NCBI RefSeq assembly: GCF_003634555.1 | Contig: NZ_RBKS01000001.1 | Location: forward strand, 3,224,001 to 3,288,000 | DNA length: 64,000 nt | Direction: 5' to 3' | From: Frondihabitans australicus | GTDB lineage: Bacteria; Actinomycetota; Actinomycetes; Actinomycetales; Microbacteriaceae | Part shown: one piece after another, positions 1-64,000 of the stretch | Layout: each line of letters starts with the position of its first letter | Position numbering within the stretch: the stretch's first letter is position 1 | Position numbers and translations under genes: made by a program | Notes under the pieces: generated by a model | The model's database searches: none | Told to the model about the DNA's origin: nothing | What the model saw: only the letters and a program-made list of their open reading frames with translations

Positions 1-35
1 GGGGCCGCCGCGCCGGCCTCGAGAAAGGACTCCCC

Positions 36-875
36 ATGAGGATCTTCGTCGCCGGCGCGTCCGGCGTGCTCGGCTGTGCCTTCCTTCCGCTGGCGCTCGC
101 CGCCGGCCACGAGGTCGTCGGCATGGCCCGGTCGTCGCAGGGCGCCGCCACGATCGAAGCGCTCGGCGGCACTCCCGTGGTCGCCGACGCTTTCGACCGC
201 GAGGCCGTCACCGCAGCCGTGGTCGAGAGCCGCCCCGATGTCGTCGTGAACCTCCTCACCGACCTCGGCTCGGGAACCTCGGCCAGCAACGCCCGAATCC
301 GCGTCGAAGCGGGTGCCACCCTCGTCGAAGCCGCTCAGGCAGCAGGATCCGACCGCGTCATCGCCGAGAGCATCTCGTGGGTGCACCCGCCCTCGCCCGA
401 GACCGCGGACGAGTCCACTCCGCTCGACGTCGACTCCGGCGAGCCCCGCCGCACCACGATCCTCGCCGTGGAGTCGCTGGAGTCCGCGACGCTCGCCGGG
501 CCGAACGGCGTGGTTCTCCGCTTCGGGCAGCTCTACGGCCCCGGCACCTGGTACGCGCGAGACGGCCGGTTCGCCGAGCTGGCCCGCGCCGGCGGATTGC
601 CCGCGACCGAGACCGTGACCTCGTTCGTGCACGCCGAAGATGCGGCCGCAGCCGTGCTGCTGGCGCTCGACTGGCCCGCGGGCGTCTACGACGTCGTCGA
701 CGACGAGCCGGCCGCGGGCACGGAGTGGGGGCCGGTGTTCGCACGAGCGGTCGGGGCCCCCGATCCTGCGCCCTCGACCAGCGGCGACCTCGGCCGGCCC
801 GTGAGCAATGCCGCTGCCCGGGCTCTCGGCTGGGCCCCGGCTCGCAGGAGCTGGCGGGAGTTCCTCGGGGCCTGA
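36..875 (+). CDS. NAD-dependent epimerase/dehydratase (extended SDR)
   Basis: A 279-residue Rossmann-fold protein, probably a cytosolic NAD(P)-dependent sugar or small-molecule reductase. The nucleotide-binding motif GASGVLG is at residues 7-13, and RFGQLYGPG at about 162-170 is typical of epimerase-like extended SDRs. The usual Tyr-x-x-x-Lys catalytic pair is not evident: the corresponding stretch around residues 141-147 reads as Thr/Ile/Leu then Glu, so catalysis may be altered. The ATG follows a GAAAGGA ribosome site. The gene is convergent with the next one across a long palindrome. Substrate is unknown. Confidence 0.8.
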   Translation: MRIFVAGASGVLGCAFLPLALAAGHEVVGMARSSQGAATIEALGGTPVVADAFDREAVTAAVVESRPDVVVNLLTDLGSGTSASNARIRVEAGATLVEAAQAAGSDRVIAESISWVHPPSPETADESTPLDVDSGEPRRTTILAVESLESATLAGPNGVVLRFGQLYGPGTWYARDGRFAELARAGGLPATETVTSFVHAEDAAAAVLLALDWPAGVYDVVDDEPAAGTEWGPVFARAVGAPDPAPSTSGDLGRPVSNAAARALGWAPARRSWREFLGA

Positions 876-892
876 GCTCCCGGCGCCGGCCT

Positions 893-961
893 CGAGACAC
901 CCTCGACCCGACATGACGTGGGCCCTTGCGGGCTCCTCCGCGTCGGGTCAGGGGTGCCTCG
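893..961. repeat. Imperfect palindrome, family D
   Basis: Arms at 893-912 and 942-961 (20 nt each, 3 mismatches) form a hairpin between two convergent genes. The arm sequence CGAGACACCCTCG is shared with the palindrome at 23558-23626. It is probably a bidirectional terminator or a REP-like element. Confidence 0.6.
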
Positions 962-970
962 GCGTCGCGA

Positions 971-1318
971 CTACGTGTGGGCAGCGGCGAGGACCGTACC
1001 GACCTGGACGGCGAGCAGGAGGAGTCCCCAGTGTCGGGAGGGGCGGCCGGCGACGAGGACGAGGACGTCGAAGACGACCGTGCCGAGCCAGAGCAGGAAC
1101 GCCACGGCCACGATCGCCAGGGCGACGAACATCGACGGTGCGGGACCGCAGTACACGTCGCAGGCGGGCGACGCGGTGGCGCCGCCGAACGTCCAGGCTG
1201 CGGCGGCTGTCGCGGCCAGCCCGGCGGCGTTGACGAGCGCCAAGGGGAGCCACGTCGGGCGCGTCGCTGATCCTGCGGCCTGAGGCGCGTCGATCGCGCT
1301 GTCACCGGTCGGGATCAC
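971..1318 (-). CDS. Small integral membrane protein of unknown function
   Basis: A 115-residue hydrophobic protein with about three predicted membrane segments (roughly residues 23-45, 60-85 and 95-113). Two cysteines (CDVYC) lie in the loop after the first segment. I do not recognise the family. It stands alone between convergent and tandem neighbours, with its 3' end close to the family D palindrome. The ATG is the only reasonable start in frame. Coding is supported by the hydrophobic pattern and third-position GC rather than by a known domain. Confidence 0.6.
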   Translation of the reverse strand: MIPTGDSAIDAPQAAGSATRPTWLPLALVNAAGLAATAAAAWTFGGATASPACDVYCGPAPSMFVALAIVAVAFLLWLGTVVFDVLVLVAGRPSRHWGLLLLAVQVGTVLAAAHT

Positions 1319-1375
1319 GGTAACGACGCTACGGGCTGTCCGGGCAGTGCGCCTCGGTCGCGCGGACGATGTTCC

Positions 1376-1825
1376 TCACGAAGGCCGGGCGAGCAGCGCG
1401 TCCCGGCAGGCCTCGAGCAACTCTGCGAGCCGGCGGGCGTCGGCGTCGTCGAGCGGCGCACGCATCGCACTGGCCACCACGGCCACGAGCGCGCGTGCCT
1501 GGCCGCCGAGCTCGACGGCGGCGGGCGTGAGGGTGGCGGCGCGCTCGCGGCGCGGGCCGGGCGACTCCGACCGCGTGACGAGCCCCCGATCCTGCAGCCC
1601 CTGGAGCAGCACGTTCATCGACTGCCTCGACACGAACGCTCGCCGGGCGAGCTCGGACGACGTGATGCCGGGGCTGTCGGCGAGGCCCTGGAGGCAGGCG
1701 TACTGCGGCACGGTGAGGTCGAGCGGCCGGAGCGCATCGCCCATGCTCTGGTGCAGCACCGACTGGGCGCTCTTGAGCAGGATCCCGAGCCTCTCGTCGA
1801 GGGTGACCGGCGCTGAAGCGTTCAT
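1376..1825 (-). CDS. MarR-family transcriptional repressor
   Basis: A 149-residue winged-helix regulator starting at ATG (MNASAPVTL). The DNA-binding region spans about residues 38-100 (ITSSELARRAFVSRQSMNVLL then a basic wing), flanked by dimerisation helices. It is divergent from the VOC gene at 1904, and the 16-bp palindrome CACTCGTGCACGAGTG lies between them over the VOC promoter. It therefore probably represses the VOC gene and itself, with release by a small electrophilic or phenolic ligand. The longer open frame extending upstream crosses the intergenic operator and is not used. Confidence 0.85.
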   Translation of the reverse strand: MNASAPVTLDERLGILLKSAQSVLHQSMGDALRPLDLTVPQYACLQGLADSPGITSSELARRAFVSRQSMNVLLQGLQDRGLVTRSESPGPRRERAATLTPAAVELGGQARALVAVVASAMRAPLDDADARRLAELLEACRDALLARPS

Positions 1826-1834
1826 GTCAAGAGT

Positions 1835-1863
1835 TTGACACACTCGTGCACGAGTGTCAGAAT
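1835..1863 (+). promoter_or_regulatory. Promoter with MarR palindrome
   Basis: The -35 box TTGACA (1835-1840), a 17-bp spacer and a CAGAAT -10 (1858-1863) face the VOC gene. The spacer consists of the perfect palindrome CACTCGTGCACGAGTG (1841-1856), so a bound MarR dimer would block RNA polymerase. Confidence 0.75.
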
Positions 1864-1903
1864 ATTGACACTCACCACGACAGGCCAACAGACGGGAACC
1901 ACC

Positions 1904-2269
1904 ATGAGCACCTCCGACATCGACTTCGTGTCGTTCCAGGTCCGCGACATCGAGGCCTCGGCCCGCTTCTACACGGAGGTCGTCGGCCTCACCCCGATCC
2001 CCGTGCCGAACCCGCACGCGAAGGCGTTCTCCGACGGAACCGTCACGTTCGCCGTGCGAGTGCCGATGCCCGGGTTCGACCTCGACGCCGTCGGCACGCC
2101 CGGCGCCGGCATCGCGGTGTGGTTCAAGTCGCAGGATCCTGCGGCCGTCCACGAGAAGCTCGTCTCTGCCGGCGCCACCATCGCCGAACCTCCGTTCGAA
2201 GGTCCGTTCGGAACGACGTTCTCGTTCCGCGACCTCGACGGCTACCTCGTCACCATCCACGCCGCGTAG
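1904..2269 (+). CDS. VOC/glyoxalase-like protein
   Basis: A 121-residue single VOC domain with paired beta-alpha-beta-beta-beta modules: FVSFQVRDIEASARFYTEVV at the N-terminus and FSFRDLDGYLVTIH at the C-terminus. Such proteins act as metal-dependent lyases, isomerases or dioxygenases, or bind antibiotics and electrophiles. The ATG at 1904 is chosen because the domain begins at once and the upstream part of the frame overlaps the promoter. The adjacent divergent MarR gene suggests inducible detoxification. The exact reaction cannot be told. Confidence 0.8.
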   Translation: MSTSDIDFVSFQVRDIEASARFYTEVVGLTPIPVPNPHAKAFSDGTVTFAVRVPMPGFDLDAVGTPGAGIAVWFKSQDPAAVHEKLVSAGATIAEPPFEGPFGTTFSFRDLDGYLVTIHAA

Positions 2270-2401
2270 CGCTCGGTCCGCCGGTTCGGCCCCTGCCCCT
2301 CGCCCCGTCGCGCCCACGAGGGGCCCCAAAATGCTGATGCCGGCTGTGCCGGATCAGCAGATCGAGGCAACTCGCCGGACGGGGCTTGCCCGGCGAGCTA
2401 C

Positions 2402-2836
2402 TCAGGCGAGCGAGCGCAGCGCAGCCAGCAGAGTCTCGCGCTGCGCGACGGGCAGGGCGTCGACGAGATGCGCGCGCACGGCACGAGCGTGAACGGGGAG
2501 CGCCGCGGCGATCGCCCGCGAGCCCTCCGTGGTGAGGGCTGCGGTGGCGCTCGAGGGGGTGTGGAGCTCTCGCGTGACGAGTCCCCGATCCTGCATTCTC
2601 GACAGCTGGTGAGACAGGCGGCTCTTCTGCCAGCCCATCGAGGCCGCGAGGTCCGCCTGTCGCATCGCGCCGTCGCTCAGGCGCAGCCGGTCGAGCACGC
2701 CGAACTCGGCGCCGGTCAGCCCCGTGGTCGCAAGGAGATCTCGCTCGACTGCGGCCGTCACGGCCTCGGACGCGCGCTTGAACGCGTGCCAGACGTCGAG
2801 CTCGTCGCGGGTGAGCGGACCCTCATCGTCAGACAT
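2402..2836 (-). CDS. MarR-family transcriptional regulator
   Basis: A 144-residue winged-helix protein. The helix-turn-helix is at about residues 50-75 (MRQADLAASMGWQKSRLSHQL), followed by a wing with QDRGLVTRE. It is divergent from the SDR gene at 2889 with two inverted repeats between them, so it is likely a local autorepressor of that pair. The SRLSHQL recognition helix differs from the MarR at 1376, so the two proteins should not cross-bind. Confidence 0.85.
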   Translation of the reverse strand: MSDDEGPLTRDELDVWHAFKRASEAVTAAVERDLLATTGLTGAEFGVLDRLRLSDGAMRQADLAASMGWQKSRLSHQLSRMQDRGLVTRELHTPSSATAALTTEGSRAIAAALPVHARAVRAHLVDALPVAQRETLLAALRSLA

Positions 2837-2849
2837 GTCGGCTCCTCGT

Positions 2850-2897
2850 GGGTTGACACATCAACCCTAGCAGCGCATTCTGGTTGTCATGACAACC
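2850..2897 (+). promoter_or_regulatory. Double operator of MarR/SDR pair
   Basis: GGGTTGA-CACA-TCAACCC (2850-2867) overlaps a TTGACA -35 box. The perfect palindrome GGTTGTCATGACAACC (2882-2897) covers the ATG of the SDR gene. Both contain the GGTTG/CAACC half-site, suggesting two dimers of the same MarR. The -10-like CATTCT at 2876-2881 would give a leaderless transcript. Confidence 0.7.
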
Positions 2898-3644
2898 CAG
2901 ACAATTCAGCAGGATGCGACAGCCGTCGCCATCGTCACGGGCGCGTCCGGCGAACTCGGCCGTGCCATCGCGCTGCGACTCGCTCGTGACGGGTTCGCCG
3001 TCGTCGCCCACTTCTCGCGGGGTGAGGCGGCGGCGCAGACCCTCGTCGCCGAGATCGTCGCCGGCGGTGGCCGCGCGCTCGCGGTCGGGGGCGACATCGC
3101 CGACCCGGCCACCTCGTCGCGACTGTTCGACGCCGCAGAACAGGAGTTCGGCGGTGCCGACGTGCTCGTGAGCAACGCCGGCGCGAGCATCCTCGGTCGC
3201 CTGGCCGACATGACCGACGCCGACTACGACACCGTGATGGACGCGAGCGCGCGCGGAACGTTCGCAGGGCTGCGCGAGGCGGCCACCCGCCTTCGGGACG
3301 GCGGGCGGATCGTCACCCTCTCGACGACGTCGCTGGCCGTCGGCACACCCGGGATGGGTCTCTACATGGCCGCGAAGTCGGCCGTCGAGACGCTCACGCG
3401 TGCGGCGGCGAAAGAGCTGGCGCCGCGCAGGATCACCGTGAACGCCGTCGCCCCGGGCGCCATCGCGTCGCGGATGTTCTTCGAGGGCAAGTCGCCCGAG
3501 CAGATCGCGCGAATCGCCGACGGGCATCCGGCAGGACGCCTCGGCGAGCCCGACGACATCGCCTCGGCAGTCGCCCTGCTCGTCGGCCAGGATGCCGGCT
3601 GGATCAGCGGCCAGGTGATCCGGGTCAACGGCGGCGTCGCCTAG
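2889..3644 (+). CDS. Classical short-chain dehydrogenase/reductase
   Basis: A 251-residue NAD(P)-dependent oxidoreductase. TGASGELG is at residues 17-24, NAG at 96-98, and catalytic Tyr159 and Lys163 sit in YMAAK. The C-terminal WISGQVIRVNGG is typical of FabG-like SDRs. The ATG lies inside an operator palindrome. Its TAG stop overlaps the stop of the opposing acetyltransferase gene through the shared CTAG at 3641-3644. Substrate is unknown; control by the neighbouring MarR suggests a xenobiotic carbonyl or quinone. Confidence 0.85.
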   Translation: MTTQTIQQDATAVAIVTGASGELGRAIALRLARDGFAVVAHFSRGEAAAQTLVAEIVAGGGRALAVGGDIADPATSSRLFDAAEQEFGGADVLVSNAGASILGRLADMTDADYDTVMDASARGTFAGLREAATRLRDGGRIVTLSTTSLAVGTPGMGLYMAAKSAVETLTRAAAKELAPRRITVNAVAPGAIASRMFFEGKSPEQIARIADGHPAGRLGEPDDIASAVALLVGQDAGWISGQVIRVNGGVA

Positions 3645-4165
3645 ACCCGCGCGGCCTCCCACTCGGAGCGCAGCAGACCCATGAGCACGATGTCCTCGTA
3701 GCGCCCGCGCACCCAGGCGTGCTCGCGCAGGCGACCCTCGACGACGAAGCCCGCCTTCTCGTAGGCGCGGAGGGCGGCGGCGTTCGACGAGATGGCCTGC
3801 AGGTGGATCCGGCGCAGGTTGCGACGCACGAACCCGAACTCGACCACACGAGCGATCGCCGCCGATCCGAAGCCTCGACCGCGCGCCTCCGGGACGAGCG
3901 CGATGCCGATCTCGGCGTAGCGGGCGAGCTCGTCGCTGTCGAAGAGGCCGATCGTGCCGACGGCGAGACCGTCGACGTCGATCACGAAGCGGACGTTGCC
4001 GTCGGCCGCCTGCGCCTCCTGCCGTGCCTCCCACTCGGCGCGGCTGAGGGGAGCCGGGCCGAGGGGTCCGCGCTCCTCCCACGAGTCGAGGTCGGCGGCC
4101 AGCGAGTACAGCGCGTCGAGGTCTTCGGCGGCCCGGGCGCGGAGGGTGACGGGTGGTTCGTCCAT
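3641..4165 (-). CDS. GNAT-family N-acetyltransferase (RimJ/RimL-like)
   Basis: A 174-residue GCN5-like acetyltransferase starting at MDEPPVTLRA. The acetyl-CoA site is visible as PEARGRGFGSAAIARVVEFG (about residues 99-118), followed by LQAISSNAAALRAYEKAGF, the hallmark of the RimJ/RimL branch that acetylates protein N-termini or small amines. The longer in-frame extension lacks domain similarity, so the internal ATG is preferred. The stop codon overlaps that of the convergent SDR gene. The acceptor is unknown. Confidence 0.8.
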   Translation of the reverse strand: MDEPPVTLRARAAEDLDALYSLAADLDSWEERGPLGPAPLSRAEWEARQEAQAADGNVRFVIDVDGLAVGTIGLFDSDELARYAEIGIALVPEARGRGFGSAAIARVVEFGFVRRNLRRIHLQAISSNAAALRAYEKAGFVVEGRLREHAWVRGRYEDIVLMGLLRSEWEAARV

Positions 4166-4321
4166 GCCCCGCACGCTACCGCGCTCCTGCGACAGGGGCT
4201 CGCCCGCTCGCGGCGCCCGCCTCGCGGCGCACGCTCGGCAACCGGGCGTAGGTTCGCGCCGACGAGTGTCGTCCGGCCTCGCCACACGCGCGACGCGCAC
4301 CACTCGACTCAGGAGACAACC

Positions 4322-5440
4322 GTGACGGCTACGGCCACCTCGACGCTTCTTTCGGCAGGACCCCTTCTCTTCGCCCCCGACATCTCACCCGACGGCTCGG
4401 CCGTGCTGTTCGCGGCGGATGTCGCGCGGGCTTCGGTGATCGCCTTCGAGCTTCCTGCGGGCGACGGGCCCGCTGCTCCTGCGCCCGCCGCCGTCAGCGT
4501 CGACCGCCTCGGGGCCAAGCTCGCGTCGCTGCTCGGGGTGGAGGCCGACGACGTCGCGATCCGCGGCATGAGCGCGCACCCGGTCACGCACGACGTCTAC
4601 CTCTCCGTCGCGCGGGGGCGCGGCGCCGAGGCAGCGCCCGCGATCGTCCGTGCGACGCCGGCGGGCGACGTCGAGGTGGTCGACGTCGACGGGCTCGCGT
4701 CCACCTCGTTCGCGCTCGACGACGCTCCCTCTCTCGATGACGAGCGCACCGACGTGTGGCTCGACGGAATCGACCCGTCGTCGCAGCCGCGGGAGTTCCA
4801 GGGGATCAGCCTCGACATCGCCCAGGTGCCGCTGCAGCGCTCGACGATCACCGGCCTCGCCTGGGTCGACGGCACGCTCTTCGTCGCCGGGACGAGCAGC
4901 GACGAGTTCACCTCGCGCCTGCGCCGCGTCAGCTACCCGTTCGACGGGGCGGCGATCGAGACGTCGGTCGAGATCTTCCACGTCGACCACGGCAAGTACG
5001 AGACCCAGTCGCCGATCCGCGCGCTGACGGCCTTCGGCGGCGGCACCGGGATCCTCGCGACCTACACCTGCACGCCGGTCGCCTACTTCGCCGTCGACGA
5101 CCTCAAGGGCGAGGGCCTGGTCCGCGGGCGCACGGTCGCCGAGCTCGGGCCGATGAACCAGCCGTTCAGCATCGTCTCGTACGAGCGCGACGGCGAGGAG
5201 TTCCTCCTCGTGTCGAACACCCGCCACCCGCTGCTCCGCATCCCGGCCGCGTCGATCGCCGGTCAGGAGGCCCTCGACGTCCCGATCTCCGACGAGGGCG
5301 CCTCGCGGGGCGTGCCCCGCGACGAGCTGCCGCAGCCCGGCGTCACCTGGATGGCGAACCTCGACCGCTCCAACGTCGTCGTCGTGCAGCAGGAGGGCGG
5401 CGACCTCCACCTCCGCACCCTCCCCGCCGCCGAGCTCTGA
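4322..5440 (+). CDS. Unrecognised beta-propeller-like protein
   Basis: A 372-residue protein beginning with GTG after an AGGAG ribosome site. Repeated short beta blades are suggested (DGSAVLFAAD, HDVYLSV, GTLFVAG, EEFLLVSN, NVVVVQQEGG), giving a WD40/NHL-like propeller, but I cannot name the family. No signal peptide is visible at the start chosen, although secretion from an upstream start cannot be excluded. It is followed immediately by another unrecognised gene, probably in one operon. The DNA motif GCTCCTGCGCCC occurs at 4475. Confidence 0.6.
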   Translation: MTATATSTLLSAGPLLFAPDISPDGSAVLFAADVARASVIAFELPAGDGPAAPAPAAVSVDRLGAKLASLLGVEADDVAIRGMSAHPVTHDVYLSVARGRGAEAAPAIVRATPAGDVEVVDVDGLASTSFALDDAPSLDDERTDVWLDGIDPSSQPREFQGISLDIAQVPLQRSTITGLAWVDGTLFVAGTSSDEFTSRLRRVSYPFDGAAIETSVEIFHVDHGKYETQSPIRALTAFGGGTGILATYTCTPVAYFAVDDLKGEGLVRGRTVAELGPMNQPFSIVSYERDGEEFLLVSNTRHPLLRIPAASIAGQEALDVPISDEGASRGVPRDELPQPGVTWMANLDRSNVVVVQQEGGDLHLRTLPAAEL

Positions 5441-5493
5441 GCGGCGGCGTCGGTCGGCTCGTCCAGGCGTCGTGGCGCCACGGCTCCTTCGTC

Positions 5494-6438
5494 GTGTCGG
5501 GCCTCGACCGGGCGCAGGAGCCGGCGATCGTCCCCCTCGGCGCCCTCTCCCTCGGCCCCGACCTCGTCCCGACCGCGGGGGTGTGGCACCGCTCGAACGA
5601 GGCCGACGTGTTCACCCCGCGCTTCCCGCCGGCACCGGGAGGCGTCTTCGTGGTGCTCGCCGGGCCCCCGTGGAGTGAGCTCGCACGCGTGGCGATCCCG
5701 GCGACCGTTCGGCGCCCGACGACCTCCGTCGTCGCGATCGAGACCGACGTCGACGTCGTGCCGGCGAACCTGCTCCGGTTCGCCGTGACGTTCTCCGGCC
5801 CGATGGACGAGGGGTCCGCCGCCGGGCGGGTCCACCTGCTCGACACCGACGGGGCGGAGATCGACGGTGCCCTCATGGAGATGCCGCCCGAGCTCTGGAG
5901 CCGCGATCGGCGTCGGCTGACGCTGCTGCTCGAGCCCGGGCGGATCAAGCGCGGACTCGTGCCCCACCTCGAGGCGGGCGCGCCCCTTCACGAGGGGGCC
6001 TCGGTGACGCTCGTCGTCGACGACGCACTGCTCGACTCGGCCGGAGCGCCGCTCGTGGAGTCCGCGCGGCGGACGTTCCTCGTGGGCCCGGAGATCCGCT
6101 CGCGCGTCGATCCCGGCCGGTGGCGGGTCACGTGGCCCGACCGCGAGCAGGAGCCCGTGATCGTCGCCTTCGACCGCCCGCTCGACCGGGTGCTCGTTCA
6201 GCGGCACCTGCAGGCGCTCGACGCAGGCGGGGAGCCGGTGGCCGGGAGTGTGGTGGCGGCTCCTGCGGGCTGGTCGTTCACGCCCGACGCCGGCGGCCGT
6301 GTCGCGGCCGTTCGCGTCGATGCGCTCCTCGAGGATCTCGCGGGCAACTCGGTGCGGCGGGTCTTCGACCGCGACCTCGCCTCGCCCGCCGACGACTCCC
6401 TCGCCGCTCCCTTCGTCGAGCTGCGCCCGCCCGCCTAG
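5494..6438 (+). CDS. Unrecognised protein with Ig-like domains
   Basis: About 314 residues of beta-rich sequence with Ig-like or fibronectin-like character: LRFAVTFSGPMDEGS and EPVIVAFDRPLDRVLV resemble bacterial Ig-like 'Big_5' repeats that end in polar loops. The start is uncertain. GTG 5494 is the first standard start codon in frame, but coding similarity seems to extend back to overlap the stop of the upstream gene (a CTG at 5437 is possible). It is probably translated with the propeller gene. No signal peptide or enzymatic motif is seen, and function is unknown. Confidence 0.5.
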   Translation: MSGLDRAQEPAIVPLGALSLGPDLVPTAGVWHRSNEADVFTPRFPPAPGGVFVVLAGPPWSELARVAIPATVRRPTTSVVAIETDVDVVPANLLRFAVTFSGPMDEGSAAGRVHLLDTDGAEIDGALMEMPPELWSRDRRRLTLLLEPGRIKRGLVPHLEAGAPLHEGASVTLVVDDALLDSAGAPLVESARRTFLVGPEIRSRVDPGRWRVTWPDREQEPVIVAFDRPLDRVLVQRHLQALDAGGEPVAGSVVAAPAGWSFTPDAGGRVAAVRVDALLEDLAGNSVRRVFDRDLASPADDSLAAPFVELRPPA

Positions 6439-6485
6439 CCCCCGCCTCGCCTCGCCCCGCCCGTCCCGCCCACCCCGCCCCCACC

Positions 6486-6553
6486 TCCGCCGAGTGCCAA
6501 GAAAGTGCGGATGCACGGAGGCGCGCATCCGCAGTTTCTTGCCACTCGGCGGA
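6486..6553. repeat. Long palindrome, family A copy 1
   Basis: Arms of 29 nt (6486-6514 and 6525-6553) pair with 2 mismatches. The arm contains CGAGTG(G/C)CAAGAAA and TGCGGATGC. It lies between convergent genes. Related copies are at 9141, 13484 and 55790. Bidirectional terminator or REP-like element. Confidence 0.7.
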
Positions 6554-6621
6554 GGAGGTCCTGCGGCGGACGAGGGCGGACGCGGGCCGGCGCGTGCGGA
6601 GGAGGTCCTGCGGCGGACGAG
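6549..6621. repeat. Direct repeat of 26 bp
   Basis: The 26-bp block starting GCGGAGGAGGTCCTGCGGCG occurs at 6549-6574 and again at 6596-6621, 47 bp apart. It partly overlaps the family A palindrome and lies downstream of kup. It looks like a local duplication. Confidence 0.6.
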
Positions 6622-6650
6622 CGGGAGGGCTGGGGCGGCGGGGCGCCGGG

Positions 6651-8618
6651 CTAGAGCGGGACCTCGCGACCGACCACGATCGTGCGGTCGCGGGGCAGGG
6701 CGATGACGTCGAGGGGGTCGGGCGCGAGACGGTCCATGGCGAGGAACAGCATCTGGGCCCACTTGAGCATCCTGCTGCCCCGGTTGTAGCGAGGCACCGG
6801 GGTCGAGATGAAGAACACCGCGCGCGAGGCCGCGAAGTCGTCGAGGCAGCCGTCGTCGACGTGCGCCGCCTCCGTGAGCAGCGCCGTCATCTGCGGGCTC
6901 TCGCGGTAACCGACCTTGGCGGTGACCTGCACGATGCCGTCGCCGAGCGAGGTCACCGAGATGCGATGCGGCAGCCCGCGGGTCGTCGGCACGTCGACGG
7001 TCTTGTAGCTCAGCAGGATGGCGCGCTCCTGCAGGGCATGGTTCTGCGTCACCATCGTGCGCAGCGCGATCGGCACCACGCCGGGGCTGCGCGTGATGAA
7101 GACCGCGTCGCCCGGCACGCGGTGCACTGCTCCCCCGCCGCCGAGCAGGGCGGGCAGCTCGTCGAGCGGCATCTCGTTCAGCCGCCGCCCCGCAGCGATC
7201 CGCCGCAGCCCCACCCACGACGTCGCCATGACGACGAAGGCCACCGCCCCGAGGGTGAGCGGAAGCCAGCCGCCCGAGGTGATCTTGGGCAGGTTCCCGC
7301 CGAGGAAGGCGAGCACCAGCACCAGGATCGCCGACACCACGACCATCCGCAGCGTCCACCTCCGCCCCCGCGCCCACGAGAAGGCGAGATAGATGATCGA
7401 GGTGATCGAGATCGTCGCCGTGACCGCGATCCCGTAGGCGGAGGCCAGCGACGCGCTGCTGCGGAACCCGACGACCACGCCGAGCACCGCGACGGCCAGC
7501 AGGATCGTGATCGCCGGCATGTAGATCTGTCCCTCGCTCTCGGACGACGTGTGCACCGTCTTCACGCGCGGGAACACGCCGAGGTGCCCGGCCTGGTGGA
7601 TCACCGAGAAGGTGCCCGAGATCACCGCCTGCGAGGCGATGATCGTGGCGAGCGTGGCCAGCACGACCATCGGCACGAGAGCCCACGACGGCACGAGGCC
7701 GAAGAACGACGTGCCCGCCTTCGACGGCTCCCGGAGCGCCAGCGACGCCTGCCCGAGGTAGTTGAGCACGAGCGCGGGGAACACCACGAACAGCCAGGCG
7801 CGCGTGATGGCGCGGCGGCCGAAGTGGCCGAGGTCGGAGTAGAGCGCCTCGGCTCCTGTGACCGCCAGCACCACGGCCCCGAGGGCGAGGAAGGCGAGCC
7901 CGGGCTGGTCGACGAAGAATCGCACCACCCACGTCGGCGACAGCGCCTGCAGCACGCTCGGGTCCAGGCCGAGCGACGCGGCGCCCGAGACGGCGAGGGC
8001 GGCGAACCAGAGGATCATGACCGGCCCGTACAGGCGTCCGATGAAGTTCGACCCGAACTTCTGCAGGGCGAACACCCCGAGCAGGATCACGAATGCCGCC
8101 GGAACCACGTACCTCGCGAACCCGGGTTGCACGACCTCCAGCCCCTCGACGGCCGACAGCACCGAGATCGCGGGCGTGATGACGCTGTCGCCGAGGAACA
8201 TCGCGGCGCCGAACATCGCGACGACGGTGAAGACGCCGACCGTGCGGGCCTTCAGACTGCTGCGGCGGAGCAGGCCGAACAGCGCGAGGAGCCCGCCCTC
8301 GCCCCGGTTGTCGGTGCGGAGCAGAAAGCGGACGTAGAGCACCGTCACCACCAGGAAGAGCGACCAGATCAGCGTCGACGTCGCGCCGAGCACGAACTCG
8401 GGGGCGGGGCCGCCCGTGGTCCTCGTGTCGATGCCGAAGGTCGTGCTGGCGGCGTAGATGGGGCTGGTGCCGATGTCGCCGAAGACGACGCCGAGGGCCG
8501 CCAGGATCGGGCCGACGGCCTTCACCGCGCTGCGGCGGCGGCCGGCGGGGGTGGGGGCTTCGCGCGGGGTGGGCTGCCGATCCTGCGCCCTGACGGCCGC
8601 GGTGGCGGGGGTGGTCAC
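6651..8618 (-). CDS. kup: KUP-type potassium:proton symporter
   Basis: A 655-residue protein of the Kup/Trk1 family that imports K+ with protons. It has about 12 membrane segments and a hydrophilic C-terminal domain. The family signature GDIGTSPIY is at residues 47-55, followed by the TDNRGEGGLLAL loop. The GTG start at 8618 is chosen because it overlaps the stop of the upstream gene (GTGA), implying coupled translation, and gives the normal family length. The frame continues upstream only as a shadow of the neighbouring gene. It ends just before the family A palindrome. Confidence 0.93.
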   Translation of the reverse strand: MTTPATAAVRAQDRQPTPREAPTPAGRRRSAVKAVGPILAALGVVFGDIGTSPIYAASTTFGIDTRTTGGPAPEFVLGATSTLIWSLFLVVTVLYVRFLLRTDNRGEGGLLALFGLLRRSSLKARTVGVFTVVAMFGAAMFLGDSVITPAISVLSAVEGLEVVQPGFARYVVPAAFVILLGVFALQKFGSNFIGRLYGPVMILWFAALAVSGAASLGLDPSVLQALSPTWVVRFFVDQPGLAFLALGAVVLAVTGAEALYSDLGHFGRRAITRAWLFVVFPALVLNYLGQASLALREPSKAGTSFFGLVPSWALVPMVVLATLATIIASQAVISGTFSVIHQAGHLGVFPRVKTVHTSSESEGQIYMPAITILLAVAVLGVVVGFRSSASLASAYGIAVTATISITSIIYLAFSWARGRRWTLRMVVVSAILVLVLAFLGGNLPKITSGGWLPLTLGAVAFVVMATSWVGLRRIAAGRRLNEMPLDELPALLGGGGAVHRVPGDAVFITRSPGVVPIALRTMVTQNHALQERAILLSYKTVDVPTTRGLPHRISVTSLGDGIVQVTAKVGYRESPQMTALLTEAAHVDDGCLDDFAASRAVFFISTPVPRYNRGSRMLKWAQMLFLAMDRLAPDPLDVIALPRDRTIVVGREVPL

Positions 8619-8965
8619 AGCAGGCCCTGCTCGCGCTCGGCCTCGGCGACGGCCGTCACGAGGCGGTGCTGCTCGGCGGCGCGGCGCGGTTCGGTGACGT
8701 GTTCGCGGGCGAGGGCGTCGGCGAAGGCGGCAGGATCGGCGCCGACCACGTCGGAGAGAGCGTCGCCCCGGCTTTGGGCCGTCTCGAGCCGGGAGACGAG
8801 GTCGTCGAGGGCGTCGAGGAGACCGTCGCCGGCCGGGCAGGTCAGGACGAGGTAGCGCTCGATGGCGGTGAACGCGTCGCGGGCCGCCATCGGCAGCTGT
8901 TCGACGCGGAGGCGGAGGGCGTGACGGCGGCGGCGGTCGCCGCGGGTCGCGGGGATGTCTGGCAT
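8615..8965 (-). CDS. Small helical protein (DUF1048-like)
   Basis: A 116-residue protein starting at MPDIPATRG. The C-terminal half (LDDLVSRLETAQSRGDALSD followed by VVGADPAAFADALARE) resembles DUF1048 family proteins, which are short helical proteins usually next to PadR regulators. Here no PadR is present; instead its TGA overlaps the kup start. It may be a regulatory or accessory partner of the transporter, but this rests only on the gene overlap. The assignment to DUF1048 is by eye and moderate. Confidence 0.55.
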   Translation of the reverse strand: MPDIPATRGDRRRRHALRLRVEQLPMAARDAFTAIERYLVLTCPAGDGLLDALDDLVSRLETAQSRGDALSDVVGADPAAFADALAREHVTEPRRAAEQHRLVTAVAEAEREQGLL

Positions 8966-9140
8966 GGTGCGCCTCGAGATGGTCAGGCTCGCTGGAGCCG
9001 GCGCCCGTCCGGGCACCACGACGAGTACAGCCCCGACGCGGCTCGGCCGCCGCGATCCTCACGACATCCCTACGGCCCCGCGCGCGCCCCTAACGCTTTC
9101 CTTACGTGCGCTGCCCGCGCGCCGCCCGCGCCTCGCTATG

Positions 9141-9208
9141 TCCGTTCAGTGGCAAAAAACTGCGGATCCGAGTGGCCGCGCATCCGCAGTTTGGTGCCAC
9201 TCGACGGA
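9141..9208. repeat. Long palindrome, family A copy 2
   Basis: Arms of 27 nt at 9141-9167 and 9182-9208 pair with about 4 mismatches and share the GTGGCAAAAAACTGCGGAT core. It is placed just after the 3' end of the oxidoreductase gene that ends at 9219, where it can act as terminator. Confidence 0.65.
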
Positions 9209-9218
9209 GGTGGGCGAG

Positions 9219-10169
9219 CTAGGGCACCAGCACGAGCTTGCCGTGGGGAGAACCGGAGAGGCTCAGCTCGGTCGCCTCCCGCCAGGCGTCGAGCGGGAAG
9301 GTACGCGCGACCGGGATCCGGAACGACCCCTCGGCCATGGCGCGCGCGTACTCCGGAAGGAAGTCACTCGACGGGAACCCTCCCTGCGCCATCAGCGCGT
9401 CGATGTTGACGGTCACGCCAGCGGCCCGCGCCTCGTCGTGGTTGCTCACCGTCATGATGCGGGCCGGGTCGCCGGCGATCTCGACCAGCTGCGCGATGGT
9501 CCCCGCCTGCGGGCGCGACGCGTCGAGCACGTGGTCGACGTCGCCGCCGACGATCTCCCGCACCCGCGACACCATGCCCTCGCCGTACGGCGTCACCGTC
9601 GCCCCGAAGCCCTCGAGATCGGGCGTGAACGTCGGCCCCGCAGTGGCGATGACCTTCAGGCCCCGCCGCAGAGCGACCTGGACGGCGGTGTAGCCGACCA
9701 TGCCGCCGGCCCCGTGCACGAGAAGAGTGTCGCCCTCCGACAGCCCCATCAGGTCGAGGGTCCACACGGCGGTCTGGAGCACCATCCGCAGGCTGGCCGC
9801 GTCGACGGCGCTGAGACCCGACGGCACGGGGAACCACAGGTTCAGGATCGCGAAGTCCGCCGCACCCCCGCTGCTCTGCCCGACGAAGTCCGTCGCCCCG
9901 AAGACGAGATCGCCGACCGCGACATCGTCCACACCGTCGCCGACGGCGTCGACCACCCCGGCCACGTCGCAGCCGATGCCGCGCGGCAGGGTGCCCGGCA
10001 TGAAGCCGCGGCAGAGCTCCCAGTCGGCGGGGTTGAGGCCGGCCGCGGCGACCTTCACGCGGATCGTGCCCTCACCGGGGTCGGGGATCTCGGTCGTCTC
10101 GAGGACCAGGACATCGAGGGGCTCGCCGGTCTCGTGGAATCGGACGGTGCGGGATGCGACTGCGCTCAT
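9219..10169 (-). CDS. Zinc-free MDR oxidoreductase (NADPH:quinone reductase type)
   Basis: A 316-residue medium-chain dehydrogenase/reductase. The GroES-like N-terminal half includes AAGLNPADWELCRG (about residues 47-60), and the nucleotide-binding half has VHGAGGMVGYTAVQVALRRG. The zinc-binding cysteine cluster of alcohol dehydrogenases is absent, which points to quinone or enone reductases. It is divergent from a TetR gene, with a perfect 16-bp inverted repeat between them, so it is likely induced when the TetR ligand appears. Confidence 0.87.
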   Translation of the reverse strand: MSAVASRTVRFHETGEPLDVLVLETTEIPDPGEGTIRVKVAAAGLNPADWELCRGFMPGTLPRGIGCDVAGVVDAVGDGVDDVAVGDLVFGATDFVGQSSGGAADFAILNLWFPVPSGLSAVDAASLRMVLQTAVWTLDLMGLSEGDTLLVHGAGGMVGYTAVQVALRRGLKVIATAGPTFTPDLEGFGATVTPYGEGMVSRVREIVGGDVDHVLDASRPQAGTIAQLVEIAGDPARIMTVSNHDEARAAGVTVNIDALMAQGGFPSSDFLPEYARAMAEGSFRIPVARTFPLDAWREATELSLSGSPHGKLVLVP

Positions 10170-10196
10170 GGGAGTCTCGCTTTCTCTGCGGTTCGT

Positions 10197-10245
10197 GTAG
10201 TGACAGTCGCTGACGCTATCACGTTGTGACAGCGACTGTCACTAC
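10197..10245. promoter_or_regulatory. TetR operator between divergent genes
   Basis: The perfect inverted repeat GTAGTGACAGTCGCTG (10197-10212) and CAGCGACTGTCACTAC (10230-10245) is separated by 17 bp. It runs up to the TAGGCT -10 box of the TetR gene (10248-10253), so binding would repress both directions. Confidence 0.8.
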
Positions 10246-10259
10246 GCTAGGCTGACCAC

Positions 10260-10835
10260 GTGCCACGCAGCGGAAGAGAAGCCCGGGAGCGCCTCGAGAA
10301 GGCCGCCCTCGCCCTGTTCGCCGAGCGCGGGTTCGACGCCGTGACGACCGCCGAGATCGCCGAGCGGGCCGGCGTGACCGAGCGGACTTTCTTCCGGCAC
10401 TTCCCCGACAAGCGCGAAGTGCTCTTCGACGGCGAGCGTCGCCTCTCGCAGTGGGTGATCGACGCCATGCAGGCCGTCCCTGTCGACGTGCCGGCGTGGA
10501 AGGCGCTGCGGCGCGCCGTCGACGCCGTTGTGCCGCCCCTCGAGGCGAACCGGGCGGAGAGCGACCGCCTCGGGCAGATCATCGCGGTGACGCCCGCGCT
10601 GTGGGAGCGAGGCGCGGCGAAAGAGGCTCACCTGGTGGTGCTGGTCGCCGAACTCCTGCTGGCTCGGGGTGTCGCCGACGACGAGGCGGACCTCCTCGCG
10701 CGCGTCGGCTGGGGTGCTCTCGCGCACGCGATGAAGACGTGGCGCGCCGATTCTCCGGATGCAGCGCTGCAGCCGCACGTGGATCGCGCGTTCGCCCGGC
10801 TGTCGCGGCTCACGGATGCCGCCGTCACGCGCTGA
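10260..10835 (+). CDS. TetR-family transcriptional regulator
   Basis: A 191-residue repressor. The N-terminal helix-turn-helix spans about residues 8-55 (TTAEIAERAGVTERTFFRHF and PDKREVLFDGE), and the C-terminal half is a ligand-binding domain. The GTG start is 6 nt after a TAGGCT -10 box, so the mRNA is probably leaderless. It is divergent from the quinone oxidoreductase gene over a shared operator. Its DNA-binding segment is close to that of the TetR at 12871, suggesting two paralogous modules. Confidence 0.9.
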   Translation: MPRSGREARERLEKAALALFAERGFDAVTTAEIAERAGVTERTFFRHFPDKREVLFDGERRLSQWVIDAMQAVPVDVPAWKALRRAVDAVVPPLEANRAESDRLGQIIAVTPALWERGAAKEAHLVVLVAELLLARGVADDEADLLARVGWGALAHAMKTWRADSPDAALQPHVDRAFARLSRLTDAAVTR

Positions 10836-10842
10836 CCGCCAG

Positions 10843-10910
10843 CGATGCGGCGCGTTCGACGCGATGCGGCGTGACGCGTCGCGCCGTGATGCGTGAAACG
10901 CGCCGCATCG
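10843..10910. repeat. Palindrome family F, plus local repeats
   Basis: CGATGCGGCGCGTT (10843-10856) and AACGCGCCGCATCG (10897-10910) pair perfectly. Further GATGCGGCGTGACGCG and GACGCCGCGCCCGGAA repeats continue to about 10965. It lies in the gap between the convergent TetR and SDR genes. Likely bidirectional terminator. Confidence 0.6.
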
Positions 10911-11013
10911 TGCGCCCGTCGCACCTGGAACTCGACGCCGCGCCCGGAAAGCGACGCCGCGCCCGGAACGCGCCGTCACGCTGGAAAGGTGCCGCATCAC
11001 GCGGCCTGCGACG

Positions 11014-11865
11014 TCACACCCAGCGCCTGAAGCCGCCCTCCGACGAGATGACCTGCCCGACGACCCAGCGGCCGGCGTCGCTCACCAGCCACTCGATGAG
11101 GCGGGCCGGGTCGTCGGGCTCGCCCATGCGATCGCGGGGGAAGTGCCGCAGCACCTCGTCGTGCGCCTCGGGCGCGAGCGACGCGTCCAGGTAGCCGGTG
11201 TTCACCGGCCCGGGATTGATGGTGTTCAGCACGATCCCCCGGTCGATCAGGTCGTTGGCCACCGACACCGTGATGCCTGCCAGCGCCGCCTTCGACGTCG
11301 CGTAGGCGATCTCGCCCGACATGGGGCCGGTCTGCTGCCCTGACGTGATCCACACGACGCGGCCACCGGGCCGCTCGTCGTCGTGCTGCGCGGCGAACGC
11401 CTGCGTCATGAGCAGCGAGGCGCGCGCATTCGTCTGCCAGTGCGCGTCGAACATCTCCGGCGTGAGGTCGGCGAGGCGCCCGTCGCTGCCGCTCAGGGCC
11501 TGATTGCAGACCAGGATGTCGATCGGCCCGAGCGACTCTCGGGCGGCGGCGATCAGGCGGGCGGGGTTCGAGGCGGGGGCGAGGTCGAGCTCGAGGTGGT
11601 CGAGCCGGGCTCCTGCGCCCTCGTCGGCACCGGTCGGCAGATGGGTGCGGAGCGCGGCGAGCACGTCGTCGAGCGAGTCGGCGCCGTAGGGCTGCGCGGC
11701 GTCGTGGGGCGCCCAGTGCTGCACGAAGACGCTCGCGCCGCGGGCGAGGAGCCTGGATGCGATCGCGAACCCGATGCCCCGGTGCCGACTGACGCCCGTG
11801 ACGACGGCGGTTCGGCCCGCGAGAGTGTGCTCGTTGCGGAATCGCGCGTCGTCGTCGAAGCTCAT
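11014..11865 (-). CDS. Short-chain dehydrogenase/reductase
   Basis: A 283-residue SDR starting at MSFDDDARF. TGVSRHRGIGFAIA (cofactor loop) is at about residues 22-35, NQALSG replaces the usual NAG, and catalytic Tyr and Lys sit in YATSKAAL. The C-terminus VISSEGGF matches FabG-like oxidoreductases. The cofactor loop with Arg-His-Arg suggests NADP use. Its gene is 26 nt downstream of the NmrA-like gene on the same strand, so it probably shares that transcript and TetR control. Confidence 0.85.
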   Translation of the reverse strand: MSFDDDARFRNEHTLAGRTAVVTGVSRHRGIGFAIASRLLARGASVFVQHWAPHDAAQPYGADSLDDVLAALRTHLPTGADEGAGARLDHLELDLAPASNPARLIAAARESLGPIDILVCNQALSGSDGRLADLTPEMFDAHWQTNARASLLMTQAFAAQHDDERPGGRVVWITSGQQTGPMSGEIAYATSKAALAGITVSVANDLIDRGIVLNTINPGPVNTGYLDASLAPEAHDEVLRHFPRDRMGEPDDPARLIEWLVSDAGRWVVGQVISSEGGFRRWV

Positions 11866-11891
11866 GCCCCCACCCTGCCAGGCGGACGGGC

Positions 11892-12773
11892 CTAGCGCGT
11901 GAAGTAGTGCCCGGCGTCGAGATCCTCGATCAGGCGAGGGTGCGTGGGCTCCCAGCCGAGGAGCTCGCGCGTCGCGGCGTTGGGCATCGGCACGTTCATG
12001 CCCATGAAGATGAACGGCGCGAAGAACGCGGGCGCCTCGGCCGCGGGGACGCTCACGGCGGGAAGGCCGAGGTGCCCGGCGATGTTCTCGGCGATCCTGC
12101 GGACCTCCACGCCCTCGTCGCTCGAGCCGATGAGCTGCGAGCCGGCCGGGGCCTTCTCGAGCGCGAGGCGGAAGAGCACCGCCAGGTCGAGCGTGTGCAC
12201 GGCCGGCCACACGTTGAGGCCCTCGTCGATGTAGCCCGAGGCGCCCTGGCGCTTCGCGATCCCGATGATCGTCGGGAGGAAGCCGTGCACGTCGCGGTCG
12301 CTGTGCGTCACGGGCGGGACGGCCACGAGAAGGGCGCGCACGTCGCGCGACACGAGCTCGAGCACCGCACGGGACACGAAGACGCGCGGGTTCGCCTCGA
12401 GGAGCCTGTCGCGCTCGGCGTCACCGGTGCGGGCGATTCCGATGCCGATGAACGTCTTGCCGGTGCCCGCGAGGGCGTCGCCGAAGGCGTTCACGACCGC
12501 GGTGTCGGCGTCGACGGCGGTCTGCATGTCGCCCTGCGCGACGCTGCCGTGGTCGAAGGCGAGGTGGATGACGGCGTCGACGTCGGCCGCCGCGCTCGCG
12601 AGGAGCGAGAGGTCGTTGACGTCGCCGTGCAGGGCGGTCGCGCCGAGCTTCTCGACGGCGGCGGCGGACGACTCGGAGCGGACGAGGCCGGTGACCTCGT
12701 GGCCGTGGCCGATGAGCTCGGCGAGGACGGCCTGGCCGATGTGGCCTGCGGGGCCGGTGACGAGAACGCGCAT
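11892..12773 (-). CDS. NmrA/epimerase-like NAD(P)-binding protein
   Basis: A 293-residue extended SDR starting at MRVLVTGPAGHIG. The dinucleotide motif GPAGHIG is at residues 7-13, and GHEVTGLVRS follows the second strand. An AAGGAAG ribosome site precedes the ATG. It is divergent from the TetR gene at 12871 with a 20-bp perfect inverted repeat between them. Similar proteins are putative NAD-dependent epimerases or quinone reductases. The classical catalytic Tyr-Lys pair is not obvious. Confidence 0.8.
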   Translation of the reverse strand: MRVLVTGPAGHIGQAVLAELIGHGHEVTGLVRSESSAAAVEKLGATALHGDVNDLSLLASAAADVDAVIHLAFDHGSVAQGDMQTAVDADTAVVNAFGDALAGTGKTFIGIGIARTGDAERDRLLEANPRVFVSRAVLELVSRDVRALLVAVPPVTHSDRDVHGFLPTIIGIAKRQGASGYIDEGLNVWPAVHTLDLAVLFRLALEKAPAGSQLIGSSDEGVEVRRIAENIAGHLGLPAVSVPAAEAPAFFAPFIFMGMNVPMPNAATRELLGWEPTHPRLIEDLDAGHYFTR

Positions 12774-12788
12774 GATGACTTCCTTCGT

Positions 12789-12843
12789 GTGATGTGACTC
12801 GGTACCGTCACTGTACACCCGTCACGGTACCGAGTCACATCAC
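12789..12843. promoter_or_regulatory. TetR operator with 20-bp perfect arms
   Basis: GTGATGTGACTCGGTACCGT (12789-12808) and its exact reverse complement (12824-12843) flank a 15-bp spacer. Inner GGTACCGTCAC/GTCACGGTACC half-sites look like the core. The element covers the divergent promoters of the NmrA-like and TetR genes. Confidence 0.85.
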
Positions 12844-12870
12844 TTCACGCCGAACCGATAGGCTGGGGGC

Positions 12871-13443
12871 ATGGCGAGATGGGAACCCGACGCGCGTGGC
12901 CGGCTCCTGCGCGCTGCTCTCGACCTCTTCGCCGAGCAGGGCTACGAGCGCACGACGACCGCGCAGATCGCGTCGCGGGCGGGCCTCACGAAGACGACGT
13001 TCTTCCGGCACTTCCCCGACAAGCGCGAGGTGCTCTTCTACGGCCAGCCGATGCTGATGGAGCTCGCGACGAACGGGGTGCGCGACGCGCCTGCCGATGC
13101 CACGCCCCTCGATGCGGCGGCCGCCGGGGTCGACGCGATGGCCTCCGCACACGTCGAGGGTCAGCGCGAGTACGCCCCGCAGCTCGGGGCCGTCGTCGCG
13201 GCGAACGACGAGCTCCGCGAGCGGGCGGCGTTCAAGCGCGCGAGCATCGCCGGAGCCATGGCGGACGCCCTCGTCGTCCGCGGAGTCGACGAGAGGGTCG
13301 CGGCGCTCGCCGCCGAGCTCGGAGCCCGGGCGTACTACACGGCGTTCGACCGCTGGATCGCGCCCGCCAACACGGAGCCGATGCCCGACCTCGCCCGCAC
13401 GGCCCTCACCGAGCTGCGCGCCGCTGCCGCCGCCCTCGCCTAG
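12871..13443 (+). CDS. TetR-family transcriptional regulator
   Basis: A 190-residue repressor with helix-turn-helix at about residues 28-52 (TTTAQIASRAGLTKTTFFRHF) followed by PDKREVLFYGQ. The ATG is 6 nt after a TAGGCT box (12859-12864), so it is likely leaderless. The large perfect palindrome just upstream is the probable binding site for controlling itself and the NmrA-like/SDR genes. The ligand is unknown. Confidence 0.9.
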   Translation: MARWEPDARGRLLRAALDLFAEQGYERTTTAQIASRAGLTKTTFFRHFPDKREVLFYGQPMLMELATNGVRDAPADATPLDAAAAGVDAMASAHVEGQREYAPQLGAVVAANDELRERAAFKRASIAGAMADALVVRGVDERVAALAAELGARAYYTAFDRWIAPANTEPMPDLARTALTELRAAAAALA

Positions 13444-13483
13444 CAGCCCTCCGCCCTCCGCCCCCGCACCACCCCGCCCCCGC

Positions 13484-13539
13484 GAGTGGCAAAAATCTGC
13501 GGATGCGCCTGCCCCCGCATCCGCACTTTCTTGCCACTC
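13484..13539. repeat. Long palindrome, family A copy 3
   Basis: GAGTGGCAAAAATCTGCGGATGCG (13484-13507) pairs with 13516-13539 with 3 mismatches across an 8-nt loop. It follows the TetR stop and precedes the next gene on the same strand, so it probably terminates the TetR transcript. Confidence 0.7.
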
Positions 13540-13619
13540 ACGGCATGCAGGGTGAGGCGCGGCCGAGGGCGGTAGGGTCGGCTCGAGACGACGCTCGCGC
13601 AACGACTTCAGGAGGCCCC

Positions 13620-14285
13620 GTGTCGAAGGTCCGAGTCCACAACTTCGCCATCTCGCTCGACGGGTTCGGCACCGGCGCCGACCAGTCGATGGAGGCTCCC
13701 TTCGGCCACGCCGGCGGCCGCCTGATGCAGTGGTTCATGTCGACGCCGACGTTCCGCGCGATGCAGGGCGCCGACGGCGGCACCGAGGGCGTCGACGCCG
13801 ACTTCGCCGCCCAGTGGGCCGACGGCATCGGCGCCGAGATCATGGGCCGCAACAAGTTCGGGCCGCAGCGCGGCGACTGGCCCGACGACGGCTGGGTCGG
13901 CTGGTGGGGCGACGAGCCGCCGTTCCACACGCCCGTCGTCGTGCTCACCCACCACCCGCGCGAGGCCATCGCCGTCGGCGAGACGACCTTCCACTTCGTC
14001 GACCAGACGCCCGCCGAGGCGCTCGAGCTCGCCCGGTCGCTCGCCCCCAACACCGACATCAGGATCGGCGGAGGCGTCGACACGGTCCGCGAGTTCCTGG
14101 CCGCGGATCTCGTCGACCACCTCCACCTCGTGCAGGTGCCGATCGTGCTCGGCCGCGGAGAACGCCTCTGGGACGACGGTGCCGGCCTCACGCTCGAGGG
14201 CCTCGAGGAGCGCTTCGACATCGAATCGACGCCGTCGCCGAGCGGCGTGACGCACTTCGTCTACACGCGCAAGCCGCGCGACTAG
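13620..14285 (+). CDS. RibD C-terminal/dihydrofolate reductase-like protein
   Basis: A 221-residue reductase-fold protein beginning with GTG after an AGGAGG ribosome site. NFAISLDGFGTG at residues 7-18, EIMGRNKFGP in the middle and IRIGGGVDTVREFLAADLVDH mark the RibD_C/DHFR-like family that binds NADPH. Stand-alone members are usually of unknown substrate, not true folate enzymes. It is convergent with the deaminase gene, with a 58-bp gap rich in GGCGGCCGG. Confidence 0.82.
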   Translation: MSKVRVHNFAISLDGFGTGADQSMEAPFGHAGGRLMQWFMSTPTFRAMQGADGGTEGVDADFAAQWADGIGAEIMGRNKFGPQRGDWPDDGWVGWWGDEPPFHTPVVVLTHHPREAIAVGETTFHFVDQTPAEALELARSLAPNTDIRIGGGVDTVREFLAADLVDHLHLVQVPIVLGRGERLWDDGAGLTLEGLEERFDIESTPSPSGVTHFVYTRKPRD

Positions 14286-14343
14286 CGACCGCGGCGGGCG
14301 GGGGCCGGGCGGCCGGGCAGCGGGGCTGCCGCCGGGCGGCCGG

Positions 14344-14961
14344 TCAGCGCGGCCCGGTGCCTCGGGCGTTGTAGACGGTCGCTGCTCCTGCGCCCACACG
14401 CCGGCCGTACTCGGCGAACACCTCGACGGCCTCCGCACGACGCACCCCGTCGACCACCTCGATGCCGCGCGCCTCGAACTGCTCGGCCCAGTCGTCGCGC
14501 ACCGGGCCCTCGTCGAAGCGGGTCAGGTCTTCGCACTCCGGGCCCGAACCGGCCACGACCAGCCGCTGCACGCCCGACCACATCGTCGAGCCGAGGCACT
14601 GCAGGCACGGCCGCCAGTTGTTGATCAGGTCGAGGGCCGGGCGGTCGGCGGCGCCGAGATCCCAGGAGCCGAGGCGCGTCTGAGCCAGCGACAGCGCGAC
14701 CACCTCGGCATGGGCCGACGACAGCCCCGAGGCCAGCACGACGTTCACGCCGACCGACACGATGCGCCCCGACTCGCGCTCGGTGACGATCGCGGCGAAC
14801 GGCCCGCCGTTGCCCTCGGCCGGGTTGCGGGAGGCGAGGCGATTGACGAGGCGCATGCGGTCGTCGAGCGTCGGCAGCGACTCCGGCCAGTCGGCCAACT
14901 CGTCGGGCACCCAGGCCGGCAGATCGACGGAGAAACTGGTCGCGAGTACCGAGGTGTCCAT
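14344..14961 (-). CDS. Cytidine/deoxycytidylate deaminase-fold protein
   Basis: A 205-residue zinc deaminase. The catalytic motif SSAHAEVVAL (His-Ala-Glu) is followed by NNWRPCLQC, giving the PCxxC zinc cysteines. It resembles the guanine deaminase/tRNA-adenosine deaminase superfamily, but the substrate cannot be told. The ATG is 6 nt after a TACCGT -10 on the minus strand, so it is probably leaderless. It is divergent from the XRE regulator at 15084. Confidence 0.8.
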   Translation of the reverse strand: MDTSVLATSFSVDLPAWVPDELADWPESLPTLDDRMRLVNRLASRNPAEGNGGPFAAIVTERESGRIVSVGVNVVLASGLSSAHAEVVALSLAQTRLGSWDLGAADRPALDLINNWRPCLQCLGSTMWSGVQRLVVAGSGPECEDLTRFDEGPVRDDWAEQFEARGIEVVDGVRRAEAVEVFAEYGRRVGAGAATVYNARGTGPR

Positions 14962-15083
14962 GGTCTGACGGTAGCGAAGAGCGTGTTTCCGTCGTTTTTC
15001 ACGGGCGCGGGCGCCGGAGTGGGCCGCAGGGTGGGGGCCGCGGGGCCAGGACGCCCCCACCCGCCCCGCGTTAGCGTGGAAGC

Positions 15084-15914
15084 ATGACCGACGACCCGAA
15101 CCCGCTGGGCGAGTACCTCCGCGCCCGCCGCGAGCTGGTCACGCCCGACCTGGTCGGCATCCCGGTGCTGGGCGTCCGCCGCGTCGCGGGCCTGCGCCGC
15201 GAGGAGGTCGCGATGCTGGCCGGCGTGAGCGCCGACTACTACCTGCGGCTCGAGCAGGGTCGCGACCGAAATCCGTCGGCGCAGGTGCTGGAGTCGATCG
15301 CTCGGGTGCTTCAGCTCGACGACAACGCCACGACCTACCTGCTCGGCCTCGCCAGCGGCAGCACGAGCCGCCCTCGCCGCCGCCCCCGCAAGCGGACCGT
15401 GCCGATCGGCATCGCGACGCTCATCGACACGATCGGGCTGCCCGCGTTCGTCGAGGACCGCTACTTCGACGTTCTGGCCGCGAACCGTCTCGCCACGGCG
15501 ATCTCGCCCTGTCTGCGCCCCGGGCAGAACCGGCTGCGCGACGTCTTCCTCGACGACGCCGAGCGAGCTCTCTACCCGCAGTCGCAGCGCGCCGCCGAAA
15601 GCCTCATCGCCGGCTTCCGCAGGTCGGTCGGCAGCGACACCGACGACCCGCGGTTCATCGAGCTCGTCGGCGAGCTGTCTCTGGCGAGCCCCGAGTTCCG
15701 GCAGCTGTGGGCCCGCCACGACGTCGGGGTTCTGGCCGGCGCGACCGTGACGCTCGACCATCCGCAGGTCGGCGAGCTCACGCTGTTCCGCGAGAAGCTC
15801 GGCATCGGCGAGACGGGCGGCATGATGCTCGTGATCTACTCGGCCGAGCCCGGGTCGCCCGACGCCGAGAAGCTGTCGTTTCTCGCGTCCATGTCTGTGG
15901 AAGCGAGCCGGTAG
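15084..15914 (+). CDS. XRE regulator with MmyB-like ligand domain
   Basis: A 276-residue regulator. The N-terminal helix-turn-helix (about residues 8-80) includes GLRREEVAMLAGVSADYYLR, which is characteristic of the actinobacterial MmyB-like group. The C-terminal 180 residues form the PAS-like MmyB ligand domain. The ATG sits 6 nt after TAGCGT (15072-15077), indicating a leaderless mRNA. It may control the divergent deaminase gene. An MgtC-like gene follows after 3 nt, so the two are probably cotranscribed. Confidence 0.88.
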   Translation: MTDDPNPLGEYLRARRELVTPDLVGIPVLGVRRVAGLRREEVAMLAGVSADYYLRLEQGRDRNPSAQVLESIARVLQLDDNATTYLLGLASGSTSRPRRRPRKRTVPIGIATLIDTIGLPAFVEDRYFDVLAANRLATAISPCLRPGQNRLRDVFLDDAERALYPQSQRAAESLIAGFRRSVGSDTDDPRFIELVGELSLASPEFRQLWARHDVGVLAGATVTLDHPQVGELTLFREKLGIGETGGMMLVIYSAEPGSPDAEKLSFLASMSVEASR

Positions 15915-15917
15915 ACG

Positions 15918-16646
15918 ATGTCCGACCCGACCCTCAGCGCCCTGAACGGCCAAGGCCTGCTGCAGATCGGCGAGCTCCTGCTCGCCTTCGCCCTGTCGTC
16001 GCTCGTCGGCCTCGAGCGGCAGCTGCGGGGGAAGCCGGCGGGTCTGCGCACGCAGGCTCTGGTCGGCACGACGTCGGCGCTGCTCCTGCTGGTGTCGAAG
16101 TACGGCTTCACCGACGTGCTCGTCACCGGCCACATCGTGCTCGACCCGTCGCGTGTCGCCGCCCAGATCGTGTCGGGCGTCGGGTTCCTCGGCGCCGGCC
16201 TGATTCTCACGAGGCGCGGGGCGGTGCGCGGGCTCACCACCGCCGCCGCCGTGTGGGAGACCGCCGCGATCGGCATGGCCGCAGGAGCCGGGCTGTGGCT
16301 CCTGGCGCTGATCGTGGTGGCGCTGCACTTCTTGGTCACCTACGGCTACACCGCCCTCTCACGGCGAGTGCTCGGGGGTCAGGACACCGCTGTGCAGCTG
16401 GAGCTCGCCTACCGCGACGGCAAGGGCGTGCTCCGCGAGGTGCTCGCCTCGATCACGGAGTCGGGCTGGGCGATCCGCCAGCTGTCGACCGGCGAGCCCG
16501 TCGACGAGGAGGGCACGGGCAAGCCGCTCGTGCGCGTCACGCTCGACGTGTCGGGCTCTGGCGACCCCGCGATGCTGCTGCAGCACATGAGCGACGCCCG
16601 CGGGGTGAAGTCGGTCGGCTTCGTGGCCCAGGAGGACCTCGACTGA
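15918..16646 (+). CDS. MgtC/SapB family membrane protein
   Basis: A 242-residue protein. The N-terminal membrane domain has four to five helices with the family signature SSLVGLERQLRGKPAGLRTQ (residues 26-45), VSGVGFLGAGLIL, and GLTTAAAVWETAAIGMAAGAG. The C-terminal ~85 residues form a soluble ACT-like domain. MgtC proteins are linked to Mg2+ limitation, acid stress and membrane potential control rather than to transport itself. It lies 3 nt after the XRE gene. Confidence 0.88.
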   Translation: MSDPTLSALNGQGLLQIGELLLAFALSSLVGLERQLRGKPAGLRTQALVGTTSALLLLVSKYGFTDVLVTGHIVLDPSRVAAQIVSGVGFLGAGLILTRRGAVRGLTTAAAVWETAAIGMAAGAGLWLLALIVVALHFLVTYGYTALSRRVLGGQDTAVQLELAYRDGKGVLREVLASITESGWAIRQLSTGEPVDEEGTGKPLVRVTLDVSGSGDPAMLLQHMSDARGVKSVGFVAQEDLD

Positions 16647-16685
16647 GCCGACTCGCGCGCGAGCCGGCTCAGCCGAGAGGAACGA

Positions 16686-19673
16686 CTAGTGCGACTCGTG
16701 CACGAGCCGCACCGGGCCCACGAGCCCGTACGGCTGCGGGCTGGTCTGCTGCGTCTGGTCGATCCCGAGGAACTCGGCCCCGATGTCGTGCAGCTCGTCG
16801 TAGTAGCCGCGCGCCAGCAGGCGGTTGTTGAGCGACGACGACACCCGCACTGTGAGCTCATTGGAACCCGACCGCACGAGCGACGTCACGTCGACGACGG
16901 GGTGCGAGGTGTCGAACCCGACCGGCTCCGACCCGTTCACCTGCACCGCACCGAGACCGCCCGAGGTCGAGCCCAGATCGAGCAGGATCCGATCGCCGCC
17001 CGCCGGCAGCGCTTCGACGGTGAACACGGTCTCGTACGACCCCACGCCCGAGACGTCCGGGCCGACCTCGGCCAGCTCCGTCCACGGGGCGAGCGTGCGC
17101 GTCGCCGCGGCCAGAGGAGTAACCGCAGTGAGGGGTTTCACCTCGGTGGTGACGTAGCCCAGCCCGCGATCCTCGGTGATCACCTGCAGCTCGCCGGCGT
17201 CCCAGCTCTCGACGGCGATGGTCCAGTCGTCGAGCGTGGCGAGGTCGCGGCGCAGCGGCAGCGACGAGTCGGCGGCCGGCGCGGCGGAACGGTCGAGCGT
17301 CACGAGGGCGATCTCGCCCGGGTCCAGCTCGACGGTGATCAGCGTGCGGTCGCCGCCCTCGGGCGTCGAGACGCTCCGCGATCCTGCGACCGGCCGGAGC
17401 GCGCCCGACCACGGGTCGAGACGCCAGGGCGTGCCGTGACCGGGCAGCGACACCTCGACCGCGGTCGGCGAGCCGTTGTCGTAGAGGAAGTTGTAGAGGT
17501 AGAGGTGCGTGAGGTCGCCGTCGTGCCGGAGGTGGCTCAGCACCGTCGTGTTGTCGGCGGTGAACTCGGCGCGGCCGACCACGCCGAGGTCGCGCAGCGC
17601 CTGGAGCGACGCCGCGGGAGAGTCGACCGCGACCACGCTCGGCTGCTGCAGGAGCTCGGCGACCACCTGCGCGAGCTCGTCGTCGCGCCCGTCGAGCCCC
17701 GGCGTCCGCGACCCGGCCTTCTCGTGCGTCGTGTACGTGCCCGCCGCGAGGCAGGCGAGCTCGCGCGCGCCGTGCACGAAGACGACCTTGAGCCCCTGCT
17801 TCGCCCAGTCGAGCAGGTGCGCGGCGTCGTCGACCTCGAGCGTCGACTGGTAGACGATGAGCGCCTGGTAGCCGGGGCCGCCGGGCTGCACGAGCGTGCC
17901 GTCGAACGACACGTCGTCGCGGCGCAGCAGCGAGCCGTCGAAGAACTCGTAGGTCCATCCGGCGTCCTGCATGCCGAGGTCTTCCCACCAGAAATTCTCT
18001 CGGTTGCGCATCCACCAGGTGCCGTAGGCGACCTCGTCGGGCCAGCGCTTGCCGTCCGGCCCGCGGAACGTCATGCCCGACGTGTTGTCGGTGAAGTGGT
18101 CGGTGCGCAGGATCCCCACGTCGATCCGCGGAAGGCCTCTCCGCAGCAGGTACTGCACCCGGCCCACCGCCGCCGTCCACTCGGGGTAGAACTCCGACGC
18201 CGGCTGCCTCGTGTCGAAGCGCTCCGAGAACATGCCCCACATGCCCTCGTGGCCGGGCCAGGTGGTGACGCCCTCGGCTCCTGCGGTCGACGCCCAGCCG
18301 TGCAGCACGGTCTTGGTGATGCCGGCGGCGAGCTGCGTCGCGATGATCTGGTCGTAGAAGCGGTGGTTCAGGATGTGGTTGCGCGTCGTCGCACCGGTCT
18401 CGGACGAGTACTGCTTGCCGAAGAGGTGCGCCGGCCCGGCGAGCAGACGGTACGCGTCGATCTGCGAGCCGAACTCGAGCGACTCGTTCTCGATGCCGTC
18501 GACCTCGGGCCCGGGGCGGGTCAGCTCGAACGGCAGGCCGTACGAGATCTCCGACCGGAGGGTCATGCCGCTCTCACGCAGGAACTTCCCGAACGGGCGC
18601 AGCATGTTCTCGATGTAGAGGTCGGTGAGCGTCTTCACGTAGTCGAAGCGCACCTTGTCGATCGTGATCGCGTCGGCGGCCTCGGCGTCCCAGTGGTAGC
18701 GGGTCGTGCTGGCCATCATCGGCACCGTCCGCGTGAGGAACGGCAGCCAGGGCAGGATCGAGTACCCGCGCCGCGACTCGAACTCGGCCGCCACCGTGTG
18801 CCCCCAGAACAGCCCGCCCGCGCCGTAGACGCTGAGCTCGAGGGAGTCCATGTACATCTGGGCGCGCGGGTTCTTCGCGATCTCGGCGCGGAGCTCGGGC
18901 GTCAGGATCACGGTGTCCCAGTAGTCGATGACGGCCTGGGCGCCCTCGGGGTCGAGGTAGGTCACCGTGTAGTTGATGCCGGCGGACGGGGAGGCGGTCT
19001 GGCCGGTGCCGTGCGACCAGAAGACGAAGAGCTTCCAGTCGCCGTCGTCGGGGGCCGTGAAGTCGAGGGTGGGCTCCGCGGATCCTGCGCCCTGCACCTG
19101 GTCGGTGAGGTCGACGACGCTGTCGACGGAGAGGACGCCCGGCGTGTGGCCGTCGCGCTCGGCCACGACGCGTGCCGCGATCGCGGCGACGAAGTGCTGG
19201 TCGTGGATCTCGCCGCGCTCGCCGGGAAGCATGCTCTCGGCGGGCGGCGGCGCGGCCAGGTCGACCTGGGGCAGGGCGCCCGTGCGGCCCGCGCCCGCGG
19301 CGAGGTCCTCGACGAGGACGTCGAGCTCTTTGGCGCTCGCGACGTGGTCGGGCGTGATGTTCGGGAGGTTCGCATTCGACCAGTTCGTGCCGGAGGTGAA
19401 GCTCACGGCCATGTCGCGCTTCGTCGTCTCCTCGACGACGATCTGCGAGTCGTGCACCCATTCCTCGGCTCCCCAGCCGTAGCGCGAGTGGTCGATCGCC
19501 TGCTCGTCCATGGCGAGGAACTCCATGCCGCCGAAGCCGAGGCGGTGCGCGGTGTCGATCTCGTCGCGGAGCGTCGCGTCGGTGTGGAGACCCTCGGCGA
19601 GCCACCAGCGGACCTCCGGCCGGAATTCGATGGGCGGATCCTGGAAGTCGCGTCGGATGTCGGCGAGTGCCAC
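16686..19673 (-). CDS. Large glycoside hydrolase (GH106-type alpha-L-rhamnosidase)
   Basis: A 995-residue enzyme, the largest in the window. The N-terminal FRPEVRWWLAEG and IDTAHRLGFGGMEFLAMDE resemble the (beta/alpha)8 start of GH106. Middle portions include ILPWLPFLTRTVP and FSERFDTRQPASEFYPEW, and the C-terminal 200 residues look like a galactose-binding beta-sandwich (LLDLGSTSGGLGAVQVNG). No signal peptide is visible, so the substrate is probably imported oligosaccharide. It is divergent from an MFS gene that may supply it. Exact sugar specificity is inferred only. Confidence 0.8.
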   Translation of the reverse strand: MALADIRRDFQDPPIEFRPEVRWWLAEGLHTDATLRDEIDTAHRLGFGGMEFLAMDEQAIDHSRYGWGAEEWVHDSQIVVEETTKRDMAVSFTSGTNWSNANLPNITPDHVASAKELDVLVEDLAAGAGRTGALPQVDLAAPPPAESMLPGERGEIHDQHFVAAIAARVVAERDGHTPGVLSVDSVVDLTDQVQGAGSAEPTLDFTAPDDGDWKLFVFWSHGTGQTASPSAGINYTVTYLDPEGAQAVIDYWDTVILTPELRAEIAKNPRAQMYMDSLELSVYGAGGLFWGHTVAAEFESRRGYSILPWLPFLTRTVPMMASTTRYHWDAEAADAITIDKVRFDYVKTLTDLYIENMLRPFGKFLRESGMTLRSEISYGLPFELTRPGPEVDGIENESLEFGSQIDAYRLLAGPAHLFGKQYSSETGATTRNHILNHRFYDQIIATQLAAGITKTVLHGWASTAGAEGVTTWPGHEGMWGMFSERFDTRQPASEFYPEWTAAVGRVQYLLRRGLPRIDVGILRTDHFTDNTSGMTFRGPDGKRWPDEVAYGTWWMRNRENFWWEDLGMQDAGWTYEFFDGSLLRRDDVSFDGTLVQPGGPGYQALIVYQSTLEVDDAAHLLDWAKQGLKVVFVHGARELACLAAGTYTTHEKAGSRTPGLDGRDDELAQVVAELLQQPSVVAVDSPAASLQALRDLGVVGRAEFTADNTTVLSHLRHDGDLTHLYLYNFLYDNGSPTAVEVSLPGHGTPWRLDPWSGALRPVAGSRSVSTPEGGDRTLITVELDPGEIALVTLDRSAAPAADSSLPLRRDLATLDDWTIAVESWDAGELQVITEDRGLGYVTTEVKPLTAVTPLAAATRTLAPWTELAEVGPDVSGVGSYETVFTVEALPAGGDRILLDLGSTSGGLGAVQVNGSEPVGFDTSHPVVDVTSLVRSGSNELTVRVSSSLNNRLLARGYYDELHDIGAEFLGIDQTQQTSPQPYGLVGPVRLVHESH

Positions 19674-19685
19674 GTCGTTCTCCTT

Positions 19686-19750
19686 CGAACGGGATCAGAA
19701 CTGTTTGGTTCGGGGTGTGTATAGTCACCCTCGCATGCTTTTGAAAGGAT
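19686..19750. promoter_or_regulatory. Divergent promoter region of glycosidase and MFS
   Basis: The gap holds GAAC-TGTTTG-GTTC (about 19701-19714) and TTGAA-AGGA-TTCAA (about 19741-19754), two short inverted repeats of the kind bound by LacI or ROK sugar regulators. No such regulator is encoded in the window. A possible 11-codon ORF (19735-19770) overlaps the second one. Confidence 0.35.
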
Positions 19751-19855
19751 TCAACTCCATCATGGTGTGAGCGTGCAAGAGCGACTCAGGGGATTCGCAC
19801 TCGCCGCACACGCGGCGCCGCACGTGCCGCAGCCGGCAGTTCAAAGGAGAACGCA

Positions 19856-21166
19856 ATGACAACGAGTGTCGCCGAACAGAAGAAACGGCCCAACGAGTGG
19901 TGGGTGGCGGTGATCTCCGGCATGGCGTCGTACATCGACTCGGCCGCGATCGTCTCGTCGGGCACGGCGCTCGTGCTCTACCAGCAGGCGAAGACCGTCA
20001 GCGCGACCGAGATCGGCGTGCTCTCGGCGGCCCTCACCTTCAGCATCGCCATCGGCGCGCTGTCGGGCGGGCGTCTCGGCGACCTGTTCGGGCGTCGCAG
20101 CGTGTTCCTCGCGACGATGACGATGGTCGTGATCGGATCCGGGCTCCTGGTGCTCGCCAACGGCTACGTGCTGCTGTTCGTCGCGACGGTGCTCGTCGGC
20201 CTGGGCACGGGCGCCGATCTGCCCGTGTCGCTCGCGACGGTGTCGGAGGCGGCCAGCGACAAGTCGCGCGGCAAGCTCGTGTCGTTCTCGCAGGTGCTCT
20301 GGTACGGCGGAATCCTCGGCACGTACATCATCTCGTCGATCGTCGGAGGCATGGGGCGCACCGGCGGCCAGATCATGTTCGGCGCGGTCGGCGTGATCGC
20401 GCTGCTCGTGCTGATGTTCCGCCTCACGATCCCCGAGTCCGACAAGTGGACCGGCGCCCGCGACGAGAAGCGGTCAGGAGCGAAGACGCTGCGCTCCGAG
20501 CGCGTCGGAATCCGCGACGTCTTCAAGCAGCGGATCTACCTCGTGCCCTTCCTGGCGCTGCTCGTCTTCTACACGCTCACCAACCTCGGCGCGAACACCG
20601 GTGGCCAGTTCGGCACCTACGTCGCCGTGAACGTCGTGCACATCTCGGTGCAGCTGAACTCGCTGATCAACCTCATCGGCGTTCCGGTCGGGCTGCTGCT
20701 CGCGCTGCTGTTCACCCGCATCGCCGACACGCGGCTGCGGATGCCGTTCTTCATCGGCGGCGCGATCTTCTACGTGATCGCCTTCGGCGCCCCGCTCGTC
20801 ATGGGCTTCTCGTTCGCCACGCTGATCGTCATGCAGTTCGCCAACGCGATCGGCGGCGCCTTCGCGTTCGAGGCGATCATGAAGATCTGGAGCCAGGAGT
20901 CGTTCCCGACGCTGCTGCGCTCGTCCGTGCAGGGCACGATCATCGCCGTGGCGCGTGTGGCCGCCGGTGCGCTCGCTCTCGTGACGCCGTCGCTGCTGAC
21001 GATCCCGCTGACGATGTACGCGATCCTCACGGCCGTCGTCTTCGTCGGGCTGCTCGTCGGCTACCTGGCGTTCCGCAAGGCGCGCTTCAACGCGTTCACG
21101 GTCGAGGCGAAGGACCTCGACGAGGCGCGGGCGGAGCTGCGCGAGGCCGGCATCCTGCGGCCGTAG
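19856..21166 (+). CDS. MFS transporter (sugar porter-like)
   Basis: A 436-residue, 12-helix major facilitator. After a short cytoplasmic lead, the loop GGRLGDLFGRRSVF between helices 2 and 3 carries the MFS signature, and IPESDKW precedes the central cytoplasmic loop. AAAGGAG lies 7 nt before the ATG. It faces away from the GH106 gene, so it may import the rhamnoside or polyol whose cleavage that enzyme performs. Direction and substrate are inferred from context only. Confidence 0.87.
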   Translation: MTTSVAEQKKRPNEWWVAVISGMASYIDSAAIVSSGTALVLYQQAKTVSATEIGVLSAALTFSIAIGALSGGRLGDLFGRRSVFLATMTMVVIGSGLLVLANGYVLLFVATVLVGLGTGADLPVSLATVSEAASDKSRGKLVSFSQVLWYGGILGTYIISSIVGGMGRTGGQIMFGAVGVIALLVLMFRLTIPESDKWTGARDEKRSGAKTLRSERVGIRDVFKQRIYLVPFLALLVFYTLTNLGANTGGQFGTYVAVNVVHISVQLNSLINLIGVPVGLLLALLFTRIADTRLRMPFFIGGAIFYVIAFGAPLVMGFSFATLIVMQFANAIGGAFAFEAIMKIWSQESFPTLLRSSVQGTIIAVARVAAGALALVTPSLLTIPLTMYAILTAVVFVGLLVGYLAFRKARFNAFTVEAKDLDEARAELREAGILRP

Positions 21167-21214
21167 GCGGTCCTGCCGGCCCGCCGTCCCGTCGTGTGCG
21201 GGGGCCCGTCGGCC

Positions 21215-21649
21215 TCAGCGGTCGGCGGGGTCGATCAGGTCGAAGACGATCACGTCGTCGAGCAAGGGCCCGACGAAGGCCTTGTAGGCGTCGTGGGCGG
21301 CGCAGAAGTAGGCGGGGTCGGTGACGACGGGCTGCCCGACGTAGTAATTGCGGTCGCCCTCCGACGCGAACGTCACGATGAAGCCCAGGTCGACGACGTG
21401 GTCGGTGTCTTCGGGCGACGTCTGCGGGCCCGCGACGATCGACACGACGTAGGGGGCGCCGTCGTGGCGAGGCGCGTCGGCGAGTGCCCGGAAGCGGGCT
21501 TCCGCCTGCTCCTGCGCCGCCTGGTCGACGCCCTCGCGGAAACGGAACAGCACGACGTGCCGCACCAGCCCCGGTCGGTAGTCGCGGGCGGTCACCTCGG
21601 CGGCCTCGGTGCCGGTCAAGTTGCGGGTGGTCAGCGAGACGGTCGTCAT
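21215..21649 (-). CDS. Dabb (stress-responsive alpha/beta barrel) protein
   Basis: A 144-residue protein with the Dabb fold: RHVVLFRFREGVDQAAQEQA near residue 30, VDLGFIVTFASEGDRNYYVG in the middle and HDAYKAFVGPLLDDVIVFD at the end. Such proteins form small dimeric barrels. Some are olivetolic acid cyclase-like or stress-induced, but most are uncharacterised. The ATG is 6 nt after a TAGCGT -10, giving a probable leaderless message. It is divergent from the aldo/keto reductase gene. Confidence 0.8.
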   Translation of the reverse strand: MTTVSLTTRNLTGTEAAEVTARDYRPGLVRHVVLFRFREGVDQAAQEQAEARFRALADAPRHDGAPYVVSIVAGPQTSPEDTDHVVDLGFIVTFASEGDRNYYVGQPVVTDPAYFCAAHDAYKAFVGPLLDDVIVFDLIDPADR

Positions 21650-21707
21650 GGGGCCACGCTAGCGCTCGCGTGCGTCGGGAGGATTACGCGGGAGTAGCGT
21701 CGGCTGC

Positions 21708-22529
21708 ATGCCCGCTCTCATCGACACGTTCACCCTGTCCAACGGCGTCACGATCCCGAAGATCGGCTTCGGCACGTGGCAGATCCCCGACGGACCCGTC
21801 GCCTACGACTCGGTGGCCGCAGCCCTCGAGGCCGGCTACCGCCACATCGACACCGCCCGCGCCTACGGCAACGAGGCCAGTGTCGGCCGCGCGATCCGCG
21901 ACTCGGGGATCCCGCGCGACGAGATCTTCGTCACGACCAAGCTTCCCGCCGAGGTGAAGAACGCCGACGCCGCCCGCGCCAGCTTCGAGACGACGATGTC
22001 GGCCCTCGAGATGGACTACGTCGACCTGTACCTGATCCACGCGCCGTGGCCGTGGAACGACATGGGCTCCGACCACCGCGCCGGCAACATCGAGGTCTGG
22101 AAGGTGCTCGAGGAGGTCTACGACGCCAAGCGCTCCCGCTCGATCGGCGTGTCGAACTTCAACGTCGCCGACCTCGAGAACCTGGCCTCGGCGACCGACA
22201 TCACGCCGCACGCGAATCAGATCCGGTGGTTCGTCGGCTTCACGCAAGGCGACACGACCGCCTACTGCAAGGAGCGCGACATCCTCGTCGAGGGCTACTC
22301 GCCGCTCGCGACCGGCGCCATTCTCGACAACGCCGACGTGGCCTCGATCGCGGCGAAGTACGACAAGAGCGTCGCGCAGCTCTGCATCCGCTACCTCCTC
22401 GAGAAGGACGTCCTGCCCCTGCCGAAGACCACGACGCCGTCGCGCATCGTCGAGAACGCCGACGTCGACTTCGTCATCTCGGGCTCCGACCTCGAGTTCC
22501 TCGACGGGCTGACCGACACGACCGCGTAG
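21708..22529 (+). CDS. Aldo/keto reductase (2,5-diketogluconate reductase type)
   Basis: A 273-residue NADPH-dependent aldo/keto reductase. The catalytic tetrad is seen as Asp48, Tyr53, Lys78 and His111 (GYRHIDTARAYGNE, TTKLP, YLIHAPWPW). The C-terminal LPKTTTPSRI binds NADPH phosphate. The ATG is 7 nt after TAGCGT (21695-21700), suggesting a leaderless mRNA. It is convergent with an SDR across a GC-rich palindrome. Substrate is likely an aldehyde or keto sugar. Confidence 0.9.
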   Translation: MPALIDTFTLSNGVTIPKIGFGTWQIPDGPVAYDSVAAALEAGYRHIDTARAYGNEASVGRAIRDSGIPRDEIFVTTKLPAEVKNADAARASFETTMSALEMDYVDLYLIHAPWPWNDMGSDHRAGNIEVWKVLEEVYDAKRSRSIGVSNFNVADLENLASATDITPHANQIRWFVGFTQGDTTAYCKERDILVEGYSPLATGAILDNADVASIAAKYDKSVAQLCIRYLLEKDVLPLPKTTTPSRIVENADVDFVISGSDLEFLDGLTDTTA

Positions 22530-22572
22530 GCGGCTGGAGGCGGGCCAGCCGCCCGCCTCACGCTGCGCGATT

Positions 22573-22632
22573 CCGGGCGACTTCACGCACTCCGGGCGAT
22601 CGCGTTCGCCCGGGGTGACGGAAGTCGCCCGG
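22573..22632. repeat. Nested palindrome, family E
   Basis: Outer arms CCGGGCGACTTC (22573-22584) and GAAGTCGCCCGG (22621-22632) pair perfectly. Inner CCGGGCGA (22592-22599) pairs with TCGCCCGG (22606-22613). It fills the gap between convergent genes and is a likely bidirectional terminator. Confidence 0.65.
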
Positions 22633-22643
22633 ACTCCGCCCGG

Positions 22644-23420
22644 CTACAGCGACGTCATCCCGCCGTCGACCCGGAAGATCGCCCCCGTGGCGAACGACGA
22701 CTCGTCGCTCGCGAGATAGACCATGATCCCCTCGACGTCCTCGGGGCGGCCCGGGCGGCCGAGCGGCGTGCGCGAGACGATCGCCGCCCGCGACGACGGA
22801 TCGCCCGAGATAGTTGTCACGAGCGGCGTCTCGGTGTAGCCGGGAACCACCACGTTGGCGCGCACGCCCTGCCCCGCGTACGCGGCGGCGACGGTGCGAG
22901 CCATGCCGTGGATCCCCGCCTTCGTGGTCGAGTACGCCGTGAAGTCCTGACCCTCGCCGTTGAGACCCGTGGGGCTTCCGGTCAGGATCAGCGACCCTCC
23001 CCCGTGCTCGACGAACCCGCGAACCGCATGCTTCACCGTGAGGAACGTGCCGGTCAGGTTGACATCGACGGTCGCCTTCCACACGTCGAGGTCGAGGTCG
23101 GCGGCCTTCGCGTCGCGCCCGAACAGCTGCACGCCGGCGTTCGCGACCACCACGTCGAGCGTCCAGCCGCGGTCGGCGACGGCCGCGTACGCCGCGGTGA
23201 CCGACTGCTCGTCGGTGATGTCCATGTCGATGGCGAGGGCCTCGGCTCCTGCGCCAGCCGCCTCGAGTGCGGCCTGGGCGGCCGTCGCGGCGCCGGGCTG
23301 GTCGCGGTCGGCGAAGGCCACCCTCGCCCCCTCGGCGACGAACCGGGTGGCGACCTGCCGGCCGATGCCGGAGGCCGCCCCCGTCACGAGGATCTTCTTG
23401 CCGGTGAGTCTGTCGGTCAT
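22644..23420 (-). CDS. Short-chain dehydrogenase/reductase
   Basis: A 258-residue classical SDR. TGAASGIGR is at residues 14-22, NAGVQ in the middle, the catalytic Tyr-Lys pair is in YSTTKAGI, and FRVDGGMTSL is at the C-terminus. An acidic residue after the second strand (FADRDQ) favours NAD over NADP. A GGAGATGAC ribosome site precedes ATG. It sits alone in a minus-strand run with the aldo/keto reductase gene at 23672. Substrate is unknown. Confidence 0.87.
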   Translation of the reverse strand: MTDRLTGKKILVTGAASGIGRQVATRFVAEGARVAFADRDQPGAATAAQAALEAAGAGAEALAIDMDITDEQSVTAAYAAVADRGWTLDVVVANAGVQLFGRDAKAADLDLDVWKATVDVNLTGTFLTVKHAVRGFVEHGGGSLILTGSPTGLNGEGQDFTAYSTTKAGIHGMARTVAAAYAGQGVRANVVVPGYTETPLVTTISGDPSSRAAIVSRTPLGRPGRPEDVEGIMVYLASDESSFATGAIFRVDGGMTSL

Positions 23421-23557
23421 GTCATCTCCGTCGATGGTGGCTGTCGTCGTCGGCGTGCGACTGGTGCACCGCCTGCCGCCACCCTAACCGGTTGACCGAT
23501 TTCGACGCTATCCGCCAGGACCTCGATCATCTGGTCGATCACGCCGTTACCCGAGCG

Positions 23558-23626
23558 CGAGACACCCTCGGCCCGACGCGAAGGGGGCCACACAGGGCCT
23601 GGCGGCGTCGGTTCGAGGGTGTCTCG
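23558..23626. repeat. Imperfect palindrome, family D copy 2
   Basis: CGAGACACCCTCGGCCCGAC (23558-23577) pairs with 23607-23626 with 2 mismatches. It shares its arm with the element at 893. It lies just downstream of the aldo/keto reductase gene ending at 23672, so it may terminate it. Confidence 0.6.
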
Positions 23627-23671
23627 GCGGGCTCGCGGCGCGGGGCGGCGCGGGGCGGCGCGGCGCGGCCG

Positions 23672-24559
23672 CTACGCGAGGGCGTTCAGAGCGGAGAGGG
23701 CCTCGTCGTCGAGCGTGAGCGCTGCTCCTGCGACGTTGTCGCGGAGGTGCGCGACGGACGACGTGCCCGGAATCAGCAGGATGTTCGGCGATCGCTGCAG
23801 CAGCCAGGCGAGGGCCACGGCCATCGGCGTCGCCCCGAGGCGGGTCGCGACGTCGTCGAGCGTCGACGACTGGAGCGGCGAGAATCCGCCCAGCGGGAAG
23901 TACGGCGCGTACGAGATGCCCTGCGCGGCGAGCGAGTCGATGAGCGCGTCGTCCTGCCGATTGGCGAGGTTGTAGAAGTTCTGCACCGTCACGATCGGCG
24001 CGATCGACTGTGCCTCGGCGATCTGCTCGGCGTTCACGGTGCTGACTCCGAGGTGCTTGATGAGCCCCTCCTGCTGCATCGCAGCGGCCGCCTCGAAGGG
24101 CCCGGCGATCGACCCGGGAGTCGGGCTGTCGAAGCCTCCGACGCGCACGTTCACGACGTCGAGCTGGTCGAGACCCAGGTTCGTCAGGTTGCTCTCGACC
24201 TGCTCGCGCAGCGACTCGGGGCTGTGCGACGGGATCCAGTTGCCCTCGTCGTCGCGCACCGAACCGATCTTCGTGACGAGGTGGAGGCCGGCGGGGTAGG
24301 GGTGCAGCGCCTCCTTGATGAGGCGGTTGGTGACGAAGGGCCCGTAGAAGTCGGACGTGTCGATGTGCGTGATGCCCATTTCGACCACGGTCCGGAGCAC
24401 GCGGAGAGCCTCGTCGTGGTCCTTCGGCGGCCCGAACACGTGCGGGCCGGCGAGCTGCATCGCGCCGTAGCCCATGCGCGTGACGGTGAGGTCGTCGGCC
24501 ATCGTGAAGGTGCCGCCGGGAAGAGCGGGGAGTGCGTCTGCTGCTGTCGCGTCTGTCAT
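23672..24559 (-). CDS. Aldo/keto reductase
   Basis: A 295-residue member of the YakC/Tas branch. The catalytic motif appears as HIDTSDFYGPFVTNRLIKEA, with NADPH-binding elements VALAWLLQRSPNILLIPGTS near the C-terminus. The ATG (MTDATAAD) is preferred over a GTG three codons upstream. The gene is divergent from the truncated globin. The DNA motif GCTCCTGCG at 23722 encodes part of the last helix. Substrate is unknown, probably an aldehyde or ketone. Confidence 0.88.
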   Translation of the reverse strand: MTDATAADALPALPGGTFTMADDLTVTRMGYGAMQLAGPHVFGPPKDHDEALRVLRTVVEMGITHIDTSDFYGPFVTNRLIKEALHPYPAGLHLVTKIGSVRDDEGNWIPSHSPESLREQVESNLTNLGLDQLDVVNVRVGGFDSPTPGSIAGPFEAAAAMQQEGLIKHLGVSTVNAEQIAEAQSIAPIVTVQNFYNLANRQDDALIDSLAAQGISYAPYFPLGGFSPLQSSTLDDVATRLGATPMAVALAWLLQRSPNILLIPGTSSVAHLRDNVAGAALTLDDEALSALNALA

Positions 24560-24672
24560 GCCCTCCACTCTGCGCCCGCTGCCTCGGGGCAGGCAGAGCC
24601 CCGGTCGTCCCTAGGAGCGAGGGGACCAGGATCCGACGGTCGCCGCACCCACGCCGGGCGTACCCTTCCGCC

Positions 24673-25128
24673 ATGGCCGACGCCACGTCTCTCTACGAGG
24701 CCGCGGGCGGTGCCGAGGGTCTCCTCGCGCCCGCGGAGGCCTGGCACGCGCGCTGCCTGGCCGACCCGGTCGTGAGCCACGCCTTCTCGCACCCCGGGCA
24801 GCACCCCGATCACCTGCGTCGCTTGGCCGCCTACTGGGGCGAGGCGCTCGGCGGGCCGGCCGTCTACTCGTCGTCGATCGCCGACGAGAGCTTCGTCGTA
24901 CGGCTGCACTCCGGCAACGGAGAGCACCGCGACATGGACGACCGCGCCATCGCGTGCTTCGAGGGGGCCATCGCCGACGTGGGGCTCGACCGTGACGCGG
25001 CGGTCGGAGCCTCTCTCGTGTCGTACTTCGCGGCAGCCACTCGGCGGCTCGCCGAGCATCCGGCCGGGGTCGCGGGGATCCCGGACGGGCTGCCCGTGCC
25101 CCGATGGAGCGTCAGCGGCCCGGGGTAG
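24673..25128 (+). CDS. Group II truncated haemoglobin
   Basis: A 151-residue globin of the 2-over-2 fold. The start LYEAAGGAEGLLAPAEAWHARCLADP matches the CD-less truncated-globin pattern, followed by FSHPGQHPDHLRRLAAYWGEALGG, where the proximal-side histidine and conserved Trp-Gly lie. These haem proteins handle O2, NO or peroxide in the cytosol. TACCCT is 6 nt before the ATG, so it is probably leaderless. Its TAG stop forms part of the -10 box of the following luxS gene. Confidence 0.8.
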   Translation: MADATSLYEAAGGAEGLLAPAEAWHARCLADPVVSHAFSHPGQHPDHLRRLAAYWGEALGGPAVYSSSIADESFVVRLHSGNGEHRDMDDRAIACFEGAIADVGLDRDAAVGASLVSYFAAATRRLAEHPAGVAGIPDGLPVPRWSVSGPG

Positions 25129-25137
25129 CCTGATCGC

Positions 25138-25692
25138 GTGGACCAGTCACGCATGAACGTCGAATCCTTCAACCTCGATCACCGCACCGTCGAGGCTCCC
25201 TACGTGCGCCTCGCCGACCACAAGGCGCTCCCCACGGGCAGCGTGATCGACAAGTACGACGTGCGCTTCACCCAGCCCAACCAGGCCCACCTCGAGATGA
25301 AGACGGTCCACTCGATCGAGCACCTCTTCGCCGAGTACTCGCGCAATCACAGCGACGAGGTCATCGACTTCTCGCCCATGGGCTGCCAGACCGGCTTCTA
25401 CCTGACGCTGCACGGCGAGCCCTCGTACGACGACGTGCTCACTCTGATCGAGGCGACGATGCGCGACATCCTCGATGCCACCGAGGTGCCCGCGGCCAAC
25501 GAGGTGCAGTGCGGCTGGGGCGCGAACCACTCGCTCGAGGGGGCGCAGGAGGCAGTCCGCGGCTTCCTCGCCGAGCGCGACGGGTGGAGCACGGTCACGG
25601 CGTCGTCGGCGGCTGGTGCGTCCGCGCCGGCTTCGCCCGCGCCCGCGTCGGGCTCAGTGGCCAGCTCCACGTCGGGCTCCGCGTCCGCGTGA
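25138..25692 (+). CDS. luxS: S-ribosylhomocysteine lyase
   Basis: LuxS cleaves S-ribosylhomocysteine to homocysteine and DPD, the precursor of autoinducer-2. Metal ligands His58, His62 (HSIEH) and Cys125 ([10 protein letters not shown]) and catalytic Cys83 (MGCQTGFYL) are all present, numbered from the GTG. The body ends near residue 150; a 30-residue Ala/Ser/Pro-rich tail follows that is unusual for the family. GTG 25138 is 6 nt after TAGCCT (leaderless); ATG 25153 is the alternative. The stop overlaps the nucleosidase start (GTGA), forming a luxS-mtnN operon. Confidence 0.95.
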
Positions 25693-26465
25693 GCGGCTTC
25701 CCCGCCGGGTCCGTGTCCGTCGACGCCGTCGTCATCACGGCGATGGCCGAGGAGGCCGAGCCGTTCCTGTCGCGCGCGACGACCGTGGCGGACCCTGCGC
25801 GGTACGGGCACGCCGAGCACCGCATCGTGACCCTCGACGGGCGCACCATTCTGGTCGTCCGCTCGGGAATCGGGCTCGTGAACGCGGCGGCGGCGACGGC
25901 CGAGGCGCTTCTGCTGGTCGGCGCTCCTGATCCTGCTGCCTCTCGGCCCCTGGTCGTGAGCGCAGGATCCGCGGGAGGCGTCGGCGCGGACGTGCGCGTC
26001 GGCGACGTGATCGTCGGCACGACCACGGTCAACGGGGGTGCCGACGCGCAGGTGTTCGGGTACGCCCCCGGGCAGACGCCGCAGATGCCGGCGTCGTATG
26101 CGGCGGATGCCGGGGCGCTCGCCGCGGCGGCGAGCCTGACGTCGGTCGCCGACGCGGCCGGCGTGCCGATCGTGGTGCGGCAGGGACTCATCGTGTCGAG
26201 TGACGCCTTCGTGGCGACTCCGGACGCCGTGGCCCGCGTGCGCGCGGGGTTCCCGGGAGTGCTCGCGACCGAGATGGAGACGCTCGCCATCGCGCAGGTG
26301 TGCTCGGTCTACGGGTTTCCGTTCGTGTCGATCCGGGGGATCTCCGACCTGGCCGTGCCGCCGCCGTCAGGAGACTTCGACACGCACGTCGACGACGCCG
26401 CCGATCGTTCCGCGAGGGTCGTGCTCGCCCTGCTCGCCGCTCTCTCTTCCTCGCCTGCGAGCTGA
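25689..26465 (+). CDS. mtnN: 5'-methylthioadenosine/S-adenosylhomocysteine nucleosidase
   Basis: A 258-residue nucleosidase (Pfs) that removes adenine from SAH and MTA, supplying LuxS with S-ribosylhomocysteine. [17 protein letters not shown] at residues 13-29, [21 protein letters not shown] and the active-site block [11 protein letters not shown] with ISDLA are typical. The GTG overlaps the luxS stop, so translation is coupled. Two copies of the GATCCTGC-type motif (25929 and 25962) sit in the Ala-rich insert at about residue 85. Together with luxS it completes the activated methyl cycle. Confidence 0.92.
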
Positions 26466-26524
26466 GTGTCCTCGATCTGCTGATCCGCCGAGCCTCACAC
26501 CCGCAGAACGTGGAACCTCACGGC

Positions 26525-27259
26525 TCAGGGCGTGGCGGGGCGGGGCACGACGCGGGCGCGGGCGGCGTCGAGCATGTCGGCGAGGACGGTTCCCGTCGAT
26601 CCTGCGTCTTCGGGATGCCACTGCACCGCCCACAGAGGCGCCGACTCGTGCTCGACCGCCTCGATCGTGCCGTCGTCGGCCCGGGCGACGATGCGGAGGC
26701 CGCGGCCGGGGCGCCCGACGGCCTGATGGTGCGACGACTGCACTGTGAGCGTCGTCGAGCCCACGATGCGCGCGAGGTCGCTGTCGTCCTCGACGTCGAC
26801 CGTGTGCGCGAGCATGGGGCCGTCGGCCGGCCCGTCGCTCACGTGCCCGCCGCCCTCGAGATGCTGTACGAGGTCGCCGCCGAGGGCCACGTTGATCACC
26901 TGCATGCCGCGGCAGATGCCGATCAGCGGCACGGCGTCGGTCACGCACTCGCGCACGAGCGCGACCTGGGCGCGGTCGGCGTCGGCGAAGATCTGGCCCC
27001 GGTGCGGGTAGCTCTCGGCCCCGCCGTAGAGAGCAGGATCCACGTCCTCACCCCCGGTGAGCACCACCGCGTCCGCGCGGTCCAGCTCGGCCACGAGGCT
27101 CGGGCCGTCGGACGCAACGCGCTGCACGGCGAATCCCGCCCGGGCTGCCGCATCGGCGACGCTCGCGCTCAGTTCGCGCAGGCTCTTGCCGTAGAGGGGG
27201 TCGTCGCGATCGCGATCGGAGACGTCGACGATGAGGAGGCGGGGTCGATCTGCGGTCAC
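26525..27259 (-). CDS. Class I glutamine amidotransferase (gamma-glutamyl-GABA hydrolase type)
   Basis: A 244-residue PuuD-like hydrolase of the peptidase C26 family. The nucleophile elbow is GICRGMQVIN, and the catalytic His-Glu is in WAVQWHPED. LTGGEDVDPALYGG, upstream, is also family-typical. It would release glutamate from gamma-glutamyl amines during polyamine use. GTG 27259 is chosen because the upstream extension runs into the next promoter. No other putrescine pathway genes are nearby. Confidence 0.85.
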   Translation of the reverse strand: MTADRPRLLIVDVSDRDRDDPLYGKSLRELSASVADAAARAGFAVQRVASDGPSLVAELDRADAVVLTGGEDVDPALYGGAESYPHRGQIFADADRAQVALVRECVTDAVPLIGICRGMQVINVALGGDLVQHLEGGGHVSDGPADGPMLAHTVDVEDDSDLARIVGSTTLTVQSSHHQAVGRPGRGLRIVARADDGTIEAVEHESAPLWAVQWHPEDAGSTGTVLADMLDAARARVVPRPATP

Positions 27260-27313
27260 GTGACGATCTTTCCGTATCGGTGGTGCGACCCATGCCAAGG
27301 TTTGCGGATCGCC

Positions 27314-27346
27314 TTGACAGTACGTGAAATGTCTGGTGTTAATAAT
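27314..27346 (+). promoter_or_regulatory. Promoter for small ORFs
   Basis: TTGACA at 27314-27319 is followed after about 20 bp by the AT-rich TTAATAAT (27339-27346), rare in this GC-rich sequence. It precedes the small ORFs beginning at 27386. Confidence 0.45.
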
Positions 27347-27385
27347 TCCTGAGTCGGCGGAGTCGCACGACGGATCAGGAGCATC

Positions 27386-27451
27386 ATGCGCACACCTACT
27401 TTCATCACGACGGCCGTGGCGGCCGGCCTGCTCGCTGCGGCGTGGCCATGA
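27386..27451 (+). CDS. Leader peptide-like small ORF (21 aa)
   Basis: A 21-codon ORF (MRTPTFITTAVAAGLLAAAWP) preceded by AGGAG. It has a basic start and a hydrophobic core like a truncated signal peptide or a single-pass peptide. Its TGA overlaps the ATG of the next small ORF (ATGA), so it may couple translation. Expression is unproven. Confidence 0.4.
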   Translation: MRTPTFITTAVAAGLLAAAWP

Positions 27452-27642
27452 CTTCGAACTCGACGAGTCGTCCGTCGCGGGGCAGGTGGATCTGCATCGT
27501 GGCCGTCGTCACGGCCGGTGTCACGGCACTCGCCGTGGGGATCACCTTCAATGACGCTCTGATGCGGACGCTCGGCGCCGTCCTCCTGGCGCTGCAAGTG
27601 GGCGCCCTTGCGGCGTGGTGGCTCCGCGTGCACAGGCGCTGA
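27448..27642 (+). CDS. Small two-helix membrane protein
   Basis: A 64-residue protein with an Arg/Ser-rich N-terminus and two hydrophobic segments at about residues 15-34 and 41-59, ending in a basic tail (LRVHRR), consistent with a small inner-membrane protein. It overlaps the preceding 21-codon ORF by ATGA and is followed after 8 nt by a strong hairpin at 27651-27684. I recognise no family. GTG 27442 is a possible alternative start. Confidence 0.5.
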   Translation: MTSNSTSRPSRGRWICIVAVVTAGVTALAVGITFNDALMRTLGAVLLALQVGALAAWWLRVHRR

Positions 27643-27650
27643 GGCACGAC

Positions 27651-27684
27651 GAAGGCCCCGCCTCCTGGTGGAGACGGGGCCTTC
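27651..27684. terminator. Bidirectional hairpin terminator
   Basis: GAAGGCCCCG (27651-27660) pairs perfectly with CGGGGCCTTC (27675-27684). There is no T-tract. It separates two convergent small ORFs and probably ends both transcripts. Confidence 0.7.
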
Positions 27685-27702
27685 GGGTGCAGCGCGCTGG
27701 GC

Positions 27703-27804
27703 TCAGCGACGACCGGCGGGGCGGGCGACGACGCCGTTGCTGGCGTGACGGGCCTCGGTGACGATGGCGGAGAGAGCGCGGACGATGGGGTTCGTGGTGG
27801 TCAT
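27703..27804 (-). CDS. Small basic ORF (33 aa)
   Basis: A 33-residue ORF (MTTTNPIVRALSAIVTEARH then a Gly/Arg-rich end, GRR at the C-terminus). A clear ribosome site, AGAAAGG, lies 8 nt before the ATG, and a hairpin terminator lies 19 nt past the stop, so it looks like a genuine short gene. The middle can form an amphipathic helix. It is divergent from the LysR gene at 27923, which may control it. The function is unknown. Confidence 0.55.
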   Translation of the reverse strand: MTTTNPIVRALSAIVTEARHASNGVVARPAGRR

Positions 27805-27922
27805 GATGACACCTTTCTGTCGGGGTGGCGGCGGCGGTTCCGCCGAAGTCTTGATTCCATTGTGACGACGTGTCACCATCGGAACAACCGGCTCTTACCT
27901 GGGGTCAGCGTAAGGAGAACCG

Positions 27923-28861
27923 ATGCTCGATCTGCACCGACTAGAGATCCTGCAGCGCTTCCGCTCGCTCGGCAGCATCGCCGCGGCCGCGGCCGAACTC
28001 GGGTACTCGTCGTCGGCCGTCTCGCAGCAGCTCGCGACCCTCGAGCGCGAGGCCGGCGTCGCCCTGATCGAGCGCACGGCGCGCAGCGCGAACCTCACCG
28101 CGGCGGGCCGCGATCTGGCCGAGCAGGCCGACTTCATCCTCGGGGCCGTCGAATACGCGCAGAACCTCATGCGAGAGCGGGCGGGCACGATCTCCGGGAG
28201 CGTCGAGATCCACTGCATCCCCGGTCTCGCGGCTCTGCTCGCGCCGCAGTTCGCACAGTTGCAGGACGACCACGCCGGCCTCCAGATCCTGGCCCGCGAG
28301 CAGCGCACCAACGAGGGCGGGGTCAGCGCCCTCCACGACGGTGCCGCCGACCTGGTCGTCACCGACGACTGGTCGCAGCGCACCCCAGCCGCCCCGGCCG
28401 GGCTGACTCTCTCCGTATTGCGGCGCGAGCCCGTCGTGCTCGCGGTGGGCGAGATGCACGAGGCGGTCGACTGGCAGGACGACGCCCCGCTCTCGACCGC
28501 GTCACTGCGGAAGATCATCCCGCTCTACACCTGGCTCTCGGCGCCCGTCGGCAAAGACAGTCGCGCCGCCGCCGACGACTGGCTGTCGCGACTCGCCGTC
28601 GAACCGCGCCGCCGCTGGGAGTTCGAGGGCCTCGACGTGCTTGCAGCCGTCGTCGCCACCGGCGCCGGCATCGCCCTCCTGCCTGAGACCATCGCCCGCT
28701 CGAACCCCGACATCGTCGCGCTCGAGCTGAAGCCCGACCTCTACCGCAGCATCGTCGGCCTCACGCGCACCACCAGTCAACGCGACCCCGCCATCTCGGC
28801 CTGCCTCGCCGTGGCGCGGGCCGCGGTCAACGCGCAGGATCGGGCACTCGCCTCGTCCTGA
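27923..28861 (+). CDS. LysR-family transcriptional regulator
   Basis: A 312-residue LTTR. The N-terminal winged helix-turn-helix (residues 3-62) contains LEILQRFRSLGSIAAAAAEL and SAVSQQLATLEREAGVAL. The rest is a two-lobed periplasmic-binding-type effector domain. AAGGAG precedes the ATG. Divergent to it is the 33-codon ORF; convergent is a MarR gene. Members of this ArgP-unlike group often control transporters or amino acid genes, but the target is not evident here. Confidence 0.9.
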   Translation: MLDLHRLEILQRFRSLGSIAAAAAELGYSSSAVSQQLATLEREAGVALIERTARSANLTAAGRDLAEQADFILGAVEYAQNLMRERAGTISGSVEIHCIPGLAALLAPQFAQLQDDHAGLQILAREQRTNEGGVSALHDGAADLVVTDDWSQRTPAAPAGLTLSVLRREPVVLAVGEMHEAVDWQDDAPLSTASLRKIIPLYTWLSAPVGKDSRAAADDWLSRLAVEPRRRWEFEGLDVLAAVVATGAGIALLPETIARSNPDIVALELKPDLYRSIVGLTRTTSQRDPAISACLAVARAAVNAQDRALASS

Positions 28862-28892
28862 GTCTCGTCACCCCGCCCCCGGCGTTCGTGCC

Positions 28893-28980
28893 GCCGCATT
28901 TCGCGACCGCGGCGCGCGCCGGCCCGCAGGCCTGCGGTGACGGGTGTGGCGCCGGCCCCGATTCGGTCGCGAATTGCGGC
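28893..28980. repeat. Long palindrome, family C copy 1
   Basis: GCCGCATTTCGCGACCG (28893-28909) pairs with CGGTCGCGAATTGCGGC (28964-28980) with 1 mismatch. The ~54-nt loop itself contains CGCGCCGGCC/GGCGCCGGCC. It lies between convergent LysR and MarR genes. The arm is shared with 59659-59750. Confidence 0.65.
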
Positions 28981-28992
28981 GTGCGGCCGGGG

Positions 28993-29454
28993 CTACTGCG
29001 CCCGAAGGGCCTCCACGAGCCGATCGAGGAGGGCGGCGGTGCCGACCAGGAGCGCGCGTTCGTCCGGGGAGAGAGCCTGGTCGGCGGCGTTCTTCAGCCG
29101 GGTGGAGCGGTCGATGCGGGACTGGCGGATGACCTCGGCTCCTGCGGCCGTGATCGACACGAGGACACCTCGCGCGTCGGCAGGGTCGGCGGCGCGCGAG
29201 ACGAGTCCGCGGTTCTCGAGCTCGGCGACCGTGGCGCTCATGCTCTGGTGGCGGATGCGTCGCAGGCGGGCGAGCGAGGCGATGCTCTGGGCGCCATCGC
29301 GCGCCAGGTAGCCGAGGGCCTCGAGCTGACCCTCGGGGTGCGGTTCGGCGAGGCGGCTGGCGCGGACGCTCTCGCCGATCGCGCGGCGCAGCTCGTTGGC
29401 GTCGTCGAGGGTGAACTCTCCGGAGCTCGGGACCGTGTTCGCGTCGTCGACCAT
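28993..29454 (-). CDS. MarR-family transcriptional regulator
   Basis: A 153-residue winged-helix protein starting at MVDDANTV. The helix-turn-helix is in SIASLARLRRIRHQSMSATV with wing SRAADPADARGVLVSIT. It is divergent from the metallo-hydrolase gene at 29512 over the palindrome ATACAGTC-T-GACTGTAT. By the pattern seen at 1376 and 2402, it likely represses that gene and itself. The frame continuing upstream crosses the operator and is discarded. Confidence 0.87.
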   Translation of the reverse strand: MVDDANTVPSSGEFTLDDANELRRAIGESVRASRLAEPHPEGQLEALGYLARDGAQSIASLARLRRIRHQSMSATVAELENRGLVSRAADPADARGVLVSITAAGAEVIRQSRIDRSTRLKNAADQALSPDERALLVGTAALLDRLVEALRAQ

Positions 29455-29463
29455 GCGCCAACA

Positions 29464-29480
29464 ATACAGTCTGACTGTAT
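29464..29480. promoter_or_regulatory. MarR operator
   Basis: ATACAGTC (29464-29471), T, GACTGTAT (29473-29480) form a 17-bp palindrome. It overlaps a TATAGT -10 box (29478-29483) for the hydrolase gene and lies 10 bp before the MarR ATG. Confidence 0.75.
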
Positions 29481-29511
29481 AGTGTGAAGCACCGAACTCG
29501 AGAAGGGCCAC

Positions 29512-30147
29512 ATGGAACTCACGAAGTACACCCACGCCACCGTCGTGCTCACGAAGGGCGATTCCACCCTGGTCATCGACCCGGGTGCGTACACCCCGAA
29601 CTCCGCGGAACTGGTCGCCGGCACCACGGCCGTGCTCATCACCCACGACCACCCCGACCACTTCGACGCCGGTGTCCTGAACGCCGCCCTCGACGCCCAG
29701 CTCTCGCTGCGCGTCTGGGCGCCCGCGAACGTCGCCGCCGAGCTCGGCGACCACGACGGCCGGGTCACCGCGGTCAAGGCCGGCGACACGTTCGACGCCG
29801 CGGGCTTCGACATCACCGTCTTCGGTGAGGACCACGCGATCATCCACCCCGACATCCCGCTCATGTCGAACGTCGGCTACCTCGTCGACGGGAACGTCTA
29901 CCACCCGGGCGACGCCTACTTCGCGCCGGCTGCCGAGGTGCAGACGCTGCTCGTGCCGACCAGCGGCCCGTGGGCGAAGCTCGGGGAGCTCGTCGACTAC
30001 GTGCGCGAGGTCAAGCCCGCGAAGGCGATCCAGATCCACGACCTGATGCTGAGCGAGGCGGGTCGCGGGTCGTTCGCGCAGTTCTCGCAGCAGCTCACCG
30101 GCATCGAGCTCGTGACGCTCGCCGACGGCGAGTCGACCGAGGTCTGA
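29512..30147 (+). CDS. Metallo-beta-lactamase-fold hydrolase (UlaG-like)
   Basis: A 211-residue metal-dependent hydrolase. The zinc site is HDHPDHFD (about residues 45-52), with later ligands in HPGDAYF and a terminal His in QIHDLM. The single compact domain resembles the UlaG/YtkL group. GAAGGGCC precedes ATG. Control by the divergent MarR suggests a role in breaking down an ester, lactone or thioester inducer, but the substrate is unknown. Confidence 0.85.
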   Translation: MELTKYTHATVVLTKGDSTLVIDPGAYTPNSAELVAGTTAVLITHDHPDHFDAGVLNAALDAQLSLRVWAPANVAAELGDHDGRVTAVKAGDTFDAAGFDITVFGEDHAIIHPDIPLMSNVGYLVDGNVYHPGDAYFAPAAEVQTLLVPTSGPWAKLGELVDYVREVKPAKAIQIHDLMLSEAGRGSFAQFSQQLTGIELVTLADGESTEV

Positions 30148-30222
30148 TTCGCCCCGCCGCCGACGGCTGCTCGCCCCTCGGGGTGGGCGGCCGTCGTCGT
30201 CTGCCGCCACCCGTGCGGCGTG

Positions 30223-30320
30223 TTCGGCAATTCAGGTTCCGCGTGCGCGACCCGCGGGTGCGTGGCCGTCGTTGCACGGGCGTGCGCCCGGGCGCGTCGA
30301 GTGGAGCCTGAATTACCGAA
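30223..30320. repeat. Long palindrome, family B copy 1
   Basis: TTCGGCAATTCAGGTTCC (30223-30240) pairs with GGAGCCTGAATTACCGAA (30303-30320), 2 mismatches, around a ~62-nt GC-rich loop. It lies between convergent genes. Copy 2 is at 46972-47069. Confidence 0.65.
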
Positions 30321-30396
30321 TCCCGGCACGACCGGGCCCCGGCGCGGCAAGGCGGGGCGGGCGACACGAAGAGCGCGGGCTGGCGGAAAGGTTGGC

Positions 30397-30921
30397 TCAG
30401 ACGGGGAACACCAGTAGCGTGCTCGACGCCGTCGCCACCAGCTTCCCGTCGGCGTCGCGCACCTCGCCCTCGGCGAAGCAGGCGCGGCGTCCGGGCTTGG
30501 TGACGCGGCCGACGGCGGTGAGCTTCCCGCTCGACGCGGTGAGCCCGCGCAGGTAGTTCACCTTGATCTCGAGCGACGTGTAGCCCTGCCCGGCCGGCAG
30601 GGTGGTCTGCGCGGCGCACCCGAGCACGGAGTCGAGCACCGTGCAGACGAACCCGCCGTGCACCGACCCGATCGGGTTGTAGTGCGACTCGTCGGGCGTG
30701 CACTCGAAGACGACCTCGCCTTCGACGGCCGAGACGGCGGTGAGGTTCATCAGCGACAGGATCGGCGGCGGCGGCAGTTCCCCGGCGAGCAGCGCCTGCA
30801 TGAACTCGAGTCCGGCCATCTTCCGCGCCGCGAGGGCCGACTCCCGCGGGTCGTGCCACGTGACCGTCTTCTGGCGGGTGGTGGTCTCTGCCGTGGTGCT
30901 GTCGGATCCTGCGTCTGTCAT
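30397..30921 (-). CDS. PaaI-like hotdog-fold thioesterase
   Basis: A 174-residue acyl-CoA thioesterase of the PaaI family. The hotdog core runs from about residue 55 to 170. GSVHGGFVCTVLDSVLGCAA provides the conserved His-Gly-Gly and Asp around the active site, and QGYTSLEIKVNYLRGLT follows. Its substrate may be an aromatic or medium-chain acyl-CoA. It is not in an obvious operon and is divergent from an alpha/beta hydrolase gene. Confidence 0.85.
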   Translation of the reverse strand: MTDAGSDSTTAETTTRQKTVTWHDPRESALAARKMAGLEFMQALLAGELPPPPILSLMNLTAVSAVEGEVVFECTPDESHYNPIGSVHGGFVCTVLDSVLGCAAQTTLPAGQGYTSLEIKVNYLRGLTASSGKLTAVGRVTKPGRRACFAEGEVRDADGKLVATASSTLLVFPV

Positions 30922-31011
30922 CTCGACCCCTTCGTCGTGCGCCGCCTGCTGGCTTGCCGGGTGAAACCCAGGCTCACCCTAGCGTCACCGACGGGGTCTA
31001 CGCTCACGGCC

Positions 31012-31854
31012 ATGATCGGCGAGCAGAGAGATGTCACGGTCGGGGGCCGCACGCTGCGGGTGCACGACACCGGGGTGGTCGGCGGGGCGCAGGAGCAGCC
31101 CACGCTCCTCTGGCAGACCGGTTCTCCGCAGACGGGAGCCCTGCTCGCCCCCGTCGTCGAGGCCGCCGCGTCGCGGGGTCTGCGGGTGGTCTCGTACGGC
31201 CGCCCCGGGTACGGCGGTTCGACTCGTCTGCCGGGGCGCGCCGTGGCTGATGCCGTGGTCGACGTCCGGGCGATCTGCGACGCCCTCGGGCTCGGAGAGC
31301 TCTTCGCGGTCGGTGCCTCGGGCGGCGGACCCCACTCGCTCGCGGCCGCCGCGCTGCTCGGCGATCGTGTTGCGGGCGCGGCGACTCTGGCGGGGATCGC
31401 GCCGTACTCCGACGCGCCCGGGTTCGGGGGCGACTGGTTCGCCGGCATGCAGGCGCCGGGAGGTCTGCGGGCGGCCCGTCGGGGCCGCGGCGCCCGGGAG
31501 GAGTTCGCGCTCACCGACGAGTTCGACCCGTCGAGCTTCATCGACGCGGACTACGAGACCCTGCGGGGCGAGTGGGGCTCGCTCGGCGAGGACGCCGGTC
31601 GGGCGGGCGCGGAGGGCGACGAGGGCCTCGTCGACGACGACCTGGCGTTCGCGGGCGACTGGGGGTTCGACGTGCGGGCCATCACCGTGCCGGTGCTGGT
31701 GGTGCAGGGCGGGCTGGACCGCGTGGTGCCGGCGTCGCACGGGCAGTGGCTGTTCGACGCCTGCGGCACGGAGCTGTGGATGCGGCCGGACGACGGCCAC
31801 ATCTCGATCCTGCGAACGCTTCCGATGGCGCTGGACTGGCTGCTCGCGCGGTAG
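31012..31854 (+). CDS. Alpha/beta hydrolase
   Basis: A 280-residue esterase or haloperoxidase-like hydrolase. The nucleophile elbow GASGGGPHS carries the catalytic Ser at about residue 103; Asp is in VQGGLDRVVP and His in DDGHISIL. YGRPGYGGST (oxyanion region) is also conserved. The ATG is 7 nt after TACGCT (30999-31004), so it is probably leaderless. It is convergent with the MFS gene. Substrate is unknown. Confidence 0.87.
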   Translation: MIGEQRDVTVGGRTLRVHDTGVVGGAQEQPTLLWQTGSPQTGALLAPVVEAAASRGLRVVSYGRPGYGGSTRLPGRAVADAVVDVRAICDALGLGELFAVGASGGGPHSLAAAALLGDRVAGAATLAGIAPYSDAPGFGGDWFAGMQAPGGLRAARRGRGAREEFALTDEFDPSSFIDADYETLRGEWGSLGEDAGRAGAEGDEGLVDDDLAFAGDWGFDVRAITVPVLVVQGGLDRVVPASHGQWLFDACGTELWMRPDDGHISILRTLPMALDWLLAR

Positions 31855-31870
31855 GGCGCGTGGCCGTGGC

Positions 31871-33061
31871 CTACCCGCGAGCGGGCAGCGCCAATCGGCC
31901 GGGGCGCACGTGCCGCACGTGGTGCACGCCCCAGATGATCAACCCGACGATCGGCAGCGCCGCCTCGAAGACGCACACGACCGGCCAGCCGCCCGCCGAG
32001 TAGAGCGCGCCGGTGATCGCCGACGCGATGGACCCGCCGACGAACAGCGTGAACATGTAGACGCTGTTGATCCGCGAGCGAGCGCCCGGGTCGAGCGCGT
32101 ACACCTCGTGCTGGCCGATCACCTGGTGGCTCTGCACCGCGAAGTCGAGGAGTACGCCGCCGAGGGCGAGCAGGACGATGTCGCCGCCCGAGACGAGCGC
32201 GATGACGGCGGCGAGCAGCGCGAGCACGAGCGCCCCGCCGCTGGCCACGTGCCCGAGGCCGCGGTCGGCGAGCCGCCCGGCGACCGGGGCCGCGAGGGCA
32301 CCGGCCGCGCCGACGAGGGCGAACAGGCCGATCGCCGTCTGCCCGAAGCCGAAGCGCGAGATGAGGTGGAACGAGATCGCCGTCCAGTACGCCGTGAACG
32401 CCCCGAACATCAGCGCCTGGCTGAGCGCCCGGCGCCGCAGCGGCTCATGCCGCCGAACCAGGGTGCCCATCGACTTCACGAGCGCCCAGTACGTCGCGGG
32501 CGAGTGCGGAACCCGACGAGGCAGCACGCGGAACAGCGTGATCGACAGCACCACCATGACGCCCGCCGAGATCAGGTAGATCGTCTGCCAGCCCCACGCC
32601 GCCGCGACGAAGCTCGACAGGGTGCGGGCCAGCAGGATCCCGAGCAGCAGCCCCATCATGACCTGGCCGACGACGCGCCCGCCCTGCCCCTCCGGCGCGA
32701 GGTTGGCCGCGATCGGCACGATCACCTGCACCACCACCGACGTGATGCCGACGAGCACCGACACGGCCAGGAACACCGAGAACGTCGGCGCGAGCGCGGC
32801 CACGAGCAGCGCCGCCGCCGTCCCGAGCAGGGTCCACGCGGCCAGCCCGCGATTCTCCAGCTTGTCGCCGAGCGGCACCACCAGGATCATCCCGAGCGCA
32901 TACCCCAGCTGCGTCAGCGTCACGATCAGCGCCGCCGCGCTCTCGGTGACTCCGAAACGCGACGCGATCAGACCGAGCAGCGGCTGCGAGTAGTAGATGT
33001 TGGCCACGGTGAACCCGCAGGTCAGGGCCATCACGATCGTGACGAGTCGCAGATTTCTCAT
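31871..33061 (-). CDS. MFS efflux-type transporter
   Basis: A 396-residue, 12-helix major facilitator similar to YfcJ/arabinose-polymer or multidrug exporters. NIYYSQPLLGLIASRFGVTESAAAL at about residues 21-45 is a recognisable motif of this MFS branch, and VPLGDKLENRG is the loop 2-3 signature. The stop is 16 nt from the convergent hydrolase gene. It is divergent from the DNA repair operon. Substrate is unknown. Confidence 0.87.
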   Translation of the reverse strand: MRNLRLVTIVMALTCGFTVANIYYSQPLLGLIASRFGVTESAAALIVTLTQLGYALGMILVVPLGDKLENRGLAAWTLLGTAAALLVAALAPTFSVFLAVSVLVGITSVVVQVIVPIAANLAPEGQGGRVVGQVMMGLLLGILLARTLSSFVAAAWGWQTIYLISAGVMVVLSITLFRVLPRRVPHSPATYWALVKSMGTLVRRHEPLRRRALSQALMFGAFTAYWTAISFHLISRFGFGQTAIGLFALVGAAGALAAPVAGRLADRGLGHVASGGALVLALLAAVIALVSGGDIVLLALGGVLLDFAVQSHQVIGQHEVYALDPGARSRINSVYMFTLFVGGSIASAITGALYSAGGWPVVCVFEAALPIVGLIIWGVHHVRHVRPGRLALPARG

Positions 33062-33196
33062 TTGGATCTATTCTCGCTCGCCCGAGTGCCGCGCTCCCGC
33101 GAGATGGCAGGTACCACCGCACCCCGTCTCGCGAGACCCCACTGCGATGTCGTTTTCTCGCCAGTCGATGTCGGCGGCACGAGGGAGACTGGACCC

Positions 33197-34828
33197 ATGC
33201 TTCTCGACGACACCCTCTGCCTCGGCGCAGTGAAGAGCCGCGACCCGCGGTTCGACGGCTTCTTCTACACCGCCGTCTCGTCGACCGGCATCTACTGTCG
33301 GCCGAGCTGCCCGGCGCGCACGCCCAAAGACGAGAACATGACGTTCTATCCTTCGGCCGCCGCCGCCCAGGCCGCCGGCTACCGCGCCTGCAAGCGCTGC
33401 CGCCCCGACGCGACGCCCGGCTCGCCCGAGTGGAACGTCCGCAGCGACACCGTGGCCCGGGCCATGCGTCTCATCGCCGACGGCGTGGTCGACCGCGACG
33501 GCGTCCCCGCGCTCGCCGAACGCCTCGGCTACAGCACCCGTCAGCTCGAGCGGCTCCTGCGCGACGAGCTCGGCGCCGGCCCCGCCGCCCTCGCCCAGGC
33601 GCAGCGCGCCCAGTCGGCCCGAACGCTGATCGAGGGCACCGAGCTGTCGATGGCCGACATCGCCTTCGCTGCCGGGTTCTCGTCGATCCGCGCCTTCAAC
33701 GACGTCGTCCGCGCGACCTACGCCTCGACGCCCCGAGAGCTGCGGGCCTCGCGCCGCCGCGTCGACCGAGCCGGGCAGGGCGCAGGATCGGGGGCGGCCG
33801 GCTCCTCCGTCGTCTCCCTCCGCCTCCCGTTCCGCAAGCCGCTCGATCCGTCGAACCTGCTTGGCCACCTCGTCGCCACCGCCGTCCCCGGCGTGGAGGA
33901 GTACCGCGACGGTGCCTACCGCGCCACGCTCCGACTCCCCCGCGGCGCGGCGATCGTCGAGGTGCGACCGCCCGTCGACGGCGCCTTCCCGGTGACACTG
34001 CGGCTCGGCGACGTCCGAGACCTCGCGGCGGCGGTCAGTCGCTGCCGGCGCCTGCTCGACCTCGACGCCGATCCGGTGGCGATCGGCGACGCCCTGCGGC
34101 ACGACCCGCACCTCGCGGCGCTCGTGGAGGCGGCGCCGGGGCGTCGCGTGCCCCGGATCCTGGACCCGGAGTCGTTCGCGATCAGAGCCGTCATCGGCCA
34201 GCAGGTCTCGACGGCGGCCGCCCGCACCCACGCCGGCCGTCTCGTCGCGGCGCTGGGCGACCGCGTCGACGACCCGAACGGCGGGCTCACGCACCTGTTC
34301 CCGACGCCGCTGCAGATCCTGGCGGCGGCGCAGGAGCCCGCCGACGGCCCGACCGGGGCCGACGCCCCCTCGCGCCTCGACGCCGCCCTCCGCATGCCCG
34401 CCGCACGGAGGCGCACGCTCCTCGCCCTGGCCGAGGCCCTCGCCGACGGCCGGGTCGACCTCGGGGCCGGAGCCGACTGGCAGAAGACCCGCGCGGCTCT
34501 CCTCGACCTCCCGGGGGTGGGGCCGTGGACCATCGAGACGATCGCGATGCGGGCTCTCGGCGATCCTGATGCCTGGGTCGGAAGCGACCTCGGGGTGCTC
34601 AAGGCCATGGCGGCGCTCGAGCTGATCCCCACCGCGACCGTCGCGTCGCGTGCCGCCGCCGATCGGGCCTCGCTCGCCTGGTCGCCGTGGCGCTCCTACG
34701 CCGTCCAGTACCTCTGGGCCACCAGCCCGCACGCGGTCAACGCGCTGCCCGACACGTCACTCCCCCGCATCGACGCGGGCACCAGCCTGGCCGTCCCCGC
34801 GGACGACGACGAAAGGATCTCCGCATGA
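33197..34828 (+). CDS. Ada regulator-AlkA glycosylase fusion
   Basis: A 543-residue bifunctional alkylation-response protein. Residues 1-80 form the Ada zinc domain with cysteines 34, 38, 65 and 68. Residues 85-185 hold an AraC-type helix-turn-helix (LAERLGYSTRQLERLL). Residues 200-520 are an AlkA-like 3-methyladenine glycosylase with a helix-hairpin-helix (LPGVGPWTIETIAMRALGDP) and catalytic Asp in the following DAWVGSD. The Ogt domain of E. coli Ada is missing and is supplied by the next gene, whose ATG overlaps this stop (ATGA). Confidence 0.93.
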   Translation: MLLDDTLCLGAVKSRDPRFDGFFYTAVSSTGIYCRPSCPARTPKDENMTFYPSAAAAQAAGYRACKRCRPDATPGSPEWNVRSDTVARAMRLIADGVVDRDGVPALAERLGYSTRQLERLLRDELGAGPAALAQAQRAQSARTLIEGTELSMADIAFAAGFSSIRAFNDVVRATYASTPRELRASRRRVDRAGQGAGSGAAGSSVVSLRLPFRKPLDPSNLLGHLVATAVPGVEEYRDGAYRATLRLPRGAAIVEVRPPVDGAFPVTLRLGDVRDLAAAVSRCRRLLDLDADPVAIGDALRHDPHLAALVEAAPGRRVPRILDPESFAIRAVIGQQVSTAAARTHAGRLVAALGDRVDDPNGGLTHLFPTPLQILAAAQEPADGPTGADAPSRLDAALRMPAARRRTLLALAEALADGRVDLGAGADWQKTRAALLDLPGVGPWTIETIAMRALGDPDAWVGSDLGVLKAMAALELIPTATVASRAAADRASLAWSPWRSYAVQYLWATSPHAVNALPDTSLPRIDAGTSLAVPADDDERISA

Positions 34829-35343
34829 GCTACACCGTGATCGACTCCCCGCTCGGCGAGCTGACGCTCGTCGCCGACGACGCGGGCGCCCTCCGAGCGC
34901 TCTACATGGTCGAGCACCGGCACGCGCCCGACGTGTCGACGTTCGGCGAGAGGCTGGCCGGCGACGACGCCGACGAGGTGTTCGGCGAGGTGACGAGGCA
35001 GCTCGGCGAGTACTTCGCGGGCGAACGCACGACGTTCGATCTGCCGACGGCGCCCGCGGGCACGCCGTTCCAGCTGGCCGTGTGGGAGCAGTTGCGGGCG
35101 ATCCCCTACGGCGAGACTCGCACCTACGGCGAGCTCGCGGTCGCCCTCGGCAACCCGAAGGCCGTGCGCGCCGTCGGGTTGGCGAATGGCCGCAACCCGC
35201 TGAGCATCATCGTGCCGTGCCACCGCGTGATCGGCGCCTCGGGCGCGATGACGGGCTTCGGGGGCGGCATCGAGCGCAAGGAGTGGCTGCTCGGGCACGA
35301 GGGCTACCAGGTCGTGCCGTCGCAGCCGGCGCTGTTCGCGTAA
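34825..35343 (+). CDS. ogt: Methylated-DNA-protein cysteine methyltransferase
   Basis: A 172-residue suicide repair enzyme that takes methyl from O6-methylguanine. The acceptor Cys132 lies in IIVPCHRVIG, with the DNA-binding helix YGELAVALGNPKAVRAVGLANGRN before it. It overlaps the ada-alkA gene by 4 nt and is presumably induced by that regulator. Downstream is an 11-bp stem at 35376-35418 that may end the operon. Confidence 0.95.
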   Translation: MSYTVIDSPLGELTLVADDAGALRALYMVEHRHAPDVSTFGERLAGDDADEVFGEVTRQLGEYFAGERTTFDLPTAPAGTPFQLAVWEQLRAIPYGETRTYGELAVALGNPKAVRAVGLANGRNPLSIIVPCHRVIGASGAMTGFGGGIERKEWLLGHEGYQVVPSQPALFA

Positions 35344-35360
35344 GGTCTCGGGGTCCGACC

Positions 35361-35451
35361 ACGGGGTGGCCGGCGCCGCCCCTGCGTCGTACGCCGCAGG
35401 TGCGGCCCGCAGGGGCGGTTACGGGGTGGCCGACGCCGCCCCTGCGTCGTA
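35361..35451. repeat. 31-bp direct repeat with embedded hairpin
   Basis: The block ACGGGGTGGCCG(G/A)CGCCGCCC... occurs at 35361-35391 and 35421-35451 (1 mismatch, 60-bp period). Between them CCGCCCCTGCG (35376-35386) pairs with CGCAGGGGCGG (35408-35418). The second copy runs into the TAGCGT -10 box of the next gene. Confidence 0.7.
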
Positions 35452-35461
35452 GCGTGGAGGC

Positions 35462-36130
35462 ATGGCCCGCCCCGACGACCACGCCACGCCCGACCCCTCG
35501 GTCGCGGCCGCGCGGTACCGGCTCGCGCGGGGCTCCGGCGCAGGCCCTGCGGCCGCCCGAGGCGGCCTGACGGGAGTTGCGGGCGGCGGCGCGACCACCG
35601 GCGGCGACGCCGACGAGCGCCCGCGCCCGACCGCCGATCAGCTGCGGTCGATCGCCAAGACGTCGCTCGACCTCGCGATCGAGCGCGGCGAGTTCGATCA
35701 CCTGCCACTGGCCGGCAAGCCGCTTCCGGGGCTCACGGGCACGCACGATCCCGACTGGTGGATCAAGGCGAAGATCGAGCGCGAGGGGCTGACCGGAGTC
35801 GCGCCTCCTGCCCTCTCGCTCCGCACCGAGAACGAGCAGCTCGACGATCTGCTCGACACGATGGCGACCGAGTCGTCCGTGCGCGCGACCGTCGCCGGCT
35901 TCAACGACCGCGTCGTCGAGGCGCGACGGCAGCTGACCGGGGGCCCGCCGGTGGTGACGCCGACGCGCGATCCCGACGTCGAGGTCATCAGGTGGCAGGA
36001 GCGCCGTGACGCCCGCCGAGCCGAAGCCGCGCGGCAGGCCGCCGCCCTCGTGGCGGCGCAGCCCCGCACGTGGCGGGAGCGCCGCGCCGCCCGTGCCGCC
36101 GCTCGGGCGTCCCGCCGCCGTCCGTCGTAG
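35462..36130 (+). CDS. DUF1992 (DnaJ-like C28 conserved domain) protein
   Basis: A 222-residue protein. The DUF1992 domain spans about residues 60-150, with DLAIERGEFDHLPLAGKPLPGL and DPDWWIKAKIEREGL; it is also found in DNAJC28 proteins. The role in bacteria is unknown. The C-terminal 60 residues are Arg/Ala-rich and probably helical. ATG is 6 nt after TAGCGT (35450-35455), indicating a leaderless mRNA. It is convergent with the AI-2E family gene. Confidence 0.82.
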   Translation: MARPDDHATPDPSVAAARYRLARGSGAGPAAARGGLTGVAGGGATTGGDADERPRPTADQLRSIAKTSLDLAIERGEFDHLPLAGKPLPGLTGTHDPDWWIKAKIEREGLTGVAPPALSLRTENEQLDDLLDTMATESSVRATVAGFNDRVVEARRQLTGGPPVVTPTRDPDVEVIRWQERRDARRAEAARQAAALVAAQPRTWRERRAARAAARASRRRPS

Positions 36131-36214
36131 GTTCGCGCGCGCCGCTCCGGCCGCCGCGCGCCCCCTAGGCCGCGCGTGGACGCCGCCGGCGCGCGCGGAT
36201 GCCGCCGCCCGCGC

Positions 36215-37432
36215 CTACTGCGGCGCGTGCCCCGTCTCGGGCACGACCTCCTCGGCCGCGCGCTCCTCCCCCGCCTCCTTCGAGTTCGAGGGGCCGGAGC
36301 CGAGCTCGGGCGCCAGCGGCTTCCCGCGCCAGTCGCCGCGGGCCACGTAGCTGATCATCACGTTGAGCACGGCGATCGTCGGCACCGCGAACAGCGCCCC
36401 CGGGATCCCCGCGACGTACGACCCGCCGGCAACCGCGAACACGACGGCCAGAGGGTGGACCTTGACGGCGTTGCCCATGACCAGCGGCTGCAGCACGTGC
36501 GCCTCGAGCAGGTGCACGCCGAGCACGCCGGCGAGCATGATGATCGCCTGGATCGGCCCGACGAACACGAGCGCGATGACGACGGCGAAGACGCCGGACA
36601 CGATCGCGCCGACCACGGGGATGAAGGAGGCCAGGAAGACGAGCACGCCGATCGGCACCGCCAGCGGCAGCCCGAGGAAGAACGCGACGAGCCCCACGCC
36701 GAGGCCGTCGACCGCGGCGACGAAGATCTGCACGCGCACGAAGGTGGTCAGCGTGATCCAGCCGCTCTGGCCGGCTCCGTCGACGGCGCCGCGAGCGCGC
36801 TTCGGGAACAGCCGCACGACCCACTTCCACACGCCGTCGCCGTCGATCAGCATGAAGATCGTCGCGAAGACGCACAGGAGCGCGTCGGCCAGGAGGTGCA
36901 CGCCGGTCACGGCGCCGGTGAGAGCGCCCGAGAGCAGCTTCGAGCTCGACGACTGCAGCGCCTTCACGGCGTCGTTGATGTACTTCGTGTAGTCCGACGT
37001 CGTCAGGTTGAACGGCGGCCCGGCGAGGAAGTCCTGGATCACCTTGATCCGCGACGTCGTCTCCTTCTCCAGCGCCGGCAGCCCCGACCTGACCTCGAGC
37101 ACCACGAGCAGGATCAGCCCGCCGAAGACGACGATGGCGGCGAGCAGCACGGCCACGATCGCGATCCACTTCGGCCAGCGCCGGTGCACGAGCCCCGTGA
37201 CGAACGGCTTGAGCAGCGCCGAGATGAGCAGCGCGATCAAGAACGGCACCACGATCTCGCTGAGCGTCTCGATCAGCCAGACGAGGGCGGCGAGGCAGGC
37301 GAGCACGACGAGGATCCGCCAGCCCCACGCGCCCGCGATCTTCATGCCGCGCGACACGGTGTCGTCGGCCGACGCGGTCGCCGGGCGGGGGCTCTTCTCA
37401 GCGGACGTGCCGCCGAAGCTCGGAAGTCTCAT
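36215..37432 (-). CDS. AI-2E family transporter
   Basis: A 405-residue membrane protein of the UPF0118/TqsA-PerM family. About eight helices, with the family core VLVFLASFIPVVGAIVSGVFAVVIALVF and HLLEAHVLQPLVMGNAVKVHPLAV near the C-terminus. Some members export autoinducer-2; others are Na+/H+ antiporters, so the presence of luxS 10 kb away is suggestive but not proof. The charged C-terminal tail (EAGEERAAEE) is cytoplasmic. Confidence 0.85.
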   Translation of the reverse strand: MRLPSFGGTSAEKSPRPATASADDTVSRGMKIAGAWGWRILVVLACLAALVWLIETLSEIVVPFLIALLISALLKPFVTGLVHRRWPKWIAIVAVLLAAIVVFGGLILLVVLEVRSGLPALEKETTSRIKVIQDFLAGPPFNLTTSDYTKYINDAVKALQSSSSKLLSGALTGAVTGVHLLADALLCVFATIFMLIDGDGVWKWVVRLFPKRARGAVDGAGQSGWITLTTFVRVQIFVAAVDGLGVGLVAFFLGLPLAVPIGVLVFLASFIPVVGAIVSGVFAVVIALVFVGPIQAIIMLAGVLGVHLLEAHVLQPLVMGNAVKVHPLAVVFAVAGGSYVAGIPGALFAVPTIAVLNVMISYVARGDWRGKPLAPELGSGPSNSKEAGEERAAEEVVPETGHAPQ

Positions 37433-37536
37433 TGCTGCATTCTGCCCGTGCGCGCCGGGGCGGGGCCGACGCCTGGCCGCAGAGCGACGACCCGACGACT
37501 CCTGCGAGAGGCATCAGGGCGCAGGATCGGCGAGAG

Positions 37537-39897
37537 CTACCCGTTCCCCCCGCCCGACGACCCGCCCGAGGCCTGCGCGCCCGGCGACGCCGTCGACGTG
37601 CCGGTGCCTGTGGCGCCGGTGCCCGTCCCCCCGGTCGACGTGCCACCCGTCGACGTGCCGCCGGTCGTGCCGGTGGAGCCGCCGGCTCCTGCGGATGTCG
37701 ACGACGACGACCCGCTGCTGTACGAGGAGCCGCCGACCAGGGTCGCGTCGGGCGTGCCGAACGTCCCGCCGCCGTACGCGGCGTCGAGCGACTGCAGGAT
37801 CGGCTTGGCGATGTAGAACTTGATGTTGTAGCCGTACGTGCCGTTGATGTACGTGTCGTAGAAGTCGGTGCTGCCCGACACGTTGCCCACCCACGTGGCG
37901 GTCGCGACCTTCGTCGTCGAGGTGACGAGCCAGTTCTGCTCGGCGTTGTCGTTCGTGCCGGTCTTCGCGAGCATGTCGACGCCGTCGTTCGGGTTGGCGA
38001 GCACGCCGGTGGCGCCGCTCTGCGTGAGCACCGTCTTCAGCGCATACGCCATCGTGTTCGCGATGTTGGTCGGGACGGCCCGGGTGCAGGTCGTCTTGGT
38101 CGGGGTGATCGACCGGCCGTTCGCGCCCGTGATGCTGTCGATCGCGATGGGCGTGCAGACGACGCCGCCGTTCGCGATGCCCGCGTACGCCGTCGCCATG
38201 GTGAGCGGCGAGATCTCGTTGACGCCGAGGATGCTCGACGGCGTGCTGCTCAGGGTGCCGCCGGTGGCCGCCGTGTGCACGTCGAACGCCTTCGCGATGT
38301 TGCGGATCGTGCACAGGTCGAGCTGCTTGCCCATCTGCGCGAAGACGGTGTTGATCGACTCCGCGGTGGCGTCGAGCACCGACATGCTGCTCGGCACCGA
38401 CTCGGCGTTGGCGACCGACCAGTCGGGTGTTCCGTTGATGTTGACGCAGGAGTTCGAGAACTCCGACACGGGGTAGTCGTGCTGGGTCGTCGACACGTAC
38501 TCCGACAGGGTGTGCCCCGCCTCGAGCCACGCGGCGAGCGTGAAGGCCTTGTACGAGGAGCCGGTCTGGAAGCCGGTGGACCCTCCGAACGCCTGGTCGG
38601 TGTTGTAGTTGACCGCCGTGGATCCTGCGCCCGCTGACGCGCTCTGCGTGTAGCTGGTGTTCTGCACCATCGTGAGGATCTGCCCCGTGCCGGGCTCGAC
38701 CGAGACGTTGCTCGCGCCGACGTTGAGGCCCGAGACGGTGGAGGGCATGTAGGCGCTCAGGGCGTCCTGCGCCACCTTCTGCTGCTTCAGGTCGAGCGTC
38801 GTATAGATCTTGAGGCCGCCCTGGGTGAGGGTGTCGTAGCGCTCGTCGACGGTCTTGCCGAAGGCGGTGTCCTGCTTGATGCTGTCGACGACGTACTGGC
38901 AGAAGTAGCCGGCGTCGTACTTCGTCGCCGCCTGGCAGCCGTTGACCGAGTCGGTGATCTTCGGGGTGATCGGCTGGGCGATCGCGGCCTTCTCGGCGGC
39001 GGCGGTGATCATGCCGTGCTTCAGCTCGGAGCGGAGCACGTAGTCGCGCCTCGCCTTGGTGAGCTTGTAGCCGTTGGCCGAGCCGTTGGCGGCGTTGCCT
39101 GGCAGGTCGATGCGGAGGTTCGACGGGTTGTTGATGATCGCGATGAGCGTCGCCGCCTGGTTCGCGTCGAGCTGCGCGGCCGAGACGCCGTAGTAGTACT
39201 CGGCGGCGGCCTGGATGCCGTAGACGTTGCCGCCGAAGCCGACGATGTTGAGGTAGCCGCGGAGGATCTCGCTCTTCGTGTACTTCTTCTCGACCGTGAT
39301 CGCGTAGCGGAGCTCCTTGAGCTTGCGCTGCGGTGTCACGGCGGTCACCTGGGCGTAGCAGGCGTCGGCCTTCTTCGCGTCGGAGTACTCGGTGGCGCAC
39401 CGCTCGACGAGCACGTTCTTCACGTACTGCTGCGTGATCGACGAGCCGCCCTGCACGTCGCCGCCGATGGTGGTGGCGAGGATGCCCCGGATCGTCCCGG
39501 AGATGTCGAGCGCACCCTCGGTGTAGAACCGTGGGTCTTCCGCCGCCACGGCGGCGTCCTTCGCGGTCTGCGCGATCTGGTCGGAGGCCACGTCGGTGCG
39601 GTTCTCGGTGTAGAACGTGGCGATCTTCACGTTCGCCGAGCCGTCCTTGGCGTAGATGCTCGATGCCTGGGCCGGCTGGGTGATCTGCAGGTAGCTCGGC
39701 AGCGAGTTGAACGCGTTCACGCCGGTCGCGACGGCGTTGCCGGTCACCACGGCCCCGGGCAGCGCGAGAACGCCCACCAGCACCCCCGCGACCACGGCGA
39801 GGCCGACGAACGACACGAGCGCCGCGAAGATCCCGGGAGGGCGTCGAAGCGTCGAGGGTCGCGGCTGCACGGGTCGGGTCGGGGCAGAGGAACTCAC
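37537..39897 (-). CDS. Class A penicillin-binding protein
   Basis: A 786-residue bifunctional peptidoglycan synthase. After a membrane anchor (about residues 25-55) come the GT51 transglycosylase (AAEDPRFYTEGALDISGTIR, GGSSITQQYVKNVL) and the transpeptidase with SxxK in GSSYKAF, SxN in ESINTVFAQMG and KTG in LAKTGTND. The final 70 residues are low-complexity Ser/Gly/Thr, typical of an actinobacterial surface-exposed tail. GTG start. It polymerises and crosslinks cell wall outside the membrane. Confidence 0.95.
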   Translation of the reverse strand: MSSSAPTRPVQPRPSTLRRPPGIFAALVSFVGLAVVAGVLVGVLALPGAVVTGNAVATGVNAFNSLPSYLQITQPAQASSIYAKDGSANVKIATFYTENRTDVASDQIAQTAKDAAVAAEDPRFYTEGALDISGTIRGILATTIGGDVQGGSSITQQYVKNVLVERCATEYSDAKKADACYAQVTAVTPQRKLKELRYAITVEKKYTKSEILRGYLNIVGFGGNVYGIQAAAEYYYGVSAAQLDANQAATLIAIINNPSNLRIDLPGNAANGSANGYKLTKARRDYVLRSELKHGMITAAAEKAAIAQPITPKITDSVNGCQAATKYDAGYFCQYVVDSIKQDTAFGKTVDERYDTLTQGGLKIYTTLDLKQQKVAQDALSAYMPSTVSGLNVGASNVSVEPGTGQILTMVQNTSYTQSASAGAGSTAVNYNTDQAFGGSTGFQTGSSYKAFTLAAWLEAGHTLSEYVSTTQHDYPVSEFSNSCVNINGTPDWSVANAESVPSSMSVLDATAESINTVFAQMGKQLDLCTIRNIAKAFDVHTAATGGTLSSTPSSILGVNEISPLTMATAYAGIANGGVVCTPIAIDSITGANGRSITPTKTTCTRAVPTNIANTMAYALKTVLTQSGATGVLANPNDGVDMLAKTGTNDNAEQNWLVTSTTKVATATWVGNVSGSTDFYDTYINGTYGYNIKFYIAKPILQSLDAAYGGGTFGTPDATLVGGSSYSSGSSSSTSAGAGGSTGTTGGTSTGGTSTGGTGTGATGTGTSTASPGAQASGGSSGGGNG

Positions 39898-39983
39898 ACT
39901 GCACGGTAGGTCGGCGCCCTGTCGATTTCGCTGGGGTGAGGCCCGGCTCCAGGGTTTCCGGGGTCACTCGATAGGGTTTTGTC

Positions 39984-41099
39984 ATGAATCCGGCTCCCGA
40001 ACCCGACTCGGCACAGGTCGTGACCACCCCGGGCATCCTCCAGCCCGGCGTCGACGTGCCCGACGGAGCCCTGTACCTCCCCGCCACCGCCGCCCACACG
40101 CTCTGGGGTCGGCTCCCCTGCGCGACCGACGTCGCCGTGCTCACCGTCGAGCCCGGCACGGAGGTCGTCATCGACACCGTCAGCCACGAGGGGATCCTCG
40201 ACGACCAGGGGCGTGACCCCGTCGCCTTCTTCGGCCAGCACGGGGTGCCGCGCGACGCGGTGCTCGACGACGCCATCGAGATCGCCGCGTCCGAGGGGCG
40301 ACGGGACGCAGGATCCGACGGCCCGCACGTGATCACCGGCCCCGTCGCGGTCACCGGCGCCGAACCCGGCGACCTGCTCACCATGACCCTGGTCCGCGCC
40401 GAGCCCCGCGTGCCGTACGGCGTCATCTCGAACCGACACGGCCGCGGCGCGCTCCCCGACGAGTTCCCGCAGGGCGTCATGAACGTCAGCGTCTTCGCCG
40501 CCGCCGACGTACATGCCGGTGTCGGCATGCTTCCGCGAGTGGCGGGCGGCGAGCGGGACGTCACGTTCCCGCTACGCCCGTTCCTCGGCATCATGGGCGT
40601 CGCCGCGGCCGGGTCCTCGCGGCCCCATTCCGTGCCGCCCGGGCCGTTCGGCGGCAACATCGACATCAATCTCCTCGTCGAGGGCGCGTCGCTGCACCTG
40701 CCGGTGCAGGTGCCCGGGGGCCTCGCCTACGTCGGCGATCCGCACTTCGCCCAGGGCGACGGCGAGGTGGCGCTCACCGCGATGGAAGCCTCGCTGCGCG
40801 TGACGGTGCGCTTCGATCTCACCAAGCGCGACGAGGCTCTCGCCGCGTTCGGGGCGATCGCCGGGCCTCTCGCCGAGACGGCCGAGTACCTCGTGCCGAC
40901 CGGGCTCTCGGAGGACCTCGACGAGGCCGTCCGAAACTGCGTCCGTGCCGCCATCGACTTGTTACATGCCCGATACGGCATGGACCCGGACCTCGCCTAC
41001 GCGTACCTCTCGGCGGCGACGGACTTCGACATCTCCCAGGTGGTGGACCTGGTCAAGGGCGTGCACGCCCGCATCCGGAAGGCGGACTTCGGTGAGTGA
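39984..41099 (+). CDS. Acetamidase/formamidase family protein
   Basis: A 371-residue member of the FmdA/AmdA family that hydrolyses formamide or short amides to ammonia. DVAVLTVEPGTEVVIDTVSHEG, GPVAVTGAEPGDLLTMTLV and GGNIDINLLVEGASLHLPVQVPGG are characteristic, and DPHFAQGDGEV is the conserved metal-site region. TAGGGT is 6 nt before the ATG (leaderless). Its stop overlaps the start of the AtzH-amidase gene by 8 nt, so the two amide hydrolases are coupled at the start of the ureide block. Confidence 0.85.
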   Translation: MNPAPEPDSAQVVTTPGILQPGVDVPDGALYLPATAAHTLWGRLPCATDVAVLTVEPGTEVVIDTVSHEGILDDQGRDPVAFFGQHGVPRDAVLDDAIEIAASEGRRDAGSDGPHVITGPVAVTGAEPGDLLTMTLVRAEPRVPYGVISNRHGRGALPDEFPQGVMNVSVFAAADVHAGVGMLPRVAGGERDVTFPLRPFLGIMGVAAAGSSRPHSVPPGPFGGNIDINLLVEGASLHLPVQVPGGLAYVGDPHFAQGDGEVALTAMEASLRVTVRFDLTKRDEALAAFGAIAGPLAETAEYLVPTGLSEDLDEAVRNCVRAAIDLLHARYGMDPDLAYAYLSAATDFDISQVVDLVKGVHARIRKADFGE

Positions 41100-42765
41100 C
41101 ACGAGCGGCTCGACGGCGCCGGCGGGAGCCTCGGCTCCTGCGCCCCTGATCTCGACCATCGACGGAGATGTGCCCGACGGGCTGCTCGACGCGTTCGACG
41201 CCTACGAGGCCGCGCTCGCCGCCAACGACCAGGAGGCGCTGGCCGACGCGTTCGAGGACTCCCCCGGATCGCTGCGCGCCGACGGCAACGGGCTGCTCGT
41301 GGGGCACGAGGCGATCACCGCGTTCCGCGGGCGTCGCGGCGTCGCCCCGTCACGCTCGGTGGTGCAGCGGCACATCCGCGTGCTCGACGACGGAGCGGCG
41401 CTCGTGGTGTCGGTCAACGCCCCCGCGTCGGGCGGCCGCGGCGTCGTCACGCAGCTCTGGCGCCGCAGTGCCGCCGACGGCACGTGGCGGATCGCCGTCG
41501 CGCAGGTGCAGGCGCCGACCCCGGTCTTCGACACTCGCATCTGGCGCGTCGTCGGCGCCCCGCTCGTGCCGTCGTCCGCCGACTCGGCCGCGGCCGACGC
41601 TCTGATCGACGGGCTCGGATCCGCCGACGACGAGTCGGTGCCCGGCCCTCTGACGGGCGAGACCGTGGCGGTCAAGGACCTCTTCGCGGTCGCCGGGCAC
41701 CGGGTGGGGGCCGGGGTGCCGTCGTTCCTGAGCGAGCAGGATCCTGCGCCCTTCCACTCCCCCGCTGTGCAGGCGCTGCTCGACGCCGGCGCGTCCATTC
41801 TCGGCATCGCGCAGACCGACGAGTTCGCGTTCAGCATCGCCGGTCGCAACTCGGCGTACGGCACCCCGCCTAACGGCGTCGTGCCGGGCGCCATCTCGGG
41901 CGGGTCGACCAGCGGGCCCGCGTCGGCCGTCGCCCTCGGGCACGTCTCCATCGGGCTCGGCACCGACACCGGCGGCTCGATCCGCGTGCCGGCGTCGTAC
42001 CAGGGGCTGTGGGGCCTGCGCACCACGCACGGCGTCGTGCGCCGGACCGACGTGCTTCCGCTCGCGCCGACCTTCGACACCGTCGGCTGGCTGACCCGGA
42101 GCGCGTCGCTGCTCGGCGCCGTGGCCTCGGCGACCCTCACGGGGGTCTCGGCGTCGGCCGTGCCGCAACAGCGCCCGGTTGAGTCGTCGTTCGTGGTCGA
42201 TCCGCGGCTGCTGTCGTCGCTGTCGGAGGGCGTGCGCGATGCGTTCGAGGGGTTCCTCGGGGCGTCGATCGAGTCGGGGCTCATCGACGCGCCGGCCGAG
42301 GTGGCCCTCGGAGACATCGCGCACCTGTACGAGCTGTTCCGCGTGATCCAGGCCGCCGAGGCGTGGCAGTCGCACGGAGCCTGGATCGAGGCACACCCGG
42401 GGGCGCTCGCGCCCGACGTGTCGGCGCGATTCGAATTCGGCCGCAGCGTGACGCCGTCGCAGGAGTCCGCGGCCCGCGACGAGCTCGAGGTGCAGCGCGA
42501 GCATCTCGAGCACGTGCTGGCGGATCGGATCCTGCTGCTGCCCAGCGCCTCGTCGGCCGCTCCCTCGCTGACGGCGACGCCCGCCGAGTTCGACCGGATC
42601 CGCTCGAATACCCTCGGCCTGACGTGCATCGCCGGCGTGGGCGGGCTGCCCGCGGTCTCCGCGCCTCTGCTCGAGGTGCCGGCGGGCCCGGTCGGCCTGT
42701 GTCTCGTCGGCCCGCGCGGCGGTGACCTCGCTCTGGTGGAGGTGGCGGCGGCCCTCGCCGCGTAA
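41092..42765 (+). CDS. AtzH-like domain fused to amidase-signature enzyme
   Basis: A 557-residue protein starting with GTG. Residues about 22-150 are a SnoaL-fold AtzH-like domain (DAYEAALAANDQEALADAFE and QRHIRVLDDGAALVVSV). The rest is an amidase-signature hydrolase with the catalytic Lys in AVKDLF, the Gly/Ser loop GGSTSGPASAVA and nucleophile Ser in GTDTGGSIRVPAS. In Klebsiella the hpx operon encodes separate AtzH-like (HpxZ) and AtzE-like (HpxY) proteins for oxalurate/oxamate; here they are one chain next to pucG. Reaction is inferred. Confidence 0.85.
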   Translation: MSDTSGSTAPAGASAPAPLISTIDGDVPDGLLDAFDAYEAALAANDQEALADAFEDSPGSLRADGNGLLVGHEAITAFRGRRGVAPSRSVVQRHIRVLDDGAALVVSVNAPASGGRGVVTQLWRRSAADGTWRIAVAQVQAPTPVFDTRIWRVVGAPLVPSSADSAAADALIDGLGSADDESVPGPLTGETVAVKDLFAVAGHRVGAGVPSFLSEQDPAPFHSPAVQALLDAGASILGIAQTDEFAFSIAGRNSAYGTPPNGVVPGAISGGSTSGPASAVALGHVSIGLGTDTGGSIRVPASYQGLWGLRTTHGVVRRTDVLPLAPTFDTVGWLTRSASLLGAVASATLTGVSASAVPQQRPVESSFVVDPRLLSSLSEGVRDAFEGFLGASIESGLIDAPAEVALGDIAHLYELFRVIQAAEAWQSHGAWIEAHPGALAPDVSARFEFGRSVTPSQESAARDELEVQREHLEHVLADRILLLPSASSAAPSLTATPAEFDRIRSNTLGLTCIAGVGGLPAVSAPLLEVPAGPVGLCLVGPRGGDLALVEVAAALAA

Positions 42766-42787
42766 GTTGACACGCGTGTGCGACGCC

Positions 42788-42819
42788 GTGCTACGCAGGC
42801 GTGCTACGCTGTGCTACAT
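42788..42819 (+). promoter_or_regulatory. Iterated operator of antitoxin gene
   Basis: Three direct GTGCTAC(G/A) repeats (42788, 42801, 42811) lead into the ATG. The second contains a TACGCT -10 box (42805-42810) 7 nt before the start, so the antitoxin would both sit on its promoter and be translated leaderless. Confidence 0.6.
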
Positions 42820-43084
42820 GGATACTGTCACTCATCGTGAGATGCGCAACAACAGCGGAGACCTCTTGAGGCGCGCCCAAGCAGGCGAGTCGGTCCTCAT
42901 CAGCAACAACGGTCACGTGGCTGCCATGCTCGTGCCGGCGCCACTCGACTCCCTCGACGTCCTCGTCGACGGGGGCCAGGCGCGATCGGCCCGCAAGCCG
43001 ATCTCCACCCTGAGCCTCATTCGCCGTAGCGCGTCGGACCGCACCTCGGCCCAGATCATCGACGATGTGCGCGGTCGCTGGTGA
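42818..43084 (+). CDS. Phd/YefM-family antitoxin
   Basis: An 88-residue antitoxin. The N-terminal THREMRNNSGDLLRRAQAGESVLI is the Phd/YefM DNA-binding fold, and the C-terminal helix binds and blocks the toxin. It overlaps the PIN toxin gene by GTGA. Repeated GTGCTAC sites upstream suggest autoregulation. This module interrupts the ureide operon between the amidase and the aminotransferase. Confidence 0.87.
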   Translation: MDTVTHREMRNNSGDLLRRAQAGESVLISNNGHVAAMLVPAPLDSLDVLVDGGQARSARKPISTLSLIRRSASDRTSAQIIDDVRGRW

Positions 43085-43467
43085 CGATCACCTACCTCGA
43101 CACGTCCGCCGCCGTGAAGCTGGTCATCGACGAGACCGAGTCGCAGGCACTCGTCGACGCCCTGACCGAGACGTCGCCGCGCCTCGTCGCCTCGTGGTTG
43201 CTGCACACGGAGCTGCACTGCGCTGCAGGTCGGAATCCCTCGGTCTTCGAACCGGCAGCTCTTCAGCAGGTGCTCGACGTCGTCACGCTGGTCGATGTCA
43301 CGAGGGGTGACCTGCTCGCTGCCGGAACCCATTCGCCGCTCCGGTCGAACGACGCCATCCACCTCGCCACGGCACTGCGGGTCGGTGCCGACGAAGTCCT
43401 CACGTACGACGCCGAGCTGGCCGCGTCCGCGCTGGCCGCCGGACTCGCGGTGTCCGCGCCGTCCTGA
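43081..43467 (+). CDS. vapC: PIN-domain toxin (VapC family)
   Basis: A 128-residue ribonuclease toxin. Acidic metal ligands are visible: Asp7 in ITYLDTSA, Glu in HTELHCAAG and Asp in RSNDAIHLATALRVG, with a last Asp in TYDAEL. VapC toxins cut tRNA or rRNA when released from antitoxin. The GTG start overlaps the antitoxin stop. Here the antitoxin is Phd-like rather than VapB-like, which is common. Confidence 0.87.
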   Translation: MTITYLDTSAAVKLVIDETESQALVDALTETSPRLVASWLLHTELHCAAGRNPSVFEPAALQQVLDVVTLVDVTRGDLLAAGTHSPLRSNDAIHLATALRVGADEVLTYDAELAASALAAGLAVSAPS

Positions 43468-43474
43468 CACGGAA

Positions 43475-43506
43475 TTCACACGCGTGAAACAGTCGTTGCG
43501 TAGAAT
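43475..43506 (+). promoter_or_regulatory. Promoter of the pucG operon
   Basis: TAGAAT (43501-43506) lies 6 nt before the GTG of the aminotransferase gene (leaderless). Upstream, TTCACACGCGTGAA (43475-43488) is a near-palindrome with GTGAAAC that may bind a regulator of the ureide genes. Confidence 0.55.
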
Positions 43507-43512
43507 GGCGGC

Positions 43513-44796
43513 GTGAAACAGACTTTTCAGCCGATCGCACCGCCCGCACGTCTGCTCATGGGCCCCGGCCCGATCAACGCCGACCCCCGGGTCCTGCGCG
43601 CCATGTCGGCCCAGCTGGTCGGTCAGTACGACCCCTGGATGACCCGTGCCATGGACGAGACGCAGGCCCTCTACCGCCAGGTCTTCAAGACCGCGAACGA
43701 GCAGACCATGCTCGTCGACGGCACCAGCCGCGCCGGCATCGAGGCTGCCCTCGTCTCGCTCATCGAGCCGGGCGACCGCGTGCTCGTGCCAATCTTCGGG
43801 CGCTTCGGGCACCTCCTGCGCGAGATCGCCGAGCGCGCAGGAGCCGAGGTGCACGTCATCGAGACCGACTGGGGCCAGGTCTTCCCGCTCCGTGCGATCG
43901 AAGAGGCGATCACCCGCGTGCGACCCAAGGTGCTCGCCGTCGTGCACGGCGACACCTCCACGACGGTCGCGCAGCCCCTCGACGGCCTCGGCGAGATCTG
44001 CGCCCGCGAGGGAGTCCTCTTCTACACCGACGTCACGGCGAGCATCGGCGGCAACGAGTTCCCGACCGACGACCTGGGCCTGGACGCCGTCACCGCGGGC
44101 CTGCAGAAGTGCCTCGGCGGCCCGTCGGGCTCCTCGCCGGTGACGTTCTCGCAGAAGGCCGTCGACGTGATCTATGGCCGGAAGTCGGTCGAGGCGGGCA
44201 TCCGCGGCGAGGGCGACGTGGCCGCCGCCGACCCGATCCGCTCGAACTACTTCGATCTCGCCATGATCTTCGACTACTGGGGCCCGAAGCGCCTCAACCA
44301 CCACACCGAGGCCACGACGATGCTCTACGGGGCGCGAGAGTGCGCCCGCCTCCTCGTGGAGGAGGGCATCGACGACGCGGTGGCCCGCCACGAGCTGCAC
44401 GGCCGAGCCATGCTCGAGGGCGTCCGCGGCCTCGGGCTCGACGTCTTCGGCGACACCTCGCACAAGATGAACAACGTGGTCGCCGTCGTGATCCCCGACG
44501 GCATCGACGGCGACGGTGCCCGAAGCGCCCTGCTCGACGACTTCGGCATCGAGATCGGCACCTCCTTCGGGCCGCTGCACGGCAAGGTGTGGCGCATCGG
44601 CACCATGGGCTACAACGCCCGGAAGGACGCCGTGCTCACGACGCTGTCTGCGCTCGAGTCGGTGCTCCGGCGCGGCGGCGTCTCAGTCACTGCGGGCGGG
44701 GGAGTGGGCGCGGCGTACGACGTGTACGACGACGTCGTGTCGCCGGCTCCTGCGCCCGTCGTCACCGAGTCGCTCGACGCCGGGAGCGCGCGGTGA
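43513..44796 (+). CDS. pucG: (S)-ureidoglycine-glyoxylate aminotransferase-like enzyme
   Basis: A 427-residue class V PLP aminotransferase. The PLP lysine is Lys199 in GLQKCLGGPSG, with Asp173 in YTDVTASIGG and substrate-site Asn/Arg in the N-terminal LLMGPGPINADP. PucG transfers the amino group from ureidoglycine to glyoxylate, giving oxalurate and glycine. Next to it is allantoate hydrolase (GTGA overlap), which makes ureidoglycine, so the pathway assignment is stronger than for the related serine- or alanine-glyoxylate enzymes. Confidence 0.88.
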   Translation: MKQTFQPIAPPARLLMGPGPINADPRVLRAMSAQLVGQYDPWMTRAMDETQALYRQVFKTANEQTMLVDGTSRAGIEAALVSLIEPGDRVLVPIFGRFGHLLREIAERAGAEVHVIETDWGQVFPLRAIEEAITRVRPKVLAVVHGDTSTTVAQPLDGLGEICAREGVLFYTDVTASIGGNEFPTDDLGLDAVTAGLQKCLGGPSGSSPVTFSQKAVDVIYGRKSVEAGIRGEGDVAAADPIRSNYFDLAMIFDYWGPKRLNHHTEATTMLYGARECARLLVEEGIDDAVARHELHGRAMLEGVRGLGLDVFGDTSHKMNNVVAVVIPDGIDGDGARSALLDDFGIEIGTSFGPLHGKVWRIGTMGYNARKDAVLTTLSALESVLRRGGVSVTAGGGVGAAYDVYDDVVSPAPAPVVTESLDAGSAR

Positions 44797-46046
44797 CTGC
44801 CGACAGGCCGCCGGTCGACGCCGCCGAGATCCTCCGCCGGTGCGACGTGCTCGCGCGCGAGACGTCGAGCGACACGGGCATCGAGCGGGTCTACCTCTCG
44901 CCCGAGCACGCCGCCGTGAACCGGCTCGCCGGAGAGTGGATGCACGAGGCCGGCCTCAGCACCTGGATGGACGCCGCCGGAAACCAGCGCGGCCGGTACG
45001 AGGGGCTGCGCCCGGGTGGGCCGGCCCTGCTGCTCGGCTCGCACCTCGACACCGTTCCGAATGCCGGGCGCTACGACGGGATCCTCGGCGTGCTGCTCGC
45101 GATCGCCGTCGTCGACCGACTACGCGCCCGCGACGAGCGCCTGCCCTTCGCGATCGAGGTGCTCGCGTTCGGCGACGAGGAGGGCACCCGCTTCGGCACC
45201 GCGCTGCTCGGCTCGCGCGCCGCGGCCGGAACGTGGGACGACGCCTGGTGGGACCTCCACGACAAGGCGGGCACCACACTGCGCGAGGCGTTCGTCGAGT
45301 TCGGCCTGGACCCGTCGCGCGTCGGCGATGCGGCCCTCAAGCGCGGCGACGTCGTCGGCTACCTCGAGGCGCACATCGAGCAGGGGCCCTACCTCGAGGA
45401 GGGCGACCGCGCGCTCGCCATCGTCTCGTCGATCGCCGGCGCCCGCCGCTTCGGCCTCACCCTGATCGGCGAGGCCGGCCACGCGGGCGGAGTGCCGTTC
45501 CACCGCCGCCATGACGCACTCGCCGGAGCCAGCGAGGTCGTTCTCGCCGTCGAGCGCCTCGCCCGCGACGCCGGCGCGATCGCCACGGTGGGGCGCCTGC
45601 AGGCGTTCCCCGGCGGCGTGAACGTGATCCCGGGCCGGGTCGATTTCAGCCTCGACCTCCGTGCGGAGACCGACGCCGTGCGCGACTCGGTCTTCGCCGG
45701 GATCGAGGACGTCATCGCCGCCGTCTGCGAGAGGCGAGGCCTCCGCTGTGAGATCGACGAGACGCACAGCGCCCCTGCAGTGGTCGCCGCTCCGGCCCTC
45801 CAGTCGGTGATCGGCGCCGGAATCCGCGCCACCGGCGACGCCAGCCCGACCGTCCTCTTCTCGAAGGCCGGCCACGACGCCATGGCGATCGACTCGCTGA
45901 CCGCGTGGGCGATGCTCTTCGTCCGCAACGGCCGTGGCGGCATCAGCCACCACCCCGACGAGACGGTGACGCTGGCCGACGTCGCGACGGCGCTCGACGC
46001 GTTCGAGGCGGCGGTGCTGGCTCTCGCGGCGACGTACGGGTCGTGA
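44793..46046 (+). CDS. allC: Allantoate amidohydrolase (M20 family)
   Basis: A 417-residue metallo-amidohydrolase that turns allantoate into ureidoglycine, CO2 and NH3. Metal ligands are His84 and Asp95 in GSHLDTVPNAGRYDG and Glu129/130 in FGDEEGTRFGT, with a later His in HIEQGPYLE. FRSAGHDAM of the family appears here as FSKAGHDAM. GTG overlaps the pucG stop. N-carbamoyl amino acid hydrolases are close relatives, but the neighbours support allantoate. Confidence 0.9.
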   Translation: MTADRPPVDAAEILRRCDVLARETSSDTGIERVYLSPEHAAVNRLAGEWMHEAGLSTWMDAAGNQRGRYEGLRPGGPALLLGSHLDTVPNAGRYDGILGVLLAIAVVDRLRARDERLPFAIEVLAFGDEEGTRFGTALLGSRAAAGTWDDAWWDLHDKAGTTLREAFVEFGLDPSRVGDAALKRGDVVGYLEAHIEQGPYLEEGDRALAIVSSIAGARRFGLTLIGEAGHAGGVPFHRRHDALAGASEVVLAVERLARDAGAIATVGRLQAFPGGVNVIPGRVDFSLDLRAETDAVRDSVFAGIEDVIAAVCERRGLRCEIDETHSAPAVVAAPALQSVIGAGIRATGDASPTVLFSKAGHDAMAIDSLTAWAMLFVRNGRGGISHHPDETVTLADVATALDAFEAAVLALAATYGS

Positions 46047-46906
46047 GCGACTCGGGGCCCGAAGACGCGTCGGTCGCCGACGCGTCCCCGCTCACCGGCG
46101 CCGGAATCCGTGTCCGCATCGACGCGAACTACGTGGCCCTCACAAGGCAGGAGCAGCGCGCCGCCGACTTCATCCTCGACCACCTCGACGACCTCGCCGT
46201 CTACTCGGCCACCGAGATCGCCTCGTCGAGCGGGGTGTCGAAGGCCACGGTGTCGCGGCTCTTCCGCCGGCTCGGCTTCGCCGACGCGCAAGAGGTCCGA
46301 GAGCACGCCCGAGAGCTCCGCAGCCGCGGCATCCCCGTCGGCGCGCCAGCAGACCTCGCGGCGCACGCCGCCACCGAGCACGCCGCCCTCGATCGCATGC
46401 TCGCGGGCCTCGCCGACGGCCGGCTCGACGAGGCGGTGCGGCTGCTCGCGGGCGCCGCGCGCGTGGTCGTGCTCGGCTTCCGCAACAGCTATCCCGTCGC
46501 CCTGCACCTCTCCAACCAATTGACGCAGGCGCGCCCCGACGTGCGGCTCGCGCCCGCCCCGGGGCAGTCGGTGGGGCAGGAGCTCGCGGGCCTCGGCCCG
46601 GCAGACGCCGTGCTGCTGGTGGCCTTCCGCCGCCGGCCGTCCGGGGTGGGGCTCGTGCTCGACGCGCTCGCGACGCGCGGGGTGCCGACCGTGCTGGTGT
46701 CGGATCCTGCGTTCCGTCCTGCCCTCGGCGCCGGGGTGCACCTGACCTGCCCAGTGGAAGCCACGGGGGCCTTCGACTCGTACGCCGCCGCCATGAGCCT
46801 GGCGCAGCTGATCGCCGTGCGGGTGCTGGCGCTCGGCGGGGGAGCGGGGCGGGCGCGCGTGGCGGACGTCACGGCGCTCTACGGCGAGCTCGGCGAGCTG
46901 GAGTAG
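46043..46906 (+). CDS. RpiR/MurR-family regulator
   Basis: A 287-residue regulator. The N-terminal helix-turn-helix (about residues 30-105) has LTRQEQRAADFILDHLDDLAV and SSGVSKATVSRLFRRLGF, and the C-terminal SIS domain (about 125-270) includes VVLGFRNSYPVALHLSNQL. GTG overlaps the allC stop. It is the only regulator within the ureide operon, so it likely senses an intermediate such as allantoate or ureidoglycine. Candidate sites lie upstream of allB and the creatininase gene. Confidence 0.87.
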   Translation: MSDSGPEDASVADASPLTGAGIRVRIDANYVALTRQEQRAADFILDHLDDLAVYSATEIASSSGVSKATVSRLFRRLGFADAQEVREHARELRSRGIPVGAPADLAAHAATEHAALDRMLAGLADGRLDEAVRLLAGAARVVVLGFRNSYPVALHLSNQLTQARPDVRLAPAPGQSVGQELAGLGPADAVLLVAFRRRPSGVGLVLDALATRGVPTVLVSDPAFRPALGAGVHLTCPVEATGAFDSYAAAMSLAQLIAVRVLALGGGAGRARVADVTALYGELGELE

Positions 46907-46971
46907 CGCCCTCGTCGTCGTCGCCTCGCCGGACCTCTCCCGTCGGCCTGGCCCCAGCTTGCGCCTTCCCG

Positions 46972-47069
46972 TTCGGTAATTCAGGCCCCTCTCGTCGGGC
47001 ATGTGCGCGCGGGCGCATGGCCACGCGCGGCGGCCGTCCGGCGGCGCACGAGGAGCCTGAATTACCGAG
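46972..47069. repeat. Long palindrome, family B copy 2
   Basis: TTCGGTAATTCAGGCCCCT (46972-46990) pairs with 47051-47069 with 2 mismatches over a ~60-nt loop. It lies between the convergent rpiR-type and allB genes. The arm matches 30223-30320. Confidence 0.65.
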
Positions 47070-47150
47070 AGGGAGACGCCCGGCGATCGCGTCGGCCCGG
47101 CGATCGCGCCATCCGGGCGGCGGCCGCGCGGCGACGCCCCGAGAGCCCGG

Positions 47151-48476
47151 CTAGCGGCGGCGCAGCAGCTGCCCGCGCGCCTGGTCGCCGACGAGGGCGC
47201 CGGCCAGCCACGCGCGCGACACCTCGCCACGCAGCTCGGTGCCGTCGAACGCGCTCACCGGGTTCTTGTGGGCGAGCTCGCTCGCCGCGACGGTGAAGGT
47301 GCGGTCGGGCGCGAAGGCCACGAGGTCGGCCTTCGAGCCGGGCGCGATGCGGCCGAGGTGGCCGAGGCCCACGAGGTCGGCGGTGTTCGTCGACATCCAC
47401 TTCACCACGGTCGACAGGGGGATCCTGCGGGCCGCCGCCCCCGTCCAGACCGCTCGGAACGACAGCTCGAGCCCCGAGATGCCGCCCCAGGCGAGCTCGA
47501 AGTCGCCGTCGCCGGCGAACTTCAGCGCCGCCGTCGAGGGGGAGTGGTCGCTGGCGACGAGGTCGATGGTGCCGTCGACGAGGGCGCCCCAGAGCAGCTC
47601 CTGGTTGGCGTGGTCGCGGATCGGCGGGCAGCACTTGTACTGCGTCGCGCCGTCGTCGATGTGCTCTTCGTCGAACGTGAGGTAGTGCGGGCAGGTCTCG
47701 ACGGTGAGGCGCAGGCCCTCGTCTTTCGCGCGGCGGATCATGGGCAGCGCGGCGGCCGACGACAGGTGCAGGATGTGCGCCCGGCCTCCGGTCCGTCGCA
47801 CGGCGTCGATCACGTGGGCGATCGCCGACTCCTCCGACTCGTCGGGGCGCGAGCGCACGAAGGCGGCGTACGAGGTGCCCTCGGTCGCGGGGGCGGCGTC
47901 GAGGGTCGCAGGATCCTCCGCATGCACGATCAGCAGACCGTCGAACGCGGCGATCTCGTCCATCGCCTGATTCAGCTGCTCGGTCGACAGGTGTGGGAAC
48001 TCGTCGACGCCCGACGGCGAGAGGAACGCCTTGAAGCCGAAGACCCCGGCCTCCCAGAGCTCGCGAAGGTGTCCGAGCGACGACGGGATCGCGCCGCCCC
48101 AGAAGCCGACGTCGATGACGGCCTGCGGTGCCGCGGCCTCGCGCTTGAGGGCGAGCGCCTCCGGCGTCGTGGTCGGCGGGATGCTGTTGAGCGGCATGTC
48201 GACGATCGTGGTGACGCCGCCGTTCGCCGCCGCGCGGGTGGCGGTGGCGAAGCCCTCCCACTCGGTGCGGCCCGGCTCGTTGACGTGCACGTGCGTGTCG
48301 ACGATTCCGGGGATCAGCACCTCGTCGTCGGCGAGCTGGACGTCCGACTCCGTCTCGACGATGGCGTCGGGCTCCAGGATCGCGACGACCCGGTCTCCGA
48401 TCACGGCGACGGCCGCCGGCTGGAACTCCCCGTCGACGAGGACTCGGCTGCTGCGGACGACGAGGTCGTAGTTCAT
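47151..48476 (-). CDS. allB: Allantoinase
   Basis: A 441-residue dihydroorotase-like amidohydrolase that opens allantoin to allantoate. The metal ligands are His62 and His64 in DTHVHVNEPGRTEWEGF, the carboxylated Lys149 is in GFKAFLSP, and SDHSPS near residue 310 provides the last Asp. ATG is 6 nt after TACGAT on the minus strand (leaderless). It faces the allC/pucG operon, completing the allantoin route. A conserved element upstream is shared with the creatininase gene. Confidence 0.92.
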   Translation of the reverse strand: MNYDLVVRSSRVLVDGEFQPAAVAVIGDRVVAILEPDAIVETESDVQLADDEVLIPGIVDTHVHVNEPGRTEWEGFATATRAAANGGVTTIVDMPLNSIPPTTTPEALALKREAAAPQAVIDVGFWGGAIPSSLGHLRELWEAGVFGFKAFLSPSGVDEFPHLSTEQLNQAMDEIAAFDGLLIVHAEDPATLDAAPATEGTSYAAFVRSRPDESEESAIAHVIDAVRRTGGRAHILHLSSAAALPMIRRAKDEGLRLTVETCPHYLTFDEEHIDDGATQYKCCPPIRDHANQELLWGALVDGTIDLVASDHSPSTAALKFAGDGDFELAWGGISGLELSFRAVWTGAAARRIPLSTVVKWMSTNTADLVGLGHLGRIAPGSKADLVAFAPDRTFTVAASELAHKNPVSAFDGTELRGEVSRAWLAGALVGDQARGQLLRRR

Positions 48477-48482
48477 GCCCCG

Positions 48483-48514
48483 ATCGTAGGCCCCGCGCTT
48501 TTCGAGCACGTTTC
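48483..48514 (-). promoter_or_regulatory. allB promoter and shared upstream element
   Basis: On the minus strand CGAAACGTGC-TCGAAAAGCGCG precedes a TACGAT -10 box (48483-48488) 6 nt before the ATG. Nearly the same 30-bp element is at 50577-50610 before the creatininase gene, suggesting a common regulator. Confidence 0.65.
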
Positions 48515-48531
48515 GTGCCGTGCCGCGGCGG

Positions 48532-49044
48532 TCAGTTCGCGGCGATGCGCAGCGCTTCGAGGTCGCGGGCCGAGAATGCGATCAGGGTGACGGTGTCGAG
48601 CGCGTCCGGGTGCTCAGCGATCCACGAGCGGATCGTGTCGACGGCGACACTCGATGCATCGGCCATCGGGTAGCCGTAGGCGCCGGTCGAGATGGAAGGG
48701 AAGGCGATGGTGCGGTAGTCGGCTCCTGCGGCCAGGTCGAGGGAGCTCCGGTAGCACGACGCGAGCAGGACCTCGTTCTCATCGGCGGAATGCTGCCGGT
48801 AGATGGGGCCGACAGCGTGCACGATCGCCTTGGCCGTCGTGATCTCGAACGCGGGTGTCATCTTCGCCTCGCCCTGCGCGGCGCCGTGAAGTCGACGACA
48901 TGCCTCGAGGAGCCGTGGCCCCGCCGCACGGTGGATCGCGCCGTCCACGCCGCCGCCACCCACGAGGCTCGAGTTCGCTGCATTCACGATGACGTCGGCT
49001 CGAAACGAGGTGATGTCTGCCTGTTGCACGGCGAGCTCGGTCAT
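48532..49044 (-). CDS. Macro-domain ADP-ribose deacetylase
   Basis: A 170-residue macro domain (YmdB/MacroD type) that removes O-acetyl from ADP-ribose or ADP-ribose from proteins. VIVNAANSSLVGGGGVDGAIH (about residues 18-38) and FPSISTGAYGYP (about 118-129) form the ADP-ribose pocket. It lies between allB and an oxidoreductase gene without evident links to ureide use. The inverted repeat at its start may be a binding site. Confidence 0.9.
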   Translation of the reverse strand: MTELAVQQADITSFRADVIVNAANSSLVGGGGVDGAIHRAAGPRLLEACRRLHGAAQGEAKMTPAFEITTAKAIVHAVGPIYRQHSADENEVLLASCYRSSLDLAAGADYRTIAFPSISTGAYGYPMADASSVAVDTIRSWIAEHPDALDTVTLIAFSARDLEALRIAAN

Positions 49045-49070
49045 TCGTCCGTTCTACCCGACGGACGAAT
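49043..49070. promoter_or_regulatory. Inverted repeat at macro-domain gene start
   Basis: ATTCGTCCGT (49043-49052) and ACGGACGAAT (49061-49070) are perfect arms around 8 nt. The repeat overlaps the macro-domain ATG and lies beyond the stop of the PNPOx-like gene, so it could be an operator or a terminator. Confidence 0.45.
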
Positions 49071-49105
49071 CCGTCGGCACGAGGCGGCAGCGGCGGCGCC
49101 ACAGA

Positions 49106-49702
49106 TCAGCCGGACAGGAGCCGCGACTGCCAGCCGCCCGTGTCGGCGGACCGCGTGAAGCGCAGCCGCCGCGAAGCCGTGCCGACACCCGGCGTCCAGA
49201 ACGTCAGCTCGGTGGGCCGCACGACCACGCCGAACCAGGTGTCGGGCTGCTCGAAGCCGTCGGGGTGGGCGGCGGCGAACTCGGCCCACTGCTCGCGGCG
49301 CACCGAGTCCGGCAGCTCGGCGAACGCCGGAGTGTTCTGCCACGCGAGCTGCTGCAGGTACGGCGACCGGGCCCGGTACGCCCACGCCGACTCGTCGGGA
49401 GGGGCGATGGCGGCGACTCCGCGCACGACGAGCTGCCGGGGGAGTTCGGGCCAGAGCAGGGTGAGGGCGACGTGCGGTTCGGCTGCCAGCTGGGCGACTT
49501 TCGCTGATCCTGAGTCGGTGTGAAAGTACAGCCCCTGCTCGTCGTATTCGGTGAGCAGCACGGCTCGGGCGTCGGGGCGGCCGGCAGGAGTGATCGTCGA
49601 CAGCGTCATCAGCGGGCGATCGGGCGCGTCGTTCGACGGGAGCCAGGCCTGGAGCAGCGCCCACGCCTCGTCGGGCATCGGCCTGCCCGCAGTGAACGTC
49701 AC
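49106..49702 (-). CDS. Pyridoxamine 5'-phosphate oxidase-like flavoprotein
   Basis: A 198-residue FMN-dependent oxidase related to PdxH. FMN-binding stretches RPDARAVLLTEYDEQGLYFHT and QLAAEPHVALTLLWPELPRQL precede the C-terminal RRLRF. The substrate-binding C-terminal block of true PdxH (RLHDR...) is only partly present, so the role may be other than PLP salvage. GTG overlaps the creatininase stop (GTGA). PLP supply for PucG is an attractive but unproven link. Confidence 0.8.
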   Translation of the reverse strand: MTFTAGRPMPDEAWALLQAWLPSNDAPDRPLMTLSTITPAGRPDARAVLLTEYDEQGLYFHTDSGSAKVAQLAAEPHVALTLLWPELPRQLVVRGVAAIAPPDESAWAYRARSPYLQQLAWQNTPAFAELPDSVRREQWAEFAAAHPDGFEQPDTWFGVVVRPTELTFWTPGVGTASRRLRFTRSADTGGWQSRLLSG

Positions 49703-50571
49703 GGACTCGATGGTGGCACGTCGAGCAGCGGCGCGGTGTCGACCACTCCGTGCAGCGGCTCGGTACCGGGCAGGGCGGGGTGGTCGAAGGCGGCGATCTC
49801 GGCGAGGGCCGCGACCCCGGCGTCGACGGAGCGACGGAACAGCGTGGCTCCCCACGCAGCGGTCGCGCCCGACGCGTCGCCGACGACCCCGGCGGGCCCG
49901 AAGTCGTTCGACAGCCAGCCGAAGTGCACCGGGCCTCCGTTGAACTTCACGTGCTGAAGCGACTCCATGTGCGGCGGCACCCATCGCGACGCCCGCGACA
50001 GGTCGACCAGGTCGGGCCGCAGGTGCAGGATCATGGACGTCTCGCTGTGGCCACCGTGCACGCCGAACCCGTGCTCGTCGGGGCCGGAGAGACCCGGGCC
50101 GCCGTCGGCACCGCGCACACCGTCGCCCGACGGGATCGTCGGCCCCATCAGGAACGTCCGCAGCCCGAAACGCCGCCGGATCTCGCGCAGGGCGACCTGC
50201 AGCAGCGCGATGTTGCCGCCGTGGCCGTTGTAGAACACGAGCGTCTTCGCGGGGGTGGCCGCGATCGACCGCCCGATGTCGACGACCGTGTCGAGCAGCG
50301 TCGTCGCATTCAGCCACACGGTTCCGGGCGCCCAGAAGTGCTCGTCCGACTTCGTGTAGGCAAGGGCCGGCAGGATCCACACGTCCTGCCCCGCGCTCGC
50401 CGCCTCGTCGACGATCGCCGCCGAGATGAGGTCGGCCATGAGCCAGTCGGTCGAGAGCGGCAGGTGGGGGCCGTGGTGCTCGATGGCTCCGGTCGGCAGC
50501 ACCACGATCGAGCCCGCCCCGAGGGTGGAGGCGAGCGCGGGGCCGGAGAGGTGGACGAGTTCGCGGTTCAC
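49699..50571 (-). CDS. Creatininase-family amidohydrolase
   Basis: A 290-residue member of the creatinine amidohydrolase fold. Metal ligands are Glu31, His33 and Asp42 in AIEHHGPHLPLSTDW, with NGHGGN and HGGHSETSM in the later half. Family members hydrolyse creatinine, formamidopyrimidine or cyclic ureides. In this catabolic block the substrate is probably a purine-related ring or formamide. GTG start is 6 nt after a TACGCT box, and the allB-like element precedes it. Confidence 0.85.
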   Translation of the reverse strand: MNRELVHLSGPALASTLGAGSIVVLPTGAIEHHGPHLPLSTDWLMADLISAAIVDEAASAGQDVWILPALAYTKSDEHFWAPGTVWLNATTLLDTVVDIGRSIAATPAKTLVFYNGHGGNIALLQVALREIRRRFGLRTFLMGPTIPSGDGVRGADGGPGLSGPDEHGFGVHGGHSETSMILHLRPDLVDLSRASRWVPPHMESLQHVKFNGGPVHFGWLSNDFGPAGVVGDASGATAAWGATLFRRSVDAGVAALAEIAAFDHPALPGTEPLHGVVDTAPLLDVPPSSP

Positions 50572-50576
50572 AGGTC

Positions 50577-50610
50577 GAGCGTAGGCCGCGCGCTTTTCGG
50601 GCACGTTTCG
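50577..50610 (-). promoter_or_regulatory. Creatininase promoter, element shared with allB
   Basis: Minus-strand CGAAACGTGC-CCGAAAAGCGCG then GCCTACGCT. TACGCT (50578-50583) is 6 nt before the GTG. It matches the allB upstream element except for one indel and one substitution. Confidence 0.65.
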
Positions 50611-50643
50611 GCGGAGACGCGCGCGCCCTGCCCCGTGACGAGC

Positions 50644-50678
50644 CAGTGCCCCGCACGCCGGATGCGGGCGGGGCACTG
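50644..50678. terminator. Hairpin terminator of secreted protein gene
   Basis: CAGTGCCCCGC (50644-50654) pairs perfectly with GCGGGGCACTG (50668-50678). It lies 18 nt past the stop of the minus-strand secreted protein gene. Confidence 0.7.
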
Positions 50679-50695
50679 AGAGTGCAAGCCGCGTT

Positions 50696-51130
50696 TCAGT
50701 CGACGACCACGGTCTGCGAAAGCGTGGTGATTTCTCCGAGGCGGTCTTCCGAAGCGGTGAAGGTCACGGTGTCGCCCGACTTCAGACCGTTGGGCAGCAG
50801 GACGGTGGCCCTCCAGCCGCGGAGTGTGTACGCGGCGCCTTCGGTCACCTGACCGTTCACGCTGACATTTACCGTGACGATGGCGTTGTACGCGCCGGTG
50901 CCAGACAGGGTCAGGGCCCGCGAGCCCGACAGGGCGGACGACATCGCACGGAAGGTGAAGGGCGTCGTGTCGGCGGGGTCGACGGGCGCGACGAAGCCGG
51001 GACCGCCGCCGCAGGTGGACGGGGCGCACGAAGCAGTGTCGACCGTGTTTGCCGCGTTGGCCGCCACCGGAGTCAGGATGAGCGCGGCGCCGATGCCTAC
51101 TGCGGCGAGGCCCTTGAGGATGGTGTTCAT
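50696..51130 (-). CDS. Small secreted protein of unknown function
   Basis: A 144-residue exported protein. The signal peptide LKGLAAVGIGAALILTPVAANA ends at about residue 26. The mature part has CAPSTC near its N-terminus and a beta-rich Ig-like body (TLSGTGAYNAIVTVNVSVNG). A strong AGAAAGG site precedes the ATG, and a clear hairpin follows the stop, so it is a monocistronic, well-expressed unit. Two cysteines could form a disulphide. I do not recognise a family. Confidence 0.75.
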   Translation of the reverse strand: MNTILKGLAAVGIGAALILTPVAANAANTVDTASCAPSTCGGGPGFVAPVDPADTTPFTFRAMSSALSGSRALTLSGTGAYNAIVTVNVSVNGQVTEGAAYTLRGWRATVLLPNGLKSGDTVTFTASEDRLGEITTLSQTVVVD

Positions 51131-51200
51131 GGTTGTCTGCCTTTCTGTCCAGGCTCTCCGGACACAGATAGTCAACCAGTGAAATATTACGTGATACTGC

Positions 51201-52541
51201 CTACGAGACCTTCGCCCCGGTCGAGAGCGTCGGCGCGACGAGCTTGCCGGGGTTCAGGAGGCCGAGCGGGTCGGTCGTCGCCGCCAGCTCGCGAGTGCGG
51301 GCGGGCTCGAAGTCGACGAACCACTGGTGCGGGTTGTGGTAGCCGACCCCGAGCTCCTGCAACTTCGCGAACCCCGCGTAGACGTCGTCGGCCGAGGTGT
51401 AGCGGCCCGCGAGCATGCCGATGGGACGGCCCTGGGAGGTCTCGATGTGGAGCATGCCTCCGTCGTACACGGCGTGCACCTCGTCGATCCGGTCGATGAG
51501 GGCGTCGCCCGAGACCTCGACGTGGAAGTACGTGTCGGGGTAGGCCTTCTGCAGCCACTCGATGGGGTGGTTGTACGAGATCATGCTCAGCTTCATCGCG
51601 GTCTGCGGGCCCTCGCGGACGTCTTCGACGCGCCCGCCGGCGGCCTCGACCAGCTCGGTGGCGCGGGCGACGGTCGCCTCGTCGAGAATGGCGCGCAGCG
51701 ACGCGCGGCCGCGGGGGATCGCGGGGTCGGCCGGCAGGGCGTCGGCCAGCGTCGGCAGGTCTCCCGAGACGAGGCGGGGCGCAGGATCCAGCGCACCGAA
51801 CGACCGCATCAGCGGCAGCAGCTGCTCGAAGGTGTCGAAGCTCGCGAAGAACCCTCTCCACTCCTGCAGCGGCTCGAGCCGGATGGTGGCGCGGGCGATG
51901 ATGCCCGCCGTGCCGTAATTGTGCACGTACGGCTGCGCCTCGTCGCCCTCGACGTGCACCAGGGTCGCGTCGGGCACGGCGTGGACGACGTCGAGCGCCA
52001 CGACGAAGCCCTGGTGGTTCGAGCCGTGCTTGATCGAGCCTGTGCCGCCGGAGCCGCCGGAGAGGAACCCGCCGATGGTCGACTGCGCCGTCGACGGATA
52101 CAGGAGGATCTGCTGGCCGGTCTTCGCAGCGGCCTGTTCGAGCGAGACCATCGTCGCGCCGGCCTCGGCCGTGAGCGTTCCGTCGCCGACCTCGACGATG
52201 GCGCGGGCGCGGGTCATGTCGAGCACCAGCCCGCCGTCGAACGGGATCGCCTGACCGTAGTTGCCGGTGCCCTTGCCGCGCGGGGTGATCGGCACGCCGT
52301 GGCGGACGGCGGCGCCGACGACGAGGGCGATCTCGTCGGCCGTGGCGGGGTAGGCGACGAGATCGGCGAGCCCGAGCGGCAGCTGCTGGCTGATCACGGG
52401 CGAGAGGCGCGAGCCGTCGACGGACGCCTTCTCGCGCGCGGCGAGCTCGACCGAGACGCCGCGCTCGCCGAGCAGCTCGCGCAGCTCGGCCTCGAGGGCG
52501 GCGAGAGCCTCGGGTGCGACGGGGGTGGCGTGTGTGGGCAT
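51201..52541 (-). CDS. FAD-linked oxidase (GlcD/VAO type)
   Basis: A 446-residue flavoenzyme. The FAD-binding PCMH domain spans about residues 40-225, with VVGAAVRHGVPITPRGKGTGNYGQ and GGFLSGGSGGTGSIKHGSN. The rest is a GlcD-type substrate domain. It would oxidise a 2-hydroxy acid such as lactate or glycolate, or a ring alcohol. Its ATG overlaps the stop of the upstream amidohydrolase gene (TGATG), so they work in one transcript. Confidence 0.82.
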   Translation of the reverse strand: MPTHATPVAPEALAALEAELRELLGERGVSVELAAREKASVDGSRLSPVISQQLPLGLADLVAYPATADEIALVVGAAVRHGVPITPRGKGTGNYGQAIPFDGGLVLDMTRARAIVEVGDGTLTAEAGATMVSLEQAAAKTGQQILLYPSTAQSTIGGFLSGGSGGTGSIKHGSNHQGFVVALDVVHAVPDATLVHVEGDEAQPYVHNYGTAGIIARATIRLEPLQEWRGFFASFDTFEQLLPLMRSFGALDPAPRLVSGDLPTLADALPADPAIPRGRASLRAILDEATVARATELVEAAGGRVEDVREGPQTAMKLSMISYNHPIEWLQKAYPDTYFHVEVSGDALIDRIDEVHAVYDGGMLHIETSQGRPIGMLAGRYTSADDVYAGFAKLQELGVGYHNPHQWFVDFEPARTRELAATTDPLGLLNPGKLVAPTLSTGAKVS

Positions 52542-53872
52542 CAGGCGTCCTTCGGGTCGGCGAGCAGGGGGTGCGCAGGAGCCGCGGCGCCCGGCCCGGC
52601 AGGCGAGGCGACACTCCGCGAGGTGGACGACTCCGCGACGAGCGCCCCGCGGTGGATCACGAAGCGGTCGGCGGGCGCGTTGGCGACGACGTCGGCGAGC
52701 GAGGTGCCGCGGACCGCGAGCAGCTCGGCCTGCGCTCCCACGACGACGCCGGCCGCGGGCAGCGCGAGCACTTCACGCGCGGAAGTGCTGACGAGACCGT
52801 AGGCCTCGTCGATCGTGAGGTGCCCGGCGGTCACGAGCAGCATCGCGGTCTCGAGGGCGTCGCTGCGCCCGAGCGGGTTGAACGGGTCGCGCACGTTGTC
52901 GGCTCCCGCGGCGACGCGGGCGCCGGCGTCGAGCAGCTGCCGCACCGGCGCGAGGCCGCGCGGCATCGAGACGTCGTCGCCCCAGCCCTGCAGGTAGAGG
53001 TTGGTGATCGGGTTGGCGATGACGCCGATGCCGGCGGCGACGGTCGCGGCGATCGTCTCGTCGCGTGCTGCGGCGGGCGCCGTGCCGAGTCGCACGCAGT
53101 GGCCGGCGCTGACATTCACCGGCAGGAGTCCGTCCGCGAGATCGGCCTCGCGCCAGCCGGCGACGATCCGGGCGAACTCGTCCAGCGTGACGGGGCCGTG
53201 CAGGCTCTCGTCGGTGTGCAGGTCGACTCCGGCGCGGCGGGCTCGGGCCAGGGCGAGGAGCCTCGTGAGGTCGGCTGTCGGATCCTGCGCCAGATGCGGC
53301 GAGCCGCCGACGAGGTCGACGCCCAGGTCGAGCGCCGCCTCGATGTCTCGCGTGGGTACGTCGGGCCCCGCGAGCGCGACGAGTTCGATGTCGATCAGGT
53401 CGCGCAGCTCGTCGCGCACCCGCACGAGGGCCTCGGCGCCCCGGAGGGGCTGATCGCCGAGCAGGATGTCGAGGTGCGTGCGGATCGCGGTCGTGCCCTG
53501 GCCGAGCATCCGAAGCGCCTGCTCGCGGGCGCGGTCGGCGATGTCGTCGACGGTCATGGTCGCCGCGTACTCGCGCCACGACGCGATCGCGGCGCGCAGG
53601 TCGCCCATCGGCGGGCGGATCGCCTCGTACGAGAGGGCCTTGTCGAGGTGCGCGTGCGGTTCGGCCGGGGCGGTCAGCAGCAGGTGGCCGGTGAGGTCGA
53701 GGGTCGACGCGGGGGAGTCGGGCGTGCGGGTCTCGGATCCTGCGCCTTGAGCCGAGGCACCCGCGGTCTCGACCCTCGCGACCCGGTGGCCGTCGAGCGT
53801 GACGTCGACGAGGCGCCCGTCGGGCAGCGTCGCGTTCGTGAGCCGGGTGAGCTGGCGGGGGAGTGCGGTCAC
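52541..53872 (-). CDS. Cytosine deaminase-like amidohydrolase
   Basis: A 443-residue metal-dependent hydrolase of the CodA/AtzC group. LLLTAPAEPHAHLDKALSYE carries the His-x-His metal site, with VDLHTDESL and VSAGHCVRLG further on and GADNVRDPF holding the last Asp. Substrate is a cyclic amide, perhaps cytosine, isoguanine or a hydantoin. GTG start. It faces the XRE-cupin gene across a gap with a CGTTTCA/TGAAACG inverted repeat. Confidence 0.85.
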   Translation of the reverse strand: MTALPRQLTRLTNATLPDGRLVDVTLDGHRVARVETAGASAQGAGSETRTPDSPASTLDLTGHLLLTAPAEPHAHLDKALSYEAIRPPMGDLRAAIASWREYAATMTVDDIADRAREQALRMLGQGTTAIRTHLDILLGDQPLRGAEALVRVRDELRDLIDIELVALAGPDVPTRDIEAALDLGVDLVGGSPHLAQDPTADLTRLLALARARRAGVDLHTDESLHGPVTLDEFARIVAGWREADLADGLLPVNVSAGHCVRLGTAPAAARDETIAATVAAGIGVIANPITNLYLQGWGDDVSMPRGLAPVRQLLDAGARVAAGADNVRDPFNPLGRSDALETAMLLVTAGHLTIDEAYGLVSTSAREVLALPAAGVVVGAQAELLAVRGTSLADVVANAPADRFVIHRGALVAESSTSRSVASPAGPGAAAPAHPLLADPKDA

Positions 53873-53959
53873 GGGGCCTCGAGACGGGGAGGGGGCAGAA
53901 TGTTGATGGAACCAACACGCTCGAATCTAGGCAGAGCGCGTTTCCGGGTCGTAACGTGA

Positions 53960-53981
53960 CCGTTTCAACCCCGTGAAACGG
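53960..53981. promoter_or_regulatory. Operator between deaminase and XRE-cupin genes
   Basis: CCGTTTCA-ACCCCG-TGAAACGG (about 53960-53981) is an 8-bp-arm inverted repeat midway between divergent genes. The GTGAAAC half resembles the pucG upstream site. Confidence 0.55.
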
Positions 53982-54001
53982 GCCTTCCGGCCGGAATCGG
54001 C

Positions 54002-54688
54002 GTGGTACACAAGCATGGTCCCACCGCACCACAGGAGGCCCCCGTTACCGCCGTCGACACTTCACCACCCGCAGCCCCTGCCACGCAGGCGGCCTCAGGC
54101 GGCGCCATCGACGCGCAGGCGCTGTCGGTCGGTCGCAGGATCCGAGAGCTCCGGCGCGCCCGGGGCCTCACGCTGGTGCAGCTCGCGCAGGCGGCGGAGC
54201 TCTCGCACCCCTTCCTCTCGCAGCTCGAACGCGGGCTCGCCCGGCCGAGCATGGTCTCGCTCGAGCGCATCGCCAAGTCGCTCGGCTCCACCCAGGTCGA
54301 GCTGCTCGCGGCCATCGACGACGCCCGCGAAGGGTCGAGCCCCGATGCGAGTCAGCCGGCAGTGGTCTTCGTCGGCCACGACGACGGCTCGCGCGGCGCC
54401 TACGGCAATGACGGGGCCAGGATGCTCGTGCACGGCTCGCGGAAGTTCCTCCCCTTCGAGCTGCGCGGCGACGCCCGGGAGGCCGGCGACTACATGACCC
54501 ACGCCGAAGACGAGTTCATGCACGTGGTCGAGGGCACCGTGATGGTCGACCTCGAGGGGTCCGAGCCGCGGACGCTCGTGGCCGGCGACTCGCTCTACTA
54601 CTCGGGCGGCACGCCGCACCGGTGGTCGGCGGTCGACGAGGCGGGGTACCGGCTGTTCATCGTCAAGGAGAGGCCGGCGGCGCTGTGA
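54002..54688 (+). CDS. XRE-cupin transcriptional regulator
   Basis: A 228-residue regulator of the SutR/PuuR type. The helix-turn-helix covers about residues 43-98 (GRRIRELRRARGLTLVQLAQA), and the C-terminal cupin (about 150-225) has HAEDEFMHVVEGTVMVDLEG. GTG is the only reasonable start. The PDR reductase gene overlaps its stop (GTGA). It probably controls that gene and the divergent amidohydrolase/oxidase pair in response to a small acid or amine. Confidence 0.87.
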   Translation: MVHKHGPTAPQEAPVTAVDTSPPAAPATQAASGGAIDAQALSVGRRIRELRRARGLTLVQLAQAAELSHPFLSQLERGLARPSMVSLERIAKSLGSTQVELLAAIDDAREGSSPDASQPAVVFVGHDDGSRGAYGNDGARMLVHGSRKFLPFELRGDAREAGDYMTHAEDEFMHVVEGTVMVDLEGSEPRTLVAGDSLYYSGGTPHRWSAVDEAGYRLFIVKERPAAL

Positions 54689-55710
54689 GCGACGTGTCGC
54701 CGGGCGGCGCTGTGAGCCCGTCTCACTCCGAGGCCGCCGGGCTGCACGAGACCCAGTTCGACGTGCGCGTGGTGGGCCGCACGCGCGGGGCCGACGGGGT
54801 CGAGCTGTTCGAGCTGGGGCCGCTCGGGCCTCTCGGAGACGACAGGGCCGCGCTTCCCGGCTGGACCGCCGGCTCGCACATCGACGTCGTCCTGCCCGAC
54901 GGCGAGGTGCGCCAGTACTCCCTCTGGGGCGCGCCGTCGCCCGGCAGCGCCGCGACGTGGCGCATCGGCGTGCTGCTCGAGCCGTCCGGTCGCGGAGGCT
55001 CCGCATGGCTCCACTCGTCGCTCCACGTCGGCGACACCCTGACCGTCGCGGGCCCGCGCAACCACTTCGAGTTCGTCCCCACGCACGGCACGCGCTACGA
55101 GCTCGTCGCCGGCGGCATCGGCATCACCCCGATCTCGTCCATGGCTGCCGCGGCGAAGGCGGCGGGCGTGCCGTACCGCCTCCATTACGCCGGGCGCTCG
55201 CGAGAGACCATGGCCCTTCTCGACGACCTGGCGCAGGAGCACGGCGACGCCCTCGTCATCCACGCCGCCGCCGACGGAGACCGCCTCGACCTCCCCGCCC
55301 TCTTCGCCGACATGCCGCCGTTCACCACCACGTACTGCTGCGGGCCGGCCCGACTGCTCGACGCGATCGAGGCGGCCGGCCGCGGGCGACAGGTCGTCGT
55401 CGAGCGCTTCACGCCCCGCGAGGTCGGAGCCCCCGTGCTCAACGAGCCGTTCGAGGTCGAGCTCGCCGCGACCGGTGTGACCGTGACCGTGCCGCCGTCG
55501 CGGAGCATCCTCGACGTCGCCGAGGAGGCCGGGGCTCTCGTGCTGTCGAGCTGTCGCGAGGGCACCTGCGGCACGTGCGAGACCGTGGTGCTCTCAGGCG
55601 AGGTCGACCATCGTGACTCGATCCTGACGCCCGACGAGCAGGACGCGAACGACGTCATGTACGTCTGCGTCTCGCGCTCCGCGTGCCCGCGGCTGGTGCT
55701 CGACCTGTAG
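54685..55710 (+). CDS. PDR/VanB-type oxygenase reductase
   Basis: A 341-residue three-domain electron-transfer protein. An FMN-binding barrel (residues 20-120, RQYSLWGAP), an NADH domain (about 130-235, VAGGIGITPISSMAAAA) and a C-terminal plant-type 2Fe-2S domain with Cys in SSCREGTCGTC and VCVSRS. It passes electrons to a Rieske oxygenase such as phthalate dioxygenase or vanillate demethylase. No oxygenase is in the window, so the partner must be elsewhere. Confidence 0.9.
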   Translation: MSDVSPGGAVSPSHSEAAGLHETQFDVRVVGRTRGADGVELFELGPLGPLGDDRAALPGWTAGSHIDVVLPDGEVRQYSLWGAPSPGSAATWRIGVLLEPSGRGGSAWLHSSLHVGDTLTVAGPRNHFEFVPTHGTRYELVAGGIGITPISSMAAAAKAAGVPYRLHYAGRSRETMALLDDLAQEHGDALVIHAAADGDRLDLPALFADMPPFTTTYCCGPARLLDAIEAAGRGRQVVVERFTPREVGAPVLNEPFEVELAATGVTVTVPPSRSILDVAEEAGALVLSSCREGTCGTCETVVLSGEVDHRDSILTPDEQDANDVMYVCVSRSACPRLVLDL

Positions 55711-55789
55711 CCGCGCGCTCGCCGCCTCGAGTGGGCGCGGTCTGACGCAGCGGGGCGCCCCCGCGTCCGATAGCGCCCAGTCGCGAACC

Positions 55790-55845
55790 CGAGTGGCCCG
55801 AAATGCACGCTCGGGCACGCTGATGCGTGCGTTTCCGGCCACTCG
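55790..55845. repeat. Palindrome, family A variant (copy 4)
   Basis: CGAGTGGCCCGAAATGCACGC (55790-55810) pairs with 55825-55845 with 2 mismatches. It keeps the CGAGTGGC end of family A but has a different interior. It lies between convergent genes. Confidence 0.6.
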
Positions 55846-55899
55846 GCGCCCTTCGGCGGCGGAGGCGGCCCGCGGCGGCCGGCGGCCGCGAGTCGACGG

Positions 55900-57273
55900 C
55901 TAGCGGGGCACGCGGGCGCGGAGGGCGGCCACGAGCTCCGCCTCGTCCGCCCCGACGAGCCGATAGTCGCGCACCACGACCCTCCCGGCGACCACCACGT
56001 GCTTCGGGCGGCGGCCGGGCGCGGCCCACAGCAGCCCGGCGACGGGGTCGGCGACGCCCGCGTCCGCCACGCCCGAGACGTCCCAGACGCAGAGGTCGGC
56101 CGCGGCGCCGACCGCGAGGTGCCCCAGCTCCTGCCGCCCCAGCCCCTGCGCACCGCCGCGCGTGGCCATGCCCAGCACCTCGCGCGCCGAGAGCGCTGGC
56201 CCGACGAGCGGCGCGACCTGCATCGCCAGGCGCGCGTCGGCGAGCAGGTGCCCGGCGTCGTTGCTGCCCCCGCCCGAGGTGCCGAGCCCGACCGTGACGC
56301 CGGCTTCGCGCAGGGCCGCGACGGGAGCGACGCCCCAGCCCATCGGCAGGTCGCAGCCCGGCGCGTGGGTCGCGGACACCCCCGCGGCGGCGAGGCGCTC
56401 GATCTCTGCGGGTGTCACGTCGCACAGGTGCGCGATGGTGACGTCGGGAGCAAGCCACCCCCACTCCTCGAGCAACTCCAGCGGCCGGCGACCGTACCGC
56501 TCGAGCGCGATCGCGGTGTCGACCTGCTCGTTCGCCTGCGTGCGGCGTCGCAGTCCGTGCCGCGCCGCGACCTCGCCGAGCGCCTCGAACGTCGCAGCGG
56601 AGTCGCTGTGCACCCCGGCCGGGCCGACGGCGACCTGCAGCATGCCGTCGTCGCGCACTCCGCCGACCGCCCCGGGCACGAGCGCCTCGACGATGGCCTC
56701 GGCCGAGGCGGCAGCGGTCGCAGGATCATCGCGAGCGCTTCCCCGCACGAACACCAGCCGCGCCCCCAGCCTCTCGGCGGCACCCGCGATGGATTCGGCG
56801 ATCGACACGGTCTGGGCGACGTACTTGTCGCGCGCGTCCGCGGTGAGTGCCTCGGCTCCTGCGCCTGGCGCCGCTGGCCAGTTCAGCATGTGGTCGGCCA
56901 CCGTCGTCACGCCGTTCAGCAGTCCCTCGGCGAGGCCGACGGCGGCGCTCGCGGCGAGCAGTGAGGCGTTGATGCGGGCCTCGGCGTACGCGGCGGCCAT
57001 CGTCGGCAGCCACTCGGCCATCGGCACGCCCCGCGTGCCGGGCAGGGTGCGGAAGGCGCTCTGCAGGAGGTGGTGGTGCGCGTTGACGAGACCCGGCGTC
57101 ACCAGGCAGCCGGTCGCGTCGAGTGTCTCGCGAGGCCCGCCCGCGGAATCGACGGAGATGTGCGCCTGCGACCCCACGCCGACGACGATGCCGCGGTCGA
57201 GGAGGAGCGATTCTCCGTCGATCTCGACGCCCTCGTCGAGCAGGAGGCGGGTGGCGCCGGTGACTTCGAGCAT
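55900..57273 (-). CDS. 8-oxoguanine deaminase-like amidohydrolase
   Basis: A 457-residue zinc hydrolase of the AtzB/TrzN/8-oxoguanine deaminase group. Metal ligands sit in LVNAHHHLLQSAFR (His-x-His), with His in IAHLCDVTP and Asp in the SNDAGHLL loop (consensus NGSxxxD-like). Such enzymes deaminate 8-oxoguanine to urate, which would feed the uricase nearby. Hydroxyatrazine-type activity is the alternative. ATG is 6 nt after TAGAAA. It is convergent with the reductase gene. Confidence 0.85.
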   Translation of the reverse strand: MLEVTGATRLLLDEGVEIDGESLLLDRGIVVGVGSQAHISVDSAGGPRETLDATGCLVTPGLVNAHHHLLQSAFRTLPGTRGVPMAEWLPTMAAAYAEARINASLLAASAAVGLAEGLLNGVTTVADHMLNWPAAPGAGAEALTADARDKYVAQTVSIAESIAGAAERLGARLVFVRGSARDDPATAAASAEAIVEALVPGAVGGVRDDGMLQVAVGPAGVHSDSAATFEALGEVAARHGLRRRTQANEQVDTAIALERYGRRPLELLEEWGWLAPDVTIAHLCDVTPAEIERLAAAGVSATHAPGCDLPMGWGVAPVAALREAGVTVGLGTSGGGSNDAGHLLADARLAMQVAPLVGPALSAREVLGMATRGGAQGLGRQELGHLAVGAAADLCVWDVSGVADAGVADPVAGLLWAAPGRRPKHVVVAGRVVVRDYRLVGADEAELVAALRARVPR

Positions 57274-57350
57274 CCTGCGTTTCTAGCAGGGGTGTGTGTC
57301 GGGCGTGTGTCGCCGGCGCGCGAGCGCGGGGGCGGGTGCGGGAGCGGGCG

Positions 57351-58118
57351 CTACGCCGCCGGCTTGCGCGCCTCGATGAGGAACCGCGTCGAGTACGCGA
57401 CGAACGGCCCGTCGGCGGTGATCTTCTCGTGCAGGTCTCGCAGCCGGGGCAGGTGGGCCTCGACCGTGAAGCCCGGCACGATCCAGATCACCTTCCGCAG
57501 GAAGTAGACGACCGCGCCGATGTCGAAGAACTCCATGCGGGTCTCCTCGTAGCGCAGGTCGACGACCTCGAGCCCTGCTTCGGCCGCCGCGACCCGGTCT
57601 GCCTCCGGGGCGCGCATCTGCCGAACTTCCTCCGGCTGCGGGCCGAGGAACCACTCCACGACCTCGAACACCGAGTGCGGCCCCACGTGCTGGGCGAAGT
57701 AGCTGCCTCCCGGGGCGAGCACCCGCGCGATCTCGTCCCACCAGACCCGCACGGGGTGCCGAGACGAGATCAGGTCGAACGTGTCGTCGGCGAAGGGCAG
57801 CGGCGGCTCTTCGGCGGCGTTCACCACCACGATGCCGCGAGGCCCGAGAAGGCGCTGCGCCTTCTGCAGGTTCGGGGCCCAGGATTCGGTGGCCACCGCC
57901 AGCCGCGGAACGCTCGGCACCTGCGCCAAGACCTCACCCCCGCCGGTCTGCAGGTCGAGCGACGACTGGACCCCGGCCATCCGGTAGCCGAGGGCGCGCG
58001 AGAAGCCCCACGAGGGTCGCGCTTCGGTCGCACGGCCGTCCAGCCACGAGAAGTCCCACCCTTCGACCGACGCGCTCGCGGCCTCGGCCACCAGCTCGTC
58101 GAACCCCCGCTCCGTCAT
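57351..58118 (-). CDS. SAM-dependent methyltransferase
   Basis: A 255-residue class I methyltransferase. The SAM-binding motif is degenerate: LDLQTGGGEVL at about residue 54-64 is motif I, LPFADDTFDLISSRHPVRVWWDEIARVLAPGGSYFAQ covers motifs II and III. Similar to small-molecule or arsenite-like methyltransferases in actinobacteria, but the substrate is unknown. ATG is preferred to the GTG two codons upstream. The gene lies between the deaminase and the toxin module. Confidence 0.85.
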   Translation of the reverse strand: MTERGFDELVAEAASASVEGWDFSWLDGRATEARPSWGFSRALGYRMAGVQSSLDLQTGGGEVLAQVPSVPRLAVATESWAPNLQKAQRLLGPRGIVVVNAAEEPPLPFADDTFDLISSRHPVRVWWDEIARVLAPGGSYFAQHVGPHSVFEVVEWFLGPQPEEVRQMRAPEADRVAAAEAGLEVVDLRYEETRMEFFDIGAVVYFLRKVIWIVPGFTVEAHLPRLRDLHEKITADGPFVAYSTRFLIEARKPAA

Positions 58119-58206
58119 GTCCACAGTGTGCCGCGCCTGCCCGTCCCGTCGCGACCCCCGTCGTCACCACGCTCGCTCGCGCGCCGCGCGGGCCGAGACC
58201 TGGCGA

Positions 58207-58470
58207 TCACCGCTGGCGGTAGACGAGTCGACGATGCCCCGCCCGCAGCACGAGTATGCGCAGCTCGTCGTCGAAGACGTCGTAGATGATCCGGTAGTCG
58301 CCCGTTCGCACCCGCCACTCCCCGCCGCCGCCGACGAGCTGCGTCGCCGCAGGAGGTCTCGGGTTGTCGGCCAGCAGCTCGATCGCTGCCTGGATGCGAC
58401 GCCGAGCGGGCGGATCCATCTTGCGCAGCTCGCGGACCGCCGCCGGCGTGATCGTGATCTCGTAGGTCAC
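58207..58470 (-). CDS. RelE/ParE-family toxin
   Basis: An 87-residue toxin. The RelE fold is seen in YEITITPAAVRELRKMDPPARRRI and WRVRTGDYRIIYDVFDDELRILVLRAGHRR, with the conserved Arg and Tyr positions of mRNA interferases. GTG overlaps the antitoxin stop (GTGA). RelE-type toxins cut mRNA on the ribosome. Confidence 0.88.
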   Translation of the reverse strand: MTYEITITPAAVRELRKMDPPARRRIQAAIELLADNPRPPAATQLVGGGGEWRVRTGDYRIIYDVFDDELRILVLRAGHRRLVYRQR

Positions 58471-58742
58471 TCGAGGCCCAGGTCGCGCTTCACCTCGGCC
58501 CACGGGATGACCGTCTCGGGTGCTTCGGCCATCTCGTCGCGAGCATCGGCGGCGTCGAGGATGTCCTGCATGTCTTCGGCCAGCGCCATCAGGTGGGCCA
58601 GGTCGTCGCTGTCGACGATCGCCGCGACGCGCTTGCCGTGGCGCTCGAGGAACACGGGCTCGTGATCGGCGTGCGCCTGTGACACGAGCGCGCCGAGGTT
58701 GCTCCGGGCGTCGGAGAGGCTGATGGCCGTCGCGAGACTCAT
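58467..58742 (-). CDS. Phd/YefM-family antitoxin
   Basis: A 91-residue antitoxin with the DNA-binding start ISLSDARSNLGALVSQAHADHEPVFLERHGKRVAAIV and an acidic C-terminal tail that wraps the toxin. The ATG is 6 nt after a TACACT box, so the message is leaderless. Three TGTAC repeats at 9-bp spacing lie upstream. It pairs with the RelE toxin rather than a PIN toxin as at 42818. Confidence 0.88.
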   Translation of the reverse strand: MSLATAISLSDARSNLGALVSQAHADHEPVFLERHGKRVAAIVDSDDLAHLMALAEDMQDILDAADARDEMAEAPETVIPWAEVKRDLGLE

Positions 58743-58750
58743 GTCACAAG

Positions 58751-58773
58751 TGTACCAAATGTACTGATTGTAC
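58751..58773 (-). promoter_or_regulatory. Iterated TGTAC operator
   Basis: TGTAC occurs at 58751, 58760 and 58769, exactly 9 bp apart, overlapping the -10 box of the antitoxin gene. Regular spacing suggests co-operative binding of Phd-like dimers. Confidence 0.65.
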
Positions 58774-58821
58774 GAATCGGTCGAAACGACGCCGACACAC
58801 GGGGTCGCTACAGTGAGGCCG

Positions 58822-59328
58822 ATGACCGACGCGAACGCCAACGACTTCCGCGACAAGCTCCGCACCGCCCTCCACGTCGAGCGCTGGGTCGACGACGTCG
58901 CGGCGAAGGCCCCCTTCAGCGACCTCGACTCGCTCGTGATGGCCGCGTACGACGCCGCCACGCCTCTCACCCCGGCCGAGATCGACGAGGCCGTCGCCGC
59001 CCACCCGCGCATCGGCGAGAAGCCGGCCGGCGCGACGCAGTCGGCGGCGCTGAGCCGCTCCGAGCAGTCCGCTCCCGACGCCGACGACGAGCAGCTCGCC
59101 GCCGCGATCGCGCAGGGGAACGCCGACTACGAAGCGCGGTTCGGGAGGGTGTTCTTGATTCGCGCCGCGGGGCGGACGAGGGCCGAGGTGCTCTCCGAGC
59201 TCCTGCGCCGGTTGGAGCTCGACGACCAGACCGAGCTCGAGATCGTGGGAGAGCAGCTGCGCGACATCGCCCTTCTCCGCATCGAGACCCTGTTCTCGCA
59301 GGGAATCGTCGCCGGAGGTGCCGCGTGA
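58822..59328 (+). CDS. uraD: OHCU decarboxylase
   Basis: A 168-residue helical enzyme that decarboxylates 2-oxo-4-hydroxy-4-carboxy-5-ureidoimidazoline to (S)-allantoin. The family signature AHPRIGEKPAG is at residues 60-70, with RAAGRTRAEVLSELLRRLE towards the end. TACAGT is 7 nt before the ATG (leaderless). Its stop overlaps the uraH start (GTGA), so the two finish the urate-to-allantoin step together. Confidence 0.92.
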   Translation: MTDANANDFRDKLRTALHVERWVDDVAAKAPFSDLDSLVMAAYDAATPLTPAEIDEAVAAHPRIGEKPAGATQSAALSRSEQSAPDADDEQLAAAIAQGNADYEARFGRVFLIRAAGRTRAEVLSELLRRLELDDQTELEIVGEQLRDIALLRIETLFSQGIVAGGAA

Positions 59329-59648
59329 GCCACGTCACCACCCACGTGCTGGACTCGAGCATCGGCCGGCCCGCCGGCGGCGTCTACGTCGAGCTGCAGG
59401 AGCCGACCGGTCGCGTCCTCGGCACCGGCGTCACCAACGCAGACGGCCGGGTCCCCTCGCTCGGCCCCGACGTGCTCGACGACGGCGCATACCGGCTCGT
59501 GTTCGACACCGGCGCGTACTTCGCCGCGACCGGCACGGCGACGTTCTATCCGTCGGTCACGCTCGACTTCCAGGTGTCGGGCGATCCGCACTATCACGTG
59601 CCGCTGCTGCTGAGCCCCTTCGCCTACAGCACCTACCGCGGCTCGTAG
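59325..59648 (+). CDS. uraH: 5-hydroxyisourate hydrolase
   Basis: A 107-residue transthyretin-like hydrolase that opens 5-hydroxyisourate to OHCU. The active site residues lie in the N-terminal HVTTHVLDSSIGRPA and the C-terminal signature YSTYRGS, which ends the protein. GTG overlaps the uraD stop. It is convergent with the guanine deaminase gene across a perfect 19-bp palindrome. Confidence 0.93.
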   Translation: MSHVTTHVLDSSIGRPAGGVYVELQEPTGRVLGTGVTNADGRVPSLGPDVLDDGAYRLVFDTGAYFAATGTATFYPSVTLDFQVSGDPHYHVPLLLSPFAYSTYRGS

Positions 59649-59658
59649 TTCTCCCGGC

Positions 59659-59750
59659 TGTCGCGAATTCGCGACCGGAATCGCGTTCCGACCTCACCCG
59701 TTACTGCCGTTCGGCGGTGTTTTGCCCGAATCGGTCGCGAATTCGCGACA
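59659..59750. repeat. Long palindrome, family C copy 2
   Basis: TGTCGCGAATTCGCGACCG (59659-59677) and its exact reverse complement (59732-59750) flank a ~54-nt loop. Each arm is itself partly palindromic (TCGCGAATTCGCGA). It lies between uraH and the convergent deaminase gene. Confidence 0.75.
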
Positions 59751-59757
59751 CCCCGCG

Positions 59758-60312
59758 TCAGTACGCCGTGCGGGCGGCAGCCGTCAGCCACGTGTCGAAC
59801 GGCTGGGCGGCGTGTGATGGCCGTACGGTGTCGACGCGGAGCTCCCACTCCGACCGGTCGCGCGCGAACAGCTCGTAGAACGCGAGGTCGTCGAACCCAC
59901 CCCGCGCGGCGTCGTACCGGTCGGCGGCGAACACCACGCGATCGACGCGCGACCACAGCGCGGCGGCCAGGCACAGGGGGCACGGCTCGCACGACGTGTA
60001 GAGCGTGCACCCGTCGAGGGCGAACGATCCCACCACCTGGCACGCGGCCCGAATGGCGACGACCTCGGCGTGGGCCGTCGGATCGAGGTCGCGGGTGACG
60101 CGGTTCTGCCCCTCGGCGATCACCGTTCCCTCGGGGCCGACGATCACGGCCCCGAAGGGCCCGCCGCCGTCGCCGACGTTCGCCGTGGCGAGGTCGATGG
60201 CGCGTGCGAGGTGGGCGGCGTCGGCTGTCGCCGATCCTGCAGCAGGATCCGACACCCCGCGGGGCGCGAGGTCGCCCGTCGCCGCCCGGCCCGCCGGGCC
60301 CGCGGAGGTCAT
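59758..60312 (-). CDS. Guanine deaminase-like nucleoside deaminase
   Basis: A 184-residue zinc deaminase of the CDA fold. HAEVVAIRAAC is the catalytic motif, and SCEPCPLCLAA gives the PCxxC zinc cysteines. The C-terminal DDLAFYELFARDRSE resembles GuaD of Bacillus subtilis, which turns guanine into xanthine. ATG overlaps the uricase stop (ATGA), so it is translated with it. A double copy of the GATCCTGC motif at 60232-60245 encodes the Ala-rich N-terminus. Confidence 0.87.
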   Translation of the reverse strand: MTSAGPAGRAATGDLAPRGVSDPAAGSATADAAHLARAIDLATANVGDGGGPFGAVIVGPEGTVIAEGQNRVTRDLDPTAHAEVVAIRAACQVVGSFALDGCTLYTSCEPCPLCLAAALWSRVDRVVFAADRYDAARGGFDDLAFYELFARDRSEWELRVDTVRPSHAAQPFDTWLTAAARTAY

Positions 60313-61220
60313 GCCAGCCCCGCCGAGAACCGCCAGGCCTCGCCTGCGTCGGGGGCGTCGTCGCGCGTGACCTGCGCCTCGATGAGGCCGTAGGGGCGGT
60401 CGGCGGCCCAGAACACCTCCTGCTTGTTCTCGATGCCGAAGCGGCCGATGTCGTAGGTGAAGTGGTGCTTGTTGGGGGCCTTGAGGCGCACCTCGGCGAT
60501 GAAGTCGAAGGCCTCGAGGACGGCCTTGCCCATGGCCCAGAGGGTCTGCTGCAGGGCGAGCGAGTGCAGGGTCGCGAAGTGCTTCACCATGATCGCCTTG
60601 ATCTCGGGGTAGACGGCCTCGAAGTCGATGTCGTCGAGCGACTGCCCGGCCGTTGGCGCGAACCGCCACTGCGCCTGCAGGGCCGTCGCCATGATGCGGT
60701 CCTTCTCCTCGGGGAGGGTCGTGTACTCGTCCTTGAGGAAGCCGGTGAACTCCGACCCGGTGCTCTTGAGCAGCACGAGGTCTTTGAGGCCCCCGATGAC
60801 GTACTCGCCGGTCGCGTCGACCGTGATCGCGGCGGTGCGGACCTCCTGGCCCTTGCGCAGCCAGGTGTGGTCGTGCTCGGCTCCGTCGACGACGGCGCGC
60901 TCCCACGCGTACTCCTCGACCTCGATGCGGGCGCCCTCGACCGGGTCGACGTCGTGCACGAAGTGGTGCGCGAGCTCCAGGCCGAAGGCCTCCGGCGAGG
61001 TGATGCCCTTCGACTTCGCGAACGCGTACGCCGTGTTCTTCTGCGTGTCGGTCGGCAGCACGTTCGACTGGTCGCCCTCGAGATACGCGTTCTGGAACGG
61101 GCCGCGCAGGGCGGTCGTCACGTTGAGGTCGCGGATCTCGTGCCGAGGGGTGTCGCGCACGATGCGGACGAGTCGTGATTCCGCTTTGCCGTACTGGATG
61201 TCTCCGAGGATGATCGCCAT
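60309..61220 (-). CDS. Urate oxidase
   Basis: A 303-residue cofactor-free uricase that oxidises urate to 5-hydroxyisourate. Catalytic Lys12 (IQYGKAE), Thr57-Asp58 (LPTDTQKNT) and the QAQWRF/NKHHFTYD substrate loops are all present. No leaderless -10 is seen; TACATT lies 25 nt upstream. It is cotranslated with guanine deaminase and faces away from the DUF3105 gene. With uraD and uraH it completes urate to allantoin. Confidence 0.95.
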   Translation of the reverse strand: MAIILGDIQYGKAESRLVRIVRDTPRHEIRDLNVTTALRGPFQNAYLEGDQSNVLPTDTQKNTAYAFAKSKGITSPEAFGLELAHHFVHDVDPVEGARIEVEEYAWERAVVDGAEHDHTWLRKGQEVRTAAITVDATGEYVIGGLKDLVLLKSTGSEFTGFLKDEYTTLPEEKDRIMATALQAQWRFAPTAGQSLDDIDFEAVYPEIKAIMVKHFATLHSLALQQTLWAMGKAVLEAFDFIAEVRLKAPNKHHFTYDIGRFGIENKQEVFWAADRPYGLIEAQVTRDDAPDAGEAWRFSAGLA

Positions 61221-61304
61221 GCGCGCAGTCTGTCAACAAAATGTAACCGGGGTGTTTCGGCGCGGTTCCCGATTGCTTTCAGGTGAAACCAATAGGTTCG
61301 CCAC

Positions 61305-62174
61305 GTGGTTTCGAAAGCAGAGCAGGCGGCCCGGCGTCGCGCCAAGGTCGAAGAATTCCGACGGCAGCAGGAGCGGCAGCAACGTCGACGCCTCATCTTC
61401 ATTCTCGCCGGGGCGGTCGCCACGGCGATCGTGATCGTCATCATCTTCCTCGGAGCAGACGGTCGCTTCGGCGGCGGCTGGTCGAAGCCGGCGTCGACGA
61501 GCGCCGCGTCGCAGCAGATCATCCCGTCGAAGCCCGACGGCACGACGACCACGACGCAGGCGGCGGTGACGAAGGTCGCGAACACCACCGGCATCGACGG
61601 CGTGGTCGCGTACGACACCGAGGGGTGGCCCGGCAACGGCGACGCCCACAAGGGCGCCCTCGAGCACGACCACGTGACCGGCCCGGTGACGTACTCGATC
61701 ACGCCCCCGGTCGGCGGCCCGCACAACGCCATCTGGATGAACGCCGGCGTCTACACGAAGCCCGTGCCGACCGAACGTGCGGTGCACAACCTCGAGCACG
61801 GCGCCGTGTGGATCACCTACGACCCCGACCTCTCGGCGTCGCAGGTGAAGAAGCTCACCGCGTTCGTCGGCAAGCAGACGATGATCCCCGAGAGCGAGCA
61901 GACCGCCGGCCAGGAGAACCGCTACATGGACCTCTCGCCGTGGGCCTCGAACGACCTGCCCTCGAAGATCGTGATCTCGGCCTGGGGCTACCAGCTGCAG
62001 GTCTCGAGCGCCTCGGACCCGCGGCTCCAGAAGTTCGTCGACACCTTCCGCCACAACCCGAAGTACACGCCCGAGTACGGTGCCCCGGTGGACGGCGTGC
62101 CGATCAACACGGGCGGTCGCCCTGCGAAGTTCGGCAGCCTGAAGGCGAACCCTCCCGGTACTGCCACCGACTGA
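61305..62174 (+). CDS. DUF3105 membrane-anchored protein
   Basis: A 289-residue protein. A basic coiled N-terminus (residues 1-29) precedes a membrane helix (IFILAGAVATAIVIVIIFLG, 31-50) and an extracytoplasmic DUF3105 domain with GGPHNAIWMNAGVY and ERAVHNLEHGAVWITYDPDL. His residues in those motifs suggest a metal site. Function is unknown. GTG is 6 nt after TAGGTT (61293-61298), so it is leaderless. The motif GCAGGAGC occurs at 61366. Confidence 0.85.
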   Translation: MVSKAEQAARRRAKVEEFRRQQERQQRRRLIFILAGAVATAIVIVIIFLGADGRFGGGWSKPASTSAASQQIIPSKPDGTTTTTQAAVTKVANTTGIDGVVAYDTEGWPGNGDAHKGALEHDHVTGPVTYSITPPVGGPHNAIWMNAGVYTKPVPTERAVHNLEHGAVWITYDPDLSASQVKKLTAFVGKQTMIPESEQTAGQENRYMDLSPWASNDLPSKIVISAWGYQLQVSSASDPRLQKFVDTFRHNPKYTPEYGAPVDGVPINTGGRPAKFGSLKANPPGTATD

Positions 62175-62227
62175 CGCTGCACTCTCCGCGCCACTCGTTT
62201 TGGGGTGCGCGACCCGCCGATGCCGAG

Positions 62228-62334
62228 TTGAGGCCCGAGTGCGCTCTCGGGCATACTGGTCTGGCATTCAATTGCATCCGCTGCACCTCGTGCAGCAAGT
62301 CCTACAGCCGCCTTCGGGCGGCTGTAGTTGTTTC
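62228..62334 (+). ncRNA. Candidate small RNA or attenuator
   Basis: TTGAGG (62228-62233), an 18-bp spacer containing CCCGAG-CTCGGG, and CATACT (62252-62257) form a promoter. About 70 nt later is a perfect 11-bp stem with TTCG loop (62302-62327) and a TTGTTTC tail, preceded by a small CTGCAC-CTC-GTGCAG hairpin. It lies 20 nt before the DUF3800 gene, so it may be a stand-alone RNA or a transcription attenuator. Confidence 0.5.
62302..62334 (+). terminator. Rho-independent terminator
   Basis: CTACAGCCGCC (62302-62312), TTCG, GGCGGCTGTAG (62317-62327), then TTGTTTC. It is the only classical stem-plus-T-tract terminator seen in the window. Confidence 0.8.
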
Positions 62335-62353
62335 AGCTTGGTGTAACGACGAG

Positions 62354-63205
62354 GTGACCGTGTTTCTCTGCTACATCGACGAGTCAGGCGATGAACAGGC
62401 CCTTCGAACCAAGAACGACCCGCCCGTGCTCGTTCTAGGTGGGCTTGTCGTCGAAGAGTCGCAGAGCCGCGGCCTCATCTGGGACTTCCTCCAGTTGAAG
62501 AAGAAGTACAACCCGGCGTTGGCGGCAAAAGACGCGCAGCTCTCCGACGTCATAGCGTTCGAGATAAAAGGCGCCAACTTGCGAGCCGACATTCGGTCTG
62601 ACTCGCGTCGCCGTCGACGCCGCGCCTTCGGCATTCTCGACGACGTGATCTCTCTTCTCGACTCCCACAACGTGTCGCTCATCGCTGAGGTCCATGTCAA
62701 AGGGCAGAAGGTCCTCAACCGCTGGATCTACTCAGATTGCGTCGCGTCGCTCGCCGAGAAATTCGACGTTCAACTTCGTGCCGCCAGTACGACTGGCCTC
62801 GTGGTCCTCGATGCGCGGACGAAGGCGAAGAACGTTCCTAGCGTCCAACGAATCACGACGAAGCGCTTCAAGTCAGGCGCGAACGCTTACACGCACCTGG
62901 CCGAGTCACCGGTCTTCGGACACTCCGATGCCCACGTCGTCCTGCAGATCGTTGACATCGTGGTCTGGGCGTTGGTCTTTCCGATGGCATGTGCCGGTTT
63001 CTGCCTCTGCCTTCTTGATAACGCTCACCCGAGCAGTGAGTACCTCCACGTCCGTGAGCGCTATGGCCAGAAGCTGCGACTCCTGGAGTACCGGTATCTG
63101 GACCGTGATGGATCCCGAGTGGGTGGAGTCCGGGTTCATGACCACATGAATCGCCAGCCAACGCTGGCGCTCTTCGAGGATGTACCGTTCCGCATTTCCT
63201 CCTAG
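62354..63205 (+). CDS. DUF3800 domain protein
   Basis: A 283-residue protein of the DUF3800 family, RNase H-like proteins often found in phage, mobile and defence loci. The N-terminal CYIDESGDE (Asp-Glu-Ser-Gly-Asp) is the family hallmark, and SDAHVVLQIVDIVVWAL near residue 205 carries the later Asp. Codon use is less GC-biased than neighbours (GTT, AAG, TTC mixed), suggesting acquisition. GTG 62354 or 62360. It stands next to a degenerate stretch. Confidence 0.82.
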   Translation: MTVFLCYIDESGDEQALRTKNDPPVLVLGGLVVEESQSRGLIWDFLQLKKKYNPALAAKDAQLSDVIAFEIKGANLRADIRSDSRRRRRRAFGILDDVISLLDSHNVSLIAEVHVKGQKVLNRWIYSDCVASLAEKFDVQLRAASTTGLVVLDARTKAKNVPSVQRITTKRFKSGANAYTHLAESPVFGHSDAHVVLQIVDIVVWALVFPMACAGFCLCLLDNAHPSSEYLHVRERYGQKLRLLEYRYLDRDGSRVGGVRVHDHMNRQPTLALFEDVPFRISS

Positions 63206-63371
63206 GCCGCGGCCTGATTGAGCGGCTCCTGCGCCTCGGTCCGCCCCGCACTCAGCAGACGTCGTCCGACTGACGCCTGCCTTTGGCCCCCTGCGTCGCG
63301 GCTCGCTGAGCACTGTTTGCTGACTCGAGAGTATGTGCCCTGACACGTATGGTTTCCGGTGGGAGGAACCG

Positions 63372-63548
63372 ATGACCGCGTCATTCCAAGAACTATCTGT
63401 CGAGACCAAGGCCCGATGAACGGATGATGCTTTGGCCGCGTACGACGCGGCGTCGGCATCATTCACCGCCGAGTTCGGCGTGCGCACCGAGCGGAGTGAC
63501 AGTCAGCCGTCGCGTGGCGGCGGTGACGACTCACTGAAGGTTGGTTAG
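63372..63548 (+). pseudogene. Small ORF interrupted by an in-frame TGA
   Basis: ATG after GGGAGGAACC reads MTASFQELSVETKAR, then TGA (63417-63419), then 42 more codons (TDDALAAYDAASASFTAEFG...) to TAG. Apart from the stop the frame is regular and helical. Family not recognised. Confidence 0.4.
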
Positions 63549-63590
63549 CGGGTGGCGGCCTCGGCGATGGGCGAGAAAACAGGGTGAGCA

Positions 63591-63713
63591 GTGAACACGG
63601 GCAAGACATTCGTCGATGGCGCAGACCGCATCGACGCGCTCCTGGCACGTCCGGGCATGACCGGGAAAATCGCCGAGATTGACGTGCGGGCCGATGAGGA
63701 GGATCGCTCCTAG
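63591..63713 (+). CDS. Short hypothetical ORF (40 aa)
   Basis: GTG start, MNTGKTFVDGADRIDALLAR then an acidic end (DEEDRS). A stand-alone gene or the N-terminal part of a broken antitoxin-like gene; weak evidence of expression. Confidence 0.25.
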   Translation: MNTGKTFVDGADRIDALLARPGMTGKIAEIDVRADEEDRS

Positions 63714-63803
63714 GGCGTGAGCGTCGCGATGGTGCACGAGTCGTCGCGACGTCGAGCTCGAGTTGTCGGCCCTGACCCAGAAGTAGCCGGCCGACACGGC
63801 TCG

Positions 63804-64000
63804 TTAGGCCACCGGCCGCCGCGCCTTCGGCAAAGCCGCGATCACGAGCCGGTACGACTCCCGGATCAACTCCTCGTCGAGCCCGTCGGGCAGCGACCCG
63901 TCGAGCGTGACGGTGATCCAGTGCCGCTTGTTCATGTGGTACCCCGGCGTCACGGCCGCGTGCTCGCGCACCAGCGCCTCGGCGTCGGCCGGCTCGCTCT
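63804..64000 (-). CDS. MmcQ/YjbR family protein (partial)
   Basis: The last 64 codons of a minus-strand gene, cut by the window edge. GYHMNKRHWITVTLDGSLPD and LIRESYRLVIAALPKARRP match the MmcQ/YjbR DNA-binding-like domain. These ~120-residue proteins have a CyaY-like fold and unproven function. Start lies outside the window. Confidence 0.85.
   Translation of the reverse strand, partial: SEPADAEALVREHAAVTPGYHMNKRHWITVTLDGSLPDGLDEELIRESYRLVIAALPKARRPVA

Follow-up and report, generated by a model that had tools for sequence, protein, structure and literature searches.

Shared promoter elements before the allantoinase and creatininase genes of Frondihabitans australicus are candidate GlnR-dependent promoters

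Results

Two unrelated genes share a 35-bp element directly before their start codons

Why should an allantoinase gene and a creatininase gene carry nearly the same DNA immediately upstream of their coding sequences, and which regulator might read it? We analysed this question in a 64,000-nt stretch of the Frondihabitans australicus genome (NZ_RBKS01000001.1, positions 3,224,001-3,288,000; genome 4.04 Mb), which we refer to as the window. The features concerned are as follows.

48481..48515, minus strand: predicted allB promoter, with half-sites GAAAC (48510-48514) and GAAAA (48499-48503) and -10 TACGAT (48483-48488)
47151..48476, minus strand: allB, allantoinase (TIGR03178, 542.8 bits, above cut-off), ATG 6 bp after the -10
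50576..50610, minus strand: predicted creatininase promoter, with half-sites GAAAC (50605-50609) and GAAAA (50594-50598) and -10 TACGCT (50578-50583)
49699..50571, minus strand: creatininase-family hydrolase (PF02633, 201.3 bits), GTG 6 bp after the -10

The initial annotation described near-identical minus-strand elements before two genes unrelated in sequence, and both observations hold. The likeness extends over 35 bp with three mismatches (T/C, G/C and A/C; 48515->48481 versus 50610->50576), and the AllB and creatininase proteins are unrelated (best BLASTP E 0.59; Pfam Amidohydro_1 versus Creatininase). Upstream of the element, likeness is at background, with 6-9 of 20 positions identical in each of ten 20-bp steps. 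Downstream, in the first coding bases, 13 of 20 and then 11 of 20 positions are identical. We rejected a duplication extending into the coding sequence, since the first-codon likeness is probably native to each protein: arginine is the third codon in the creatininases of 29 relatives, and AllB keeps Asp-Leu-Val near the N-terminus in most relatives (both judged by eye). A macro-domain gene (O-acetyl-ADP-ribose deacetylase-like; 48532-49044) lies directly upstream of allB; among 18 stretches from relatives, it occurs in one only (G003).

Both elements read GAAAC-n6-GAAAA, with half-sites 11 bp apart, followed by 10 bp and a TANNNT hexamer, so that the second half-site begins 15 bp before the -10. 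The start codon lies 6 bp past the hexamer in each case (TACGAT and ATG for allB, TACGCT and GTG for the creatininase), as expected of leaderless promoters; the initial annotation had called both genes leaderless.

The initial annotation had also suggested searching the genome for the element. The 22-bp copies, CGAAACGTGCTCGAAAAGCGCG at allB (48494-48515, minus strand) and CGAAACGTGCCCGAAAAGCGCG at the creatininase (50589-50610, minus strand), have no third match with up to three mismatches in the window (mean 0 across 100 shuffles), and at the same threshold the whole 4.04 Mb holds these two sites only (reversed control, 0). We therefore gave up the 22-bp element as a unit; what recurs elsewhere is the pair of half-sites with the -10 alone.

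The layout recurs at nitrogen genes across the genome

A loose form of this layout, AC-n6-GAAA-n11-TANNNT, has 10 matches in the genome and none in the reversed control. Four lie in the purine cluster, before pucG, allB, the creatininase gene and a cytosine-deaminase-like gene. The other six lie before glnA (TIGR00653, above cut-off), a RutA-like gene whose 270.9 bits fall short of the RutA cut-off, genes for an NtaA/DmoA-family monooxygenase and an aldehyde dehydrogenase, an adenosine deaminase gene scoring 209 bits, slightly under its cut-off, and the gene of a Sir2-type deacetylase, the one match of the 10 for which an obvious nitrogen link is absent. With up to one mismatch allowed, the window holds seven matches, one of them at 34803, against 0.52 expected, and none of 100 shuffles reached seven.

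Without the -10, the box GWNAC-n6-GAAAM has 42 matches in the genome and four in the control. Two of these sites are at glnA, and one starts 145 bp before the amtB start. We inspected 39 of the 42 with a crude gene caller, which flagged 17 as lying within a possible coding frame; not all 42 are therefore operators. We also trained a matrix on 23 sites (15 from cytosine-deaminase-like genes and five from pucG in relatives, two from glnA and one from amtB), a set that excluded every allB and creatininase site. Scanning the window with it ranked the cytosine-deaminase-like promoter first and placed both the allB and the creatininase elements among the best eight. This score covers the box without the -10; eight window sites reach it, against an average of 1.8 for 12 random sequences, and we set the scan aside as too weak alone.

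The layout is also in excess across 100 genomes of the family. The 95 genomes whose GlnR scores above cut-off have 462 matches (control, 216), and the five lacking GlnR have 35 (control, 31). Among the 95, the 77 larger genomes have 381 against 120 and the 18 small ones 81 against 96; because the excess differs with genome size in this way, the GlnR-less genomes are confounded as a control.

Several promoters of the purine cluster carry the same box

Besides the two elements above, the window contains the following boxes and genes.

43475..43506, plus strand: predicted promoter of the pucG-like aminotransferase, TTCAC-n6-GAAAC, -10 TAGAAT (43501-43506), GTG at 43513, 6 bp on
53924..53977, minus strand: predicted promoter of the cytosine-deaminase-like gene, TTCAC-n6-GAAAC-n6-GTTAC-n6-GAAAC (53940-53977), -10 TAGATT (53924-53929)
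52541-53872, minus strand: cytosine-deaminase-like amidohydrolase, upstream of the creatininase, in relatives too
51201-52541, minus strand: FAD-linked oxidase, upstream of the creatininase, in relatives too
58783..58814, plus strand: possible promoter of the OHCU decarboxylase, weaker match GAAAC-n6-GACAC, -10 TACAGT (58809-58814), ATG at 58822
61254..61269, minus strand: box before uricase, weaker match GGAAC-n6-GAAAC, with TANNNT absent at +15

With the genes for OHCU decarboxylase, HIU hydrolase and uricase (58768-61220), the path from urate to allantoin is complete next to allB, allC and pucG.

We compared 18 stretches of 18 kb from relatives. Of the 17 that contain the cytosine-deaminase-like gene, 15 have a strict box before it, and a sixteenth locus (G082) has a weaker GTTAC-n6-GAAAT with a -10. 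At pucG, a strict box was found in five of the seven loci with the gene start inside the stretch. Half-sites and spacing are kept at both promoters in relatives, other genera included. Across the 18 stretches and two named loci, TANNNT lies at exactly +15 in 23 of 29 strict boxes and at another offset in one; two of the 29 stem from one genome counted twice (L022, Frigoribacterium sp. PhB160, equals G040). In L104 (709-724), L105 (4510-4525) and L107 (10069-10084), GTAAC-n6-GAAAC is followed by GTGCGAC where the TANNNT hexamer would be expected; in L107 the next gene is xdhC-like by eye.

The allB and creatininase boxes are distributed differently. Among 15 stretches with allB, a same-direction box within 200 bp was found in one (G003, by a relaxed pattern only), an opposite-direction box by the loose pattern in seven (five of them congeners), and no box in either direction in seven. 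The G003 site reads GAAAC-n6-GTAAA-n10-TACCAT, and 7 of its 16 spacer bases match the window. A search of the genome collection for AllB returned seven loci only (off-frame query). At the creatininase, no box was found within 110 bp of any of 29 homologues inspected. Judged by this distribution (1 of 15 and 0 of 29, against the widespread boxes at the other two genes), the allB and creatininase boxes appear to be young, and the pucG and cytosine-deaminase-like boxes old.

The elements largely fit published GlnR boxes

The genome encodes GlnR (PF21695, 146.8 bits; cut-off 27) about 0.6 Mb from the cluster. The closest solved chain is 8hih (E 2.5e-78), whose DNA-binding part is very similar; 4o1h, named GlnR, matches at E 1.4e-26. 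Reported GlnR boxes are gTnAc-n6-GaAAc in S. coelicolor and GAAAC-n6-GTATC in S. avermitilis (PMC10704036), and AC-n9-AC in M. smegmatis, where adenines and spacing are described as essential for binding (PMC3662644); both sources give A at position 4 of each half-site as required. The allB and creatininase elements have 5-bp half-sites 6 bp apart with A at position 4 of each, and the same motif stands before the core nitrogen genes glnA and amtB. The consensus C at position 5 of the b-site is absent from both elements (GAAAA). We regard this base as part of the consensus rather than as defining, its own effect not being separated in the available text of PMC3662644.

The same half-sites and -10 spacing at glnA, at unlinked genes and at cluster genes of other genera point to GlnR as the likely regulator, and each element is probably a GlnR-dependent promoter. 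GlnR protomers would bind the tandem 11-bp half-sites GAAAC-n6-GAAAA, which would replace a -35 box, and bound GlnR would contact RNA polymerase held at the TANNNT -10; nitrogen scarcity would thus switch on a leaderless mRNA. Since its units carry GlnR-type promoters, the cluster would answer to nitrogen status through (i) aminotransferase-allantoate amidohydrolase-rpiR, (ii) allB, (iii) the creatininase and (iv) cytosine-deaminase-like-FAD oxidase. OHCU decarboxylase-HIU hydrolase and uricase are probably under the same control. Here we infer GlnR binding, activation rather than repression, leaderless starts and the operon groupings.

A local regulator is better matched by a separate palindrome

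The initial annotation had put forward the shared element as an operator of the RpiR or the XRE-cupin regulator of the cluster; on this reading, the regulator might sense a purine-pathway metabolite. That it is an operator or promoter element is very probable; the choice of regulator is not supported. Genes for both regulators do lie in the cluster, in relatives as well as here (xre in 15 and rpiR in nine of 18 stretches, some clipped by the stretch end), and the likeness of the two elements takes in spacer bases outside the half-sites. However, the operator of a local regulator is expected to be confined to its own cluster, and this layout is found at glnA and at further unlinked genes as well. 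The same-direction allB box is missing in seven of the eight relatives with allB, rpiR and xre, the eighth being G003. We dropped this reading because the layout recurs at unlinked nitrogen genes; with GlnR encoded in the genome, GlnR is the likelier reader of a layout that recurs genome-wide, and control by RpiR or XRE-cupin seems improbable.

A third consideration is a palindrome that suits the XRE gene better.

53901..53917, no strand assigned: palindrome TGTTGNNNNNNTCAACA, just downstream of the cytosine-deaminase-like -10, candidate operator of a local regulator

TGTTGNNNNNNTCAACA has a single match in the whole genome, immediately past the -10 of the gene that diverges from xre. The cytosine-deaminase-like gene is present in 17 relatives, and 14 of them have the palindrome, namely 14 of the 15 with xre and neither of the two without; one of these two, G082, keeps its weaker GlnR-type box and -10 although both xre and the palindrome are absent from its stretch. 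Because it follows the presence of xre, TGTTGNNNNNNTCAACA is a better XRE-cupin candidate than the allB/creatininase element and is likely the operator of that regulator. At L007 (own genome, 2195785-2195816), the aldehyde dehydrogenase promoter reads GAAAC-n6-GTTAC-n6-GAAAC, and an everted ATCAACAT/ATGTTGAT repeat seen by eye behind its -10 echoes the half-site of the TGTTGNNNNNNTCAACA palindrome.

Another OmpR-type regulator of direct repeats, PhoP or MtrA, might instead bind the elements mainly or compete with GlnR. Both are reported on GlnR sites in Streptomyces (PMC6988585), and the genome has 14 Trans_reg_C matches. Against this, the half-sites are GAAAC/GTTAC and not the PHO repeat GTTCACC, and the target genes are mostly nitrogen genes; we consider a main role for PhoP or MtrA unlikely, though some competition with GlnR would be compatible with these observations.

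The creatininase gene may have acquired its own promoter

In all 17 stretches from relatives with both genes, the creatininase match begins at most 116 bp from where the FAD-oxidase match ends. The two genes are separated in the window by about 630 bp and one open reading frame.

50696..51175, minus strand: 159-aa open reading frame with a secreted-looking N-terminus and without a Pfam family, situated between the FAD-oxidase and creatininase genes

A tblastn search with this frame at E 1e-15 found no match in any of the 18 stretches compared. In the window the cytosine-deaminase-like gene adjoins the FAD-oxidase gene, unlike in L103, where a transporter permease, a binding protein and a short-chain dehydrogenase (by eye; 5353-8300) lie between them.

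Most simply, the ancestral creatininase would have been driven from the operon head, and it has a predicted promoter of its own here. The allB and creatininase promoters agree at 17 of 24 non-core positions, whereas 44 other promoter pairs agree at a mean of 8.1 (sd 2.8, maximum 15). The two next-best pairs both involve the cytosine-deaminase-like promoter, and spacers starting GTG are common at that gene in relatives; copying is therefore plausible and unproved. We infer that, once the open reading frame had separated it from the operon, the creatininase came under a promoter of its own, perhaps copied from allB. The fuller account, in which insertion of a small gene separated the creatininase from its GlnR-driven operon and control was regained through a 35-bp copy of the promoter module of allB, is tentative and somewhat doubtful. 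If true, it would be a promoter transplant traceable within one cluster.

The agreement of 17 of 24 non-core positions would also fit a recent copy of a regulator-free, constitutive promoter, yet G003 keeps the half-sites and -10 though 9 of 16 spacer bases differ, and the layout is common to glnA, which makes this reading highly improbable; promoter copying as such can be compatible with GlnR control.

Discussion

Two look-alike promoters become, on this analysis, a testable nitrogen regulon in Microbacteriaceae, with a sharp search rule: the second half-site begins 15 bp before the -10. The analysis also tells a probable GlnR site apart from a likely local operator, TGTTGNNNNNNTCAACA, and places a creatininase-family enzyme without an assigned substrate under probable nitrogen control. 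The initial annotation had tied the creatininase to allantoin use. The shared neighbourhood is conserved, with allB and the creatininase together in 14 of 18 stretches. The link specific to allantoin fares less well, as three of the 17 creatininase-bearing 18-kb stretches hold no allB. Probable membership of the GlnR regulon would link the creatininase to the scavenging of nitrogen in general rather than to allantoin in particular.

Nitrogen control of purine and creatininase-type genes is not new. GlnR peaks in M. smegmatis are reported to include a putative allantoicase and allantoin permeases (PMC3662644), and nitrogen limitation is reported to raise purine-breakdown genes and a creatininase-subfamily gene (PMC4617892). 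A limited literature search, judged by titles, found no GlnR study in Microbacteriaceae. Control by a GlnR-type promoter looks like the ordinary kind, and the curiosity is the creatininase's own promoter.

The elements resemble the actinomycete GlnR box (S. coelicolor, M. smegmatis, S. avermitilis, S. erythraea) in the 11-bp repeat and A at position 4, in the presence of the box upstream of glnA and amtB here too, and in the association with allantoin and purine genes reported for GlnR peaks in M. smegmatis. They differ in the GAAAA second half-site, the -10 at a fixed 15 bp and the close start codons.

In class II activation of the PhoB/OmpR type, the pho box lies 10 bp before the -10. The arrangement here is alike, with tandem 11-bp repeats standing in for the -35 box at a distance of 10 bp from the -10; the regulator and the sequence differ, and phosphate genes there are nitrogen genes here. 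PDB 8hih, which we take to be the GlnR transcription activation complex, is the best solved match to the GlnR of this genome. A GlnR activation complex is described in a review (PMC10704036). Its promoter has four half-sites, whereas allB and the creatininase have two clear ones and the cytosine-deaminase-like gene has four.
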